51,079 nucleotides of DNA from an uncultured Clostridia bacterium. GTDB lineage: Bacteria; Bacillota; Clostridia; Oscillospirales; Ruminococcaceae. Shown here piece after piece: positions 1-51,079 of this stretch. Numbering within the stretch: the stretch's first letter is position 1; the number at the start of each line of letters is the position of its first letter. The stretch covers positions 1 through 51,079 of the forward strand of contig CANRFM010000016.1 in the NCBI GenBank assembly GCA_947629905.1, read 5' to 3'. The notes under the pieces were generated by a model. It worked only from the letters and a program-made list of their open reading frames with translations. It was not told the DNA's origin and did not search any database. Both the position numbers and the translations under genes were made by a program.

Positions 1-76
1 TCAGTTTAAGCGCAGATGCAATACAGAGCCAGCATGGCTGTATAGCACTTTTGCTGTTTCTGCCCTTTTCCATTTT

Positions 77-1057
77 TTATGATAATAATACGAGAATTTT
101 GTAGGTGATGTGATGAATGCCATCGTCTATTGCCCTCTGAATACCCTTGCCGATACCTGTTTCATTGCCGTAATACTGCGCCGTGTCGATCAGTCTGTAT
201 CCGTCTTTCAGCGCTTCGTAAACGGAATTTTCCGCAGTATCATCGTCTTGTGTCCATGTGCCAAGCCCAAGAATTGGCATTTCGTAACCGCTGTTGAGAA
301 GAACGGTCTTGCTTTCAAAATCAAATTCTGTTGTCATATTACGCTGCTCCAATATCTTTCGTTTCATCAGGCATAGGTCAAAAACGCTCCATACACCGTC
401 ATTATCAAGATCATAAGGCTTTCCCCTCAAATCTTCTTCTGTAGGCTTTGCAAGAAGAAAATCGCAGAGATTCCGTACGTCCTGCACCGTGTATTCTTTA
501 TCGGAACTGCCGACCATTTCAAATGTAATTGTCACACCGTCTGTTCCGAGTACATCAGCAAGCCCCGAAGTATCATCAATATGCCCGATTTTCGTATATG
601 TGTAAGGAGTATCAAAGCGCTCATAGAACACCACAAGGCAGTTAACGCCGTAGAGCATAATATCTCCCTCATTGATATGCCCGACCTTTTGAGGAGCAGA
701 CGGCAGAACTGTTTCAAGGTAATAATATTTCTCGTTGCCGTTCAGCTCTGACATATCAAGTGTCAAGGGCGGCATTTCCGTCAAAGCTGTGACGGTATCG
801 CTGCTTTCCAATGTAACTGAAAATTGCTTATTTCCAACAACTATTTGCATACCGTCAGCCTCCTTTTCTTCATGTTGTTCGGTAGTTGTGACCTCCTGCT
901 GGTCGGACATTACGAAAGTTTCGCTGCTATCACTTTGCAGAATAACAGACGAGTTTTCACTTTGCACCGTCACAGTCGGAGTGCTTTCAGAATAGCTGCC
1001 GCATCCGGTCAGCATCAGAAAAGAAGAAATCACTGCTAAAAATCTTGCTTTGATCAT
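77..1057 (-). CDS. Lipoprotein: cyclophilin-like domain, dockerin-like repeat, truncated aldo/keto reductase
   Basis: The 326-residue product starts with a lipoprotein signal (hydrophobic stretch ending LTGCGS, so Cys at about residue 19) and should be a surface-anchored lipoprotein. A GAGGAG ribosome binding site precedes the ATG. After a Ser/Thr/Glu-rich linker, residues about 70-185 resemble the small cyclophilin-like fold family. Residues about 190-240 carry one dockerin-like calcium loop (DLDNDGVWSVFDLCLMKRK). From about residue 250 the sequence is the N-terminal end of an aldo/keto reductase: the VLLNSGYEMPILGLGTW strand and the DTAQYYGNE segment with the Asp and Tyr of the catalytic tetrad. 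It stops shortly after GIGKGIQRAI, about 60 residues into a domain that normally has 270-300, so the reductase cannot be active. The lipoprotein part may still be made. Domain names come from motif recognition only. Confidence 0.7.
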   Translation of the reverse strand: MIKARFLAVISSFLMLTGCGSYSESTPTVTVQSENSSVILQSDSSETFVMSDQQEVTTTEQHEEKEADGMQIVVGNKQFSVTLESSDTVTALTEMPPLTLDMSELNGNEKYYYLETVLPSAPQKVGHINEGDIMLYGVNCLVVFYERFDTPYTYTKIGHIDDTSGLADVLGTDGVTITFEMVGSSDKEYTVQDVRNLCDFLLAKPTEEDLRGKPYDLDNDGVWSVFDLCLMKRKILEQRNMTTEFDFESKTVLLNSGYEMPILGLGTWTQDDDTAENSVYEALKDGYRLIDTAQYYGNETGIGKGIQRAIDDGIHHITYKILVLLS

Positions 1058-1101
1058 AAATGCTCCTCACCACCTTTGCAGTGCCGTTTTCTCCCAGATG
1101 G

Positions 1102-1560
1102 TCATCTGAGATATTCGTTGTAGAACGCTTCGAGCTTGTCAAACGGAATGACCTTGCCCTCACCGCCGTCATAGAGGTCGGTATGTGAAGCGCCCTCGAT
1201 TACAAGCAACTGCTTGTTTTCGGAGTAGGGATTGCCGTTGGTCATATTCTCATAAGCGTCCTTGCCGAAGTAGAAAGAATGCGCCTTGTCGCTGTGAAGC
1301 ACCATGACAGCAGAGCGGATCTCATTGCTGTATTGCAAAATCGGCATATTGATGAACGACATACAGCCGATCTTGTTCCAGCCGCCGTTGGAGTTGAGCG
1401 AACGGGGGTGATAGCCACGCTCGGTCTTGTAGTAAGCGTGGTAGTCCTTGACAAAATACGGCGCATCTTCGGGCAGAGGGTCGATCACACCGCCGCCAAG
1501 CTCGTACTCGCCGGACTGATAATCCTTGATACGCTGTGCATTCAGAGCCTGCTTCATCAC
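1102..1560 (-). pseudogene. C-terminal half of an alpha/beta hydrolase
   Basis: The 152 residues match the C-terminal half of a secreted or cytoplasmic alpha/beta hydrolase of the dienelactone-hydrolase-like or FrsA-like type. A stretch reading SAVMVLHSDKAHSFYFGKDAY is followed by LLVIEGASHTDLYDGGE, which places the catalytic His (in GASHTDLY) near the C-terminus. The nucleophile elbow (GxSxG) and the whole N-terminal half are absent. Family members usually run to 300 residues or more. The reading frame stays open to the end, so the loss is a truncation rather than scattered mutations. Immediately upstream (about 1561) the similarity switches to a membrane-protein fragment on the opposite strand, marking a deletion or recombination joint. 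An internal Met opens the frame but no convincing ribosome binding site precedes it. Confidence 0.6.
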
Positions 1561-1565
1561 TCACC

Positions 1566-1916
1566 TTGACACCGAAACGGATCATCGGTATGATACTATT
1601 CGCTTTGATACTGCTCGGTATGCTTGCAATTTACATCTTTGCGGGAATTGACGGTATCCGAAATGATTTTACCTTCTTGCAATATGTGGTAAGATTTCTA
1701 ATCATCGGGGTGGGTATCAAGCTGTTCGATATTATCGGATTTGACTGGTTCATGATAACAAAAACGCACTTCTTTCAGCATTTCTTTCCCGAAACGGAGG
1801 GCTGCGAGGGATGGCATCAGTTTGGCTATAACAGAAAGCAGCAGCTTCAGCAGAGTGTGATGATCCTTCTGTCTGCACCCATCTCTTCGGCAGTCTTTTA
1901 TCTCATCGGGAGGTAG
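1566..1916 (+). pseudogene. C-terminal fragment of an unidentified membrane protein
   Basis: The frame reads as a membrane protein with two or three hydrophobic segments (IIGMILFALILLGMLAIYIF, a second around FLIIGVGIKLFDIIGF, and a short one near the C-terminus). It ends in a normal stop. The upstream part of the open frame lies inside the antisense hydrolase fragment and shows no membrane-protein character, so the true N-terminus is missing. I do not recognise the family well enough to name it. There is no clear ribosome binding site at any internal Met. It is best read as half a gene fused head-to-head with the hydrolase remnant at about position 1560. Confidence 0.45.
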
Positions 1917-1971
1917 CATGATATGACCAAAAAGGGCAATGTCCTCCGTGAGTGGGGAATTGCCCTTAAAC

Positions 1972-2430
1972 TTATCCAAAAACCTCGCCTTCCGAAGCTT
2001 TACTTCGTATCGTATCATAAAGCTCCTCTTTCAGATCGGCTAAAGTGACCTTTGAAAAATCCGCCTTTAACGCCGCAACCGCACTATCAAAATGAGGTGC
2101 AAGTAGGCTATGGATATTGCTCCCTACCATACAGGTTTGTGAGGTGTTCTGGTGGAACTTAAATATCTCCTCCGTTTCCTCACTTTCAACAGCACAGTAA
2201 ATATCCCATAGTGTGATCTCGGTATCGGGACGGGCAAGAGTAGTTTTTCCTTTACCCGATTTTGTAATAAGCAGATTGGCATTTTTTAGCTTGGCGAACA
2301 CATTTCGGATAATGACAGGATTGCACCCCGCACTCTCCGCTGCTACCTCGCTTGTTATTTTTTCATCAGGAAACCCTGCTATCATCAACATGACATGAAC
2401 AGCTATCGAAAACTGTGTGCTGACACGCAT
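1972..2430 (-). CDS. Rrf2-family transcriptional regulator (YwnA-like)
   Basis: This is a 152-residue winged-helix regulator. The N-terminus MRVSTQFSIAVHVMLMIA and the recognition region SAGCNPVIIRNVFAKLKNANLL are typical of Rrf2 proteins, and the length is right. Only one Cys (in QTCMVGSNI) lies where IscR-type members carry their iron-sulfur cysteines, so it is more likely a YwnA-like redox or metabolite sensor than an iron-sulfur regulator. It is divergent from the nitroreductase operon across a 180-bp AT-rich gap holding three copies of an ACAGAT-type motif, which suggests it controls both directions. The gene appears intact. The ligand is unknown. Confidence 0.8.
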   Translation of the reverse strand: MRVSTQFSIAVHVMLMIAGFPDEKITSEVAAESAGCNPVIIRNVFAKLKNANLLITKSGKGKTTLARPDTEITLWDIYCAVESEETEEIFKFHQNTSQTCMVGSNIHSLLAPHFDSAVAALKADFSKVTLADLKEELYDTIRSKASEGEVFG

Positions 2431-2502
2431 TGTCTGAATACCTCCTTTTATCCTTTACTCAATCATATCACTTTTTCCCCGAAAAGTCAATATGTAAATC
2501 TA

Positions 2503-2592
2503 AATATTACAGATTGATTACGATTTATTCGTAAGTATTGATATTACAGATAACTTGTGATAGAATATTTGTAATGTAAATTGTTACAGATT
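2503..2592 (+). promoter_or_regulatory. Nitroreductase promoter with three TTACAGAT operator-like repeats
   Basis: A promoter with -35 TTGATA (2538-2543) and -10 TAGAAT (2561-2566), 17-bp spacing, reads toward the nitroreductase gene. The motif TATTACAGAT or TGTTACAGAT occurs at about 2505-2514, 2542-2551 and 2582-2591. The middle copy overlaps the -35 element. This arrangement fits repression by the divergent Rrf2 protein. Binding is inferred. Confidence 0.5.
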
Positions 2593-2611
2593 AAACACAG
2601 GAGGTAATCAT

Positions 2612-3133
2612 ATGGAAACAAAGAAAGCGATCATTGAGAGAAAGTCCGTCAGGGCATACTCATCGGAGCAGATCAAAGACGAGGAGCTGAATGCACTTCT
2701 TACAGTGGCGAATACCGCACCCGTTGCAGGAGGAGCATACAAGACCATGCTCCTGACTGTTGTGCAGAACCCTGATATACTCACAAAGATCAGAGAGGTG
2801 TATCAGTCTGCAAGCGGAGCAAAAAGCGACGTGCTTTACGGTGCACCCACACTCATCATAGTGTCCGGCAAGCGTGATTTTGACGAAACAGCATTGTTTG
2901 CCAATGTAGGCTGTATCATTGAAAATATGTCCCTCGCTGCATACGATATGGGACTTGGCAGCGTGTTCAGTTGGGCAACAGGCACTATCCTGCCGACACA
3001 GACGGAGCTTGTAAAAGAGCTTGGCATTTCCGATGACTTCAAGCCCCTTGCAGGACTGGCTGTTGGCTATCCTGCAAAGGAACTGCCGAAGCGAGTGAAG
3101 ATGTCGGAAATTGAAACAAATTATATCAGATAA
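2612..3133 (+). CDS. Nitroreductase-family FMN oxidoreductase
   Basis: The 173-residue protein begins METKKAIIERKSVRAYSSEQI, the FMN-phosphate binding motif of the nitroreductase fold (RKSVRxY). It continues with NTAPVAGGAYKTMLLTVV, and the later segment ANVGCIIENMSLAAYDMGLGSVF is the usual dimer-interface helix. The length matches the short nitroreductases. It should be a flavin-dependent NAD(P)H oxidoreductase of unknown substrate in the cytoplasm. An AGGAGG ribosome binding site sits eight bases before the ATG. It is first in an operon with the NAD(P)-binding protein 11 bases downstream and a broken flavodoxin gene, all likely under the divergent Rrf2 regulator. Confidence 0.85.
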   Translation: METKKAIIERKSVRAYSSEQIKDEELNALLTVANTAPVAGGAYKTMLLTVVQNPDILTKIREVYQSASGAKSDVLYGAPTLIIVSGKRDFDETALFANVGCIIENMSLAAYDMGLGSVFSWATGTILPTQTELVKELGISDDFKPLAGLAVGYPAKELPKRVKMSEIETNYIR

Positions 3134-3144
3134 GGAGTAACGCT

Positions 3145-3762
3145 ATGAAAGTAGGTATTATCGGTGCAGGAAATGTAGGACAGACTCTTGCGAGACTCAT
3201 TCTTGCCGCAGGAAATGAAGTCGTGATGTGCAACAGCAGAGAGCCTGAAACACTGTCCTCGGTCATTGAAACGCTTGGCAAGGGGGCAAGTGCAGCAACG
3301 CTTGCGGAGGTATCAGAGCAGGATATTGTCATTCTCGCTGTATGGTGGGATACCGTTCCAAAAGTCATGGAACAAGTTGGTGACTGGAGCAGCAGGATTT
3401 TGATAGATGCAACAAATCAGCTGACATTTACATCGGACAGCACAAGACCGATACCTGTGAAGCTGGACGGAATGACAGGAAGTGAATATGTTTCCTCTCT
3501 TGCAAAAAACGCTCGTGTTGTAAAAGCGTTCAATTCGCTGTTCGGGCAGTTTATGGACGGTGAGGTGAACGGTGGCAATCGTGTGCTGTTCTATGCTGGC
3601 GATGACAATAATGCAAAGAAAACTCTGCACCCTCTTTTTACGGCAATGGGGTTTTACCCTGTTGACCTCGGAGGACTGAAAGAAGGCGGAAAGCTGATGC
3701 AGGTCGGCGGTGCGCTGAACGGAAAGCACTTTATCAAAAGAACGAAGGATATGTGTTTATGA
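3145..3762 (+). CDS. NADPH-dependent F420 reductase-like NAD(P)-binding oxidoreductase
   Basis: The 205-residue Rossmann protein starts MKVGIIGAGNVGQTLARLIL, with the GxGxxG dinucleotide loop, followed by NSREPETL at the end of the second strand, where NADP-preferring members place Ser/Arg. Later segments (ILAVWWDTVPKVMEQV, ILIDATNQLTF, VVKAFNSLFGQFM) match the family called NADPH-dependent F420 reductase or NAD(P)-binding domain protein. These occur widely in bacteria that do not make F420, so the cofactor partner is uncertain, and a flavin electron acceptor is possible given the nitroreductase neighbour. An AAGGAG ribosome binding site precedes the ATG. The stop overlaps the ATG of the flavodoxin remnant (ATGA), evidence of an operon. 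Confidence 0.75.
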   Translation: MKVGIIGAGNVGQTLARLILAAGNEVVMCNSREPETLSSVIETLGKGASAATLAEVSEQDIVILAVWWDTVPKVMEQVGDWSSRILIDATNQLTFTSDSTRPIPVKLDGMTGSEYVSSLAKNARVVKAFNSLFGQFMDGEVNGGNRVLFYAGDDNNAKKTLHPLFTAMGFYPVDLGGLKEGGKLMQVGGALNGKHFIKRTKDMCL

Positions 3763-3910
3763 AATTTGTAATTGTATCGGGAAATCCGAAAAGGACGGAC
3801 TGACAAAAAATATGACCGATGAGATCGTTCGTGGAGCAGTTGACGGCGGTGCAGAGGTCGAGATCATCAATGTCTGTCAGATGAAAGGCTGTCATTCATG
3901 TAAAGATGGC
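3759..3910 (+). pseudogene. Frameshifted N-terminus of a flavodoxin / NADPH-dependent FMN reductase
   Basis: The ATG overlaps the stop of the upstream gene. The frame reads MKFVIVSGNPKRTD and stops. Shifting by one base restores GLTKNMTDEIVRGAVDGG followed by EVEIINVCQMKGCHSCKDG, the start of an NADPH-dependent FMN reductase or flavodoxin with its CxxCKDG motif. A single lost A in the run at about 3788-3793 explains the break. Similarity ends near 3910, and the remaining two thirds of the gene are missing. Confidence 0.65.
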
Positions 3911-3992
3911 ATAGGTCTTTTGCTTGAAACCGAGCCGTATGCATTCTTCATAGACGATGATCCAGCCGATGCCTGAGAGCAGTGTTAAAAAG

Positions 3993-4124
3993 AGTTCCAT
4001 CATTGACATGGGACCGGGCGGCGGCGTTCATGGAGGCAGAGTCGTGGCAGCCGGAACGCCGGAGGAGATCTGCGAATGCAAGGAAAGCAAGACAGGATTC
4101 TACCTGAAACAATATACAAGATAA
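3993..4124 (+). pseudogene. C-terminal tail fragment of UvrA (excinuclease ABC subunit A)
   Basis: About 40 codons read [20 protein letters not shown] followed by [21 protein letters not shown] and a stop. This resembles the extreme C-terminal end of UvrA (IIDLGPxGGxxGGxVVAxGTPEE and the final helix). No UvrA ATPase sequence precedes it in any frame. It is an isolated gene scrap, with no ribosome binding site and no function expected. Confidence 0.6.
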
Positions 4125-4264
4125 ACTTAACGAACAAGGCAGCAAATGAGATGCGGCAGCGAATCTACGCTCTGTTCGGGGATAACGACATGGGTTATAT
4201 CAATAACCTTCACGGCTTTTTGTGTTTCAGTTTTGTAGGAGGAAAGAGAAGCTCCTTTATGTAA
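4125..4264 (+). pseudogene. Short internal fragment of a UvrD/PcrA-type helicase
   Basis: In the frame that continues past the UvrA scrap the sequence reads LTNKAANEMRQRIYALFGDN and then YINNLHGFLCFSFVG. The first part matches motif Ia of superfamily 1 helicases (TFTNKAAxEMxxRI), and the second matches the TxHGF segment that follows. Only about 40 residues remain of a protein that normally exceeds 600. There is no Walker A motif nearby. Confidence 0.5.
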
Positions 4265-4335
4265 TACTCTGTGCTGTTATCATTATAGCATACTCCTATG
4301 CTTTTTCAAGAAGAAAAAACGCTCTGTACACATAG

Positions 4336-4395
4336 ATAACCGCCTATCCTGCAAGCTTTGCATTTTTTTGCATCGTTTGCAAGGTAGGCGGTTAT
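4336..4395. terminator. Long hairpin downstream of the methyltransferase-like gene
   Basis: Outer arms ATAACCGCCTA (4336-4346) and TAGGCGGTTAT (4385-4395) are perfectly complementary, and the stem extends inward through CCTGCAAGC and GTTTGCAAGG with an imperfect bulge. A T-rich stretch follows on the minus strand only weakly. It lies just past the stop of the minus-strand gene at 4401, so it probably terminates that gene. Confidence 0.5.
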
Positions 4396-4400
4396 TAAGC

Positions 4401-5072
4401 TCAGTCGTTTCTACTGAAATATTTCCTGTCAAATCCAGGCTCAGAATAAATACATCCGGAAGAGAACCTGCCGTTATGCCAAATTGTAAACTGACTGTTT
4501 GGATAAGTGGACAATAGATAGGCATACCAAGCATAGACATCGTTATCAAGCTCTCTGCTTAGTCTTGCGTGAGGTACACCGCAGAGAATAACGCAGTATG
4601 GGATATTTTGCTCTGTACAGGTTTTGATAATCAGTTCAGCAGCATCGCAAGGTTCCTGTGCGATAACTGCATCATATTCCGCAAGATCTTCTGTACCTGT
4701 AAATTTGTGATTCATGATCTTTATGCCGGAAGTATCGCATTGCATCTCACATTGATCCATAGCTGCTATTTTGACACTGTTTCTAAGCTTCTGATGCAGA
4801 TATTTGGACAGCAGCACGGTCTCTCCGCAACCGACTTCGAGAATCGCATTCCAACTGTTATCCCTAATGATCGGCAGCAGGAAAGCACCGAAATGTTCAT
4901 GTCTTGCAGGTGATTTCTCAGCCCATAAAACATAATCTACAAACTCGTCAGAAACCGTCCCACGCTTATGGTTATAAAAATCTCTCCGTACAAGCGCCAA
5001 ACGCTTCTCTGAAAATCTTAATGGATTCTCCGCTATAAATTCATTCAGCATTTCTTTGTTATAAATATCCAT
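4401..5072 (-). CDS. SAM-dependent methyltransferase-like protein of unknown substrate
   Basis: The 223-residue protein contains ILEVGCGETVLLSKYL at about residues 90-105, resembling motif I of class I methyltransferases (hxxhGxG), and IAAMDQCEM, where the acidic ribose-binding residue would sit. Later motifs (DAVIAQEPCD and IPYCVILCGVPHARL) fit a Rossmann fold, with EPCD in place of the usual DPP-type catalytic motif. The N-terminal 60 residues are helical and unrecognised. The gene looks intact, with its own promoter and an AGGAG site before the ATG, in contrast to the broken genes around it. It may act on a small molecule. The function is not known. Confidence 0.5.
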   Translation of the reverse strand: MDIYNKEMLNEFIAENPLRFSEKRLALVRRDFYNHKRGTVSDEFVDYVLWAEKSPARHEHFGAFLLPIIRDNSWNAILEVGCGETVLLSKYLHQKLRNSVKIAAMDQCEMQCDTSGIKIMNHKFTGTEDLAEYDAVIAQEPCDAAELIIKTCTEQNIPYCVILCGVPHARLSRELDNDVYAWYAYLLSTYPNSQFTIWHNGRFSSGCIYSEPGFDRKYFSRND

Positions 5073-5126
5073 ATCAGACTCCTGTAACAGTGTTTATCTG
5101 CCGTGTCGGCATGATCGCTTTCTTCT

Positions 5127-5155
5127 ATTATATCATAGCAGACTGATAAAATCAA
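5127..5155 (-). promoter_or_regulatory. Promoter of the methyltransferase-like gene
   Basis: On the minus strand, -35 TTGATT (5150-5155) and -10 TATAAT (5127-5132) are separated by 17 bases, about 55 bases upstream of the ATG at 5072. Confidence 0.6.
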
Positions 5156-5269
5156 GCAGAGGATTGTGTGAAACAGAAAAGATTTATAGTTTTCAATTTT
5201 TGTGATTTTGCGCTGTTTTTCCATTTTGAACACCCCTATGAGATGTTTCTGTTGTATCAATTTGGGGTT

Positions 5270-5404
5270 CTACATATCGTAGAATATACCTGCGCACTCC
5301 CATTCGGAATGCAGCCTGATCCACGCTTCATAATGCGCTTTCTGCGTTTCCAGACTCTCACGCTGGTCATCATTATCGGTACTGACACGGCAATATCCAA
5401 TAGC
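5270..5404 (-). pseudogene. N-terminal fragment of a large serine recombinase
   Basis: On the minus strand, offset from the lysozyme frame, the sequence reads AIGYCRVSTDNDDQRESLE, then TQKAHYEAWIRLHSEWECAG, then IFYDM and a stop. The YCRVST segment is the catalytic-serine motif of large serine recombinases and the rest follows the resolvase-domain consensus to the point where DEGISGT would be expected. Downstream, the reading MEKQRKITKIE at about 5200-5232, preceded by a weak ribosome binding site, resembles the first residues of the second of two tandem recombinases. That part is uncertain. All of this is debris of an integrative element. Confidence 0.6.
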
Positions 5405-5777
5405 CCGCCTTTTCGAGAACCTCACAGAAGGCATGGATCATTGCGGAGCAATTTGCGTTTCCGGTATCAAGCGTTTTTTTCTCTTCCTGATCGAAGAAAA
5501 TAGGAAATTCAAACTGGTTCCCCTTGAGAATTTCAAGGCAGACCTGTGCTTCCAGTCTCGCCTCATCGGGCGTGATAGCGTAGGAATACCAGTACGCTCC
5601 CACAGGAATTTCTGCGGCTTTTACGCCTGCATAGTTATTCTCAAATTGCTTATCCTTCTGAGATGCAACCCTGCCGTATCCTGCACGGAGAATGGCAAAC
5701 TGAATACCTGCTGCCTTGACCTTGTTCCAGTCAATTGCGCCGTTGTGAACGCTTACATCAATGCCTTTCATTTCCAT
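5373..5777 (-). pseudogene. GH25 lysozyme, truncated by a recombinase fragment
   Basis: The frame starts MEMKGIDVSVHNGAIDWNKV, the GH25 (Chalaropsis-type muramidase) opening with the first catalytic Asp at residue 7. It continues through AILRAGYG, VGAYWYSYA and the strand FPIFFDQEEK that bears the Asp-x-Glu pair. GH25 domains need about 185-190 residues. Here the match ends at EVLEKAGYW (about residue 127) and the frame closes seven residues later. At that point the DNA becomes the start of a serine recombinase in another frame, joined at a GCGGGCTATTGG segment that both genes could supply. No signal peptide is present, as in phage- or element-encoded endolysins. A good AAGGAG site precedes the ATG. 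Confidence 0.7.
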
Positions 5778-5855
5778 ACTATCACTCTCCTTTTTTGTAC
5801 CAAAGTGAGAGGCAGGGCGCCCTGATTCGGGGCGTCCTTTATTTTTAGTCGTGCA

Positions 5856-6189
5856 GTATACCCCGCTTCAGGGTATACCGTCAAAGGGGGTCGTGAAATG
5901 CTACCCCCTTTCAGGCATGGCAAAACTGTCATTTTGGCAGTTTTACATTTTTCTTGCCAAATATGACTTTTAACGATTCGTGAAAACTCGCTCCGCAGCT
6001 TACCGCTATTTACCTGACTCCAAAGGGTGTGAATTTGATTCATACCCTTAATCCATCTAAATTACACTATCAGTCATGCAAGCCGACCTTTGCACCATTC
6101 TAAATTGCGCTATCATCCGAGCAAGCCGACTTAAACCGCACTATCATCCGAGCAAGCCGACCTTTGCGCCGTAGGCGCATTGGGAGGCA
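5856..6189. repeat. Intergenic modular repeat cluster A
   Basis: This gene-free stretch is a chain of short hairpin-forming modules. They are a GTATACCC..GGGTATAC dyad (5856-5878), an AAAGGGGGT..ACCCCCTTT hairpin around GTCGTGAAA (5880-5912), an AAAACTG..CAGTTTT hairpin (5919-5945), an ATATGACTTTTAACG segment (about 5961), and GGGTGTGAAT..ATTCATACCC (about 6026-6049). These are followed by three related AGCAAGCCGAC units (one diverged to TGCAAGCCGAC), the last merging into a 39-bp module at 6151-6189. Most modules recur in cluster B (11149-11835). No gene is supported here. Confidence 0.75.
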
Positions 6190-6212
6190 AAAGGGGAGCG
6201 CAGGCACTGCGT

Positions 6213-6255
6213 CAGCGTCACGCTGCTTGACAAGAGGGACGGAATGTGGTATAAT
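6213..6255 (+). promoter_or_regulatory. Strong promoter with adjacent CAGCGT-N-ACGCTG dyad
   Basis: Consensus -35 TTGACA (6227-6232) and -10 TATAAT (6250-6255) with 17-bp spacing drive the short upstream ORF and the CNNM gene. A perfect dyad CAGCGT-C-ACGCTG (6213-6225) ends one base before the -35 box. The same dyad sits in the same position at the DUF4250 operon promoter (16901-16944). Confidence 0.7.
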
Positions 6256-6300
6256 AGTACCATCCTGCAATTGCAGGCGCAAACAGAAAAGGAGGACATT

Positions 6301-6432
6301 ATGACCCATTCAAGTTCCGAGGATGCGGGCGGTCCGTATCACAGTTTCATCTGCTCTCCCGTTCCGGTGTGTGCCTTGCGGCGTATACCTGCCGTAAGTG
6401 CCGCTTACAGAAAGGACACCGGAAATGAATAG
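6301..6432 (+). CDS. 43-residue upstream ORF coupled to the CNNM gene
   Basis: The ATG follows AAAAGGAGGACATT, one of the best ribosome binding sites in the window, directly downstream of a consensus promoter. The product begins MTHSSSEDAGGPYHS, is Ser- and Pro-rich with two Cys and four Arg, and resembles nothing I know. The stop (6430-6432) overlaps the CNNM start (6425), so translation of the two is probably coupled. Its small size, lack of a domain and location suggest a leader peptide, or an ORF that lets ribosomes reach the weaker downstream site. A genuine small protein is also possible. Confidence 0.5.
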   Translation: MTHSSSEDAGGPYHSFICSPVPVCALRRIPAVSAAYRKDTGNE

Positions 6433-7693
6433 CAGCAGTATCGTTTCTCTGATCATCATTCTCGTCTGCATTCTGCTGTCTATGTATTTTTCATCGACAG
6501 AGACCGCTTTCAACGCCGCAAGCCGTATCCGCCTGAAAAGCAAAGCAGAGGACGGCAGCAAACAGGCAGCCCTCGTCCTGAAGCTGCTCGACCGCTACGA
6601 TGCGATGCTCACGACGATCCTCATCGGCAATAATATCGTCAATATCGCCTGTACCTCTCTCGCTACCTTGCTCTTCGTGCAGCTCCTGAAAGATGAGAAC
6701 CTCGGCGCAACGGTCGCAACGGTCGTGGTTACGGTCGTGCTGCTGATTTTCGGGGAAATTTCGCCGAAAACGATTGCCCGTAAGAACCCGGAGCGTGTTG
6801 CTATGCTTTCCGCACCGTTCCTGCAAGTGCTGATGACCGTGCTCAGTCCGGTGGGGTTCGTGTTCGGGGTGTGGCAGGATATGCTCAACCGTGTGTTCAA
6901 GTCGTCGGACGATTCCGGCATTACCGAACAGGAACTGCTGACCATCGTGGATGAAGCCGAACAGGGCGACGGTATCGATGCGGACGAAGCCGAACTGATA
7001 CGCTCTGCCATTGAATTTAATGAGCTCGAAGTGCGGGATATTTTCACGCCCCGTATTGACATCGAAGCCATCCGGGCGGACATGACGAAAGAGGAAGTCG
7101 CTGAAATTTTCTCCTCGTCCGGCTATTCCCGTCTGCCGGTCTATGAGGACTCCATTGACAATATCATCGGCATTCTGTACTTAAAGGACTTCTACAACAC
7201 GGCATTCCGTCGGAAAACCGAAATTTCCGACATCATCAAGCCCGTCATCTACGTCCCCAAAAGCAAGAAAATCAGCGACCTGCGCAAGGAATTGCAGGAG
7301 CAGCAGCTCCATATTGCGGTCGTTATGGATGAATTTGGCTGTACGGTCGGCATTGTGACACTCGAAGATATTCTTGAGGAACTGGTCGGGGAGATCTGGG
7401 ATGAACATGACGAAGTCATCCGGGAAATTTCCCGCACGGACGAAAATACATGGCTCGTCTCCGGCAAGGCGAACGTGGAGAAAGTCTTTGAAGCGCTCGA
7501 CAGGGAGTGTGCCTTTGAGGCAATGACGGTCAGCGGCTGGGTCATGGAAGTACTGGAAAAGATACCGAGCGAGGGCGATACGTTCGAGAATGACGGCTTG
7601 CAGGTGCGTGTCCTGAAAATGACCGGCAAGCGCATCGAACAGGTGGAGATCATCCGCATCCCTCCCGCAGAGGAGAACGAAGAAAAGGCGTAA
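6425..7693 (+). CDS. CNNM/CorC-family membrane protein (hemolysin-family, magnesium-efflux type)
   Basis: The ATG at 6425 is chosen because AAAGGA lies eight bases upstream and the extra residues of the longer GTG frame are not conserved in character. The 422-residue protein has an N-terminal CNNM/DUF21 domain: a first membrane helix (IVSLIIILVCILLSMYFSSTETAF, described here by its ends) and further helices near residues 60-90 and 125-150. Two CBS domains follow (RIDIEAIRADM.. YSRLPVYEDSIDNIIG, and IAVVMDEFGCTVGIVTLEDILEELVGEI, given by their ends), and then a C-terminal CorC_HlyC domain. Relatives export Mg2+ or Co2+. It is likely co-transcribed with the beta-helix protein 14 bases downstream. 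The name hemolysin in databases is historical. Confidence 0.88.
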   Translation: MNSSSIVSLIIILVCILLSMYFSSTETAFNAASRIRLKSKAEDGSKQAALVLKLLDRYDAMLTTILIGNNIVNIACTSLATLLFVQLLKDENLGATVATVVVTVVLLIFGEISPKTIARKNPERVAMLSAPFLQVLMTVLSPVGFVFGVWQDMLNRVFKSSDDSGITEQELLTIVDEAEQGDGIDADEAELIRSAIEFNELEVRDIFTPRIDIEAIRADMTKEEVAEIFSSSGYSRLPVYEDSIDNIIGILYLKDFYNTAFRRKTEISDIIKPVIYVPKSKKISDLRKELQEQQLHIAVVMDEFGCTVGIVTLEDILEELVGEIWDEHDEVIREISRTDENTWLVSGKANVEKVFEALDRECAFEAMTVSGWVMEVLEKIPSEGDTFENDGLQVRVLKMTGKRIEQVEIIRIPPAEENEEKA

Positions 7694-7707
7694 ACAGGAG
7701 GTTTCAC

Positions 7708-8376
7708 ATGAGCAATATCACCATACAGTCCCTGTTTGACTTGTCGCACACGTTGGCAGGGGACTATCTGAAAGGCTTTACCTACCCGTGGGAGGCATTG
7801 CAGGGCATCCGGGACATGATCCTTGCCCTTGGCGAAACGCTTGACCCGGCAGAATATGACACCCCGGCAGAACACGTCTGGGTGCACAAAACGGCGACCG
7901 TCTACCCGACTGCCTACCTCGGTGCGCCCTGTATCATCGGCGCACATACGGAAGTCCGGCACTGCGCTTTCATCCGGGGGAGCGCTTTGGTCGGGGAAAA
8001 CTGCGTAGTCGGCAATTCCGTGGAGCTGAAAAATGTCATTCTGTTCGACAACGTGCAGACACCGCATTATAACTACGTGGGGGATAGCATTTTAGGCTAT
8101 CGGTCGCACATGGGGGCAGGTTCGATCACCTCGAATGTCAAGTCCGACAAAAAGCCTGTCGTCATCTGGGACGAGAACGGCAGGATCGAGACCGGCATGA
8201 AGAAAATCGGCGCAATGCTCGGCGATTTCGTGGAAGTGGGCTGCAACAGTGTCCTCAATCCGGGTACGATCGTCGGGCAGGATTCGAGCATTTACCCGAC
8301 AAGCTGCGTGCGTGGTGTCGTGCCGGAAAATTCGATCTGGAAGAATGACGGCGTGATCATTCACAAGACCCGCTGA
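7708..8376 (+). CDS. Left-handed beta-helix protein, sugar nucleotidyl/acyltransferase-like
   Basis: The 222-residue protein has hexapeptide repeats (VWVHKTATVYPTAYLGAPCI, IIGAHTEVRHCAFIRGSALV, and then VVGNSVELKNVIL), a loop insertion (VQTPHYNYVGDSILG), GAGSITSNVKSDKKPV, and further repeats at the C-terminus. It resembles the acetyltransferase half of GlmU, including the conserved HYNYVGDS and GAGS loops, but lacks the GlmU pyrophosphorylase domain and its LxxGxGTRM motif. Proteins of this type are annotated as UDP-N-acetylglucosamine pyrophosphorylase-like. The acceptor is unknown. A full GlmU is not in this window. It sits between the CNNM gene and the methyltransferase in one transcript (gaps of 14 and 1 bases) and has an AGGAGG site. 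Confidence 0.75.
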   Translation: MSNITIQSLFDLSHTLAGDYLKGFTYPWEALQGIRDMILALGETLDPAEYDTPAEHVWVHKTATVYPTAYLGAPCIIGAHTEVRHCAFIRGSALVGENCVVGNSVELKNVILFDNVQTPHYNYVGDSILGYRSHMGAGSITSNVKSDKKPVVIWDENGRIETGMKKIGAMLGDFVEVGCNSVLNPGTIVGQDSSIYPTSCVRGVVPENSIWKNDGVIIHKTR

Positions 8377-8377
8377 C

Positions 8378-8953
8378 ATGGAGACACGGGCGCAATTTTC
8401 AGCCCTGCAAATCGTACACAGGGCTTTGCGGGAGCATATCCGGACGGGAGACCTCTGCATCGATGCGACTGCCGGACGGGGCAGGGATACGCTGTTTTTG
8501 GCGGAGCTTGCGGGGGAGACCGGACGGGTGCTTGCCTTTGACATCCAGCAGGAAGCCCTTGACAGCACGGCGGAGCTCCTTGCGGCACACGGCATGACGG
8601 AGCGGGTGACACTCCTGCACGAAAGTCATAGCCGCATGGCAGACTACGCCGAACCGGGCAGCGTTTCGTGCATTACGTTCAATTTCGGGTGGCTGCCGGG
8701 GGGTGATCATCATATTTTCACAAAACCGGAAAGCAGCATACAGGCAATGCAAGCCGGACTGGAACTGCTGCGTGAGGACGGCATTCTGTCGCTGATTCTC
8801 TACTATGGACGGGAGACAGGCTTTGCGGAGCAGGATGCGCTGCTTGCCTATCTGCCTACGATCGACAGCAGCCGTTTCACGGTGGTGGAGATGCCCTTTG
8901 TCAACCGCACAGGCTGTCCGCCGATCCCGGTTCTGATATTCAAGGGGAAATAA
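8378..8953 (+). CDS. mnmM: MnmM (YtqB)-like tRNA methyltransferase
   Basis: This 191-residue class I methyltransferase belongs to the family formerly called rRNA methylase, YtqB in Bacillus. Motif I is LCIDATAGRGRDTLFLAEL, the acidic strand is VLAFDIQQEAL, and the catalytic-site strand reads ITFNFGWLPGGDH with the conserved NxGxLPGGDH signature. The C-terminal RTGCPPIPVLIFKG is also typical. YtqB/MnmM transfers the last methyl group in making 5-methylaminomethyl-2-thiouridine at the wobble base of certain tRNAs. The match to the signature is strong and the specific assignment is by family knowledge. The start codon is one base after the previous stop and has no good ribosome binding site, so translational coupling is likely. 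Confidence 0.8.
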   Translation: METRAQFSALQIVHRALREHIRTGDLCIDATAGRGRDTLFLAELAGETGRVLAFDIQQEALDSTAELLAAHGMTERVTLLHESHSRMADYAEPGSVSCITFNFGWLPGGDHHIFTKPESSIQAMQAGLELLREDGILSLILYYGRETGFAEQDALLAYLPTIDSSRFTVVEMPFVNRTGCPPIPVLIFKGK

Positions 8954-8958
8954 CACAG

Positions 8959-8998
8959 CACCGCACAGAGCGCCATATGGTTCTTGTGCGGTGTTTTT
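8959..8998. terminator. Bidirectional terminator between convergent operons
   Basis: Stem CACCGCACA (8959-8967) and TGTGCGGTG (8985-8993) followed by TTTTT ends the plus-strand operon. On the minus strand the same stem follows the stop of the phosphoesterase gene. Confidence 0.8.
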
Positions 8999-9752
8999 AA
9001 TATACCTCTGCCAGTTCTCCGGGCTTGCCTTCCGGTTCGCCCAAAACCGGATACACCCGCACAAAGCTGTCCTCTGTCAGGCGGATGATGTTGTTGTACA
9101 GCAAAATATGCTTCGGGTCGATCACCCGTGAAATATGATAATGTCCCGAAAACCACAGCCGGAAATGCAGCTTGCTGTCGAGCTCATCGAAAAAATCCGT
9201 CAGCGCATTGTGTGCATAGATCTCCTCCCCGAACAGCTTTTGCTGCCAATGCTGCGGCAGCGAATGTGTTACCACAATATCTACCTCATAGCCCGCATCG
9301 GCAAGGCGTTTGCGGGCTTGTTCCATTTCAGCCGGGGTCGGCAGTTCCTGTTCCCAGTACGATCTGCCGGGGACACGGTATGGCTTGTCATGGCTCTCCG
9401 CACCGCCAAAGGCGAACACCTTCTGCCCGGCAATGTCAAAGATACCGCCCCGGCACAGGTGCAGGATATGGGGGCGGATGTACTGCACCGCCCCGCCGTG
9501 CCAGTCCGTGACGGGATAGTCTGCCAGCAGGTCAAAATTTTCGTGGTTGCCGTCTATCCAGAGGGTCGTCCACGGCTTGCCCTCTAACCAGTCAAGCCAG
9601 TACCTGTCCTCTTTGGAATTGTCCCACACCAGCCCGAAGTCGCCGCAAATCAGCAGATAATCCGCCCGTGTCAGCCCTTTCGGGGGGAAGCGGCGGGTAT
9701 TCAGTTTCAGGATGTCATTCGTGCCGTGCAGGTCACCTGTCAGAAACAGCAT
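8997..9752 (-). CDS. Calcineurin-like metallophosphoesterase
   Basis: The 251-residue protein has the full set of metallophosphoesterase metal-binding motifs: GDLHG (Asp7, His9), CGDFG (Asp38), DGNHE (Asn69, His70), VVTHSLPQ (about 165) and SGHYH (about 205). It resembles cytoplasmic phosphoesterases of unknown substrate found in Clostridia. There is no signal peptide. Overall length suits a bare catalytic domain. It follows the pyrimidine-nucleoside phosphorylase gene by 23 bases with an AAGGAGT site, so the two are probably one transcript. A nucleotide substrate would fit that neighbour but is only a guess. Confidence 0.85.
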   Translation of the reverse strand: MLFLTGDLHGTNDILKLNTRRFPPKGLTRADYLLICGDFGLVWDNSKEDRYWLDWLEGKPWTTLWIDGNHENFDLLADYPVTDWHGGAVQYIRPHILHLCRGGIFDIAGQKVFAFGGAESHDKPYRVPGRSYWEQELPTPAEMEQARKRLADAGYEVDIVVTHSLPQHWQQKLFGEEIYAHNALTDFFDELDSKLHFRLWFSGHYHISRVIDPKHILLYNNIIRLTEDSFVRVYPVLGEPEGKPGELAEVY

Positions 9753-9775
9753 AGCCGTACTCCTTTCGCTTTACA

Positions 9776-11077
9776 TTATCCTACCACAGCATAGATCATG
9801 GCACGCTTTTCCGGTGCTGTCGGGGCGATCGTGACAGCCGCCATAAGCCGGGCAGCTGCCGTATCGCAGAGGGCTTCCGTCCGTCCGTACACGGTAAACA
9901 GCGGTTCGCCCTTTGTCACCGGGTCGCCGACTGTTTTCTGAAAGCGCACGCCCGCAGCCGGGTCGATTTCCGGGCAGTCTGCCGTTCTCCCTGCCCCCAG
10001 TGCAAGACAGGCAAGCCCCGTCTCTTCGCTCTGTATCGCCGCAATAAAGCCGCTTTTCGGGGCTGTGACAGTCTTCTGTACCGCAGCCTGTGGGAGCTGT
10101 TCCAGGTCGTCAAGGACTGCCGTGTCACCGCCCTGCGCAGCGATCATTGCCCGGCATTTCGCAAAGGCTGCCCCGGACTGCACGGCTTGTTCTGTCTGCT
10201 TGCGGCAGTCGGTTAAAGCGCCCTTGCCGGACAGGTACAGCATCTGTGCAGCTAATTCTAAACAGAGCCAGTACAGGCGGGAATGCACCTCTCCACGCAG
10301 GATGCGGACAGCCTCTTCCACCTCAAGTGCATTGCCTACGCAGCAGCCAAGGGGGGTATTCATGTCCGTAATGACGGCACGACAGCGCTTTCCGGCAGTA
10401 GTGCCAATCTTCACCATGCATTCCGCAAGGGTGCGGGCATCTTCCGGGGTCTTCATGAACGCCCCCGAACCGTATTTCACATCGAGTAAAATGCCGTCTG
10501 CCCCCGTGGCAAGCTTCTTGCTCATGATACTTGCGGCAATCAGCGGAATGCTGTCTACCGTTGCCGTGAGATTCCGCAGGGCGTACATTTTCTTGTCGGC
10601 AGGCGTTAAATTGCCGGACTGCGCCACTACGCAGCAGCCAATGTCACGGACACAGTGCTGTAACTGTTCTTCGGTGAGGTAGACCGAAAAGCCCGGAATG
10701 CTCTCTAATTTGTCAATCGTTCCGCCCGTAAAGCCAAGCCCCCTGCCGGACATTTTCAGGACGTGTCCGCCGCAAGCTGCCACGAGGGGTGCAATGACGA
10801 GTGTCGTCTTGTCGCCGATACCGCCGGTGCTGTGCTTGTCAACGGTCACGCACCCGAATTGCGAGCGGTCAAGCGTAACGCCCGAATCCCGCATCGCAAG
10901 CGTGAGGGCAGCGGTCTCCGCCTCGGTCAGCCCCTGACAGCAGACTGCCATGAGCCATGCAGACATCATGTAGTCCGGTATGCTGCCGTTCGTGAAATGG
11001 GTGACGAGCCACTGTATCTCGCTTTCGGAAAGCGGTACACGGCTGCGGGTCTTTCGGATAAGGTCATACATTTGCAT
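9776..11077 (-). CDS. pdp: Pyrimidine-nucleoside phosphorylase
   Basis: The start at 11077 gives MQMYDLIRKTRSRVPLSESE and 433 residues, the usual family length, with an AAAGGAG site seven to nine bases before it. The open frame upstream runs through intergenic repeats and is not coding. The glycosyltransferase family 3 features are clear: SGRGLGFTGGTIDKLESIPG (the thymidine-phosphorylase signature), VTVDKHSTGGIGDKTTL (phosphate binding), the Lys and Ser of the nucleoside site in this region, and a C-terminal barrel-sandwich domain (AVQKTVTAPKSGFIAAI and later FTVYGRTEAL). It cleaves uridine, thymidine and deoxyuridine with phosphate to release the base for salvage. The gene symbol follows Bacillus usage. 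deoA would be the alternative. It is first in a two-gene operon with the phosphoesterase. Confidence 0.92.
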   Translation of the reverse strand: MQMYDLIRKTRSRVPLSESEIQWLVTHFTNGSIPDYMMSAWLMAVCCQGLTEAETAALTLAMRDSGVTLDRSQFGCVTVDKHSTGGIGDKTTLVIAPLVAACGGHVLKMSGRGLGFTGGTIDKLESIPGFSVYLTEEQLQHCVRDIGCCVVAQSGNLTPADKKMYALRNLTATVDSIPLIAASIMSKKLATGADGILLDVKYGSGAFMKTPEDARTLAECMVKIGTTAGKRCRAVITDMNTPLGCCVGNALEVEEAVRILRGEVHSRLYWLCLELAAQMLYLSGKGALTDCRKQTEQAVQSGAAFAKCRAMIAAQGGDTAVLDDLEQLPQAAVQKTVTAPKSGFIAAIQSEETGLACLALGAGRTADCPEIDPAAGVRFQKTVGDPVTKGEPLFTVYGRTEALCDTAAARLMAAVTIAPTAPEKRAMIYAVVG

Positions 11078-11148
11078 GGTGTTTTCTCCTTTCACACAGT
11101 GCCTGTGCACCCGTTTTGCCTCCCACCGGCAGGCTGCCGGCTCCGTGG

Positions 11149-11188
11149 TGCCTCCCAATGCGCCTTGCGGCGCAAAGGTCGGCTTGCT
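11149..11188. repeat. Inverted copy of the 6151-6189 module
   Basis: Read on the minus strand, AGCAAGCCGACCTTTGCGCC then GCAAGGCGCATTGGGAGGCA matches 6151-6189 with one extra base. The module contains a GCGC..GCGC hairpin. The two copies, in opposite orientation, bracket the five genes between 6301 and 11077. Confidence 0.75.
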
Positions 11189-11271
11189 CGACTGGTAGTG
11201 CAATACAGACCCCTCTGTCACTATGTGACATCTCCCCTTACAGGGGAGACTTTGCCCGACAGAAAATGTAA

Positions 11272-11432
11272 AGGGGTCGCATTTCACGACGGAAATATAA
11301 TTCAGGTAGATGCGGTCGGTAAAATCGACCCCACCGGGGCGCAGGGGTATGAACCAGATTCACACCCTTGGGGAAGGGTGCAGTGTGATATTGCACGCCA
11401 TTTTTGCCGACTGGCACGTCATTTCACCTTTT
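11272..11432. repeat. Intergenic repeat cluster B, left part
   Basis: This part contains an inverted copy of the GTCGTGAAAYGC module (GGGGTCGCATTTCACGAC, 11274-11291), and GGTATGAACC..ATTCACACCC (11345-11370), matching the module at about 6026-6049 of cluster A in inverse orientation. Open frames across this stretch translate only repeats. I see no gene between 11078 and 12244. Confidence 0.6.
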
Positions 11433-11634
11433 GCACGGCATCGGCACACGCCTATTTTGGCTGTATATAGCCATTCGCACGCCTGCACGCCTTTTTTCTT
11501 TGTTGCTATTATATATTATATATTATACTACCGTACCATGTACACCCTGCTGTACACCTTGTTGAACGGGCAGAAAGTACGTATTATAGCCATTGGTACG
11601 CCGGTACGCCTTTCGGGCTTGTTGTCCTTATATA
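11433..11634 (+). repeat. Left arm of a perfect 202-bp inverted repeat
   Basis: All 202 bases are the exact reverse complement of 11955-12156, checked base by base. The arm contains tandem short dyads such as CCGGTACGCC and GGCGTACC, a TATATTATATATTATAC AT-rich core, and units of the GGCGTGC..AATGGCT type also seen at 18041-18140. The arms are separated by 320 bases. Confidence 0.95.
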
Positions 11635-11675
11635 TTATACTATACCTGCCGCCGCATTTCACGACATCAGCCTAA

Positions 11676-11830
11676 GTATACCCCGATTCAGGGTATACCA
11701 CCTGATATTTTTTCAATATATGACTTTTAACGTTTTGTTAAAACTTGATATTGTTTTGTATTCTGTCAAAGGGAGTCGTGAAACGCTACCCCCTTTCGGG
11801 TATTGCAAAACTGTCATTTTGGCAGTTTTA
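11676..11830. repeat. Repeat modules inside the loop of the inverted repeat
   Basis: The loop of the inverted repeat contains copies of cluster A modules in the same orientation but reshuffled order and spacing: the GTATACCC..GGGTATAC dyad (11676-11698), ATATGACTTTTAACG (about 11718), the AAAGGGAGT..ACCCCCTTT hairpin (11765-11797), and AAAACTG..CAGTTTT (11805-11830). Confidence 0.75.
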
Positions 11831-11954
11831 TATTTTTTCTGTTGAACCTAAAAAATATGTCTATTCTATGGATAAGTTTCATGTTATCATAGAAATACAG
11901 ATATATTTTATTTGATTTGAATAGAAACAGTATGGTTGAAAAAATATAGTACAG

Positions 11955-12156
11955 TATATAAGGACAACAAGCCCGAAAGGCGTACCGGCGTACCAATGGC
12001 TATAATACGTACTTTCTGCCCGTTCAACAAGGTGTACAGCAGGGTGTACATGGTACGGTAGTATAATATATAATATATAATAGCAACAAAGAAAAAAGGC
12101 GTGCAGGCGTGCGAATGGCTATATACAGCCAAAATAGGCGTGTGCCGATGCCGTGC
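11955..12156 (-). repeat. Right arm of the perfect 202-bp inverted repeat
   Basis: This is the exact reverse complement of 11433-11634. It ends 88 bases before the spoIIR start codon. Any transcript crossing both arms could fold into a 202-bp duplex, and the DNA could extrude a cruciform. Confidence 0.95.
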
Positions 12157-12198
12157 GCAGGGCGTGCAGGGTGTTTCCACCTGAAATTTTTACTCTTA

Positions 12199-12228
12199 TG
12201 CATGAACCCGGAAAATATTCCCATACTG
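12199..12228 (+). promoter_or_regulatory. Candidate forespore-type promoter of spoIIR
   Basis: TGCATG (12199-12204), 17 bases, then CATACTG (12222-12228) resembles promoters read by sigma-F or sigma-G, which is where spoIIR is controlled in Bacillus (sigma-F). The predicted start site would leave almost no leader before the GAGGTGA ribosome binding site at 12235-12240, which weakens the call. Confidence 0.35.
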
Positions 12229-12244
12229 TGGTTGAGGTGATTTT

Positions 12245-12853
12245 ATGAAAAAATGGGAGATCGCAGCAGTCCTTGGGCTGATCTTGGCAGTCGTGCTCGG
12301 TAATTTCGGGAGCTTTGCACAGAGGCTGAACGACCTGCATCACAGCGTGCTGCGGCTGCACATCCTTGCCAATTCCGATTCCGAAGAAGACCAGCGCCTG
12401 AAACTGCTCGTGCGGGATGCCCTGCTTGCGCAGTCGGAGAACCTCTTCTACGGCTGCGAAACGCTTGACGAAATGAAAGCCCGTGCCATAGCGGAACAGG
12501 AGACCATCCGCCTCATCGCACAGCAGGTACTGGAAGAAAACGGCTGCTCCGATACAGTCACCGTCCAGCTCGTGCAAATGGAGTTTGACGAGCGGCACTA
12601 TGACGAAATCACCATGCCCGCCGGGGCTTATGATGCGGTGCGTATCCTCATCGGGGCGGCAGAGGGGCATAACTGGTGGTGCGTGATGTATCCGCCGCTC
12701 TGTCTGCCCGCTGCGGAAGCGCCGGAAAGCTATTTTGACGAGGAGACGGCTAAAATCCTCGAAGCGCCGGAGCAGTTCACGGTCAAATTCAAGTGCGTGG
12801 AGCTGTGGCAAACGCTTCAGGCATACTGGAAGGAAAAACCCCGGCAACCCTGA
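12245..12853 (+). CDS. spoIIR: Stage II sporulation protein R
   Basis: The 202-residue product has an N-terminal hydrophobic export or anchor segment (IAAVLGLILAVVLGNFGSFA). The SpoIIR core follows: LRLHILANSDSEEDQRLKL and VRDALL, the family hallmark, then GAYDAVRILIGAAEGHNWWC and VMYPPLC near the C-terminus. In Bacillus and Clostridia SpoIIR is made in the forespore under sigma-F, is exported, and triggers SpoIIGA to process pro-sigma-E in the mother cell. Its presence with spoIIID argues for a real sporulation pathway. GAGGTGA precedes the ATG. The gene stands alone between a long repeat region and the convergent glycolytic operon. Confidence 0.92.
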   Translation: MKKWEIAAVLGLILAVVLGNFGSFAQRLNDLHHSVLRLHILANSDSEEDQRLKLLVRDALLAQSENLFYGCETLDEMKARAIAEQETIRLIAQQVLEENGCSDTVTVQLVQMEFDERHYDEITMPAGAYDAVRILIGAAEGHNWWCVMYPPLCLPAAEAPESYFDEETAKILEAPEQFTVKFKCVELWQTLQAYWKEKPRQP

Positions 12854-12864
12854 AGCTGCCGGGG
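12839..12864 (-). terminator. Terminator of the glycolytic operon
   Basis: Stem CCCCGGCA (12839-12846) and TGCCGGGG (12857-12864) is followed on the minus strand by TTTTT, ending the gpmI transcript. It overlaps the spoIIR stop codon on the other strand. Confidence 0.75.
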
Positions 12865-12869
12865 GACGG

Positions 12870-14390
12870 TTAGTCGAGAATGAGAGACTGCCCGGTCATT
12901 TCAGCAGGCTGTGGGAGTTCCATGAGCTTGAGAATGGTCGGGGAGAGGTCGGCAAGCACACCGCCCTCACGGAGTTTGCAGTCCCCTGCACCGACCACGA
13001 TGAACGGTACAGGGTTCGTCGTGTGTGCCGTGAAGGGAGAGCCGTCCGCCTCGTACATCTTGTCGGCATTGCCGTGATCGGCTGTGATGAGGGCTGCACC
13101 GCCCTTGGCAAGGATCGCATCGACCATTCTGCCCACGCAGGTGTCCACTGCCTCGACAGCGGCAACAGCGGCATCAAATACCCCCGTATGCCCGACCATG
13201 TCGCAGTTCGCATAGTTCAGGATGATAACATCATACTTGTCGGAGTTGATCGCATCGACAACGGCATCGGTGACTTCATAGGCGCTCATTTCCGGCTTCA
13301 TGTCGAAGGTCTCCACGTCCGGGGACTTGATGAGGATCCTGTCCTCGCCCTCGAACTGCCGCTCCTCACCACCGTTGAAGAAGAACGTCACATGGGCATA
13401 TTTCTGCGTTTCCGCAATGCGCAGCTGTGTCTTGCCGCACTTGGCAAGGTACTCGCCGAGGGTCATCGTGAGCTGTTCCGGCGGGAAAGCGACTTCCACG
13501 TTCGGCATGGTGGCATCGTACTGTGCCATGCAGACGAAATGTACCGGGAAATAGCCGTTCCGGCGTGCAAAGCCCTTAAATTCCGGGTCTACGAAAGAAC
13601 GGGTGATCTGTCTTGCCCGGTCGGGGCGAAAGTTGATGAACACCACGCTGTCGTTTTCTTGGATCGTTGCGCCCTGTTCCACAACGGTCGGGAGCATAAA
13701 TTCATCCGTAACTTCATTGGCGTAGGAATTTTTAATTGCCTGAACGGGGTCTGTCTCCTGTACGCCCTCACCGTAAACGAGTGCAGCATAGGCTTTTTCC
13801 ACTCTGTCCCATGCATTGTCTCTGTCCATGGCATAGAAACGCCCCGCAATGGTCGCTACCTTGCCGACACCGATTTCCTGCATTTTGGCAACTGCCTCTT
13901 CCATGTATTCCGCAGCCGAAGAGGGTGGCACATCTCTGCCGTCAAGGAATGCGTGTACATAGACCTTTTCCAGCCCGAACCGCTTTGCCATTTCCAGCAC
14001 CCCGTAGAGGTGGTCGCTGTGGCTGTGTACACCGCCCGGAGACAGCAAGCCCATGATATGCAGCGCACTGCCGTGCTTTTTTGCATTCTCCATGGAGTGG
14101 GTCAGTGCCGGATTCTCGAAAAAGTCCCCGTCCTGAATGGACTTGGAAATTTTCACCAGCATCTGATAGACGATACGCCCTGCGCCGATGTTGGTATGCC
14201 CGACCTCGGAATTGCCCATCTGCCCGTCCGGCAGACCGACACAAAGCCCCGATGCCCCGATAATGGTATGCGGACCCTGCATATATTTGTCCAGATTCGG
14301 CGTTTTTGCCGCTTTGATGGCATTGCCGTAGTCATCGGGATTATAGCCGAAACCGTCCATGATGATCAGGGCTACAGGTTTTTTCGCCAT
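12870..14390 (-). CDS. gpmI: Phosphoglycerate mutase, 2,3-bisphosphoglycerate-independent
   Basis: At 506 residues it has the standard length of the cofactor-independent enzyme. It opens KPVALIIMDGFGYNPDDYGN, with the metal-binding Asp of the alkaline-phosphatase fold. Residues about 57-65 read LPDGQMGNSEVGHTNIGAGR, carrying the catalytic Ser in GNSEVGH. Other signatures are HAFLDGRDVPPSS, RFYAMDRDNAWDR, INFRPDRARQITR and the C-terminal metal site ALITADHGNADKM with HTTNPVPF. It converts 3- to 2-phosphoglycerate in glycolysis and needs manganese. A GGAAG-type site precedes the ATG. It is last in the pgk-tpiA-ORF-gpmI operon. Confidence 0.97.
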   Translation of the reverse strand: MAKKPVALIIMDGFGYNPDDYGNAIKAAKTPNLDKYMQGPHTIIGASGLCVGLPDGQMGNSEVGHTNIGAGRIVYQMLVKISKSIQDGDFFENPALTHSMENAKKHGSALHIMGLLSPGGVHSHSDHLYGVLEMAKRFGLEKVYVHAFLDGRDVPPSSAAEYMEEAVAKMQEIGVGKVATIAGRFYAMDRDNAWDRVEKAYAALVYGEGVQETDPVQAIKNSYANEVTDEFMLPTVVEQGATIQENDSVVFINFRPDRARQITRSFVDPEFKGFARRNGYFPVHFVCMAQYDATMPNVEVAFPPEQLTMTLGEYLAKCGKTQLRIAETQKYAHVTFFFNGGEERQFEGEDRILIKSPDVETFDMKPEMSAYEVTDAVVDAINSDKYDVIILNYANCDMVGHTGVFDAAVAAVEAVDTCVGRMVDAILAKGGAALITADHGNADKMYEADGSPFTAHTTNPVPFIVVGAGDCKLREGGVLADLSPTILKLMELPQPAEMTGQSLILD

Positions 14391-14418
14391 AGAAACATCT
14401 TCCTTTCTGATTTTGTTG

Positions 14419-14643
14419 TTACCAATAGATCCGGAAATACCCCGTCACCGGGTTGAGCATCCAGACAGCCGTATTCTGTGAGCCTTTCCCGAGCACATAC
14501 ACTTCTGCGCCCTGTAGATCCGCCTGTGATGCGCCTTTTTCTTCCATATAGGAAAACCACGTCCCGCCGTCCGGCATTGCCGTCTTGCCGGACAGATCCA
14601 GCTTTGCTGCCGCATACTGTTCCTGCACGTCCGGCGTGAACAC
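14419..14643 (-). CDS. Small unidentified ORF between tpiA and gpmI
   Basis: The frame ends SQNTAVWMLNPVTGYFRIYW and contains DVQEQYAAAKLDLSGKTAMP followed by DGGTWFSYMEEKGASQADL. The composition looks protein-like, with no low complexity. The only in-frame starts are GTG codons without a good ribosome binding site, and the frame stays open further upstream with poorer character. It could be a translated small protein, or the C-terminal remnant of a larger gene left in the operon. I do not recognise it. A hairpin GGGTGGCGGT..ACCGTCACCC at about 14693-14719 separates it from tpiA. Confidence 0.35.
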   Translation of the reverse strand: MFTPDVQEQYAAAKLDLSGKTAMPDGGTWFSYMEEKGASQADLQGAEVYVLGKGSQNTAVWMLNPVTGYFRIYW

Positions 14644-14743
14644 ATAGGATGTCTGACAGATGTTCCGTGCTTTCCTTTCTTTCCGGTGCTCAGGGTGACG
14701 GTTTTTGCGACCGCCACCCTTTCTGTCGATCAGTGATACCGGA

Positions 14744-15520
14744 TCAGCCGTTCACGGCTGCCTGTACGATCACGTTGAAGTCCTCTGCCTTGAGGGATGC
14801 ACCGCCGATCAGTCCGCCGTCAATGTTGGGCTTTGCGAGCAGTTCAGCGGCATTCTTGGCATTCATCGAACCGCCGTACTGAATGGTAACAGCCTGTGCG
14901 GTCTCCTCGTCATAGAGCGTGGCAAGCTGCGCACGGATGAAAGCGCACACTTCCTCTGCCTGTTCCGGGGTTGCGGTCAGACCTGTACCGATCGCCCATA
15001 CCGGCTCATACGCAATGACGACTTTCTTCACATCTTCCTTAGAAACGCTCCACAGGTCGAGCTTGATCTGCTTGCCAACGACTTCTTCGGTGATGTTGCA
15101 CTCACGCTCCCACTTCAGCTCACCAACGCAGACAATGGGCTTCAGCCCGGCAGCAAGGGCAGCAAGGGTGCGCTTGTTGACTGTCTCATCGGTCTCCCCG
15201 AAGTACTGACGGCGCTCACTGTGTCCGATGACAACATACTCCACGCCGACTTCTACCAACATATCGGCAGAAATTTCGCCCGTGAATGCACCGCTCTTCT
15301 CGAAGTGTACATTCTCCGCACCGACCTTGACATTAGAGCCGGCAGTCGCACTGACAGCGGTCTCCAAATTCGTGAACGGTACACAGGCGATGACCTCTAC
15401 CTTGCCGTCTGCATTGGCAACAAGGGGCTTGATGGCTTCAAGGAGTGCCTTTGCTTCCGGACGGGTCTTGTTCATTTTCCAGTTTCCGGCAATGATTGCC
15501 TTTCTGACTGCTTTATTCAT
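14744..15520 (-). CDS. tpiA: Triosephosphate isomerase
   Basis: The 258-residue protein starts MNKAVRKAIIAGNWKMNKTR, with the substrate-binding Asn and Lys in NWKMNK. It contains VVIGHSERRQYFGETDE (catalytic His), VVIAYEPVWAIGTGLTATPE (catalytic Glu and flexible loop 6), IQYGGSMNAKNA and PNIDGGLIGGASLKAEDF at the phosphate site. Length and motifs are complete. It interconverts dihydroxyacetone phosphate and glyceraldehyde 3-phosphate. It lies 36 bases after pgk with an AAGGAG site and before the small ORF and gpmI. Confidence 0.98.
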   Translation of the reverse strand: MNKAVRKAIIAGNWKMNKTRPEAKALLEAIKPLVANADGKVEVIACVPFTNLETAVSATAGSNVKVGAENVHFEKSGAFTGEISADMLVEVGVEYVVIGHSERRQYFGETDETVNKRTLAALAAGLKPIVCVGELKWERECNITEEVVGKQIKLDLWSVSKEDVKKVVIAYEPVWAIGTGLTATPEQAEEVCAFIRAQLATLYDEETAQAVTIQYGGSMNAKNAAELLAKPNIDGGLIGGASLKAEDFNVIVQAAVNG

Positions 15521-15556
15521 GGGTATCCGCTCCTTTATTGTAATAGGGTGTAGGGC

Positions 15557-16783
15557 TTACTTGTTGGCAATGACATCCACGCCGGGCAGTACCTTGCCTT
15601 CGAGGTATTCGAGAGATGCGCCGCCGCCGGTGGAGATATGGCTCATCTTGTCCGCAAAGCCGAGCTGCATCACGGCTGCTGCGGAATCACCGCCGCCGAT
15701 AATAGTCGTTGCATCTGTCTCAGCCAGTGCCTTTGCAACTGCGATCGTACCCTGTGCCAGTGTCGGGTTCTCGAATACGCCCATCGGTCCGTTCCAGACA
15801 ACGGTCTTAGCGGACTTGACAGCCTCTGCGAAGAGCTTCTGTGTCTCAGTGCCGATGTCGAGACCCATCTTGTCAGCCGGGATCTCCATAGCTGGAACGA
15901 CCTCAACGGCAATTTCTGCATCGATCGGATCCGGGAAAGCAGCTGCAACGGTCGTATCTACCGGGAGCAAAATCTTCTTGCCGAGCTTTTCAGCCTTGGC
16001 GAGCATTTCCTTGCAGTAGTCGATCTTCTCATCATCCACGAGGGACTTGCCGATCGAGCCGCCCTGTGCCTTGATGAAGGTGTAAGCCATACCGCCGCCG
16101 ATGATGAGGGTGTCGCACTTCTCAAGCAGATTGGAGATGACATTCAGCTTGTCAGCGACCTTTGCACCGCCGAGAATAGCCACGAACGGACGAACCGGCA
16201 CTTCAACGGCATTGCCGAGGTACTGGATCTCTTTCTGCATCAGGTAGCCGACAGCCGTCTCCTTGACGAACTTAGTCACGCCTGCGGTGGAAGCGTGCGC
16301 CCGGTGTGCAGAGCCGAAAGCATCCATCACGAACACTTCACCGTCCACGAGGTCAGCGAGTTCCTTAGCGAAAGCTTCGCCGTTCTTCGTCTCCTCTGCA
16401 CCACGGAAGCGGGTATTCTCCAGTACGACAATTTCGCCGTCCTGCATAGCGGCAACAGCCTTCTTCGCATTTTCGCCGACAACGGTATCATCCTTGGCGA
16501 ATGTGACCTTAGCGGAGACCAGTTCAGCCAGTCTTGCAGCAGCGGGAGCGAGGGAGAACTTATCCTCCGGACCGTTCTTCGGCTTGCCGAGGTGGGAGCA
16601 AAGAACGACCTTTGCGCCGTTTTCTACGAGCTTGTTAATGGTGGGCAGTGCAGCCTGAATACGATTGTCGTTCGTGATCACGCCATCCTTAAGCGGGACA
16701 TTGAAGTCCACTCTGACGAGCACTTTTCTGCCCTTTACGTTGATATCCTCTACGGTAACCTTGTTCAAACCTGCCATTGTCAT
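15557..16783 (-). CDS. pgk: Phosphoglycerate kinase
   Basis: The 408-residue protein has the N-domain substrate site ([35 protein letters not shown]) and the C-domain nucleotide site ([59 protein letters not shown]). All are intact. Two Met codons six bases apart could start it. The AAAGGA site is four bases from the first and ten from the second, so neither is decided. It transfers phosphate from 1,3-bisphosphoglycerate to ADP. It is first in the operon. No glyceraldehyde-3-phosphate dehydrogenase or enolase gene is in the window. Confidence 0.98.
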
Positions 16784-16842
16784 GACATCCTTTCAAATAA
16801 AATTTATGTATGACAGACCATGTCGATCATCATATGTTATTA

Positions 16843-16870
16843 TTATACACTATTTTTACGATTTCTGCAA
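16843..16870 (-). promoter_or_regulatory. Promoter of the pgk operon
   Basis: On the minus strand TTGCAG (about 16865-16870) and TATAAT (about 16843-16848) have near-17-base spacing, about 60 bases before the pgk start. A hairpin-free leader follows. Confidence 0.6.
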
Positions 16871-16899
16871 GGGGTATTTGTAAAATTTTTCATAACAAT

Positions 16900-16944
16900 G
16901 CAGCGTGACGCTGCCTTGACAATGTAGGATGAATGTGGTATGAT
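16900..16944 (+). promoter_or_regulatory. Promoter of the DUF4250 operon with CAGCGT-N-ACGCTG dyad
   Basis: -35 TTGACA (16916-16921) and -10 TATGAT (16939-16944) are 17 bases apart. A perfect dyad CAGCGT-G-ACGCTG (16901-16913) ends two bases before the -35 box. The -10 flank GAATGTGGTATGATAGTA closely matches GGAATGTGGTATAATAGTA at the CNNM promoter. Confidence 0.7.
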
Positions 16945-16980
16945 AGTAATAGATACTACGACCAGAAAGGAGCGTCTGCC

Positions 16981-17157
16981 ATGCAACTGCCGCAAGACCC
17001 GATCATTTTGCTGAGCTTCGTCAATACACAGCTCCGGGACAATTACCCGTCTTTAGAGGAATTTTGTAAAACCAACGATGTGGATGAAGATGCGCTCAAG
17101 GCAAAACTGTCCGCCATAGGCTATGCCTACGATGCCGCCCGGAACTGTTTCCGCTGA
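16981..17157 (+). CDS. DUF4250-family small protein
   Basis: The 58-residue product reads MQLPQDPIILLSFVNTQLRD at the start and KLSAIGYAYDAARNCFR at the end. This is the signature of a short family seen in Clostridia and Proteobacteria and catalogued as DUF4250. It has no membrane segment or cysteine cluster and no known function. The ATG follows AGAAAGGAGCGTCTGCC. It heads a three-gene operon with the VanZ-like protein 20 bases downstream. Confidence 0.75.
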   Translation: MQLPQDPIILLSFVNTQLRDNYPSLEEFCKTNDVDEDALKAKLSAIGYAYDAARNCFR

Positions 17158-17177
17158 TACGGAAAGGAGCTGACGAC

Positions 17178-17705
17178 ATGAATACGAACGAAAAAAGAGT
17201 GCGTAACTGCGTTATCGTGCTGTTCGTGCTGTATACGGCAGCGATGCTGTACCTGCTCTTTCTGGAACGTGTGATCCATGACCCGAGCCTGTTCTACCAC
17301 CGGGAAGAGGGCGTTCCCTATGCGGTCAATGTGCTGCATCATGTCAATCTCACGCCCCTTGTCACCATCAAGGGCTTTGCCCGGGAAGTAAGGGCGCAGG
17401 GCATGGATGTCGAGCTGCTGGATTTTGCCTTTGACAATCTGGCAGGGAATATCCTGTTCTTTATGCCGGTGGGGCTGTTTTTGCCCTATTTCTGGAAATG
17501 GCAGCGGCATCCGGTGGTGTTCTTCTTCACGGATCTGATGCTGATCGGCTGCGTGGAGATCACACAGGCTGTGGCACTGGTCGGGACGTGTGACATTGAC
17601 GATGTGATACTGAACGTCCTCGGCGGGTGTGCGGGGCTTGTACTCTATCACGGCATCCGCTTCTTTTACAGGAGGTATACATATGGAAACCCAGAACTTA
17701 CCTGA
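17178..17705 (+). CDS. VanZ-family membrane protein
   Basis: The 175-residue protein has four hydrophobic helices: IVLFVLYTAAMLYLLFLERV near the start, LAGNILFFMPVGLFLPYF, VVFFFTDLMLIGCVEITQAV, and DVILNVLGGCAGLVLYHGI. It has the VanZ signature NLTPL followed by a loop, then NxxxFxPxG, and ExxQ with TCDIDDVILNxxG. VanZ proteins give modest teicoplanin resistance in vancomycin clusters, but most chromosomal members, like this one without van genes nearby, have no known role. It overlaps the next gene by 23 bases. Confidence 0.85.
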   Translation: MNTNEKRVRNCVIVLFVLYTAAMLYLLFLERVIHDPSLFYHREEGVPYAVNVLHHVNLTPLVTIKGFAREVRAQGMDVELLDFAFDNLAGNILFFMPVGLFLPYFWKWQRHPVVFFFTDLMLIGCVEITQAVALVGTCDIDDVILNVLGGCAGLVLYHGIRFFYRRYTYGNPELT

Positions 17706-17964
17706 AATACACAAGATCAAGATCATCTGCCGGATGCAGGACGGGGTCTGCCGGGAACAGATCCTGCTGGACGGGACAGAAACGGACAATGCGGAGACCC
17801 GACAGGCGCAGAGGCTGCTGCACACATTCTCCCCGGCGGCACAGACGGCGGAACTTGCCCGGCGGTGCGGGGAAAATGCCGTCCTCGTGTTCCGGACGGA
17901 TACCGGACAGATGGCAGAATTTTCGGCACTGCTGAAAGAACATGACAGCGGCTTACCCGACTGA
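17683..17964 (+). CDS. Unidentified 93-residue cytoplasmic protein
   Basis: The ATG at 17683 follows a perfect GGAGG six bases away inside the end of the VanZ gene, so it is chosen over the longer open frame. The product begins METQNLPEIHKIKIICRMQDGV, is soluble and slightly basic-acidic mixed, and has predicted strands at the start and a helix near LLHTFSPAAQTAELARRCGE. I do not recognise it. It is the third gene of the DUF4250-VanZ operon, which ends here. A repeat-bearing gap follows. Confidence 0.6.
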   Translation: METQNLPEIHKIKIICRMQDGVCREQILLDGTETDNAETRQAQRLLHTFSPAAQTAELARRCGENAVLVFRTDTGQMAEFSALLKEHDSGLPD

Positions 17965-18040
17965 AACTGCAAGAGGGGTGCAGGGGGGTTGGGGCAAATA
18001 ACGGCAGACTACCATTATAATATAAAAGTGACTTGCTTTT

Positions 18041-18140
18041 CAGGCGTGCAATGGCTGTATTCAGCCAAAAACAGGCGTGCAATGGCTATCTTTCAGGCGT
18101 ACCGGATGCTGTACAGGCAGCGTACCCGGTACGCCTTTCG
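18041..18140. repeat. GGCGTGCAATGGCT repeat units upstream of the HSP90 operon
   Basis: CAGGCGTGCAATGGCT occurs at 18041-18056 and 18072-18087 separated by a TTCAGCCAAAAA spacer, followed by CAGGCGTACCGG and an inverted CCGGTACGCCTTTCG at about 18125-18140. The same words, GGCGTGC..AATGGCT, ACAGCCAAAATAGGCGTG and GTACGCCTTTCG, make up the arms of the inverted repeat at 11433-12156. The gap 17965-18183 holds nothing else I can identify. Confidence 0.7.
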
Positions 18141-18183
18141 CATATATTCACCCCGAAACAGGTTAGGAAATTCTGAAAAAGAC

Positions 18184-18212
18184 TTGTATTTTTTGTGAAA
18201 ATGTGCTATGAT
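18184..18212 (+). promoter_or_regulatory. Promoter of the HSP90-solenoid operon
   Basis: -35 TTGTAT (18184-18189) and -10 TATGAT (18207-18212) are separated by 17 bases, 36 bases before the ATG. I see no CIRCE or CtsR-type heat-shock operator here. Confidence 0.55.
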
Positions 18213-18247
18213 AGAAGAAGTACCTGAGAAAGTGAGGAAACTGTCGG

Positions 18248-20023
18248 ATGGCAGAACCATTTGTATTCAAAGTCAATCTCGGCGGAATGATCGACATTCT
18301 TGCCAATCATCTTTACAGCAGCCCGGATGTCTTTGTCCGGGAACTGCTCCAGAACGGTGCGGATGCCATCAGCGCCCGGAAACTTGACCAGCCGGACTTC
18401 CGCAGACCACGCATGACCATTACCATCGAACCCGGCAGACATATGACCTTTACCGATAACGGCATCGGTCTGACCGAAGCGGAAATTCACCAGTTCCTTG
18501 CCGTCATCGGGCAAAGCTCCAAGCGGGACAAGGAGACGGGCAAAGACAATGACAATTACATCGGGCGTTTCGGTATCGGGATGCTGTCGTGCTTTATGGT
18601 GACGGATGAGATCATGCTCCGCACCCGTTCTGCCCGTGAACCGGCACACGCCTACGAATTTCACGGCAAGCCGGACGGGACATACAGCATTCAGGAGATC
18701 CCGGCAGATACGGTCGAGATCGGAACTGCCATGTACCTCGATGCCAAGCCGGGCAGTGAATTCTACTTTGACGAGGAGCGCATCACCGATCTGGTGCTGT
18801 ACTACGGGCTTGCTCTGCCGTATCCGGTCATTCTGTGCAGGGAGGACGGGGAACATCCGCTCAACGCCCGTATGCACTCCCGGAACGATGCAGATGCCGA
18901 CATCATGGCACTGGGGAGAAAGGTGTTTCATTCAGAGTTCCTCGGCTATATTCCGCTCGAATCCAAAAGCGGACTGTTCAGCGGTACTGCCTACATTCTG
19001 CCCCATGCCGTCTCGCTTCACGCCAAAACGCAGCACCGCATCTACCTGAAAAATATGCTCCTCACCGAGGACGGGGATAAGCTCCTGCCCAAGTGGTCGG
19101 GCTTTCTGCGCTGCATCCTGAACACCACCGGACTGCGCCCGACAGCTTCCCGGGAGAACTTCTACGAGGACGAGAACCTCGAACAGGCACGGCAGGAGCT
19201 GAGCGAATGTATTTCCGGCTATCTGCTGCGGCTTTCCCGGACAGATGCCCGGCTTTTGGAGCAGATCATTCAGGTGCACTTCATGGCGATCAAGTCCCTT
19301 GCCTGCGAGGATGAGACATTCTTCCGGACGTTCATTCCCTTCCTGAAATTTGAAACGAACATGGGGGAACTCTCCGGCAAGGAACTGCTCTCCCGGCGGG
19401 ATGTCATCACCTTTGCGAATGACATCAACCAGTACCACCGCACGTCTGCGATCATGCTCGCACAGGGGCAGCTTTTGGTGAATGCGTCCTACGTGTTCGA
19501 TACCGCTTTGCTGCGGATGTTACAGGAGTATGAGCCGGGTCTTGTCATCTGCCCGCTCGAACTGGTGACGATGGACGAATTTCTCCGGGAACCGGAAGAA
19601 GATACCCGTGAGCAGACAGCCGCATTATTGCAGACGGCAGAGGAAGTTTTGCAGGACTACGACTGCGGTGCAGAGCTGCGCTGTTTCACCCCGGAGCAGC
19701 TCCCGGTGTTCTTCATGCTCGATGACAATGCGGAAGCACTGCGGGAGATACAGCATTCCAAGGAAAATTCCCACGAAATGTTCGCTTCCATGCTCGACAG
19801 CTTTGCCGAAGAACTGGACGATCACCGGGCAGTGCTGTACCTCAACTACAACAACTCCCTCATCCGCCGGCTTGCGGCACTGGACGATCCGGAAAAGGTG
19901 CGTGTCTGCCTTCAGATCCTCTACGTGCAGGCACTGCTGACGGGGCGTTTCCCCATGCGGGGCGGTGAAATGGCAGTACTCAATGACAACCTCATCCGCC
20001 TGATCGAATGGGGTATCCAATAA
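18248..20023 (+). CDS. HSP90-family ATPase, divergent from HtpG
   Basis: The 591-residue protein has all GHKL ATPase motifs of HSP90: VRELLQNGADAISARK (Glu32, Asn36, Asp39), FTDNGIGLTEAE (about 70) and IGRFGIGMLSCFMV (about 107). The middle domain has TGLRPTASRENFYEDENLEQ near residue 300, equivalent to the arginine loop (LNVSRE in HtpG) that completes the active site. The C-terminal third is shorter and unlike HtpG, and there is no MEEVD-type tail. It should bind and hydrolyse ATP and clamp onto client proteins. It heads a tight operon (gaps of 10 and 11 bases) with two paralogous helical-repeat proteins, which is not the setting of housekeeping htpG. Those proteins are likely partners or clients. 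A weak GAGGAA site precedes the ATG. Confidence 0.85.
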   Translation: MAEPFVFKVNLGGMIDILANHLYSSPDVFVRELLQNGADAISARKLDQPDFRRPRMTITIEPGRHMTFTDNGIGLTEAEIHQFLAVIGQSSKRDKETGKDNDNYIGRFGIGMLSCFMVTDEIMLRTRSAREPAHAYEFHGKPDGTYSIQEIPADTVEIGTAMYLDAKPGSEFYFDEERITDLVLYYGLALPYPVILCREDGEHPLNARMHSRNDADADIMALGRKVFHSEFLGYIPLESKSGLFSGTAYILPHAVSLHAKTQHRIYLKNMLLTEDGDKLLPKWSGFLRCILNTTGLRPTASRENFYEDENLEQARQELSECISGYLLRLSRTDARLLEQIIQVHFMAIKSLACEDETFFRTFIPFLKFETNMGELSGKELLSRRDVITFANDINQYHRTSAIMLAQGQLLVNASYVFDTALLRMLQEYEPGLVICPLELVTMDEFLREPEEDTREQTAALLQTAEEVLQDYDCGAELRCFTPEQLPVFFMLDDNAEALREIQHSKENSHEMFASMLDSFAEELDDHRAVLYLNYNNSLIRRLAALDDPEKVRVCLQILYVQALLTGRFPMRGGEMAVLNDNLIRLIEWGIQ

Positions 20024-20033
20024 GGAGGACACA

Positions 20034-21083
20034 ATGGCTTCATTCCAAGTGACGGAACAGAATTTTGAGACCTACGAACGGGGCGTACCCCGGCTCAATG
20101 CCATACGGCAGGCAATTGCCGAAGCCGATCAGGAGAAACACGTGTACTGGCAGTTCCGGTTCCGGTATGATTACATCGAAGAATCGGTCTTTTGCGGCGA
20201 CAGATACTATGCGCTCATCATGTTCCCGGAGCTGTTACAGCACTATGATGCCCACCCGGAATTGCAGGACGATGCCAATATCACGCACTCCCTGCTGGTG
20301 AATTTCCGGTGGATCGTGGAGGCAGCACCGGAATTTCCGCAGATCAGCAAGGCGGAGATCGACAACTACTTCCGCCTGTTCCGGCGGCGGCTGCTCGAAA
20401 ATGACTACAGCCTGAGCATCTACTACATGAAGCGCAGCTTGTTTTATTTGGATATTGATCTGGATATTGCATCTTCGGATTTCTACAAATTCCTTGAAAG
20501 CCCGCTCGATTCCATTGCGGACGGCAAGCCGCTGTACTACAACCATCAGGTGGAGTACTATCTTGCCATGGACGAGGAGGAAAAAGCCCTGAAAGCGGCA
20601 GAACCGATCTTCTCCGGACGGATGAAGTCCAGCGCTCTCCCGCACTCCACGCTCCACAAATTCTGCCGCTATCATGTCCTGAAAGGCGATTACGAAAAGG
20701 CGTTAAGCTACGCCAAACAGTTTGAACACACTGTCACCGGCGACCTCTACTACCTGCACCACATCGGCACGCTGTTAGCGCTCTATGCCCACACAGACCC
20801 GGCACACGCCGCAAAGCTGTTCAACCGGCACTATCCGCTGTTCTTGAGCTCCAAAAACCCATGGCTGCGGGCTGCCTTTTTGGCAGGGGCTGCCGCCTTT
20901 GCCAAGTGGGCGGATACACAGCAGCTTCTTGTCCTGGTATCGGGGGCAGTACAGGCAGACGATCCCACACAATTCGCACAGCAGCTCTGCCGGGATGCGG
21001 AGGAAGTAGCAGGGAAATTTGACCAGCGCAACGGAACAAGCATTTTTACAGACAGGATCCGGGCATTCTGCGCCGGACTATAA
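20034..21083 (+). CDS. Helical-repeat (TPR-like) protein, HSP90-operon partner A
   Basis: The 349-residue protein is almost entirely alpha-helical by inspection, with repeated amphipathic pairs such as KALKAAEPIFSGRMKSSALP and HKFCRYHVLKGDYEKALSYA, which look like TPR hairpins (xxYxxKGDYEKALxYA). The N-terminal 80 residues (RLNAIRQAIAEADQEKHVYW, RYDYIEES, FPELLQHYDAHPELQDD) are clearly related to the start of the next protein. The two also share the end motif KFDQRNGTSIFTDRI versus KLDKRNESTRYTDLL, so the genes arose by duplication. No catalytic motif, signal peptide or membrane segment is visible. A GGAGGA site precedes the ATG. A co-chaperone or client-recognition role is inferred from context only. 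Confidence 0.65.
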   Translation: MASFQVTEQNFETYERGVPRLNAIRQAIAEADQEKHVYWQFRFRYDYIEESVFCGDRYYALIMFPELLQHYDAHPELQDDANITHSLLVNFRWIVEAAPEFPQISKAEIDNYFRLFRRRLLENDYSLSIYYMKRSLFYLDIDLDIASSDFYKFLESPLDSIADGKPLYYNHQVEYYLAMDEEEKALKAAEPIFSGRMKSSALPHSTLHKFCRYHVLKGDYEKALSYAKQFEHTVTGDLYYLHHIGTLLALYAHTDPAHAAKLFNRHYPLFLSSKNPWLRAAFLAGAAAFAKWADTQQLLVLVSGAVQADDPTQFAQQLCRDAEEVAGKFDQRNGTSIFTDRIRAFCAGL

Positions 21084-21094
21084 GGAGGAATATC

Positions 21095-23434
21095 ATGTTT
21101 TCAGCAAAAGAATTCAACGACCAGATCTATGAAGCCCCCCACGGTGAGCCACGCCTGAAACTTCTTGCCAATGCCATTGCGGCAGCGGATGAAGCCTCGG
21201 AAAGCCGCTGGCAGCTGCAATACCGACTGGATTATATTGAGGAATCGACCTTTCACGATGACAACTATAAGGCAATTGTCGCCTTTCCGGAGCTGCTGAA
21301 ACTGTTTGACGAGCATCCGGAACTGGAGGACGACTACTGCGACGATGTGATGCAGGCTTTCAAGTGGGTGCTGGAGAATACCTTTGATTTCTACCAGATC
21401 TCCCGGGAAGAGATCGAGCGCTATTTTGACGAATTTGAAAAGCGCTGCAAGAAGTACGGGCACTCCCTGCGGGTGTTCTACATGAAGAAGTGCAAGTTCT
21501 ACCTCATGGCAGACATGGACAAAGTGCCGGAGAATTACGAAGCGTTCCACCGTTTCAAGCGTGGCATCAACAGCGACTGTGAAGCCTGCGAGATGAGCTT
21601 TGACATGAAAGTCGCCCTTGCCCTCGGCAATGAGGAGGAGGCGCTCCGCATCGCACAGCCCCTGCTCCGGGGTGAAAAGCACTGCGCCGAAGTTCCGCAC
21701 TGCACCTACGGGGAATTAGCGGAGCATTACCTCTACAAGGGCGATATTGCGGAAGCCCACTTCTACGGCACACAGTGTGAAAGACTCATCGGCACGGATG
21801 CGGTATTCCTGACAGAGATGGGCATACTGCTTGAGCTGTACAGTGCTGCCGATGCACAGCACGGGTGGACACTGTTCAAGCAGAGCCTCGGACAGTTCCT
21901 CGCCTGCCGGAACCCCCTGATGAAGATGCACTACGCAAGGGGTGCTTACCGCCTTGTCAAGGTAATTGCCGATTCCATGAAAGACAGCCCGGACGGTGCT
22001 TACTCGAAAAGTGCCGTGCTGCGTTCGCTGCCGCTGACGTTTACGGACAAGGGCGTTTCCCTGTATGAGGTGAGTGACTGGTTTTTCGCACAGGCAAAGG
22101 ACCAGTGCGAAAAGCTCGACAAGCGCAACGAAAGCACACGCTATACCGACCTGCTGAACACCGACCTGCAAGCCGCATCAGAAGCATTCGTCCCGGAACA
22201 GCACCGCACACAGCATGGCATCGTTCCCAAGCAGCGTGCTGTATTTGCAGTCACGCTCCCGGCGGACAAAAAGCCCTCCATAGAGGAACTGAAAGAGCGG
22301 GTACACTTCCCGGAGGGGACAGAGGTGCTGACCTGTTCCGCAGAGGAGCAGCAGCTCTTTCTGGTCGTGCGCCGTGACGGCATAGTGACGGAGTATGTTC
22401 TTGCAGCGCAGGAGCTGCCGCCCGGTATGCCCGCCCGTCCGGTCGCCGGGATGAGCGATGAGACATTCGGGGAAATGATGGATGTCTCACTGAAATATAT
22501 GCTGAGCATGGAATACGGCAGTACCCCCATGCTGGAAATGCACCATGCGATGCAGCTTTTGTATCAGCTCTTCCCGGATATGCTGGGGGTAGTGGATATG
22601 CGCACATGGCACGCCTATCCCAGAAACTGGGTAAAATTCGCAGCATCCTATGAACATGGCGTGACACCGGATGATCTGTTCGGGCTGTTCATTTCCGGTT
22701 CGGAGGAGACCGGGGAGATCGAGATGACCACCACTGGTCTGTGTGCGCTCGGGCTGCGGGAGCTGGTGATCAGCGGCACGAACGAGGAGAACTACGGCGA
22801 CTTTGCCGAACTGCTTGACTTTGCGGCAAAAGCGGCAGTAGTGCAGAATATGCTGCCGGATGCGGGTACGGCATTTGGTTCGTTCCGTATCGGCGAACAG
22901 GAGCTTTCTTTCACATGGACAGATGTTGCCGACTGCGGGGAGCAGCAGAACAGGGACATATCCGAGGAACAGGGTATCCCTTCCGGTTTTCTGTTAGTGC
23001 AGACGGCGGACGGAGCAGCAGTCCTGCCGACAGACTATGAGCCGCTGACAGAGGAAGAAGCACAATTCCCCAGCATCCACAAGGATTTTCTGCGGCGGAT
23101 ACGGCTTGCCAAGGAGACGTACCAAGCATTTGAAGCACTGATGCAGCAGCCCTTTGCACGGGCAGCGGTACGGCTTGAATACAGGATGAGCGAGGATATG
23201 GCAGACGAATACGGCTACAGCATTGAGCTGCTGTGGGGCGATGCTGTCCGGAAAGACGGCAAGATCATTCAGCAAGTCGGTGAGACGGCTGAAACGCTCC
23301 CGGATATTCACGAGGGCGATGAAACAGAGGTCGAGCCGGATGCCGTTGCAGACTGGTTCATCCAGCCGAAAGGCTCGGAAAGGACATACGGCTGTCAGAA
23401 TCTCTTTTATCTCTGGGAGGAGGCGGAAGCATGA
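21095..23434 (+). CDS. Helical-repeat protein with extra C-terminal domain, HSP90-operon partner B
   Basis: Residues 1-360 of the 779 are a paralogue of the upstream protein, with matching RLDYIEES, FPELLKLFDEHPELEDD and GDIAEAHFYGTQCERL segments. From about residue 370 a different mixed alpha/beta region begins (AVFAVTLPADKKPSIEELKE, then HFPEGTEVLTCSAEEQQLFLV). It includes EMHHAMQLLYQLFPDMLGVV, WVKFAASYEHGVTPDDLFGL and a second beta-rich stretch to the C-terminus. This C-terminal part resembles families catalogued as DUF4026 or DUF2314, but I cannot confirm which. There is no membrane segment. The gene overlaps the next by four bases (ATGA). The fused architecture suggests an adaptor: the solenoid for HSP90 or partner A, the C-terminal part for a target. 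Confidence 0.6.
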   Translation: MFSAKEFNDQIYEAPHGEPRLKLLANAIAAADEASESRWQLQYRLDYIEESTFHDDNYKAIVAFPELLKLFDEHPELEDDYCDDVMQAFKWVLENTFDFYQISREEIERYFDEFEKRCKKYGHSLRVFYMKKCKFYLMADMDKVPENYEAFHRFKRGINSDCEACEMSFDMKVALALGNEEEALRIAQPLLRGEKHCAEVPHCTYGELAEHYLYKGDIAEAHFYGTQCERLIGTDAVFLTEMGILLELYSAADAQHGWTLFKQSLGQFLACRNPLMKMHYARGAYRLVKVIADSMKDSPDGAYSKSAVLRSLPLTFTDKGVSLYEVSDWFFAQAKDQCEKLDKRNESTRYTDLLNTDLQAASEAFVPEQHRTQHGIVPKQRAVFAVTLPADKKPSIEELKERVHFPEGTEVLTCSAEEQQLFLVVRRDGIVTEYVLAAQELPPGMPARPVAGMSDETFGEMMDVSLKYMLSMEYGSTPMLEMHHAMQLLYQLFPDMLGVVDMRTWHAYPRNWVKFAASYEHGVTPDDLFGLFISGSEETGEIEMTTTGLCALGLRELVISGTNEENYGDFAELLDFAAKAAVVQNMLPDAGTAFGSFRIGEQELSFTWTDVADCGEQQNRDISEEQGIPSGFLLVQTADGAAVLPTDYEPLTEEEAQFPSIHKDFLRRIRLAKETYQAFEALMQQPFARAAVRLEYRMSEDMADEYGYSIELLWGDAVRKDGKIIQQVGETAETLPDIHEGDETEVEPDAVADWFIQPKGSERTYGCQNLFYLWEEAEA

Positions 23435-23814
23435 AACGGGTCGTCTGGGTTGCTGTTACGCTGTTGATCATGATCGGCATTCTCGGCTATGGACTGCATA
23501 CACTTAACCGCATTGAAGAGGTGAACCAGCAGAGACGGGAAAAGGAAGCGGGCAACGATTTTGTCGCAAAGATCACAATGACGACGGCTTCTACCAGTAT
23601 CTGGGACAGACTGCGGGAGACAGAAACTTCTGTCGTCCCGGAGGGAAGCACCCCGGCAGGAGAACCAGTGGGAGAAACCGGCTCACCAACACCGGGCGAA
23701 CCGGGTGTCATGCCGACAGAAGCCCCCGAAGCACAGGCGCCTGCCGTTCCGGGTGTCGTGGAGGCAGCACCGGAACAGACTGTCACGACCCCGATCGTCA
23801 TCCAGATACAGTAA
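23431..23814 (+). CDS. Single-pass membrane protein with Pro/Thr/Glu-rich extracellular tail
   Basis: The 127-residue product has one N-terminal membrane helix (VVWVAVTLLIMIGILGYGL, about residues 4-22) after MKR. A short charged helix follows (LNRIEEVNQQRREKEAG), and then about 75 residues rich in Pro, Thr, Glu, Ala and Gly (VPEGSTPAGEPVGETGSPTP and on). The positive N-terminus places the tail outside. No sorting signal or enzyme domain is seen. It overlaps the previous gene by ATGA, so it belongs to the HSP90 operon and is the likely membrane end of that system. I do not recognise the family. Confidence 0.6.
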   Translation: MKRVVWVAVTLLIMIGILGYGLHTLNRIEEVNQQRREKEAGNDFVAKITMTTASTSIWDRLRETETSVVPEGSTPAGEPVGETGSPTPGEPGVMPTEAPEAQAPAVPGVVEAAPEQTVTTPIVIQIQ

Positions 23815-23828
23815 AGAGGTGAGGACAG

Positions 23829-23939
23829 ATGAAAGGTAAGATGAAACCCAAAAAGAGCACAGCCATGCGGATCTTGGTGCTGGTGATGGTGGTAGCCATG
23901 TTTGCAGGATTTATTATCCTGCCGTTCTTACAGGGCTGA
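23829..23939 (+). CDS. 36-residue single-helix membrane protein
   Basis: The product is MKGKMKPKKSTAMRILVLVM followed by VVAMFAGFIILPFLQG: a lysine-rich cytoplasmic head and one membrane helix. The ATG follows GAGGTGAGGACAG, a strong ribosome binding site, 14 bases after the previous stop. Such tiny proteins with a KKS head are catalogued in Firmicutes (for example as DUF4044), and that assignment is tentative. It is the last short gene before degV and probably shares the HSP90-operon transcript. It may modulate a membrane complex. Confidence 0.55.
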   Translation: MKGKMKPKKSTAMRILVLVMVVAMFAGFIILPFLQG

Positions 23940-23967
23940 ATCGAGAAACAAAGAGGAGCGATCGGAC

Positions 23968-24834
23968 ATGAAAACAGCGGTAATGACAGACTCCAACAGC
24001 GGCATCACACGCAAGGAAGGGCAGCAAAACGGCATTTTCGTTCTCCCGATGCCGATCATCATTGACGGGAAAGTCTATCTGGAGGACGTGAGCCTGACAC
24101 ATGAAGCCATGTATGCGGCACTGAATGCGGACAGGGAGATCTCCTCCTCACAGCCCGCACCGGATGCCCTGACAAAACGTTGGGACAAGATACTGAAAAG
24201 CGGCTATGATGAGATCATCTACATCCCCATGACCAGCGGTCTGAGCGGTGCGTGTGCAACGGCAACGGCACTGGCAGAGGACTATAACGGCAAGGTGCAG
24301 GTCGCAGACAATCACAGAATTTCCATGACCTTGCAGGATTCGGTGTATGATGCGAAATTTTTAGCGGACAACGGGCTGACGGCGGTGCAGATCAGGCAGC
24401 ACCTCGAAGAAAAGGCGTACCAGAATGATATTTACATCACGCTTCACACCCTGAAGCGTATCACCAAGACCGGGCGTATCACCCCGGCTGGGGCAGCCAT
24501 TGCGACTGTGCTCGGCATCAAGCCCATTCTGAAAATACAGGGCGGCAAGCTCGATGCCTTTGCCAAGGGCAGGGGCATGAAGAACTGCGAAGCGATGATG
24601 ATAGAAGCCGTCCGCAAAGACCTTGCGACCAAATATGCCGGCATCCCCCGCAGCCGCCTGACCATTGCGACCGCAGGCACACTCGAAAAGAAAGAGGACG
24701 AAAAGGCGTGGATCAAAAAAGTGCAGACTGCCTTTCCCGAATATAAAGTACAGTACAAACCGCTTGCGTGCAGCATTGCCTGTCATGTGGGAACGAACAC
24801 CGAGGGCATTGCCATCGGGGAAATTGAACGGTAA
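23968..24834 (+). CDS. DegV-family fatty-acid-binding protein
   Basis: The ATG at 23968 follows GAGGAGCGATCGGAC. The upstream part of the open frame overlaps the small membrane ORF and is not used. The 288-residue protein opens MKTAVMTDSNSGITRKEG, with the SxS motif of the DegV fatty-acid head-group pocket (here DSNSGI). It continues with VLPMPIIIDGKVYLE, SSSQPAP, IPMTSGLSGACATA and the C-domain ITLHTLKRITKTGRITPAGA. DegV/FakB-type proteins hold a fatty acid for phosphorylation by the kinase FakA. No fakA is in the window. It is 28 bases after the HSP90 operon and may be co-transcribed. Confidence 0.85.
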   Translation: MKTAVMTDSNSGITRKEGQQNGIFVLPMPIIIDGKVYLEDVSLTHEAMYAALNADREISSSQPAPDALTKRWDKILKSGYDEIIYIPMTSGLSGACATATALAEDYNGKVQVADNHRISMTLQDSVYDAKFLADNGLTAVQIRQHLEEKAYQNDIYITLHTLKRITKTGRITPAGAAIATVLGIKPILKIQGGKLDAFAKGRGMKNCEAMMIEAVRKDLATKYAGIPRSRLTIATAGTLEKKEDEKAWIKKVQTAFPEYKVQYKPLACSIACHVGTNTEGIAIGEIER

Positions 24835-24894
24835 CTGTCGTCCATACTTCATGCTCATTTTCTGCTGTCCTATTTTACGCCCGGAGGTTTCAAC

Positions 24895-27800
24895 ATGAAA
24901 AGAACCAACATTTTCCATAAAGCCGTATCTGTTGCCGTGACGGCACTTCTCTGCCTGCCGTGTATGGCGGGCTTGCTCTCCTCGGCGGAAACTGCCAAGC
25001 AGACAGTGCGCATTCCCTACGGATTCAATACGTTTTTGGAGGTGGATGAGGAGGGCAATACTTCGGGCTACTATGCCGACTACCTTGCCGAACTTGCCGA
25101 CATCAACCAGTGGCAGTATGAATATGTGAAAGCTTCGTGGACGGAAGCAATAGCTATGCTCGACAGCGGTGAGATCGACTTTCTGTTTCCCACCAACTAC
25201 AGTGAGGAACGGGACAAGACGATGGACTTTTCTGCCATTCCGACCGGCTATACCTCTATCGGTCTTTTTGCGCTGGAGGACAGCGATTACAATTATGAGG
25301 ACTACGCTTCGTTTGACGGGGCAAGAATTGCCTGCGCTGCCGCTTCCACCAATGAAGAGGAGCTTGCGGTCTATGCCAAAGAACACGGTTTTACCTACGA
25401 ACTCGTTCCCTGCACCACCAACGATGAAATGATGCAGGCAGTCGAGAACGGCGATGCCGACCTTGCCGCTTTCAGTGCGGCGAATAAATTTCCCGGTGCG
25501 AAACTGGCTGCCGTTTTCAGCGCTGACCCGGTTTTCATCACCGTGAAAGCGGGCAATACCGAAATGCTCTCCGCCATTGACAACGGGATGCAGGAGATCA
25601 TACAGGAGGACACGGAGCTGATCTCCGATGTGCTGCGCAAGACCCTTGTCGGCGAGAACGGCAACACCAACGCCTTTACTGCCGAGGAGCGGAAATTTAT
25701 AGAATCCGGTGAAGAGCTTGTGATCGGCTTCTACGAGGAGAGCGAACCGCTTGCCTACGTTGACCGGAACGGCGAATACAAGGGCATTTACGTCGAATTT
25801 CTGTCGCACATCATGGAAATGACGGGTGTGAAGTTCACGCCCTACCCCATCACACGGGATGAAAAGTGGCAGGATCTCATCAAAAGCGGGGAGATCGATT
25901 TTTACATCGGCTCTTCTGAAATTATCGTGCTGCAGGACAACGAGATCTGCACCACACGGCCATTCATGGAGTATTCCAATCTTCTTGTCACCAAAAGCAA
26001 CTGCGTCCTGAATCAGATCGAAAAGCCCGTCATTTCCATGACATACGGAAAAGCCAACTGGTCGGACTATCTCGAAAGCAAATTCGGCAGGGAGATGCAG
26101 TTTCAGTATTACCGAACGACCAGAGAGTGTATGCTGTCCGTTGCCAAGGGGGAAGCCGATGCCGCACTGATCAGCAGCCTTGAATTCAATTACCACAAGA
26201 AGAACCCCCGCTTTTCCTCGCTGACCTATTCCACCCAGTACCGCTACCCGACTAAGATCAGCATGGCATCTTCCGTGGATATGGATCCGGATATTCTCTC
26301 CGCTGTGAATAAAATGATCACCTCCGTGGATGCGGATTATATCGATACGATCTCCGATGAATCCCTCAATATCGTCTACCATTCCTACACCATCGGCGAC
26401 TACCTGTATAATGCACGGTTCACGTTTCTGATCATCGGCGGTGTGATCATTATTATCCTGATCTCAGCCGAATTTCACCGCAGCAAGCAGAAATTCAAGG
26501 AGGAGGCAAGCCGGAAAGAACAGGAGACCCTGCGCATTTTGGCGGCACTCAGTGATGATTATTCTGCCATTTTCTATACCGATCTGGACAGTAATACCTA
26601 TACAGTTATCCGCTGCCCGGAAGGCAGTACCTCCGCTGTCTATCAGAAAGACACGCACTCCGAAGCGCTTACGCTGTATTTGCAGGAGTCGATCCTTCCC
26701 GAATACCGGGATGCCATTTCGCCTTTCTGCGACCCGAAGAAGATCATAGAACGCTTTCAAACTGAAAAGGCTTTCTATATCCGCTATCAGGTCAAGACGG
26801 AAACCGACCAGACAAGCTACTACGAGATGAGCTTTGTCAATGTCAGCGAAAACGGAAACAACCGCATGGTGTTCGGTATCCGCTGTGTGGATGATTTGGT
26901 CAATGCCGAACGGAAACAGCGGCAGATGCTCGAGGATGCCCTGAAAAGCGCCAACCGTGCCAACTCCGCAAAATCGGACTTTCTCTCCATGATGTCGCAC
27001 GACATCCGCACCCCCATGAATGCCATCATCGGCATGACGGCGATCGCTTCGGCACACATTCACGAACCCGACCGCATTCAAGATGCCCTCGGCAAGATCT
27101 CCAGCTCCAGTCAGTACCTGCTCAGTCTGATCAATGATGTACTTGACATGAGCAAGATCGAATCGGGCAAGTTCAAGCTCTCGCAGGAAAATATCGACCT
27201 GAAAGAACTTCTGCAGGAAATGATCGGCATGATACAGCCGCAGATCCGGGAGCATAAGCACACACTCAGCGTGAATATCGGGCAGATCCGGCATAACGAT
27301 GTGATCGGCGACAAGCTGCGGATACAGCAGGTGTTCATGAATATCATGAGCAACGCCATCAAGTACACCCCGAATGGCGGAACGATCACGTTCTCCGCAA
27401 GTGAAAAGCGCATCAGTTCCAAAACGGCAGCCTGCTTTGAACTGGTCTTTCAGGACAGCGGCATTGGTATGTCCGACGACCTGATCGAACACGTCTTTGA
27501 ACCGTTCATCCGTGCCGAAGATCTCCGCATCAGCAAAACGCAGGGCACAGGGCTTGGGCTGCCCATCACCAAAAATATTGTCCACATGATGAACGGTTCG
27601 ATTGAGATCAAGAGCGAACCGCAGAAGGGCTCGACCTTTATCGTCACGATCTTCCTGCTGCTGCAAAATACCCAAAAAGCGCAGGAATCCCCCGAAAATG
27701 CACAGGACAAGAACAAGATCCACACGGGCGATTTCAAAGGGCGGCGTGTGCTGCTCTGCGAGGACAACGAGCTGAACCGTGAGATCGCTAAGGAAATTTT

Positions 27801-28116
27801 AGAGATGTCACAGCTTACCGTAGACGAGGCAGAGGACGGGCAGGTGGCATTTGATCTGTTTGCCAATTCGGATGACGGGTACTATGATATCATTTTCATG
27901 GATATTCAGATGCCCAATATGAACGGCTATGATGCGACCCGTGCGATCCGGAACCTGAACCGCCCCTACGCAAAGCAAGTGCCCATTATCGCCATGACTG
28001 CCAATGCCTTTGTGGAGGACATCAAGGCTTCTGAGGCTGCGGGCATGAATGAACACCTTTCCAAACCCATTGATTTTGCCAAATTGCACCAGATCCTTGA
28101 AAAATACCTTGGCTGA
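24895..28116 (+). CDS. Hybrid sensor histidine kinase with two solute-binding domains
   Basis: The 1073-residue protein has a signal peptide (AVTALLCLPCMAGLLSSAET). Two tandem family-3 solute-binding domains follow: about 37-250, beginning TVRIPYGFNTFLEVDEEGNT, and about 260-495, beginning ELVIGFYEESEPLAYVDRNG. A membrane helix (FTFLIIGGVIIIILI, about 509-525) precedes a PAS-like region (about 545-685). The HisKA phospho-acceptor is His702 in MMSHDIRTPMNAIIG, and the ATPase has NAIKYTPNGG and GTGLGLPI. The C-terminal receiver (VLLCEDNELNREIAKEIL) carries phospho-acceptor Asp1003 in IIFMDIQMPN. No HPt domain or output regulator is adjacent. It likely senses an amino acid or similar small ligand outside the cell. 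The phosphorelay partner is unknown. An AGGTTT-type site precedes the ATG. Confidence 0.93.
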   Translation: MKRTNIFHKAVSVAVTALLCLPCMAGLLSSAETAKQTVRIPYGFNTFLEVDEEGNTSGYYADYLAELADINQWQYEYVKASWTEAIAMLDSGEIDFLFPTNYSEERDKTMDFSAIPTGYTSIGLFALEDSDYNYEDYASFDGARIACAAASTNEEELAVYAKEHGFTYELVPCTTNDEMMQAVENGDADLAAFSAANKFPGAKLAAVFSADPVFITVKAGNTEMLSAIDNGMQEIIQEDTELISDVLRKTLVGENGNTNAFTAEERKFIESGEELVIGFYEESEPLAYVDRNGEYKGIYVEFLSHIMEMTGVKFTPYPITRDEKWQDLIKSGEIDFYIGSSEIIVLQDNEICTTRPFMEYSNLLVTKSNCVLNQIEKPVISMTYGKANWSDYLESKFGREMQFQYYRTTRECMLSVAKGEADAALISSLEFNYHKKNPRFSSLTYSTQYRYPTKISMASSVDMDPDILSAVNKMITSVDADYIDTISDESLNIVYHSYTIGDYLYNARFTFLIIGGVIIIILISAEFHRSKQKFKEEASRKEQETLRILAALSDDYSAIFYTDLDSNTYTVIRCPEGSTSAVYQKDTHSEALTLYLQESILPEYRDAISPFCDPKKIIERFQTEKAFYIRYQVKTETDQTSYYEMSFVNVSENGNNRMVFGIRCVDDLVNAERKQRQMLEDALKSANRANSAKSDFLSMMSHDIRTPMNAIIGMTAIASAHIHEPDRIQDALGKISSSSQYLLSLINDVLDMSKIESGKFKLSQENIDLKELLQEMIGMIQPQIREHKHTLSVNIGQIRHNDVIGDKLRIQQVFMNIMSNAIKYTPNGGTITFSASEKRISSKTAACFELVFQDSGIGMSDDLIEHVFEPFIRAEDLRISKTQGTGLGLPITKNIVHMMNGSIEIKSEPQKGSTFIVTIFLLLQNTQKAQESPENAQDKNKIHTGDFKGRRVLLCEDNELNREIAKEILEMSQLTVDEAEDGQVAFDLFANSDDGYYDIIFMDIQMPNMNGYDATRAIRNLNRPYAKQVPIIAMTANAFVEDIKASEAAGMNEHLSKPIDFAKLHQILEKYLG

Positions 28117-28150
28117 ACCGTGACCTGCTGAAAAAAATTGAAAAAATACT

Positions 28151-28179
28151 TGACAAACCCCGGCAGATGTGCTATAATA
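28151..28179 (+). promoter_or_regulatory. tRNA-Pro promoter
   Basis: Consensus TTGACA (28151-28156) and TATAAT (28174-28179) with 17-base spacing lie 33 bases before the tRNA. Confidence 0.85.
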
Positions 28180-28212
28180 ATACATGGTGACTTCACCATA
28201 CCCCAGAAAGGT

Positions 28213-28288
28213 CTGGGTGTGGCGCAGTTGGTAGCGCGCTACCTTGGGGTGGTAGAGGCCGTGGGTTCAAGTCCCGTCACTCAGACCA
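28213..28288 (+). tRNA. tRNA-Pro (anticodon GGG)
   Basis: The cloverleaf folds by eye. Acceptor CTGGGTG pairs with CACTCAG and is followed by discriminator A and an encoded CCA. The D-arm reads GCGCAGTTGGTAGCGC. The anticodon stem CTACC/GGTAG holds loop TTGGGGT, giving anticodon GGG at positions 34-36. The T-arm loop is TTCAAGT on a five-pair stem with two G-T wobbles. The C1-G72 pair is normal for bacterial tRNA-Pro. It decodes CCC and CCU. It stands alone between its own promoter and terminator. Confidence 0.95.
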
Positions 28289-28300
28289 TATGAACACAGA

Positions 28301-28326
28301 AAAAGACCGATTTCCGGTCTTTTTTT
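28301..28326 (+). terminator. tRNA-Pro terminator
   Basis: AAAAGACCG and CGGTCTTTTTTT flank a five-base loop just after the tRNA. Confidence 0.85.
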
Positions 28327-28335
28327 GTATATACA

Positions 28336-28376
28336 GAAAAATATCCCAGAGCAGCGGTTTTCTCACTGCTCCGGGA
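28336..28376 (-). terminator. Glycyl-tRNA synthetase terminator
   Basis: On the minus strand TCCCGGAGCAG (28366-28376) pairs with CTGCTCTGGGA (28343-28353), followed by TATTTTT. Confidence 0.75.
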
Positions 28377-28383
28377 ATTGTTG

Positions 28384-29772
28384 TCAATAGGCAAGTCTTT
28401 CTGTCAGCCAGCCCTCAAGCTCGGCAATGGGCATACGTACCTGTTCCATGGTGTCACGGTCACGCACGGTCACACAGCCGTCTTTTTCCTTGGTGTCAAA
28501 ATCATACGTGATACAGAACGGTGTGCCGATCTCATCCTGCCGGCGGTAACGCTTGCCGATCGAACCGGTATCGTCGAAGTCGATCATCCATTTTTTGGAA
28601 AGGCTCTGGAAGATCTCCTGCGCCTCCGGGGAAAGCTTCTTGGAAAGCGGCAGCACGGCAGCCTTGAACGGTGCTAACGCCGGATGTAGGTGCATCACGA
28701 CACGGGTGTCCTTCTTGGCTTCGTCCACGACTTCCTCATCATAGGCTTCCGTCACGATGGACAGGAACAGACGCTCCACACCGAGAGACGGCTCAATGAC
28801 ATAGGGGATGTACTTGGTCTCCGTTTCCGGGTCGAAATATTCCATGGATTTGCCGGAATGCTTCTGGTGCTGTGTGAGGTCGTAGTCCGTTCTGTCCGCA
28901 ACGCCCCACAGCTCGCCCCAGCCGAACGGGAAGAGGTATTCAAAGTCGGTCGTAGCCTTGGAATAGAAGCACAGCTCCTCCGGGTCATGGTCACGCAAGC
29001 GGAGATTCTCCTCCTTGATGCCAAGCCCCAGCAGGAAGTCACGGCAGTAGCCACGCCAGTACTGGAACCACTCCAGATCCGTGCCGGGCTTGCAGAAAAA
29101 TTCCAGCTCCATCTGCTCAAATTCACGTACCCGGAAAATGAAGTTGCCGGGCGTGATCTCATTCCGAAACGACTTGCCGACCTGTGCCACACCGAAGGGG
29201 ATCTTCTTCCGGGTGGTGCGCTGGATATTCTGGAAATTGACAAAAATGCCCTGTGCTGTCTCCGGGCGGAGGTACAGTTCAGACTTCGAGTCCTCCGTCA
29301 CGCCCTGAAAGGTCTTGAACATCAGGTTAAACTGCCGGATATCCGTGAAATCCGTCTTGCCGCAGACGGGGCAGGGAATGTTCTTGCTGCGGATGTAGTC
29401 CATCATCCGGTCATTCGTCCAGCCGGCAGGATTCGTGCCGTCAAAGTCCTCGATCAGGTTGTCCGCTCTGTGACGGGTCTTGCAGGCACGGCAGTCCATC
29501 AGCGGGTCAGAGAAGCCGCCAAGGTGTCCGGAAGCCACCCACGTTTCCGGATTCATGAGGATAGCACTGTCCAGTCCCACATTGTAGGGGCATTCCTGAA
29601 TGAACTTCTTGCGCCATGCACGCTTGATATTGTCTTTCAGCTCCACACCAAGCGGACCGTAGTCCCATGTATTGGCAAGACCGCCGTAAATCTCAGAGCC
29701 TGCGTACACGAACCCTCTTGACTTACAGAGGTCAACGATCTTATCCATGCTTTTTTCTGCATTTTTCAGCAC
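28384..29772 (-). CDS. glyQS: Glycine--tRNA ligase, single-chain type
   Basis: The 462-residue class II synthetase begins [20 protein letters not shown]. It has the motif-1 region [20 protein letters not shown], and motif 2 near [20 protein letters not shown] with the Arg that contacts ATP. Motif 3 is [17 protein letters not shown] with its Arg, and the anticodon-binding domain ends the protein ([17 protein letters not shown] and [21 protein letters not shown], given by its ends). A zinc-site-like [14 protein letters not shown] and CPVCGKTDF are present. This is the homodimeric form of Firmicutes and Archaea, not the alpha2-beta2 form. I found no T-box leader. The leader is only about 50 bases. 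Confidence 0.97.
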
Positions 29773-29827
29773 ATTGATTCCTTCTTTCTGTGTTCAGTTA
29801 CCCTGAAAAAGGGCTGCAATATATCCT

Positions 29828-29856
29828 ATTATACAATAAAATAATACGATTGTCAA
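29828..29856 (-). promoter_or_regulatory. Glycyl-tRNA synthetase promoter
   Basis: On the minus strand TTGACA (29851-29856) and TATAAT (29828-29833) are 17 bases apart. The short leader contains only a small CCCTGAAAAAGGG hairpin. Confidence 0.75.
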
Positions 29857-29896
29857 GTACCGGCAGATTTTTCTGAAAAAATTTTTGCAAAACCCC

Positions 29897-29950
29897 TTGA
29901 CAAATCTTCTGAAATGTGGTATTATGAACTTGTAAGTAAAGTTAATAACT
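29897..29950 (+). promoter_or_regulatory. Promoter and dyad operator of the RHH-clpB operon
   Basis: -35 TTGACA (29897-29902) and -10 TATTAT (29920-29925) with 17-base spacing. A perfect dyad AGTTA-A-TAACT lies at 29940-29950, just after the expected transcription start, where a repressor such as the ribbon-helix-helix protein encoded next could bind. No CIRCE (TTAGCACTC) or CtsR-type heptad repeat is present. Confidence 0.55.
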
Positions 29951-29980
29951 CAATCTTCAAGCTATCAGGAGGTGACTCCC

Positions 29981-30610
29981 ATGAAGAAAAGCATCTACAG
30001 CCTTGTCTTAGCGGATGATGTGGTCGCAGCCGTTGACCGGATGGCGTATGAGCTGCACACCAGCCGTTCCAACCTGATAAATCAGCTGCTTGCCGAACGA
30101 CTCTCCTGCACCACGCCGGAAATGCGTATGCAGTCCGTGTTCTCCGCCATGGATGCCCTGACGGAACAGTTCCGGGTGCTGGAACAGACTTCCGCACACC
30201 TGCTCTCCCTGCAAAGCCGTCTCGACTACAAGTACAAGCCCACGGTGCAATATTTCGTGGAGCTGTACCGTGTCCCGGAAGACGGCGCAGCCGGAAAGCT
30301 CCGGGTGCAGCTCCGCACCCAGAATGCCTCGCTCCTTGCCGTCCTCGACAGCTTTTTCCGGCTCTGGACGGAGTGGGAGAGTGCTTTCACACAGGTCAGC
30401 TGCCGCATTACGACCGGCAGACTGGAACGCACGATACGGGACACAGGGCTCCCGGAAGAAGCACTCGGCAGGTGCATCAGCAGCTATGTCCGACAGTTTG
30501 ACAGCTATCTTAAAGCATGGTTTGCCGGCATTTCCAGCCCGCAGGAAACGGCACAGCAGCTCGGCAGTGCGTTTGCTGCACAGGCACAGAAAACCGGAAT
30601 CGCAATATAA
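29981..30610 (+). CDS. Ribbon-helix-helix-like protein upstream of clpB
   Basis: The ATG at 29981 follows AGGAGGTGACTCCC, better than the Met nine bases upstream. The first 45 of 209 residues (MKKSIYSLVLADDVVAAVDR and then MAYELHTSRSNLINQLLAE) have the ribbon-helix-helix pattern: a basic-hydrophobic strand, a helix, a TSRSNLIN turn, and a second helix, as in CopG/MetJ-type DNA-binding proteins. The remaining 160 residues are helical and unrecognised (LRVQLRTQNASLLAVLDSFF, and a C-terminal ALGRCISSYVRQFDSYLKAW). It lies 12 bases before clpB under one promoter with a dyad near the start site, so an autoregulator of clpB expression is the natural hypothesis. This is inference. The C-terminal part might sense unfolded protein or a partner. 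Confidence 0.55.
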   Translation: MKKSIYSLVLADDVVAAVDRMAYELHTSRSNLINQLLAERLSCTTPEMRMQSVFSAMDALTEQFRVLEQTSAHLLSLQSRLDYKYKPTVQYFVELYRVPEDGAAGKLRVQLRTQNASLLAVLDSFFRLWTEWESAFTQVSCRITTGRLERTIRDTGLPEEALGRCISSYVRQFDSYLKAWFAGISSPQETAQQLGSAFAAQAQKTGIAI

Positions 30611-30622
30611 GGGGGTTTTGTT

Positions 30623-33217
30623 ATGAATATGCAGAAATTCACACAGAAGTCACTGGAAGCTTTACAGGAAGCGCAGAATCTTGTGCGCTCCGCACAGAAT
30701 CCACAGATGGAACAGGTTCACCTGCTGACCGCTTTGCTCCGGCAGGAAAATGGTCTGATCGGACAGCTTTTGCAGAAAATGGGCGTGAATACGCAGGAAC
30801 TGCTGAACCAGCTCCGGACGGAAGCGGAAAAGCTCCCGCAAGTCTCCGGCAGCGGCTATCAGCCGAATGCGCTCTATGTCTCCAAAGAGACCGAAGCAGT
30901 CCTGAATGCTGCCGAACAGCAGGCTGCCGCCATGAAAGATGAATATGTTTCGGTCGAGCATATCTTCCTTGCCCTGACCGACCACCCCGGCAGCACGTTA
31001 CAGAAACTGTTCCGGCAGCATGGCATCCAGAAAAATACCTTTTTGCAGGTGCTGATGCAGGTGCGGGGCAATACCCGTGTGACAAGCGAAAACCCGGAAG
31101 AGACCTACGATGTGCTCGCCAAGTACGGGCAGGACTTAGTGGAACTTGCCCGGCAGAACAAGCTTGACCCTGTCATCGGACGGGATGCGGAGATCCGCAA
31201 TGTCATCCGCATCCTCTCCCGCAAGACCAAGAACAACCCTGTTCTCATTGGAGAACCCGGTGTCGGTAAAACTGCCATCGCCGAGGGGCTTGCTTTGCGG
31301 ATCGTCCGTGGCGATGTGCCTGACAGCCTGAAAGACCACAAGGTTTTCTCCCTTGACTTGGGCGCACTGGTTGCCGGGGCAAAGTACCGGGGCGAATTTG
31401 AGGAACGGCTGAAAGCTGTCCTTGCCGAGATCAAGAAGAGTGAGGGCGGCATCATCCTCTTCATCGATGAACTGCATACTATTGTGGGGGCAGGCAAGAC
31501 GGACGGCGCAATGGATGCCGGCAATCTGCTCAAGCCCATGCTTGCCCGTGGGGAACTGCACTGCATCGGTGCGACTACCCTCAACGAGTACCGCCAGTAT
31601 ATCGAGAAAGATCAGGCGCTCGAACGGCGTTTTCAGCCCGTCATGGTCGATGAACCGACCGTGGAAGATACTGTTTCCATTCTGCGTGGGCTGAAAGAAC
31701 GCTATGAAGTGTTCCACGGTGTGCGCATCCATGATGGTGCACTGCTGTCGGCGGCTTCGCTTTCGGACAGGTATATCTCGGACAGATTTCTGCCGGACAA
31801 GGCGATCGACCTTGTGGACGAGGCGTGCGCTGTCATCCGGACGGAAATGGACTCCATGCCGCAGGAAATGGACGATATTTCACGGCAGGTCATCCGTCTC
31901 GAGATCGAGGAAACTGCCCTGAAAAAGGAGACAGACAGCGTTTCGCAGGCGCATTTGCAGGAAATTCAGAAAGAACTTGCCGAACTGCGGGACAAACTTG
32001 CCGCCATGAAAGCACAGTGGGAGAACGAGCGCTCCGGTATCAACAAAGTCCAGAAACTCCGGGAAGAGATCGAGCAGACCACTGCCGCAATCGAAAAGGC
32101 AGAGCGGGAGTACGACCTGCAAAAGGCTGCCGAATTGAAATACGGCAAACTCCCCGAACTCCGGAAAGAGCTGGCAGCCTGCGAAGCTGCCGGAACGGAA
32201 ACGAAAGCCGCTTTGCTGCGGGACGAGGTGACATCCGAGGAGATCGCTGAGATCGTAGCACGGTGGACGGGTATTCCAGTTTCCCGGCTGATGGAGGGCG
32301 AGCGGGAAAAGCTTCTGCACTTAGAGGATGTGCTGCACCAGCGTGTCATCGGGCAGGACGAAGCCGTCACGAAGGTGAGCGAAGCGATTCTGCGCTCCCG
32401 TGCGGGCATTCAGGATCCGGACAGACCGATCGGGTCGTTCCTGTTCTTAGGACCTACGGGCGTGGGCAAGACGGAACTCGCCAAGGCGCTGGCGCAGGCA
32501 CTGTTTGACGATGAGAACAACATGGTGCGCATCGACATGAGCGAATATATGGAGAAATTCAGCGTGGGCCGTCTGATCGGAGCGCCTCCCGGATATGTCG
32601 GCTATGAGGAGGGCGGTCAGCTTACCGAAGCCGTCCGCCGCAAGCCCTACAGCGTGGTACTGCTCGACGAGGTGGAAAAGGCACATCCGGACGTGTTCAA
32701 TCTGCTGCTGCAAGTACTGGACGACGGCAGAATTACCGATTCGCAGGGGCGGACGGTGGACTTCCGGAATACCATTCTCATTCTGACTTCCAATTTGGGT
32801 TCGCCGGACATTTTAGAGGGCGTACAGGCGGACGGAGAAATTTCACCGGAAGCACGGGAGCGTGTCAATGCCCTGCTGCACCGGCAGTTCCGCCCTGAAT
32901 TTCTCAACCGTCTGGACGAGATCGTATTCTACAAGCCGCTGCAAAAGGCAGAGATCTTCCGCATCGTGGAACTGCTGCTTGATGATCTGCGCAGCCGCCT
33001 GAAAGAACGGCAGCTTGGTCTGAAACTGACCGATGCCGCTAAACAGGCGATCGTGGACAACAGCTATGATGTCAGCTTCGGGGCAAGACCGCTGCGGCGC
33101 TACATCCAGCAGAAACTGGAAACGCTGATCGCAAGGCGCATTCTTTCAGCCGAACCTGCTCCGGGGACGGAACTTGTTGCCGATTACCGGAACGGACAGT
33201 TTGTGCTGAACTGCTAA
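30623..33217 (+). CDS. clpB: ClpB disaggregase
   Basis: The 864-residue AAA+ protein has the standard ClpB layout. It has two Clp-N repeats (1-145), a first ATPase domain with Walker [14 protein letters not shown] and Walker [11 protein letters not shown], and a coiled-coil middle domain of about 120 residues (about 405-525, [20 protein letters not shown] onward). The second ATPase domain has [13 protein letters not shown] and [14 protein letters not shown], and a C-terminal domain follows. The pore loops [12 protein letters not shown] and [13 protein letters not shown] are intact. The ClpP-docking [LIV]GF loop is absent, as expected for a disaggregase that works with DnaK rather than ClpP. 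A GGGGG-type site precedes the ATG. It is co-transcribed with the ribbon-helix-helix-like gene. Confidence 0.97.
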
Positions 33218-33231
33218 AACGCATAGAAATT

Positions 33232-33266
33232 GCCGCCCGATGCCGCTTTACAGCAGTGTCGGGCGG
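33232..33266 (+). terminator. Hairpin after clpB
   Basis: GCCGCCCGA and TCGGGCGGT form a strong stem 15 bases after the clpB stop, but no T-run follows, so its efficiency as a terminator is uncertain. Confidence 0.5.
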
Positions 33267-33291
33267 TTGTGTTCCGATCAGCGAAATCATA

Positions 33292-33320
33292 TTGACAGAT
33301 CTCCATTTTTCTTGTATAAT
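33292..33320 (+). promoter_or_regulatory. Promoter of the GH26-like gene
   Basis: TTGACA (33292-33297) and TATAAT (33315-33320), 17-base spacing, 47 bases before the ATG. Confidence 0.8.
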
Positions 33321-33367
33321 AGAAATAACGGTATCACCGGCAAATTCAAGAAAAGGAATCCAGAACA

Positions 33368-34798
33368 ATGAACGAGATCTACGCTCTCCACATGGGAAAG
33401 GCTGTCTGCGCTGTCGATTTAGGGGACGGCAGCGAACGGGGCGAATATGTCGATCAGGACTACATTCTGCAAACACTCGGCAGACCGCACAGAAGCATCA
33501 GCCTGATGTACTGCTACTACCCGAATGATCCCGGTTTCCCCGGTCGGGCAAGTGTCGTCCATGCCGACCCGTCTGTCAGCTTTGCGTGGGATTACCCCTA
33601 TGACGACTACTTCCCCTACACAGGCGGTCTGAACGGCAGCACGGACGGCGAACCGTTCCGGCAGATGCGTGAGATCCGTGCCCACGGGCAGGATGTCACC
33701 CTCACCCTCACGATCGACCCGCACCTTTCCGATGCACACCTTGCGGCGATCGGCAGAGACCTCCGTCCGTTCGGGCGGGTGTTCCTGCGTATCAACCATG
33801 AAGCGACCGGCGACTGGTTCTCCTTTACCAAACGGGCAACGTACCGGGAAATTGCTGATTTCTTCGTCCGGGCTGCCAATCTCATCCGGCAGGAAGCCCC
33901 CAATGTGCAGGTCATTATCTGCATCGGCGGTGTGGAACACCCGGAAACCGGCAGAATGGAAAAAGAGGACGAATTTGCCCAAACCATCCCCGCTGCGGAT
34001 ATTTGGTCGGTGGACAAGTATATGGCACTGCACTGGGGCTGGCCCTATGACGTAGCAGAACCCGGCGGTACGACCCACGGGCGGAGCAAGGTGCGGGATA
34101 TTTACGAACTGACACGCCTGAGCTTTGAGCGCTTCCGGGCGCTGAACGGCGGCAAGGCGAAGCCCATGGTCATGTCCGAATGCAATGCCGACGGCGATGT
34201 TACCGGTCCTTATGAACAGGCTGCCATGCTTCAGGAATTCTGCGATATTTTAGAGGAAGAACAGGCGGACTGGTTCACGGGGTTCACGTTCTACCAGTTC
34301 CGTGACCGGGGGCGGCTCGGGCTTGAGATGCAGGACCCCAACAATGCCGGCGTGGGCATTCCGCAGCCCGTTCTGCACACCTACCGGCAGATCATCCACG
34401 CTCCCCGCTTCCTGCCGCAGATCACGCAGGGCGAGGCGGTGCAGCTCCCGGTTACGCTGCGGTGGGGAAATTCCGAGGATGCAGAGGGGCTTGCCATACC
34501 GCTGTACTTTGAGAAAAATCCGGTATTATGCGAGCTGACCTTTACGGACGAGGGGAATTACCTCCTCGAACTGAACGGCAGGTGGTTCTACCGCAGCCCG
34601 GCGGCAAAGGTCATCGACCTGATGCCCGCTTTCTTCGATAATCCCCTTGCCGGATCATGCACCCTCACCCTGAAGCTGTTCGCCCCGCCCGCTTCCGGCG
34701 AAAATGACCTTTCCCTGCCGGATGGACTGTATCAGAGCTATACGACTGTGGAAACATTGCCGCAGATCCGCATCCGGTTTGCACCGATCGAGCCCTGA
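33368..34798 (+). CDS. GH26-like glycoside hydrolase fold protein, cytoplasmic
   Basis: The 476-residue protein has a TIM-barrel-like N-terminal region of about 340 residues. GRVFLRINHEATGDWFSF (Glu145) resembles the acid/base strand of GH26 beta-mannanases (RPxHExxGxWFxW). KPMVMSECNADG (Glu271) sits where the nucleophile would be, about 125 residues on. A beta-rich C-terminal domain follows (about 350-476). The opening MNEIYALHMGKAVCAVDLGD has no signal peptide, and the protein has no dockerin, which is odd beside secreted cellulases. It may act on imported oligosaccharides or be a non-catalytic relative. It has its own promoter and an AAAGGA-type site. Alternatives are another clan GH-A family. 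Confidence 0.5.
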   Translation: MNEIYALHMGKAVCAVDLGDGSERGEYVDQDYILQTLGRPHRSISLMYCYYPNDPGFPGRASVVHADPSVSFAWDYPYDDYFPYTGGLNGSTDGEPFRQMREIRAHGQDVTLTLTIDPHLSDAHLAAIGRDLRPFGRVFLRINHEATGDWFSFTKRATYREIADFFVRAANLIRQEAPNVQVIICIGGVEHPETGRMEKEDEFAQTIPAADIWSVDKYMALHWGWPYDVAEPGGTTHGRSKVRDIYELTRLSFERFRALNGGKAKPMVMSECNADGDVTGPYEQAAMLQEFCDILEEEQADWFTGFTFYQFRDRGRLGLEMQDPNNAGVGIPQPVLHTYRQIIHAPRFLPQITQGEAVQLPVTLRWGNSEDAEGLAIPLYFEKNPVLCELTFTDEGNYLLELNGRWFYRSPAAKVIDLMPAFFDNPLAGSCTLTLKLFAPPASGENDLSLPDGLYQSYTTVETLPQIRIRFAPIEP

Positions 34799-34842
34799 TT
34801 GAAAATTTTTTGTAAATTTTTTATCTGTTAGCCAAAAAAGAC

Positions 34843-34870
34843 TTGACAAATTTCTAAAATGTTGTATAAT
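34843..34870 (+). promoter_or_regulatory. Promoter of the zinc-ribbon gene
   Basis: TTGACA (34843-34848) and TATAAT (34865-34870) with 16-base spacing. The leader of about 85 bases contains CAGGA..TCCTG and GC-rich potential stems but no riboswitch I recognise. Confidence 0.7.
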
Positions 34871-34961
34871 TTATAATAGGTACGTAAGCGCCCGGCAGGA
34901 TCGCCGCAGCCGTGCGTCTGTCCTGTATCATTCAGTATTATTTACATAGGAGATGAGAAGT

Positions 34962-35393
34962 ATGGGATTCATGGACACTTTGAGCGGTGCCGGCAGAGGC
35001 GTCAGCGAGAAAGCGAAGAATGTTTCCGAGGCAAACAACCTGAAGCGCAAGATTCTGTACGAGGAGGAGCGCATCGTTGAGGTGTTTGCCGATATTGGCA
35101 AAAAATACTACAAGAACCCTGACGAAGATCCCGCTGTGCTGAAAGCATTGTGCGATGATATTGATACCCGCCGCCGCCGTATCAAGAAGATGCGCTTTGA
35201 GCTGAACAGCATCCGGGGCTACAAGATCTGCCCGAAATGTGATGCCGAAGTCAACGAGAAGTTCCAGTTCTGCGGTGTCTGCGGTGCAAGACTGCCCGAT
35301 GCAGACGATGAGGATTTCAGCTCTTTGGAGTCAAACGACTACTACACCGAGAGCGACAGCTTCTTCAACGCCGATACCATCAAGAGCTATTGA
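34962..35393 (+). CDS. Coiled-coil zinc-ribbon protein
   Basis: The ATG at 34962 follows TAGGAGATGAGAAGT. The 143-residue product begins MGFMDTLSGAGRGVSEKAKN. It has a charged helical segment (about 25-85, NNLKRKILYEEERIVEVFAD and later DIDTRRRRIKKMRFELNSIR) and a four-Cys zinc ribbon, CPKCDAEVNEKFQFCGVCG, near residue 95. An acidic disordered tail rich in Ser, Asp and Tyr ends the protein. This layout is common in small Clostridial proteins of unknown role. It could bind a protein or nucleic-acid partner. It is single, with its own promoter and a convergent terminator shared with the cellulase gene. Confidence 0.75.
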   Translation: MGFMDTLSGAGRGVSEKAKNVSEANNLKRKILYEEERIVEVFADIGKKYYKNPDEDPAVLKALCDDIDTRRRRIKKMRFELNSIRGYKICPKCDAEVNEKFQFCGVCGARLPDADDEDFSSLESNDYYTESDSFFNADTIKSY

Positions 35394-35411
35394 GCGCATG
35401 AGATCACAAAA

Positions 35412-35447
35412 CACTCCCTTAGCCTGTTGCTAAGGGAGTGCTTTTTT
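35412..35447. terminator. Bidirectional terminator
   Basis: CACTCCCTTAG (35412-35422) pairs with CTAAGGGAGTG (35430-35440), followed by CTTTTTT on plus and preceded by AAAAC on minus, so it can end both the zinc-ribbon and the cellulase transcripts. Confidence 0.85.
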
Positions 35448-35452
35448 GCTTG

Positions 35453-37912
35453 TTATACCGGCAGTTCGCTGATCATCTCGATCACGAAGCTCAGGATATG
35501 GAGCGCATCCTTCGGGGTAACAGCGTTATCCCCGTCTACGTTGCCATTCTTTAGCTGCTGATCATCCAATGTGATACTATTCATCAGGAACTTGTTTACC
35601 TCAACGACATCCGCAAGATTGACCTTGCCGTCCAGTGTCACATCACCGTATACCACTTCCCCGGCGGGTGCTGTGGTCTCCGTCACATCGGGTTTCGTTG
35701 CCGGCTGTGTGGGCTTGACGGTCTCGGAGGGGGTAACGGGATCCCCGGATGGCACAGAACCGTCCGGTTCGATACCGCCGACCAGTACGCCGTCATCATA
35801 CACGCAGATATAATCCGTCCGCACCTCGTTATTATCCGCAAACATATCCGTATCGCTCAGCACGGGCAGTCCGTCATAGCTGTAATCATTGGTCGGATCC
35901 CAGTTGTCGCCGTAGTACATACCCATGGAGAACTGGTACTTCTTGCCGGAATTGGCAATTTTATACCCATCCCACGATACTTCAACATAGTAGATATTGT
36001 CCGCTTTGTCGTACTTGAACGGTCCGGAACAGATACCGTCTGCGCCCTCGTCCTCTGCTTCGGCATTGGACTGGTCGTACAGCTCCTTGCATTCTACGGA
36101 ACTGATATTGGAGATCTCGTCCGTATTGAAGTAGTAGCGGACGGAAATTTTATCGGACGGCTTATTGGAATCCGTGCGCACCATGAAAGAGATCTTCGTC
36201 ACGCCTGCGCCGTCATCATGCAGGTCGTCCACCGCAAAGGCTTCGATCCAGTAGCCGTTTCCGCCGCCGTCTTCACCGGAACTTTCCTCTACGGGCGGGA
36301 AATCTGCATCGATCTTGTCCGTTGGCTTGCCGTAGAAATGATACAGCCCCGCTGCCGCACCGACAAATGCAGCATTATAGTCGATCGTGACCTCATTGTA
36401 GATGTAGTCGGAAGTAATGTCATTGTGGGAGTCATCCCCGTCCGGACCGCCGACCAGTGCGCCGTAGAGGACATGACGCTGCGGAGAGGGGTCTTCGCAC
36501 TTCGTCAGACCGGAAGCGGCACGGTGATGCGGGTATTTGGCAGAATTTTCCTTATAGCCGACCACATAGCAGCGGCTGCCCGATCCGTCGGATTCGAGGA
36601 ATTTCGTATCATTGTCGCCAAGCAGGTATTCCATCTGCCCCTTTGCCCAGTCGCCATATTCGGAGGGCTTGTCATCGTTCTTGTACTTGTCATAGATCAG
36701 CGTGATGAACTGCATCGCCGTATCATAACGTGCCGAACCCCATGTACTCATGAACGCATAGCCCTGCGGGGTGGAATAATTCGTCTGCCACGTGTGAATT
36801 GCCTTTTCGATCTGCAGCCAGAAATCCGCATCGTCGTACTGGTTCTTGCCCTGTGCATCCCGGTACATATTCTGCACGTCCAGTTCCGGGTGCTGCAAAT
36901 CGATGATACCGAGCAGCGTATTGGCACCGCTCCACATATCGTTCCAGCAGTAAGCCCATCCGGGCGGTGCATAGTAATCGACATAGGGCATCGCATTTTC
37001 GAGGTAGGTCACATCTTCCGTACAAATGTACATCCATGCGGAAGCCCACACATAGTCGTCCTCCCACTTCGAGGACATATAGTACTGCTTCGGACCGTCT
37101 CCGTTGTCGGACAGTTCTTTCGGGTTGTCCTCCGCAAACTGGTAGAGGGCTTTCGCATAGGTCAGGGACTGTTCCGCATAGTCGGGGTCTGTGTCCTTGA
37201 AATTCAGGTAATTGATCGCCAGAGAAGCAGCAGCGGAGACGACATAATCCGTCTGCGGCTTTTCCGCCGTGAGGAAGAATGCCGGACGTGCCATTGCATC
37301 GACTTCCGGGGACTGCCAGTAGGCGTGGTCAATGTCACCGTCACCGACCTGATAGCAGTGGGCAACGACCTTGCCGCTGTCGTCCAAGAACGTGCAGCGC
37401 ATCAGGTAGTCATTGAAATACCGCAGGATCGTCTCGATATGACCGTCCAGTCCGTTCGTGGTGTAGGCATCCCGAAATTCATAGTACCCCCAGCCCAGTG
37501 TAGCAGCTGTGTAATTTTCGGGCATACCAAATTCCACGTGGTCGCCCGCATCGTGGAAGCCGCCGGACACATCCACGCAGCCGTCCCCGTCCGGGTCAAG
37601 CACATCCTTGTTGGCATCGATGAACGCCTGTGACAGGTTGGTGCCGTTGCCCTTTTCATCCATGGGCTGAAGCGGTACCTGTGCATCGTAGGTGTGACAG
37701 TCGCCACGCCACGAGAGCAGGGAATTTTCATCCACGCCCGTGCCGCACATATTGGCATCGTAAAATGTCATGGAATACTGCAAAAGCCTTGCAAAATTCT
37801 CCTCCTCCGCTGCACCCGCAGGCAAAGCGGCGGAAAAGCTCGGCAGCATACCGGCAAGCATTACCGCACTGACAGCCAATGCCTGGATCCTGCCGTTGAT
37901 CGAATGTTTCAT
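35453..37912 (-). CDS. GH9 cellulase with CBM3-like module and dockerin (cellulosomal)
   Basis: The 819-residue secreted enzyme has a signal peptide (residues about 1-35, LAVSAVMLAGMLPSFSAALP). The GH9 barrel (about 38-525) has GGFHDAGDHVEFG near residue 118 (nucleophile-assisting Asp pair), HHRAASG near 462 and NEVTIDYNAAFVGAA near 508 with the acid Glu. A CBM3-like module follows (about 545-710, GNGYWIEAFAVDDLHDDGAG to NWDPTNDYSYDGLP), of the CBM3c kind that makes GH9 enzymes processive. A Pro/Thr linker leads to a C-terminal two-repeat dockerin (about 755-815, DVTLDGKVNLADVVEVNKFL and NVDGDNAVTPKDALHILSFV). It should cleave cellulose and dock onto a scaffoldin. No scaffoldin is in the window. 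AGGAGGAACG precedes the ATG, and it has its own promoter and terminator. Confidence 0.95.
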   Translation of the reverse strand: MKHSINGRIQALAVSAVMLAGMLPSFSAALPAGAAEEENFARLLQYSMTFYDANMCGTGVDENSLLSWRGDCHTYDAQVPLQPMDEKGNGTNLSQAFIDANKDVLDPDGDGCVDVSGGFHDAGDHVEFGMPENYTAATLGWGYYEFRDAYTTNGLDGHIETILRYFNDYLMRCTFLDDSGKVVAHCYQVGDGDIDHAYWQSPEVDAMARPAFFLTAEKPQTDYVVSAAASLAINYLNFKDTDPDYAEQSLTYAKALYQFAEDNPKELSDNGDGPKQYYMSSKWEDDYVWASAWMYICTEDVTYLENAMPYVDYYAPPGWAYCWNDMWSGANTLLGIIDLQHPELDVQNMYRDAQGKNQYDDADFWLQIEKAIHTWQTNYSTPQGYAFMSTWGSARYDTAMQFITLIYDKYKNDDKPSEYGDWAKGQMEYLLGDNDTKFLESDGSGSRCYVVGYKENSAKYPHHRAASGLTKCEDPSPQRHVLYGALVGGPDGDDSHNDITSDYIYNEVTIDYNAAFVGAAAGLYHFYGKPTDKIDADFPPVEESSGEDGGGNGYWIEAFAVDDLHDDGAGVTKISFMVRTDSNKPSDKISVRYYFNTDEISNISSVECKELYDQSNAEAEDEGADGICSGPFKYDKADNIYYVEVSWDGYKIANSGKKYQFSMGMYYGDNWDPTNDYSYDGLPVLSDTDMFADNNEVRTDYICVYDDGVLVGGIEPDGSVPSGDPVTPSETVKPTQPATKPDVTETTAPAGEVVYGDVTLDGKVNLADVVEVNKFLMNSITLDDQQLKNGNVDGDNAVTPKDALHILSFVIEMISELPV

Positions 37913-37960
37913 ACTCGTTCCTCCTTGTTGAGATCCATGATCCGCACATATCTTTCTTTT

Positions 37961-37989
37961 ATTATAGCGGATTCTTTACGCATTGTCAA
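37961..37989 (-). promoter_or_regulatory. Cellulase promoter
   Basis: On the minus strand TTGACA (37984-37989) and TATAAT (37961-37966), 17-base spacing, about 50 bases before the ATG. Confidence 0.8.
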
Positions 37990-38032
37990 TAGTTTTTTCA
38001 CGATTTTGCCAAATTGCACGGTACAGGTGTAT

Positions 38033-38061
38033 AAAAAACAGCCGGGCTGTACACCCGGCTG
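38033..38061 (-). terminator. gdhA terminator
   Basis: On the minus strand CAGCCGGG, seven-base loop, CCCGGCTG and TTTTTT, directly after the gdhA stop. Confidence 0.85.
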
Positions 38062-38082
38062 CGTATCGTAAAAAGATTAAAC

Positions 38083-39489
<1,407 letters not shown>

Positions 39490-39498
39490 CTATTTCAT

Positions 39499-39527
39499 AG
39501 TATAGCATACTTTTCCGAAAAAAGCAA
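39499..39527 (-). promoter_or_regulatory. gdhA promoter
   Basis: On the minus strand TTGCTT (39522-39527) and TATACT (39499-39504), 17-base spacing. Confidence 0.65.
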
Positions 39528-39623
39528 GCCCTTCCAGAGATATTTTTTTATTTTTTTAAGTTTATCCCGTCTGAAAGCAAGATCCGCAATGTGAAAAGCG
39601 CACAGCACGCTGTTTTCTGCCGG

Positions 39624-40382
39624 TTAGCAAGTCACAGACGGGTGATCACCGCAGGCTGCACAGCCGGGTGTGCGCCCCGGCAGCCGGATCTTGCGGAATG
39701 TCATCGTCAGTGCATCGAAGGTCAGCAGATAGCCTGTCAGCAGTTCACCTTTGCCGAGGAGGTACTTGATCGCTTCCATCGCCTGCAGGCTGCCGATCAC
39801 ACCGCACACCGCACCGATTATGCCTGTCGGTGCCGTATCTTCCGGCGGCGGGCTTTGAAAAATACAGCGGTAGCAGGGTTCCTGCCCCGGCACGTAGGTC
39901 ATGAGCTGCCCGCTGAACTGGCTGACACCTGCATGGGAAAACGGCTTCTGTGCCATGACACAGGCATCATTGATGAGAAATTTTGATGTAAAATTATCTG
40001 TTGCATCCAGAATGAAATCATAACCGGCGATCAGCTCCGGTATATTTTCCGGGGTGACACGGGTGTGGTAGGTGTTCACGGTCACATCGGGGTTGATGGC
40101 TTCCATGGTTTCCCGGGCAGACTGCACCTTCGCCCTGCCGAGATCGGCAGTCGTGTGCAGGATCTGCCGCTGCAAATTGGAAAGCTCTACCACATCCGCA
40201 TCCGCAATGCCGATCGTTCCCACGCCTGCGGCTGCTAAATACAGCGCAGCCGGCGAACCAAGCCCGCCTGCCCCGATGAGAAGCACACGGGAACGCAGCA
40301 GCTTTTCCTGCCCCTCTGCGCCCATTTCCCGGAGAAGCAAGTGCCGGGAATAGCGTTCCCGCTGTTCGTTTGTCAATGCCAT
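39624..40382 (-). CDS. ThiF/MoeB/HesA-family E1-like adenylyltransferase
   Basis: The 252-residue protein has the E1-like fold. It opens NEQRERYSRHLLLREMGAEG, then VLLIGAGGLGSPAALYLAAA (ATP loop), GIADADVVELSNLQRQILH with the conserved Asp/Arg adenylation site, and YDFILDATDNFTSKFLIND. The two zinc-binding CxxC pairs are CYRC and CAAC. GIIGAVCGVIGSLQAMEAIK has the Cys region used for sulfur transfer in ThiF/MoeB. The C-terminal rhodanese domain of MoeZ-type proteins is absent. It would adenylate the C-terminal Gly of a small sulfur carrier (ThiS, MoaD or another ubiquitin-like protein), but no such gene is adjacent, so the pathway cannot be told. AGGAGGAG precedes the ATG. Confidence 0.9.
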   Translation of the reverse strand: MALTNEQRERYSRHLLLREMGAEGQEKLLRSRVLLIGAGGLGSPAALYLAAAGVGTIGIADADVVELSNLQRQILHTTADLGRAKVQSARETMEAINPDVTVNTYHTRVTPENIPELIAGYDFILDATDNFTSKFLINDACVMAQKPFSHAGVSQFSGQLMTYVPGQEPCYRCIFQSPPPEDTAPTGIIGAVCGVIGSLQAMEAIKYLLGKGELLTGYLLTFDALTMTFRKIRLPGRTPGCAACGDHPSVTC

Positions 40383-40431
40383 GATCTGCTCCTCCTGTTT
40401 TCCAAAAATTCATGCACCGCATGATGCCTTT

Positions 40432-40460
40432 ATTATACTATTATTTCACAGATTTGTCAA
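40432..40460 (-). promoter_or_regulatory. Promoter of the E1-like gene
   Basis: On the minus strand TTGACA (40455-40460) and TATAAT (40432-40437), 17-base spacing. Confidence 0.8.
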
Positions 40461-40492
40461 GCTTGTTTTCAGGCAATGTCCTGAAATAAGAA

Positions 40493-40517
40493 GCGGCTGA
40501 GCTCCTTTCTCAGCCGC
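40493..40517 (-). terminator. Terminator after the CmpB-type gene
   Basis: Stem GCGGCTGAG (40493-40501) and CTCAGCCGC (40509-40517) with a T-rich minus-strand 3' side (TTCTTATTT). Confidence 0.75.
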
Positions 40518-40526
40518 CTGAATGTC

Positions 40527-41270
40527 TTATTTTTCCTTATGCCGGAGCAGGGCTTCCCGGATCTCACCGAGCAGCTCATTGTGCTGGAGCAGTTTCATTC
40601 TCGGGAACGCCCGGATGACACGCCTGTGCTGCAAATTCAGGTGCTTGAGGATACGTTCCCGGCGCTGCCGCAGTGCTTCACGGGAAGGCAGCTCCCGGAA
40701 TTTCTCCCGTGCTTCATCGACTTTCTCCTCAAAATGCTCCGCAATGGCTTCAATGCGTTCATGGAAGCCGATCATGCCGCAGAACGTCCAGAGACAGTCG
40801 CCTGTAAACAGCACGAACAGCGCCCCTGCCGCAATATACAGCACCAGAACCGGCAGTCTGCCGATCAGCCCTGCCACAAACGGATGAATGAACTGTGTCA
40901 GCAGCACCGCAAATGTCCCGAACGTCACAGCCCCCAGCAGACAGACACGCCCGTTCAGATTGAACGGCAGCTCCGAATAGTCCCACCACCTTGCATGGAA
41001 CAGCTTCTCCATGATGTAGGATGCAACATATTCCAGCATACAGCAAATGACCGCACTGGACAAAAACAGACTCAGCAGGTTCGTTATCCGCCCGAACAGC
41101 AGCAAAATGAGCAGCGCTCCCACGCCGTAGATCGGGCAGTACGGTCCGTTCAGGAATCCCCGGTTGACAAATTTCCTGTCCCGGATGATGTACAGCGTCA
41201 CCTCAAAGAACCACCCGACAAAGCTGTACACCAGAAAACACAGATAATACAGGCTCATTTCCTGTAGCAT
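40527..41270 (-). CDS. CmpB-type (putative ABC-transporter permease family) membrane protein
   Basis: The 247-residue protein starts MLQEMSLYYLCFLVYSFVGW, then FFEVTLYIIRDRKFVNRGFL and NGPYCPIYGVGALLILLLFG. These are hallmark sequences of the family annotated as putative ABC transporter permease or CmpB. About six membrane helices follow, up to residue 155. The last 90 residues are a charged helix (ERIEAIAEHFEEKVDEAREK) that is probably cytoplasmic. No ATP-binding partner is next to it, so the transporter label is unproven. AAGGAGAGATCGTT precedes the ATG. It follows the acetyltransferase gene by 31 bases in one transcript. Confidence 0.8.
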   Translation of the reverse strand: MLQEMSLYYLCFLVYSFVGWFFEVTLYIIRDRKFVNRGFLNGPYCPIYGVGALLILLLFGRITNLLSLFLSSAVICCMLEYVASYIMEKLFHARWWDYSELPFNLNGRVCLLGAVTFGTFAVLLTQFIHPFVAGLIGRLPVLVLYIAAGALFVLFTGDCLWTFCGMIGFHERIEAIAEHFEEKVDEAREKFRELPSREALRQRRERILKHLNLQHRRVIRAFPRMKLLQHNELLGEIREALLRHKEK

Positions 41271-41301
41271 AACGATCTCTCCTTGTTTGCATTTGCCGGG
41301 A

Positions 41302-41889
41302 TCATCTGTCCCAGCAGCGGTGTTCGTCCTCTTCTGTGATCGGACGGATGACCTTGCACGGGTTGCCGACAGCGACTGAATTGTCCGGAATGTCCTTCAC
41401 CACGACACTCCCGCCGCCGATCACGACATTGCTGCCGATCGTCACGCCCGGCATGACCTGCACGCCTGCCCCGAACCAGACATTATCCCCCACGGTGATC
41501 GGGTAGGCATATTCCAACCCCCTGTTGCGCCGTGCAAAGTCGATCGGGTGTCCGGCTGTGTGAAATCCGCAGCAAGGAGCGATAAACACATTGTCCCCGA
41601 ATTTCACGCCGCCGCCGTCGAGAATGACAAGCCCATGATTCGCATAGAAATTTTCTCCGACCTCGGTCAGGTAGCCGTAGTCACACCAGAAAAGCGGCTC
41701 AATATAGACAGATTCTCCCGTTTTCCCAAGGATCTTTTTCAGCATAGCCTTTCGTTCTGCAAGCTGCTGCACCGGAAGCTGATTGTACGCCTGACACAAA
41801 GCCTTACAGGCAAGGCGTTCGGCTTCGAGTTCCTTGTCATAATTGGCATCATAGAGTTTCTGACTGCGCATTTTTTCTTTTTCTGTCAT
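41302..41889 (-). CDS. Maltose/galactoside O-acetyltransferase-type acyltransferase
   Basis: The 195-residue left-handed beta-helix protein starts MTEKEKMRSQKLYDANYDKE, which with the mac-like N-terminal helix and LLKKIL-type segment is typical of maltose acetyltransferases. The hexapeptide region has FYANHGLVILDGGGVKFGDN, then HTAGHPIDFARRNRGLEYAY with the catalytic His, and VWFGAGVQVMPGVTIGSNVV. It should acetylate a sugar with acetyl-CoA. The natural acceptor is usually unknown. It is first in a two-gene operon with the CmpB-type protein, with its own promoter and a GGAGGAG site. Confidence 0.88.
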   Translation of the reverse strand: MTEKEKMRSQKLYDANYDKELEAERLACKALCQAYNQLPVQQLAERKAMLKKILGKTGESVYIEPLFWCDYGYLTEVGENFYANHGLVILDGGGVKFGDNVFIAPCCGFHTAGHPIDFARRNRGLEYAYPITVGDNVWFGAGVQVMPGVTIGSNVVIGGGSVVVKDIPDNSVAVGNPCKVIRPITEEDEHRCWDR

Positions 41890-41953
41890 AAAATCTCCTC
41901 CTTATCCCGATTTGACAGATGTGTTTTCTGCAAGGATGTATATCCTGTTTCCT

Positions 41954-41982
41954 ATTATACCATGAAGCCGGTGAAAAAGCAA
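41954..41982 (-). promoter_or_regulatory. Promoter of the acetyltransferase operon
   Basis: On the minus strand TTGCTT (41977-41982) and TATAAT (41954-41959), 17-base spacing. It is divergent from the glmM promoter. Confidence 0.65.
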
Positions 41983-42012
41983 GTCGTTTCCTGCTTTTGT
42001 CAGATATGGGTA

Positions 42013-42041
42013 TTGACAAATTCACCAGATCGTTGTATAAT
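42013..42041 (+). promoter_or_regulatory. glmM promoter
   Basis: TTGACA (42013-42018) and TATAAT (42036-42041), 17-base spacing, 48 bases before the ATG. Confidence 0.85.
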
Positions 42042-42089
42042 GAAAACAGTGCTGTTCCGGCACATCCTGAATGATAAAGGAGAACGCAT

Positions 42090-43475
42090 ATGAGTAAATA
42101 TTTTGGTACAGACGGTTTCCGGGGAGAAGCCAATAAGGAACTGACTGCCGATCATGCCTATCAGGTCGGGCGTTTTCTCGGTTGGTACTACGGCGAACTC
42201 AAACGCCGCAAGGGCAGAAACGAACCGGCACGCATCGTTATCGGCAAGGACACACGGCGTTCGAGCTATATGTTTGAGTATTCCCTTGTCAGCGGTCTGA
42301 CAGCTTCCGGTGCGGATGCGTACCTGCTGCACGTGACCCCGACACCCTCGGTTGCCTATGTGACAAGGATAGACGGCTTTGACTGCGGCATCATGATCTC
42401 TGCCAGCCATAATCCCTACTACGACAACGGCATCAAGCTCATCAATGCAGACGGGGAAAAGATGGAGGAGGAGACCATTGCTCTGGTCGAGGACTACATT
42501 GACGGGAATTTGGAGGTATTCGGGGAACGTTACACGGAGCTGCCCTTTGCGACAAGGGAGCAGATCGGGTGTACGGTGGACTATGTTTCGGGCAGAAATC
42601 GTTACATCGGCTATCTGATCTCCCTCGGGCAGTTTTCGTTCCGGGGCGTGAAAGTGGGACTGGACTGCGCAAACGGTGCATCGTGGAATGTTGCGAAATC
42701 CGTGTTCGATGCCCTCGGCGCAGAAACGCACGTCATCAACGCACAGCCCAACGGCACGAACATCAACCTCAATGCGGGTTCGACCCATATTGCCGGCTTG
42801 CAGAAATTTGTCGCAGAAAACGGGCTTGATGTGGGCTTTGCCTATGACGGAGATGCCGACCGCTGCCTGTGCGTAGACGAAAAGGGCGAACTGGTGTCCG
42901 GGGATCATATTCTCTACATCTGCGGCAAATATATGCAGGAAAACGGAATGCTCAACGGCAACACTGTCGTGACGACCGTGATGAGCAATCTCGGCTTGTA
43001 CAAGGCATTTGACAAGGCTGGCATCCGCTATGCCAAGACCGCTGTCGGGGATAAATACGTGTATGAATATATGTCAAACAATGCCTGCCGGCTTGGCGGG
43101 GAACAGTCGGGGCATATTATTTTCTCGAAATATGCCACGACCGGTGACGGCATTCTGACAAGCCTGAAAATGATGGAAGTCATGCTTGCTGAAAAGAAGA
43201 AGATGAGCGAACTTGCTGCGCCGGTCACGATCTATCCGCAGCTCCTCGTCAATGTTCCTGTCAAGGACAAGGAAGCTGCCATGTCGGATGCGGATGTGCA
43301 GAAGGCAGTCGCAGCGGCAGAGGCTTCTCTTGGCGACAGAGGACGGGTGCTTGTCCGCTGCTCCGGTACAGAACCGCTGGTGCGTGTCATGGCAGAGGCA
43401 GAAACCAAAGAACTCTGCGAAGAAATCGTCAACGGCGTTGTGCAAGTCATGAAAGACAAAGGACTGGAAGCCTGA
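42090..43475 (+). CDS. glmM: Phosphoglucosamine mutase
   Basis: The 461-residue protein starts MSKYFGTDGFRGEANKELTA, the phosphohexomutase opening specific to GlmM. The phosphoserine loop is MISASHNPYYDNGIK with Ser106. The metal loop is VGFAYDGDADRCLCVDEKGE, the sugar-binding loop is RLGGEQSGHIIFSKYATTGD, and the phosphate-binding end is LVRCSGTEPLVRVMAEAETK. All are intact. It converts glucosamine 6-phosphate to glucosamine 1-phosphate for UDP-GlcNAc and the cell wall. A GGAGAACG-type site precedes the ATG. It is single with a bidirectional terminator. Confidence 0.97.
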   Translation: MSKYFGTDGFRGEANKELTADHAYQVGRFLGWYYGELKRRKGRNEPARIVIGKDTRRSSYMFEYSLVSGLTASGADAYLLHVTPTPSVAYVTRIDGFDCGIMISASHNPYYDNGIKLINADGEKMEEETIALVEDYIDGNLEVFGERYTELPFATREQIGCTVDYVSGRNRYIGYLISLGQFSFRGVKVGLDCANGASWNVAKSVFDALGAETHVINAQPNGTNINLNAGSTHIAGLQKFVAENGLDVGFAYDGDADRCLCVDEKGELVSGDHILYICGKYMQENGMLNGNTVVTTVMSNLGLYKAFDKAGIRYAKTAVGDKYVYEYMSNNACRLGGEQSGHIIFSKYATTGDGILTSLKMMEVMLAEKKKMSELAAPVTIYPQLLVNVPVKDKEAAMSDADVQKAVAAAEASLGDRGRVLVRCSGTEPLVRVMAEAETKELCEEIVNGVVQVMKDKGLEA

Positions 43476-43500
43476 AAACTGCCGTGCAAGTGTAAAATCA

Positions 43501-43526
43501 TCCCCTACAGAACGATCTGTAGGGGA
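43501..43526. terminator. Bidirectional terminator
   Basis: TCCCCTACAG (43501-43510) and CTGTAGGGGA (43517-43526) with T-rich or A-rich flanks on both sides, between convergent glmM and the exporter operon. Confidence 0.8.
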
Positions 43527-43538
43527 TCTTATTATGCT

Positions 43539-44846
43539 TTAATCATAGCGCAGGGCATCGATCGGGTTCATCTTTGCCGCTTTATTTGCCGGGTAGTAGC
43601 CGAAGAATACGCCTGTCAGCACCGAAAACAGCACTGCGATCAAAATCGCCGGAATGGACGGCTGCACGGTAATGGCGATCAGCTCCGCATAATCCGGGTA
43701 GATCTGTGTCACCAACGCTTTGGCAACTGTGCCGATCATCATACCGCCCCCGATACCCAAAAGAATGCCGATCACACCGCCGATCAGGCAGATGAGAATG
43801 GACTCCACGATAAATTGCATCCGTATCGCCGCATTCTGTGCGCCCAGTGCCTTGCGGATGCCAATTTCTTTCGTACGTTCGGTGATGCTTACCAGCATGA
43901 TGTTCATGACCCCCACGCCGCCGACGATCAGCGAAATGGCAGCAATGACAGAAATGGCAATGGTAATGACATTGATGATCGTGTTGATCATTTCCAGATA
44001 CACCTGTTCATTCTCGATCATGACTTCATAATCGGGCTTATCCTCATATTCCTTGTCAAAGAAGTCCTGTAGCTCCTGTTTCAGCATTTCGGGGTCGTAG
44101 TCCGTATTCCATGCCACTGTCAGGTACATCATCGGTTCCTGTTCCTGATGTGTCAGCTTCAGCATGGTGTCGAGCGGCACGGTCACGCTGGTCACTTTAT
44201 CCATTTCCGATGTACCCGGCGGGTAGATACGGTCGTAGAAACTCGGCAGCTGAAATGTTCCTACAATGACAAATTCTGCTGAAATGCCGCTGTCCAGTGT
44301 CAGTTCCACCGTCTGCCCGATCGGGTCGCTCCCGTCCTTACAATACTGTGACACAAACAGGTCGGACACGTAAATTGTATACATCCCCTCCTGATTGTCA
44401 CGCTGATTGATCGTCCTGCCCCGCAGATGAGTGCTGTCCTTTGGCTGTGACAGCTCGCCCTCGATGCTGACAGAAAATTCCTGCCCGTCCGTATTGCGCA
44501 CCTTGGCATTGCCGAACGACTGCGACAGGCGGGGCGTGAAGTGGTCGCCGTATTCCGCTATCAGGCGGTCGATCATGTCACGGGTGAACATATCCTCGTC
44601 CGACATGGCATCATAGGCGCTGTAGTCATCCCCCTCATAATTCTGTATCAGGTAGACATCAAAAAAATTGGACTCGCCCATTTGATTGAATGTGTTTGTC
44701 AGCGTTTTCTGGATGGAAGTACCAATGGTCGTGATCATAATGACCGAACTGATACCAATGATAATGCCCAACATCGTCAGGAGCGCACGCATTTTGTTGG
44801 CGGCAAGTGAGGTAAACGCAAGCCGCAGGTTTTCAATCAGCTGCAT
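43539..44846 (-). CDS. MacB/FtsX-type ABC transporter permease
   Basis: The 435-residue permease has one N-terminal membrane helix (MRALLTMLGIIIGISSVIMI) after the amphipathic start LIENLRLAFTSLAANKMRAL. A large extracytoplasmic domain follows (about 45-295). Three C-terminal helices come next, with the conserved SLIVGGVGVMNIMLVSITER and TKEIGIRKALGA between them and FGYYPANKAAKMNPIDALRY at the end. This is the MacB permease layout without the fused ATPase. It overlaps the ATPase gene by 14 bases and is last in the MacA-ATPase-permease operon. Such systems export peptides, lipoproteins or drugs. Confidence 0.93.
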   Translation of the reverse strand: MQLIENLRLAFTSLAANKMRALLTMLGIIIGISSVIMITTIGTSIQKTLTNTFNQMGESNFFDVYLIQNYEGDDYSAYDAMSDEDMFTRDMIDRLIAEYGDHFTPRLSQSFGNAKVRNTDGQEFSVSIEGELSQPKDSTHLRGRTINQRDNQEGMYTIYVSDLFVSQYCKDGSDPIGQTVELTLDSGISAEFVIVGTFQLPSFYDRIYPPGTSEMDKVTSVTVPLDTMLKLTHQEQEPMMYLTVAWNTDYDPEMLKQELQDFFDKEYEDKPDYEVMIENEQVYLEMINTIINVITIAISVIAAISLIVGGVGVMNIMLVSITERTKEIGIRKALGAQNAAIRMQFIVESILICLIGGVIGILLGIGGGMMIGTVAKALVTQIYPDYAELIAITVQPSIPAILIAVLFSVLTGVFFGYYPANKAAKMNPIDALRYD

Positions 44847-45543
44847 TCTGTCTCACCCCCGTATCGGAAATAATGCTCCCGTCACTGATCGTGACGATAC
44901 GGTCGCATTCCTGTGCCAGCTCCGGGCTGTGGGTGATGAGGACAATGGTCGTCCCCTCCTCCTTGTGGAGCTTGTGAAACAGGTCCATGATCATGCGCCC
45001 GGTCTTGGAATCCAGTGCACCGGTCGGCTCATCCGCAAGCAGAATGGACGGATGATTTGCCATTGCCCTTGCAATTGCCACACGCTGTTTCTGACCGCCG
45101 GACAATTCATTCGGCTGGTGGTCGGCTCTGTCGGACATATCCACAATTTCAAGCAGCTCTTTCGCACGCTTTACCCGTTCTTTCCGGGGGATTCCGGCGT
45201 ACATCATGGGCATTTCCACATTTTTCAGTGCATTGGTGCGGGAAATGAGGTTGAATGTCTGAAACACAAACCCGATCTCCTGATTGCGGATGCGGCTGAG
45301 TTCCGTGTCATCGAGCGTTCCGGTGTCCACACCGTTCAGGAAATAGCTCCCCTCCGTCGGGCGGTCAAGTGCGCCGATCATGTTCATGAGCGTACTCTTG
45401 CCCGAACCGGACTGCCCCACAATGGCAAGGAACTCCCCTTTCTCCACATCAAGAGAGATGCCGGTGAGGATCTGCAATTCATTGGGCTTTCCGATATAAT
45501 ACCGTTTGATGATATTGCGCATGGAGATGACAGGCTCATGCAT
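44833..45543 (-). CDS. MacB/LolD-type ABC transporter ATP-binding protein
   Basis: The start at 45543 (MHEPVISMRNIIKRYYIGKP, 236 residues) overlaps the stop of the upstream fusion protein by eight bases. The longer open frame lies inside that gene. Walker A is AIVGQSGSGKSTLMN, the Q-loop is IGFVFQTFNL, the signature is LSGGQKQRVAIARAMAN, Walker B is ILLADEPTGALDS and the switch His is in VLITHSPEL. The segment GALDSKTGRMIMDLF is typical of MacB/LolD/FtsE-type ATPases. It should power the permease downstream. Confidence 0.95.
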   Translation of the reverse strand: MHEPVISMRNIIKRYYIGKPNELQILTGISLDVEKGEFLAIVGQSGSGKSTLMNMIGALDRPTEGSYFLNGVDTGTLDDTELSRIRNQEIGFVFQTFNLISRTNALKNVEMPMMYAGIPRKERVKRAKELLEIVDMSDRADHQPNELSGGQKQRVAIARAMANHPSILLADEPTGALDSKTGRMIMDLFHKLHKEEGTTIVLITHSPELAQECDRIVTISDGSIISDTGVRQNAAD

Positions 45544-47119
45544 CGCTGTCACCATCCTCATCCGCATCCGGGGATGCATTGAGATCCGGCATGACGAACA
45601 GCATATCGCCGTCCTGATAGGAAGCGCCGTCCACAACGACCTGATCGCCCTCTTTCACTTCCTCGGAAGTGATCTCCACATAGTAAGTCCCCTTCTCGCC
45701 CGGCTCTACCTGAGCTTTCTTCGCTGTGGTCAAGCCGCTTTCCGGATTCGTCTCGGCAAGCAGGACATAGCTCTTGCCGTCTTCCTCGACAATGGATTCA
45801 TACGGCACACTCAGCACATCTTTCCGCTCAAACAGAATGATCTGCACCTTGGCATTCATGCCGATGAGCAATTCACTGTCCGGGTCGTCAATGGTGATCT
45901 CGGCGGAATAACCGCCGCTGCCCGACTGCCCGTAGAGCGCAGCAGAACTGTCCGCATGATAGATATTGACCACTCTTGCGACCTGTGCTGAAAATTCCTT
46001 GTCCCCGGTCGCTGTCGTCCGCACGACGGCAGGCATACCTTCCTCGACTTTCAGAATATCGGATTCGGCGATCTGCACGGTGATTTTCAGAGTGTCCTTG
46101 TCCTCAATCGTCATGAGTGCATCCGCTGTCGGGAGAGAACCCTCTGCCACGTTCAGGGAGGTCACAATGCCGCTTTTCGGCGCACGCACGACACAATCTG
46201 CGATCTGGTCGGCAAGGGCATCGAGTTCGTCCTGTGTGCTGCTGTCGGCGGAGAACTGTTCCGCATCAAGGACATCCTGATAGCTCTGTATCATGGTATC
46301 TGCGCTGCGTTCTGCGGCGGTATAGGCATCCTTGGCGGACTGGATGGCACTGTCAAAGGTGGGCAGCTGTTCCTCAAGGGCAGAAAGCTGTGCTTCTGCG
46401 CCCTGCACTTCCGCAGCGGCAGCCTGATACTGTGACAGCAAAGCCGTCTGATTCTCCTGATATGTCGCTGCCGCTTCTGCATAGGCAGCTTCTGCCGCCT
46501 GAATTTCCTCTGGTGTCGCTGTTTCGGGAAGCTGCGGTCTTTCGGGGGCAGGGGTATTCATCTGCGCCTGAATATTGTCACGGGTCTTCCGGAGTGTATC
46601 CAATTGCGCTCTCAGGTCATTCACTTTCTGGTTGGCATTGGTCTTGGCGCTTGTTGCCTCATCAATGCTGCGCTGTGCCTGCTGGAGCGTGGTAGTCTTT
46701 TCAGCCTGTGCATTTTCAAGATTGCGCACGTTGATGGCATGGTTGTGGTCGGACATACCCTGCGCATTGTCAAGCGTTTTCTGCATGGCATCATACTGCT
46801 GCTGTAACTGCGTGCTGTCAAATTCGAGCAGGACATCGCCCTCTTTCACCTCACTGCCGACTTCCACATACAATGTTTTGACCTTAGCGGCAAGGGTGCT
46901 GGTGATCTTGACGATGTTCTCGCTTTCCACTGTACCGGATACGCTGATCGTGTCGGAAATATCCCGTTTTTCGACAGTGCTCAGCTCCGCAAAGCCGTTG
47001 GAAAGTGTCTCTAAGGACTCTGACAACGCCCTTGTGCAGGACACAACACTTCCGGCGATCAGAGCCAGTATCACAAGAATGATAACGACAACGATCCACG
47101 TCTTCTTTTTCTTTTTCAT
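45536..47119 (-). CDS. MacA/HlyD-type periplasmic adaptor (membrane fusion) protein
   Basis: The 527-residue protein has one N-terminal membrane helix (IVVVIILVILALIAGSVVSC). A lipoyl half (IVKITSTLAAKVKTLYVEVG) is split by a long coiled coil (about 120-320, GlnAla-rich with an AEVQGAEAQLSALEEQL segment). The second lipoyl half (CVVRAPKSGIVTSLNVAEGS) and barrel domains follow (LKITVQIAESDILKVEEGMP). The C-terminal tail is acidic. This is a membrane fusion protein as found in Gram-positive MacAB-like exporters, where it may bridge to the cell wall since no outer membrane exists. It is first in the three-gene operon, with its own promoter. Confidence 0.92.
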   Translation of the reverse strand: MKKKKKTWIVVVIILVILALIAGSVVSCTRALSESLETLSNGFAELSTVEKRDISDTISVSGTVESENIVKITSTLAAKVKTLYVEVGSEVKEGDVLLEFDSTQLQQQYDAMQKTLDNAQGMSDHNHAINVRNLENAQAEKTTTLQQAQRSIDEATSAKTNANQKVNDLRAQLDTLRKTRDNIQAQMNTPAPERPQLPETATPEEIQAAEAAYAEAAATYQENQTALLSQYQAAAAEVQGAEAQLSALEEQLPTFDSAIQSAKDAYTAAERSADTMIQSYQDVLDAEQFSADSSTQDELDALADQIADCVVRAPKSGIVTSLNVAEGSLPTADALMTIEDKDTLKITVQIAESDILKVEEGMPAVVRTTATGDKEFSAQVARVVNIYHADSSAALYGQSGSGGYSAEITIDDPDSELLIGMNAKVQIILFERKDVLSVPYESIVEEDGKSYVLLAETNPESGLTTAKKAQVEPGEKGTYYVEITSEEVKEGDQVVVDGASYQDGDMLFVMPDLNASPDADEDGDSDA

Positions 47120-47162
47120 GATATTCTCCCTTCATTGTCCTATTTGTAATACATACAGTCCT

Positions 47163-47191
47163 ATTATACCATAATCCGGCATCCGTGTCAA
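47163..47191 (-). promoter_or_regulatory. Promoter of the exporter operon
   Basis: On the minus strand TTGACA (47186-47191) and TATAAT (47163-47168), 17-base spacing. Confidence 0.85.
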
Positions 47192-47221
47192 TATATTTTA
47201 CATTTTTTGATCTGATCGGGC

Positions 47222-47269
47222 AAAAAAATAACAGGCGATACCCTGCACAAAACCGCAAGGTATCGCCTG
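47222..47269 (-). terminator. Terminator of the ClpC-like gene
   Basis: On the minus strand CAGGCGATACC and GGTATCGCCTG (47232-47269) followed by TTATTTTTTTG. Confidence 0.85.
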
Positions 47270-47282
47270 CCGTCAAATCCTG

Positions 47283-49508
47283 TTACACGGTCACTGCCGC
47301 TTTCAGACGCAGTTTCTGTCCCTCGCCCGTGAGCAGTACCGTATCGCCCTTGTGTACCTCTCCATGCAGCCACATACGGGACAAGGGGCTTTCTACCTCC
47401 TGCATCAGCCGGCGGCGGATGGGACGTGCACCGTACTGTTTCGTTTCAGGGCAGTCGGCGGCGGCAAGGACTGCCGCTTTGTCATACGTCAGGGTGACAC
47501 CCATTCCGGCAGCACGCTGCGCCAGCTCTGATAGCTGTTTCCCGGCGATCGCTGCAAGGCTCTCCCTGCCGAGCGGCTCAAAGAGCAAAATCTCATCCAT
47601 CCGGTTGATCAGCTCCGGGGGTAGCACCTGCCGCAGACTGGCAAGCGCCCGTTCCCGCTTTTCTGCCGTGCGCTCCAGAAATCCGACACCTGCCGAACGT
47701 TCATGCATACCGCAGTTAGAGGTCAGTAAGATCAGCACATTCTGCAAGCTGATATGTCTGCCCATGCCGTCTGTAATGATACCGTCCTCCATCATTTGCA
47801 GCAACAAGTGCAGCACGTCCGGATGTGCCTTTTCGATCTCGTCAAACAGCACCACGCAGCAGGGATGCCGGCGCAGATGTTCGCAGAACTTCGTCTCCTC
47901 CGCATACCCCACATAGCCGGGCGGCGCACCGATGAGCTTCGAGGCGGTATGGGCTTCCATAAATTCCGACATATCCACCGTCAGCAGTGCCTTGTCCCCC
48001 CCGAACAGTGTCTTTGCCAGTGCCTTAGCCAGTGCTGTTTTCCCGACACCCGTCGGACCGAGCAGCAAAAACGACCCCACCGGTCTGCGTGTATCCCGAA
48101 AGCCGCTCCCTGCCCGGCATACGGCATCACAAAGCTGTATGACTGCCTGTTCCTGCCCGACGATCTGCTCCTGCAAGGCATTTTGCAGCAGCAGAAGCCG
48201 TTCCTGCTCCGCTGCTGTCATCTGCGAAAGCGGAATGCCTGTCCGCAGAGAGGCAACGGCTGCCACGTCCGCTTCGGTGACGGCAGCTTCTCTGCCGTGG
48301 AGCGCTGCCCTTGCGCAGGCTTCATCGAGCAGGTCGATCGCCTTGTCCGGAAAATGCTTGTCGCCGATATATTTCTGCGAAAGGGTCACGCATTTCCGGA
48401 GCACGCTGCTGTCCAGTCTGACTTTGTGGTATGCTGCATAGCTCTCCCGCAAGCCCTCTAACATATGCAGCGTTTCCTCCGCAGACGGCTCCTGCACGTC
48501 CACTTGCTGAAAGCGTCTTGCCAGTGCGCCGTCACGCTCGATACTGCGGGCATATTCGGCAGGGGTGGTAGCCCCGATCAGGCGCAGTTCGCCCCGTGCA
48601 AGGGCAGGCTTGAGGAGATTTGCTGCATCGATCGCTCCCTCCGCTGCGCCTGCGCCCACAATGGTATGCAGTTCGTCAATGAACAGGATAATTCTTCCGT
48701 CCCGGATGACCTCTTCTGTACACGCCCGCACCCTGTCCTCAAAATCGCCCCGGTACTTTGCGCCTGCCAACAGCAGCCCCAGATCCAGTGAGAACACAAA
48801 TTTCCCCGTCAGCTGCGGCGGTACTTCCCCCCGTGCAAAGCGTTCCGCAACGCCCTGCACGATGGCAGTCTTTCCCACACCCGGTTCGCCGACCAGACAG
48901 GGATTGTTCTTGCTCCGGCGGGCAAGGATCTGCAGCACACGTTCCATTTCCGCTTCCCTGCCGATGAGGGGGTCAGCTTTTTCATCCGGCAGCAGGAGTT
49001 TCCCGTAGCGGAACAGCTGTGGCAGTTCCTGCTCTGTGGGGCAGCTTGCCGCAGAACGGCTGACAGCTTTGCCAAGGCAGCTCTGCTCAAGGCGGTACAG
49101 ATCTGCCTCTGCGCATTCGAGCAATTCATAGGCGGCGCAGTTCTCGTCCTGTACGATCGCCAGCAGCATCCGGGACGTACCGACAAGTGCTTCCCCGTGT
49201 TCTGCCGCAAGCCCCTGCGCCGCCCGGAAAACACGGTGCAGCGCCGGGGTCATACTGCTGTAGCCGGGTGCAGTGGGGTTGCCCCTGCCGACCGTCTGCA
49301 CCACGTGGCGGAGCAGCAGTTCCTCGGTCATGCCCGCCTGCCGGAGCAGACCTTCGGCAGTATTGGGCGGCTGGCGGAGCATACCGAGGATATAATGCTC
49401 CGTGCCGATATAGGTATGCCCCAGCTCCCCGGCAAGCATCATAGCAGCCTCCAAGGACAGCAGGACGTTCTCTGAAAACCGGTCAATATCATAATTTGCA
49501 TTCTGCAA
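47283..49508 (-). CDS. ClpC/ClpA-like AAA+ unfoldase without middle domain
   Basis: The 741-residue protein starts with a TTG codon eight bases after AAAGGAGG. It has a Clp-N domain (ERFSEN-type start DRFSENVLLSLEAAMMLAGE), ATPase 1 ([23 protein letters not shown]) and ATPase 2 ([27 protein letters not shown]). Between them the linker HGREAAVTEADVAAVASLRT goes straight into ATPase 2, so the coiled-coil middle domain of ClpB and the short one of ClpC are missing. SAGVGFLERTAEK contains a VGF tripeptide at the place of the ClpP-docking loop, so it should feed ClpP. No clpP, ctsR or mcsAB is adjacent. It is encoded just downstream of spoIIID on the same strand, so a sporulation-stage role is possible but unproven. 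Confidence 0.88.
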   Translation of the reverse strand: MQNANYDIDRFSENVLLSLEAAMMLAGELGHTYIGTEHYILGMLRQPPNTAEGLLRQAGMTEELLLRHVVQTVGRGNPTAPGYSSMTPALHRVFRAAQGLAAEHGEALVGTSRMLLAIVQDENCAAYELLECAEADLYRLEQSCLGKAVSRSAASCPTEQELPQLFRYGKLLLPDEKADPLIGREAEMERVLQILARRSKNNPCLVGEPGVGKTAIVQGVAERFARGEVPPQLTGKFVFSLDLGLLLAGAKYRGDFEDRVRACTEEVIRDGRIILFIDELHTIVGAGAAEGAIDAANLLKPALARGELRLIGATTPAEYARSIERDGALARRFQQVDVQEPSAEETLHMLEGLRESYAAYHKVRLDSSVLRKCVTLSQKYIGDKHFPDKAIDLLDEACARAALHGREAAVTEADVAAVASLRTGIPLSQMTAAEQERLLLLQNALQEQIVGQEQAVIQLCDAVCRAGSGFRDTRRPVGSFLLLGPTGVGKTALAKALAKTLFGGDKALLTVDMSEFMEAHTASKLIGAPPGYVGYAEETKFCEHLRRHPCCVVLFDEIEKAHPDVLHLLLQMMEDGIITDGMGRHISLQNVLILLTSNCGMHERSAGVGFLERTAEKRERALASLRQVLPPELINRMDEILLFEPLGRESLAAIAGKQLSELAQRAAGMGVTLTYDKAAVLAAADCPETKQYGARPIRRRLMQEVESPLSRMWLHGEVHKGDTVLLTGEGQKLRLKAAVTV

Positions 49509-49541
49509 TGCAGTTGCCTCCTTTCAAACGCCTTCCTATCC

Positions 49542-49547
49542 AGTATA
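49542..49547 (-). promoter_or_regulatory. Extended -10 upstream of the ClpC-like gene
   Basis: On the minus strand TGTGGTATACT gives an extended -10 (TGG then TATACT), about 35 bases before the TTG start. No good -35 box is visible. Confidence 0.4.
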
Positions 49548-49584
49548 CCACATTTTGCCTGCGATATGTGTCGAAATCCGCCGC

Positions 49585-49854
49585 TTACTGTTTGCCCCGG
49601 TGTTCGGCAAGAAGTGCATATTTCCGTTTGGTCGCCATGCCGCCCCGGATATGGCGCTCCTGTTTGTTCCGGAGCAGCACAGCGTGGACGGCTTCGGCAA
49701 GTTCCGGACGGATATGGGGCAGACGTTCACTGACATCCTTATGCACCGTGCTTTTGGAAATACCAAACTGCTTTGCCGCTGCCCGCACGGTCGTTTTGTT
49801 CTCCAGTATGTAAGTACCAAGCATCACTGCCCTGTCATTCGGCTGACTGCGCAT
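49585..49854 (-). CDS. spoIIID: SpoIIID sporulation transcription factor
   Basis: The start at 49854 (MRSQPNDRAVMLGTYILENK, 89 residues) follows GGGAGTGAGGTT, matching the 90 or so residues of known SpoIIID. The core TTVRAAAKQFGISKSTVHKD and VSERLPHIRPELAEAV, with the end RHIRGGMATKRKYALL, is nearly the family consensus (helix-turn-helix plus basic C-terminal helix). SpoIIID is a mother-cell regulator made under sigma-E that switches the programme toward sigma-K. The longer open frame (to 50121) fuses an unrelated resolvase N-terminus and should not be annotated as one gene. It precedes the ClpC-like gene on the same strand (77-base gap). Confidence 0.93.
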   Translation of the reverse strand: MRSQPNDRAVMLGTYILENKTTVRAAAKQFGISKSTVHKDVSERLPHIRPELAEAVHAVLLRNKQERHIRGGMATKRKYALLAEHRGKQ

Positions 49855-50052
49855 AACCTCACTCCCATTTCTGTTCCCCCTCTGCTGTGGGGATTCGGTA
49901 GAGTATATGCGGCGAAACGGGAGTTTAGTCTTATTGGGCAAGCATGATCTGGGCTTTCTAAATTGCTTTTTGATCGGACCGGAACAATTGATAAGTGTAC
50001 TGAACAGATGCTTATTACTGCGCCTTTTATGGATCATGGTTTCAAGATCGCT

Positions 50053-50121
50053 GTTATTGGTCTTGTTGACATTCTGCTCTTTACTTGATACCCTCGCATA
50101 TCCGTATACTCTGTTTTCCAT
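50053..50121 (-). pseudogene. N-terminal fragment of a resolvase/invertase-type serine recombinase
   Basis: The frame starts MENRVYGYARVSSKEQN, the catalytic-serine opening of small serine resolvases, with a GGAGGTCAT site upstream. After about 23 codons the similarity ends. The following residues to about 49860 (HKRRSNKHLFSTLINCSG and on) resemble nothing I know. A GTCC..GGAC dyad (50151-50166) lies upstream. By chance or by joining, the frame continues into spoIIID. Confidence 0.55.
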
Positions 50122-50331
50122 TTCATATGACCTCCAAATAGTCTATAATTGTCCACGTAACTTTTTGGACGTTCATAATCCATGATCTTGACTTTTATAT
50201 ACGGATATTACCTATCTTTGAAATAACCTACAAACCTATACTTTTATGAACTATAACAAATGAAACATAGAACGGTCTCAAAACACCTCAAACTCATTTT
50301 CTGCACTTGCCCCATAGGGGATAAATGCAGC
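50122..50331. other. AT-rich gap without recognised genes
   Basis: I see no gene here. It contains the GTCCACGTAACTTTTTGGAC dyad (about 50151-50170) and otherwise low-complexity AT-rich sequence. Confidence 0.4.
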
Positions 50332-50710
50332 CTACATGATTTTACTCAGGATCTGAAGCTTCTGCATATTTACGGAAGGCTCCTTTCCGCCCGTCAGCAA
50401 ACTTGGCTTTAATATCCCGAAAATATACGTCGGCTTATCCGGATCAAGCTCATTCAGTCTGCTTTTCATTGCAGCAGATTCTTCCTTCCATATGATGAAG
50501 CACCAGATCAGGAACAAAATTCTCGATCCTGTCATATCCCCGTGTTATAGCTCTTGCGATTATAACGGTATTTCTGCAAACACTCTTATCACCACTAATA
50601 ATGCCTTCAAAAACATCGTCTCCCCAAATATGGTATAACCGCTTTGATGCCTTGCTCCTTTCAGTGCGGACGGTATTCGGAGAAATGCCGGACAGCTTTG
50701 CTGCATCCAC
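50332..50710 (-). pseudogene. Unidentified, probably broken ORFs
   Basis: Two overlapping minus-strand frames could be one frameshifted gene. The first has KLSGISPNTVRTERSKASKR, a possible helix-turn-helix, and YDRIENFVPDLVLHHMEGR. The second picks up at a nearby point with KEESAAMKSRLNELDPDKP and YIFGILKPSLLTGGKEPSV. No start has a strong ribosome binding site. I do not recognise either. On the other strand a frame ends in GYAQGIKDSESEIKDYLYEE (50709-50819), which could be the tail of another fragment. Confidence 0.25.
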
Positions 50711-50829
50711 TGATTTTAGAGAAAAGGGATACGCCCAAGGGATAAAGGATAGTGAGAGTGAAATAAAAGACTACCTATATGAGGAACAGGATGCGTTCTC
50801 CATAAATGAAGAGGACTGAGAACAGAAAT

Positions 50830-50857
50830 CGGCACAGCTTCCGAAAAAGCTGTGCCG
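50830..50857 (-). terminator. Hairpin after the Rpn-type transposase
   Basis: CGGCACAGCTT and AAGCTGTGCCG form a strong 11-bp stem just after the stop of the minus-strand partial gene. The T-run is weak. Confidence 0.55.
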
Positions 50858-50870
50858 ACCATAAGGGAAC

Positions 50871-51079
50871 TCAATGTGTTGTAACCGCTTTGCTAAGAGA
50901 CAGTGCCATGACTTTCTCAACAGGTAACTGTGTTACTTTGGCAATGTCTTCAATGGACAAGCTGCCAAGAGCAAGAAGATTGAGAGCTGTTTCTTCCCGG
51001 CTTTCTTCTCTGCCGTACACAATGCCCTCTTCTCTTGCTTGACGAGCTAACGCAATGTTGTACTGCTCACGCTGATACT
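50871..51079 (-). CDS. Rpn/PD-(D/E)XK-type transposase, C-terminal part (runs off the window)
   Basis: The frame is open from the window edge and reads YQREQYNIALARQAREEGIV, YGREESREETALNLLALGSL and SIEDIAKVTQLPVEKVMALS before the stop at 50871-50873. The EGxxxGRExxRExxA pattern, followed by a short helix-turn-helix-like LSIEDIAKVTQLPVEKV, is the usual C-terminus of Rpn-family recombination-promoting nucleases, also called PD-(D/E)XK nuclease family transposases. The catalytic domain lies outside the window. These are common and repeated in Ruminococcaceae genomes. Confidence 0.7.
   Translation of the reverse strand, partial: YQREQYNIALARQAREEGIVYGREESREETALNLLALGSLSIEDIAKVTQLPVEKVMALSLSKAVTTH

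What the first reader, a model, noticed from the sequence alone, without database searches (positions are those of the whole stretch)
18184..23939. HSP90-like ATPase in one operon with two paralogous solenoid proteins and two tiny membrane proteins
Seen in the sequence: a complete HSP90 ATPase and middle-domain motif set, gaps of 10 and 11 bases to two helical-repeat proteins that are paralogues of each other (shared YIEES, FPELL..HPEL.DD and ..D.RN....D motifs), then an ATGA overlap to a one-helix protein with a Pro/Thr/Glu-rich outer tail and a 36-residue membrane protein. Known: eukaryotic HSP90 works with TPR co-chaperones, while bacterial HtpG is usually encoded alone. Inference: a dedicated bacterial HSP90 with its own adaptors, possibly acting at the membrane. 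A defence, secretion-quality-control or envelope-stress role are all open.
Basis: partly seen in the sequence, partly recalled or inferred. Interest (0 to 1): 0.75.

Follow-up and report, generated by a model that had tools for sequence, protein, structure and literature searches.

The report
Bacterial HSP90 with dedicated TPR partner
A little-studied second kind of bacterial HSP90 chaperone is almost always kept, across several bacterial phyla, together with its own helical-repeat partner protein, which suggests that some bacteria have a private HSP90 helper system, something bacterial HSP90s are usually said to lack.

Summary
In detail: HSP90, two paralogous helical-repeat proteins and two small membrane proteins lie in one tight operon.

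The HSP90 is not HtpG; it belongs to family NF010683, on its own long branch.

The solenoid has no dedicated Pfam or NCBIfam model among those matched and is confidently predicted as a TPR-type solenoid. In four genome samples all 73 genomes with this HSP90 (one gene broken) carry the solenoid; 73 of 76 with the solenoid carry this HSP90. It lies within 2 kb in 69 of 78 assessable named loci, in four phyla; the other nine genomes have it too, one copy broken. Of 147 genomes with only other HSP90-type matches none has it.

Both partners carry clade-specific cysteines.

Best reading: an HSP90 machine with a dedicated TPR adaptor or co-chaperone. The partnership is well supported by genomics; binding and adaptor role are inferred. 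The membrane proteins were found only in the Ruminococcus group. No support for defence.

The parts
18248..20023 (+). HSP90 of family NF010683 ('HSP90 family protein'), 591 aa; complete ATPase and middle-domain catalytic residues; near-invariant clade cysteines C115, C289, C473
20034..21083 (+). Solenoid A, 349 aa, all-helical TPR-type solenoid (predicted); lacks the cysteine triad that most of the family has
21095..22177 (+). Solenoid B, N-terminal solenoid domain (paralogue of solenoid A), keeps the triad C162, C165, C197
22178..23434 (+). Solenoid B, C-terminal alpha/beta region: DUF4026_N (residues 391-518 of the protein) and DUF2314 = Imm34 (residues 670-775); a weak SuFu-like structural match lies largely between them
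23431..23814 (+). Small protein, 127 aa, one hydrophobic N-terminal stretch and a Pro/Thr/Glu-rich tail; homologues found only in the Ruminococcus group
   Evidence: membrane helix read from the sequence
23829..23939 (+). Small protein, 36 aa, one hydrophobic stretch; homologues in L069, L070 and L092
   Evidence: membrane helix read from the sequence
18184..18212 (+). Promoter-like TTGTAT-17-TATGAT with TG before the -10, read by eye; not listed by the scan
   Evidence: one search does not list it
18590..18592 (+). Codon of HSP90 C115 (99 of 100 clade rows)
19112..19114 (+). Codon of HSP90 C289 (98 of 100)
19664..19666 (+). Codon of HSP90 C473 (95 of 100)
21578..21589 (+). CxxC (C162, C165) of solenoid B
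21683..21685 (+). Third cysteine (C197) of solenoid B

Best explanation
The operon encodes a specialised HSP90 machine separate from HtpG: an ATP-driven HSP90 of a distinct bacterial paralogue clade that works with a dedicated TPR-type solenoid protein as adaptor or co-chaperone. The solenoid would dock on the HSP90 and hold or select clients. Lineages duplicate the solenoid and attach different C-terminal domains (DUF4026/DUF2314 here, TPR in a Streptomyces plasmid, Sel1 in a Paenibacillaceae draft genome), which would widen client choice. Shown: gene order, co-retention when unlinked, specificity to this HSP90 clade, TPR fold by prediction, conserved catalytic residues. Inferred: physical binding, adaptor rather than client role. 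Unknown: the clients and the biological process.
Against: No interaction was tested; co-retention fits a client as well as an adaptor. The solenoid profiles were built from HSP90-linked copies, so remote solenoids without HSP90 could be missed. In the 43-locus control many flanks reach little beyond the gene, because the matches were partial. Three genomes have the solenoid without this HSP90, and one named draft genome (G604) gave none. The HSP90 tails listed show no MEEVD and no motif shared by the whole clade that would be an obvious TPR docking site. Top structural matches include signalling TPR proteins (MalT, Rap, NprR), not only co-chaperones.
Confidence: 0.6

Rival explanations
1. The solenoid is the obligate client: it is the working part (for example a peptide- or protein-sensing TPR regulator, as in MalT, Rap or NprR), and the HSP90 is its private folding factor.
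For: Co-retention fits equally; structural matches to MalT domain III, Rap and NprR; solenoid C-terminal domains vary by lineage.
Against: The solenoid domain is the constant part while attached domains vary, as expected of a docking module; up to three solenoid genes per locus and four in one genome; three genomes keep a solenoid without this HSP90, which a strict client should not do.
Confidence: 0.2
2. An envelope or membrane quality-control system, with the two small membrane proteins anchoring the HSP90 complex.
For: Small membrane proteins follow in the window, the first one overlapping the solenoid B stop, with homologues in the Ruminococcus group.
Against: A homologue of the 127-aa protein was found in 10 of 80 named loci and, of 16 unnamed regions, in L069 and L070 only.
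Confidence: 0.08
3. An anti-phage defence system.
For: A remote HSP90-like relative on a Pseudanabaena plasmid lies among a TIR-domain gene, a helicase, vWA and AAA genes.
Against: No PADLOC hit for the two solenoids or the small proteins; for the HSP90 only ATPase-domain hits, best 36.9 bits over residues 16-121. Neighbour clustering in 101 loci showed no widely shared gene but the solenoid; neighbours were not scanned for defence models. The Pseudanabaena protein falls outside the clade and no solenoid was found beside it.
Confidence: 0.04
4. Chance operon neighbours kept together by linkage.
For: Closely related genomes share gene order anyway.
Against: Pairing spans several phyla, and holds where the genes are on separate contigs or far apart; genomes with only other HSP90s lack the solenoid.
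Confidence: 0.03

Closest known systems
NCBIfam NF010683 / PRK14083 'HSP90 family protein'
   Same: The window HSP90 is a member: 646 bits against cut-off 455, full length
   Different: The name tells no function; the gene after it is annotated 'hypothetical protein' in the two annotated records read
Bacterial HtpG (hsp90A, NF003555)
   Same: Same domain plan and catalytic residues
   Different: 167.8 bits against cut-off 371, separate branch, no solenoid in genomes with only such HSP90s in the phylum sample, lacks the clade cysteines
HTPG groups B and C (Chen 2006, PMC1525184, passages read) / hsp90B and hsp90C (Press 2013, PMC3708813, passages and one section read)
   Same: Long-branch bacterial HSP90 paralogues; Group C is reported in Firmicutes and Actinobacteria, and Streptomyces coelicolor has two copies of different groups
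   Different: Assignment of NF010683 to group C is inferred, not tested; the passages read mention no partner gene, and Press 2013 left these paralogues out
Eukaryotic HSP90 with TPR co-chaperones (Hop, FKBP52, Tom70 and others; recalled)
   Different: No MEEVD tail among the HSP90 tails listed; only weak TPR sequence matches; independent origin likely (inference)
MalT domain III, Rap, NprR
   Different: Those are signalling or regulatory proteins not known (recalled) to pair with an HSP90
DUF2314 = Imm34 (Zhang 2012, PMC3482391, one passage read)
   Same: The C-terminal domain of solenoid B matches DUF2314, 23.4 bits against 22
   Different: No toxin gene was recognised at these loci, though none was searched for systematically

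Membership tests
HSP90 superfamily | GHKL ATPase motifs (E, N, D, glycine-rich lid) | tested here: met
   E32, N36, D70, G72, G74, G106, G109, G111 identical in 100 of 100 rows
HSP90 superfamily | Middle-domain catalytic arginine | tested here: met
   R302 100 of 100, aligned to the HtpG motif
HSP90 superfamily | Full-length three-domain alignment | tested here: met
   NF010683 over residues 7-590 and NF003555 over 7-567
HSP90 superfamily | Dimeric, ATP-driven chaperone activity | not testable with these tools
   needs biochemistry
NF010683 HSP90 family protein | Curated score cut-off 455 bits | tested here: met
   646 bits
HtpG (NF003555) | Curated score cut-off 371 bits | tested here: not met
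   167.8 bits; separate branch, SH-aLRT 99
HTPG group C / hsp90B or C | Groups with the published group members in a tree | not tested
   published member sequences were not at hand
TPR superfamily (solenoid) | Helical-repeat solenoid of TPR type | tested here: met
TPR superfamily (solenoid) | Match to a TPR sequence model | tested here: inconclusive
   few and weak matches: TPR_14 in 8 of 120 members, best E of any TPR model 1.5e-6
Eukaryotic-type MEEVD/TPR-clamp co-chaperone | HSP90 ends in MEEVD | tested here: not met
   none of the HSP90 tails listed ends so
Eukaryotic-type MEEVD/TPR-clamp co-chaperone | Partner binds HSP90 and modulates its cycle | not testable with these tools
   needs biochemistry
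Known anti-phage defence system | Match to defence-system models | tested here: not met
   no hit for four of five proteins; ATPase-domain hits only for HSP90, best 36.9 bits
Imm34 / polymorphic-toxin immunity (solenoid B C-terminus) | Domain match plus toxin-immunity gene context | tested here: inconclusive

The most novel reading that the evidence does not exclude
Bacteria have an independently evolved two-part HSP90 system in which a metal- or thiol-controlled TPR adaptor works with a cysteine-marked HSP90: the near-invariant C115, C289, C473 of the HSP90 and the almost all-or-none CxxC...C of the solenoid form or regulate a metal or redox switch that couples stress sensing to client hand-over, and duplicated adaptors with swapped C-terminal domains deliver different clients.
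Probability: 0.25. Interest if true: 0.85.

Novelty: new variant of a known kind. Interest (0 to 1): 0.72.

Why it matters
Press 2013 (PMC3708813, passages read) states that no obligate HSP90 co-chaperones had been identified in bacteria, and set aside the long-branch HSP90 paralogues. This work gives one distinct bacterial HSP90 clade a dedicated partner family, kept together across at least four phyla and present in tractable organisms such as Myxococcus xanthus and Paenibacillus. That makes the question of bacterial HSP90 co-chaperones directly testable, offers what may be an independent origin of the HSP90-TPR partnership to compare with that of eukaryotes, and points to a protein family for which no dedicated Pfam or NCBIfam model was matched.

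Tried and rejected

Rows dropped before counts: two of 80 named loci whose contig ends at the HSP90 (L081, L123) are outside the 78. L076 was left out of alignments A1 to A4. L076 and L123 were left out of the residue counts, in which L077-L080 and L166 belong to neither group. The family-sample count of 12 includes the broken HSP90 gene of G446, below cut-off in two pieces. Weak solenoid matches (G631, G766, G772, G828; E 2.9e-5 to 7e-4) were not counted as solenoids. The one 'HtpG' row with C115 is L042, that same broken gene.

Full report
What is there. The window holds a tight five-gene run on the plus strand: HSP90 (18248-20023), solenoid A (20034-21083), solenoid B (21095-23434), a 127-aa and a 36-aa protein with one hydrophobic stretch each. 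Upstream lie VanZ-like and DUF4250 genes; downstream a DegV-family gene and a hybrid histidine kinase. In two same-genus genomes, L069 and L070, the same five genes recur in the same order, in L070 with an extra gene between the two solenoids. In L069, which holds about 5 kb beyond the last gene, no homologue of the window's DegV or kinase follows; L070 ends too soon to tell. This suggests that the five genes form a unit in this genus.

The HSP90. It scores 646 bits against NF010683 (cut-off 455) and 167.8 against the HtpG model (cut-off 371). The genome has a second HSP90-type gene, below the NF010683 cut-off, on another contig (G000:C5), which falls among the HtpG rows in the tree. There the 35 NF010683-type proteins form one side of a branch of length 1.66 with SH-aLRT 99. 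The tool warned that long branches meet, so root and deep joins are unsure. The catalytic residues are kept.

Does the pair stay together? Four genome samples were searched for both proteins. In 398 genomes of the window's phylum, 6 have the HSP90 over cut-off and the same 6 have the solenoid; 147 others have only HSP90-type matches below the cut-off and no solenoid. In 197 genomes of the family, 11 have the HSP90 over cut-off and a twelfth, G446, has it broken; 14 have the solenoid, including all 12. In 146 genomes of the phylum of G605 (a Myxococcus xanthus locus), 50 have the HSP90 and 52 a solenoid match, 51 of them strong; all 50 are among them, each adjacent on the same strand with 33 to 96 bases between the two matches. 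In 119 genomes of the phylum of G606 (a Schlesneria locus, Planctomycetota), 6 have the HSP90 and the same 6 have strong solenoids; three further genomes have matches no better than 2.9e-5. G000 is in two samples, so together 73 genomes with this HSP90 all have the solenoid, and 73 of 76 genomes with the solenoid have this HSP90. The three exceptions are G427 (solenoid in two pieces), G584 and G658. Fisher values are 2e-13 (phylum), 2e-17 (family) and 1e-38 to 3e-37 (Myxococcota), but genomes are not independent, so these are not true probabilities.

Linkage can break without loss. Of the other 78, 57 have the solenoid adjacent downstream, 11 more within 2 kb downstream, 1 upstream, 3 at 7 to 9 kb downstream, and 6 show none in the stretch held. 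The genomes of these last nine all have a solenoid; the copy in G600 is broken. Of 18 named genomes searched, 17 had it; G604, a 1.7 Mb draft with a cut HSP90 gene, did not. In G507 and G586 the solenoid pair is on another contig; in the Planctomycetota sample G862 has the genes unlinked, G834 has the solenoid upstream and G773 has them on different contigs. As a control, 0 of 43 loci of HtpG and other HSP90s below the cut-off have a solenoid nearby against 14 of 16 loci of this clade; this control is soft, since partial matches left short flanks beyond many of the 43 genes. Of the records from the plasmid collection, three Streptomyces ones carry the solenoid at the start of a long protein (1033 aa in the annotated one) right after the HSP90, and a Listeria one has two solenoids. 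Protein distances of 81 adjacent pairs correlate with r 0.84.

Cysteines. In 116 solenoids, three columns are all cysteine in 85 and none is in 24, with 7 mixed: a CxxC followed by a glutamate, and one more cysteine about 32 residues later. The glutamate goes with them (91% against 12%). The triad is present in all three Streptomyces proteins and the Paenibacillus cellulosilyticus one, and by eye in both Listeria proteins. Of 29 loci with two or more aligned solenoids, 20 have one with and one without the full triad. Nine loci show no solenoid with the triad, two of them cut by the contig end, and in genome G602 the only solenoid found lacks it. The HSP90 has C115 in 99, C289 in 98 and C473 in 95 of 100 rows, against 1, 0 and 0 of 44 HtpG-labelled rows, the single one being the misplaced broken gene L042. 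A metal or thiol role is a reasonable guess, not a result.

How it most likely works. The simplest reading is a second HSP90 machine with a dedicated TPR-type adaptor or co-chaperone. Shown here are the pairing, its specificity, the predicted fold and the intact catalytic residues. Binding, direction (adaptor or client) and clients are not shown. The main rival, that the solenoid is the obligate client, fits the co-retention equally; I prefer the adaptor reading because the solenoid domain is the constant part while its attachments and copy number vary. Unlike eukaryotic TPR partners there is no MEEVD tail.

What is known. Press 2013 (PMC3708813; passages and one section read) reports hsp90B and hsp90C clades, left them out, and says no obligate co-chaperones were identified in bacteria. 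Chen 2006 (PMC1525184; passages read) divides bacterial proteins into groups A, B and C. A 2021 paper (PMC8082187; passages read) notes no apparent orthologues of Hop, Aha1 or p23 in the bacterial cytosol. Three Listeria papers mention lmo0942 or lmo0941 in passing (passages read). That the record corresponds to lmo0942, lmo0941 and lmo0940 is my recollection of the gene order. No paper on the pairing was found in the searches listed under Tried and rejected.

Noticed in passing
L043, L044, L045, L046, L047, L051, L058, L059, L015: A third group of HSP90s, all but one of these nine from the window's family, forms its own branch (13 rows, four of them duplicates) apart from both HtpG and the solenoid-partnered clade.
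   Followed up: no
L166, Pseudanabaena plasmid, 5950-8583: An HSP90-like protein of 877 aa sits beside TIR-domain, helicase, TPR, vWA and AAA genes; possibly a different, defence-like system.
   Followed up: no
window 30623-33217 and 47283-49508: Two Clp-type AAA chaperone genes (ClpB-like domain sets) lie in the same 51 kb window as the HSP90 operon.
   Followed up: no
window 24895-28116: Hybrid histidine kinase with two solute-binding sensor stretches and a receiver domain.
   Followed up: no
L131 (Clostridiales bacterium CCNA10) and G600: HSP90 and solenoid are separated by about 8.6 kb that includes what looks by eye like a recombinase gene, and the solenoid there is broken while the HSP90 is intact.
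   Followed up: partly
L069, L070, L082, L089, gene upstream of HSP90: In Ruminococcus relatives the upstream neighbour looks by eye like a LacI-type sensor joined to a GGDEF domain; the window has VanZ and a small unmatched ORF there.
   Followed up: no
L066 14992-16185: A 397-aa protein beside what looks by eye like a MoxR-type ATPase begins with a stretch similar to the window's 36-aa membrane protein.
   Followed up: no
L100, L129, L118, L073: Predicted lipoproteins (read by eye) lie near the HSP90 in several Oscillospiraceae-type loci.
   Followed up: no
L164, Listeria monocytogenes plasmid record, 8797-9771: PMC6901971 (passages read) reports the hypothetical gene lmo0941 as showing selection signals; by recalled gene order it is one of these solenoids.
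   Followed up: partly
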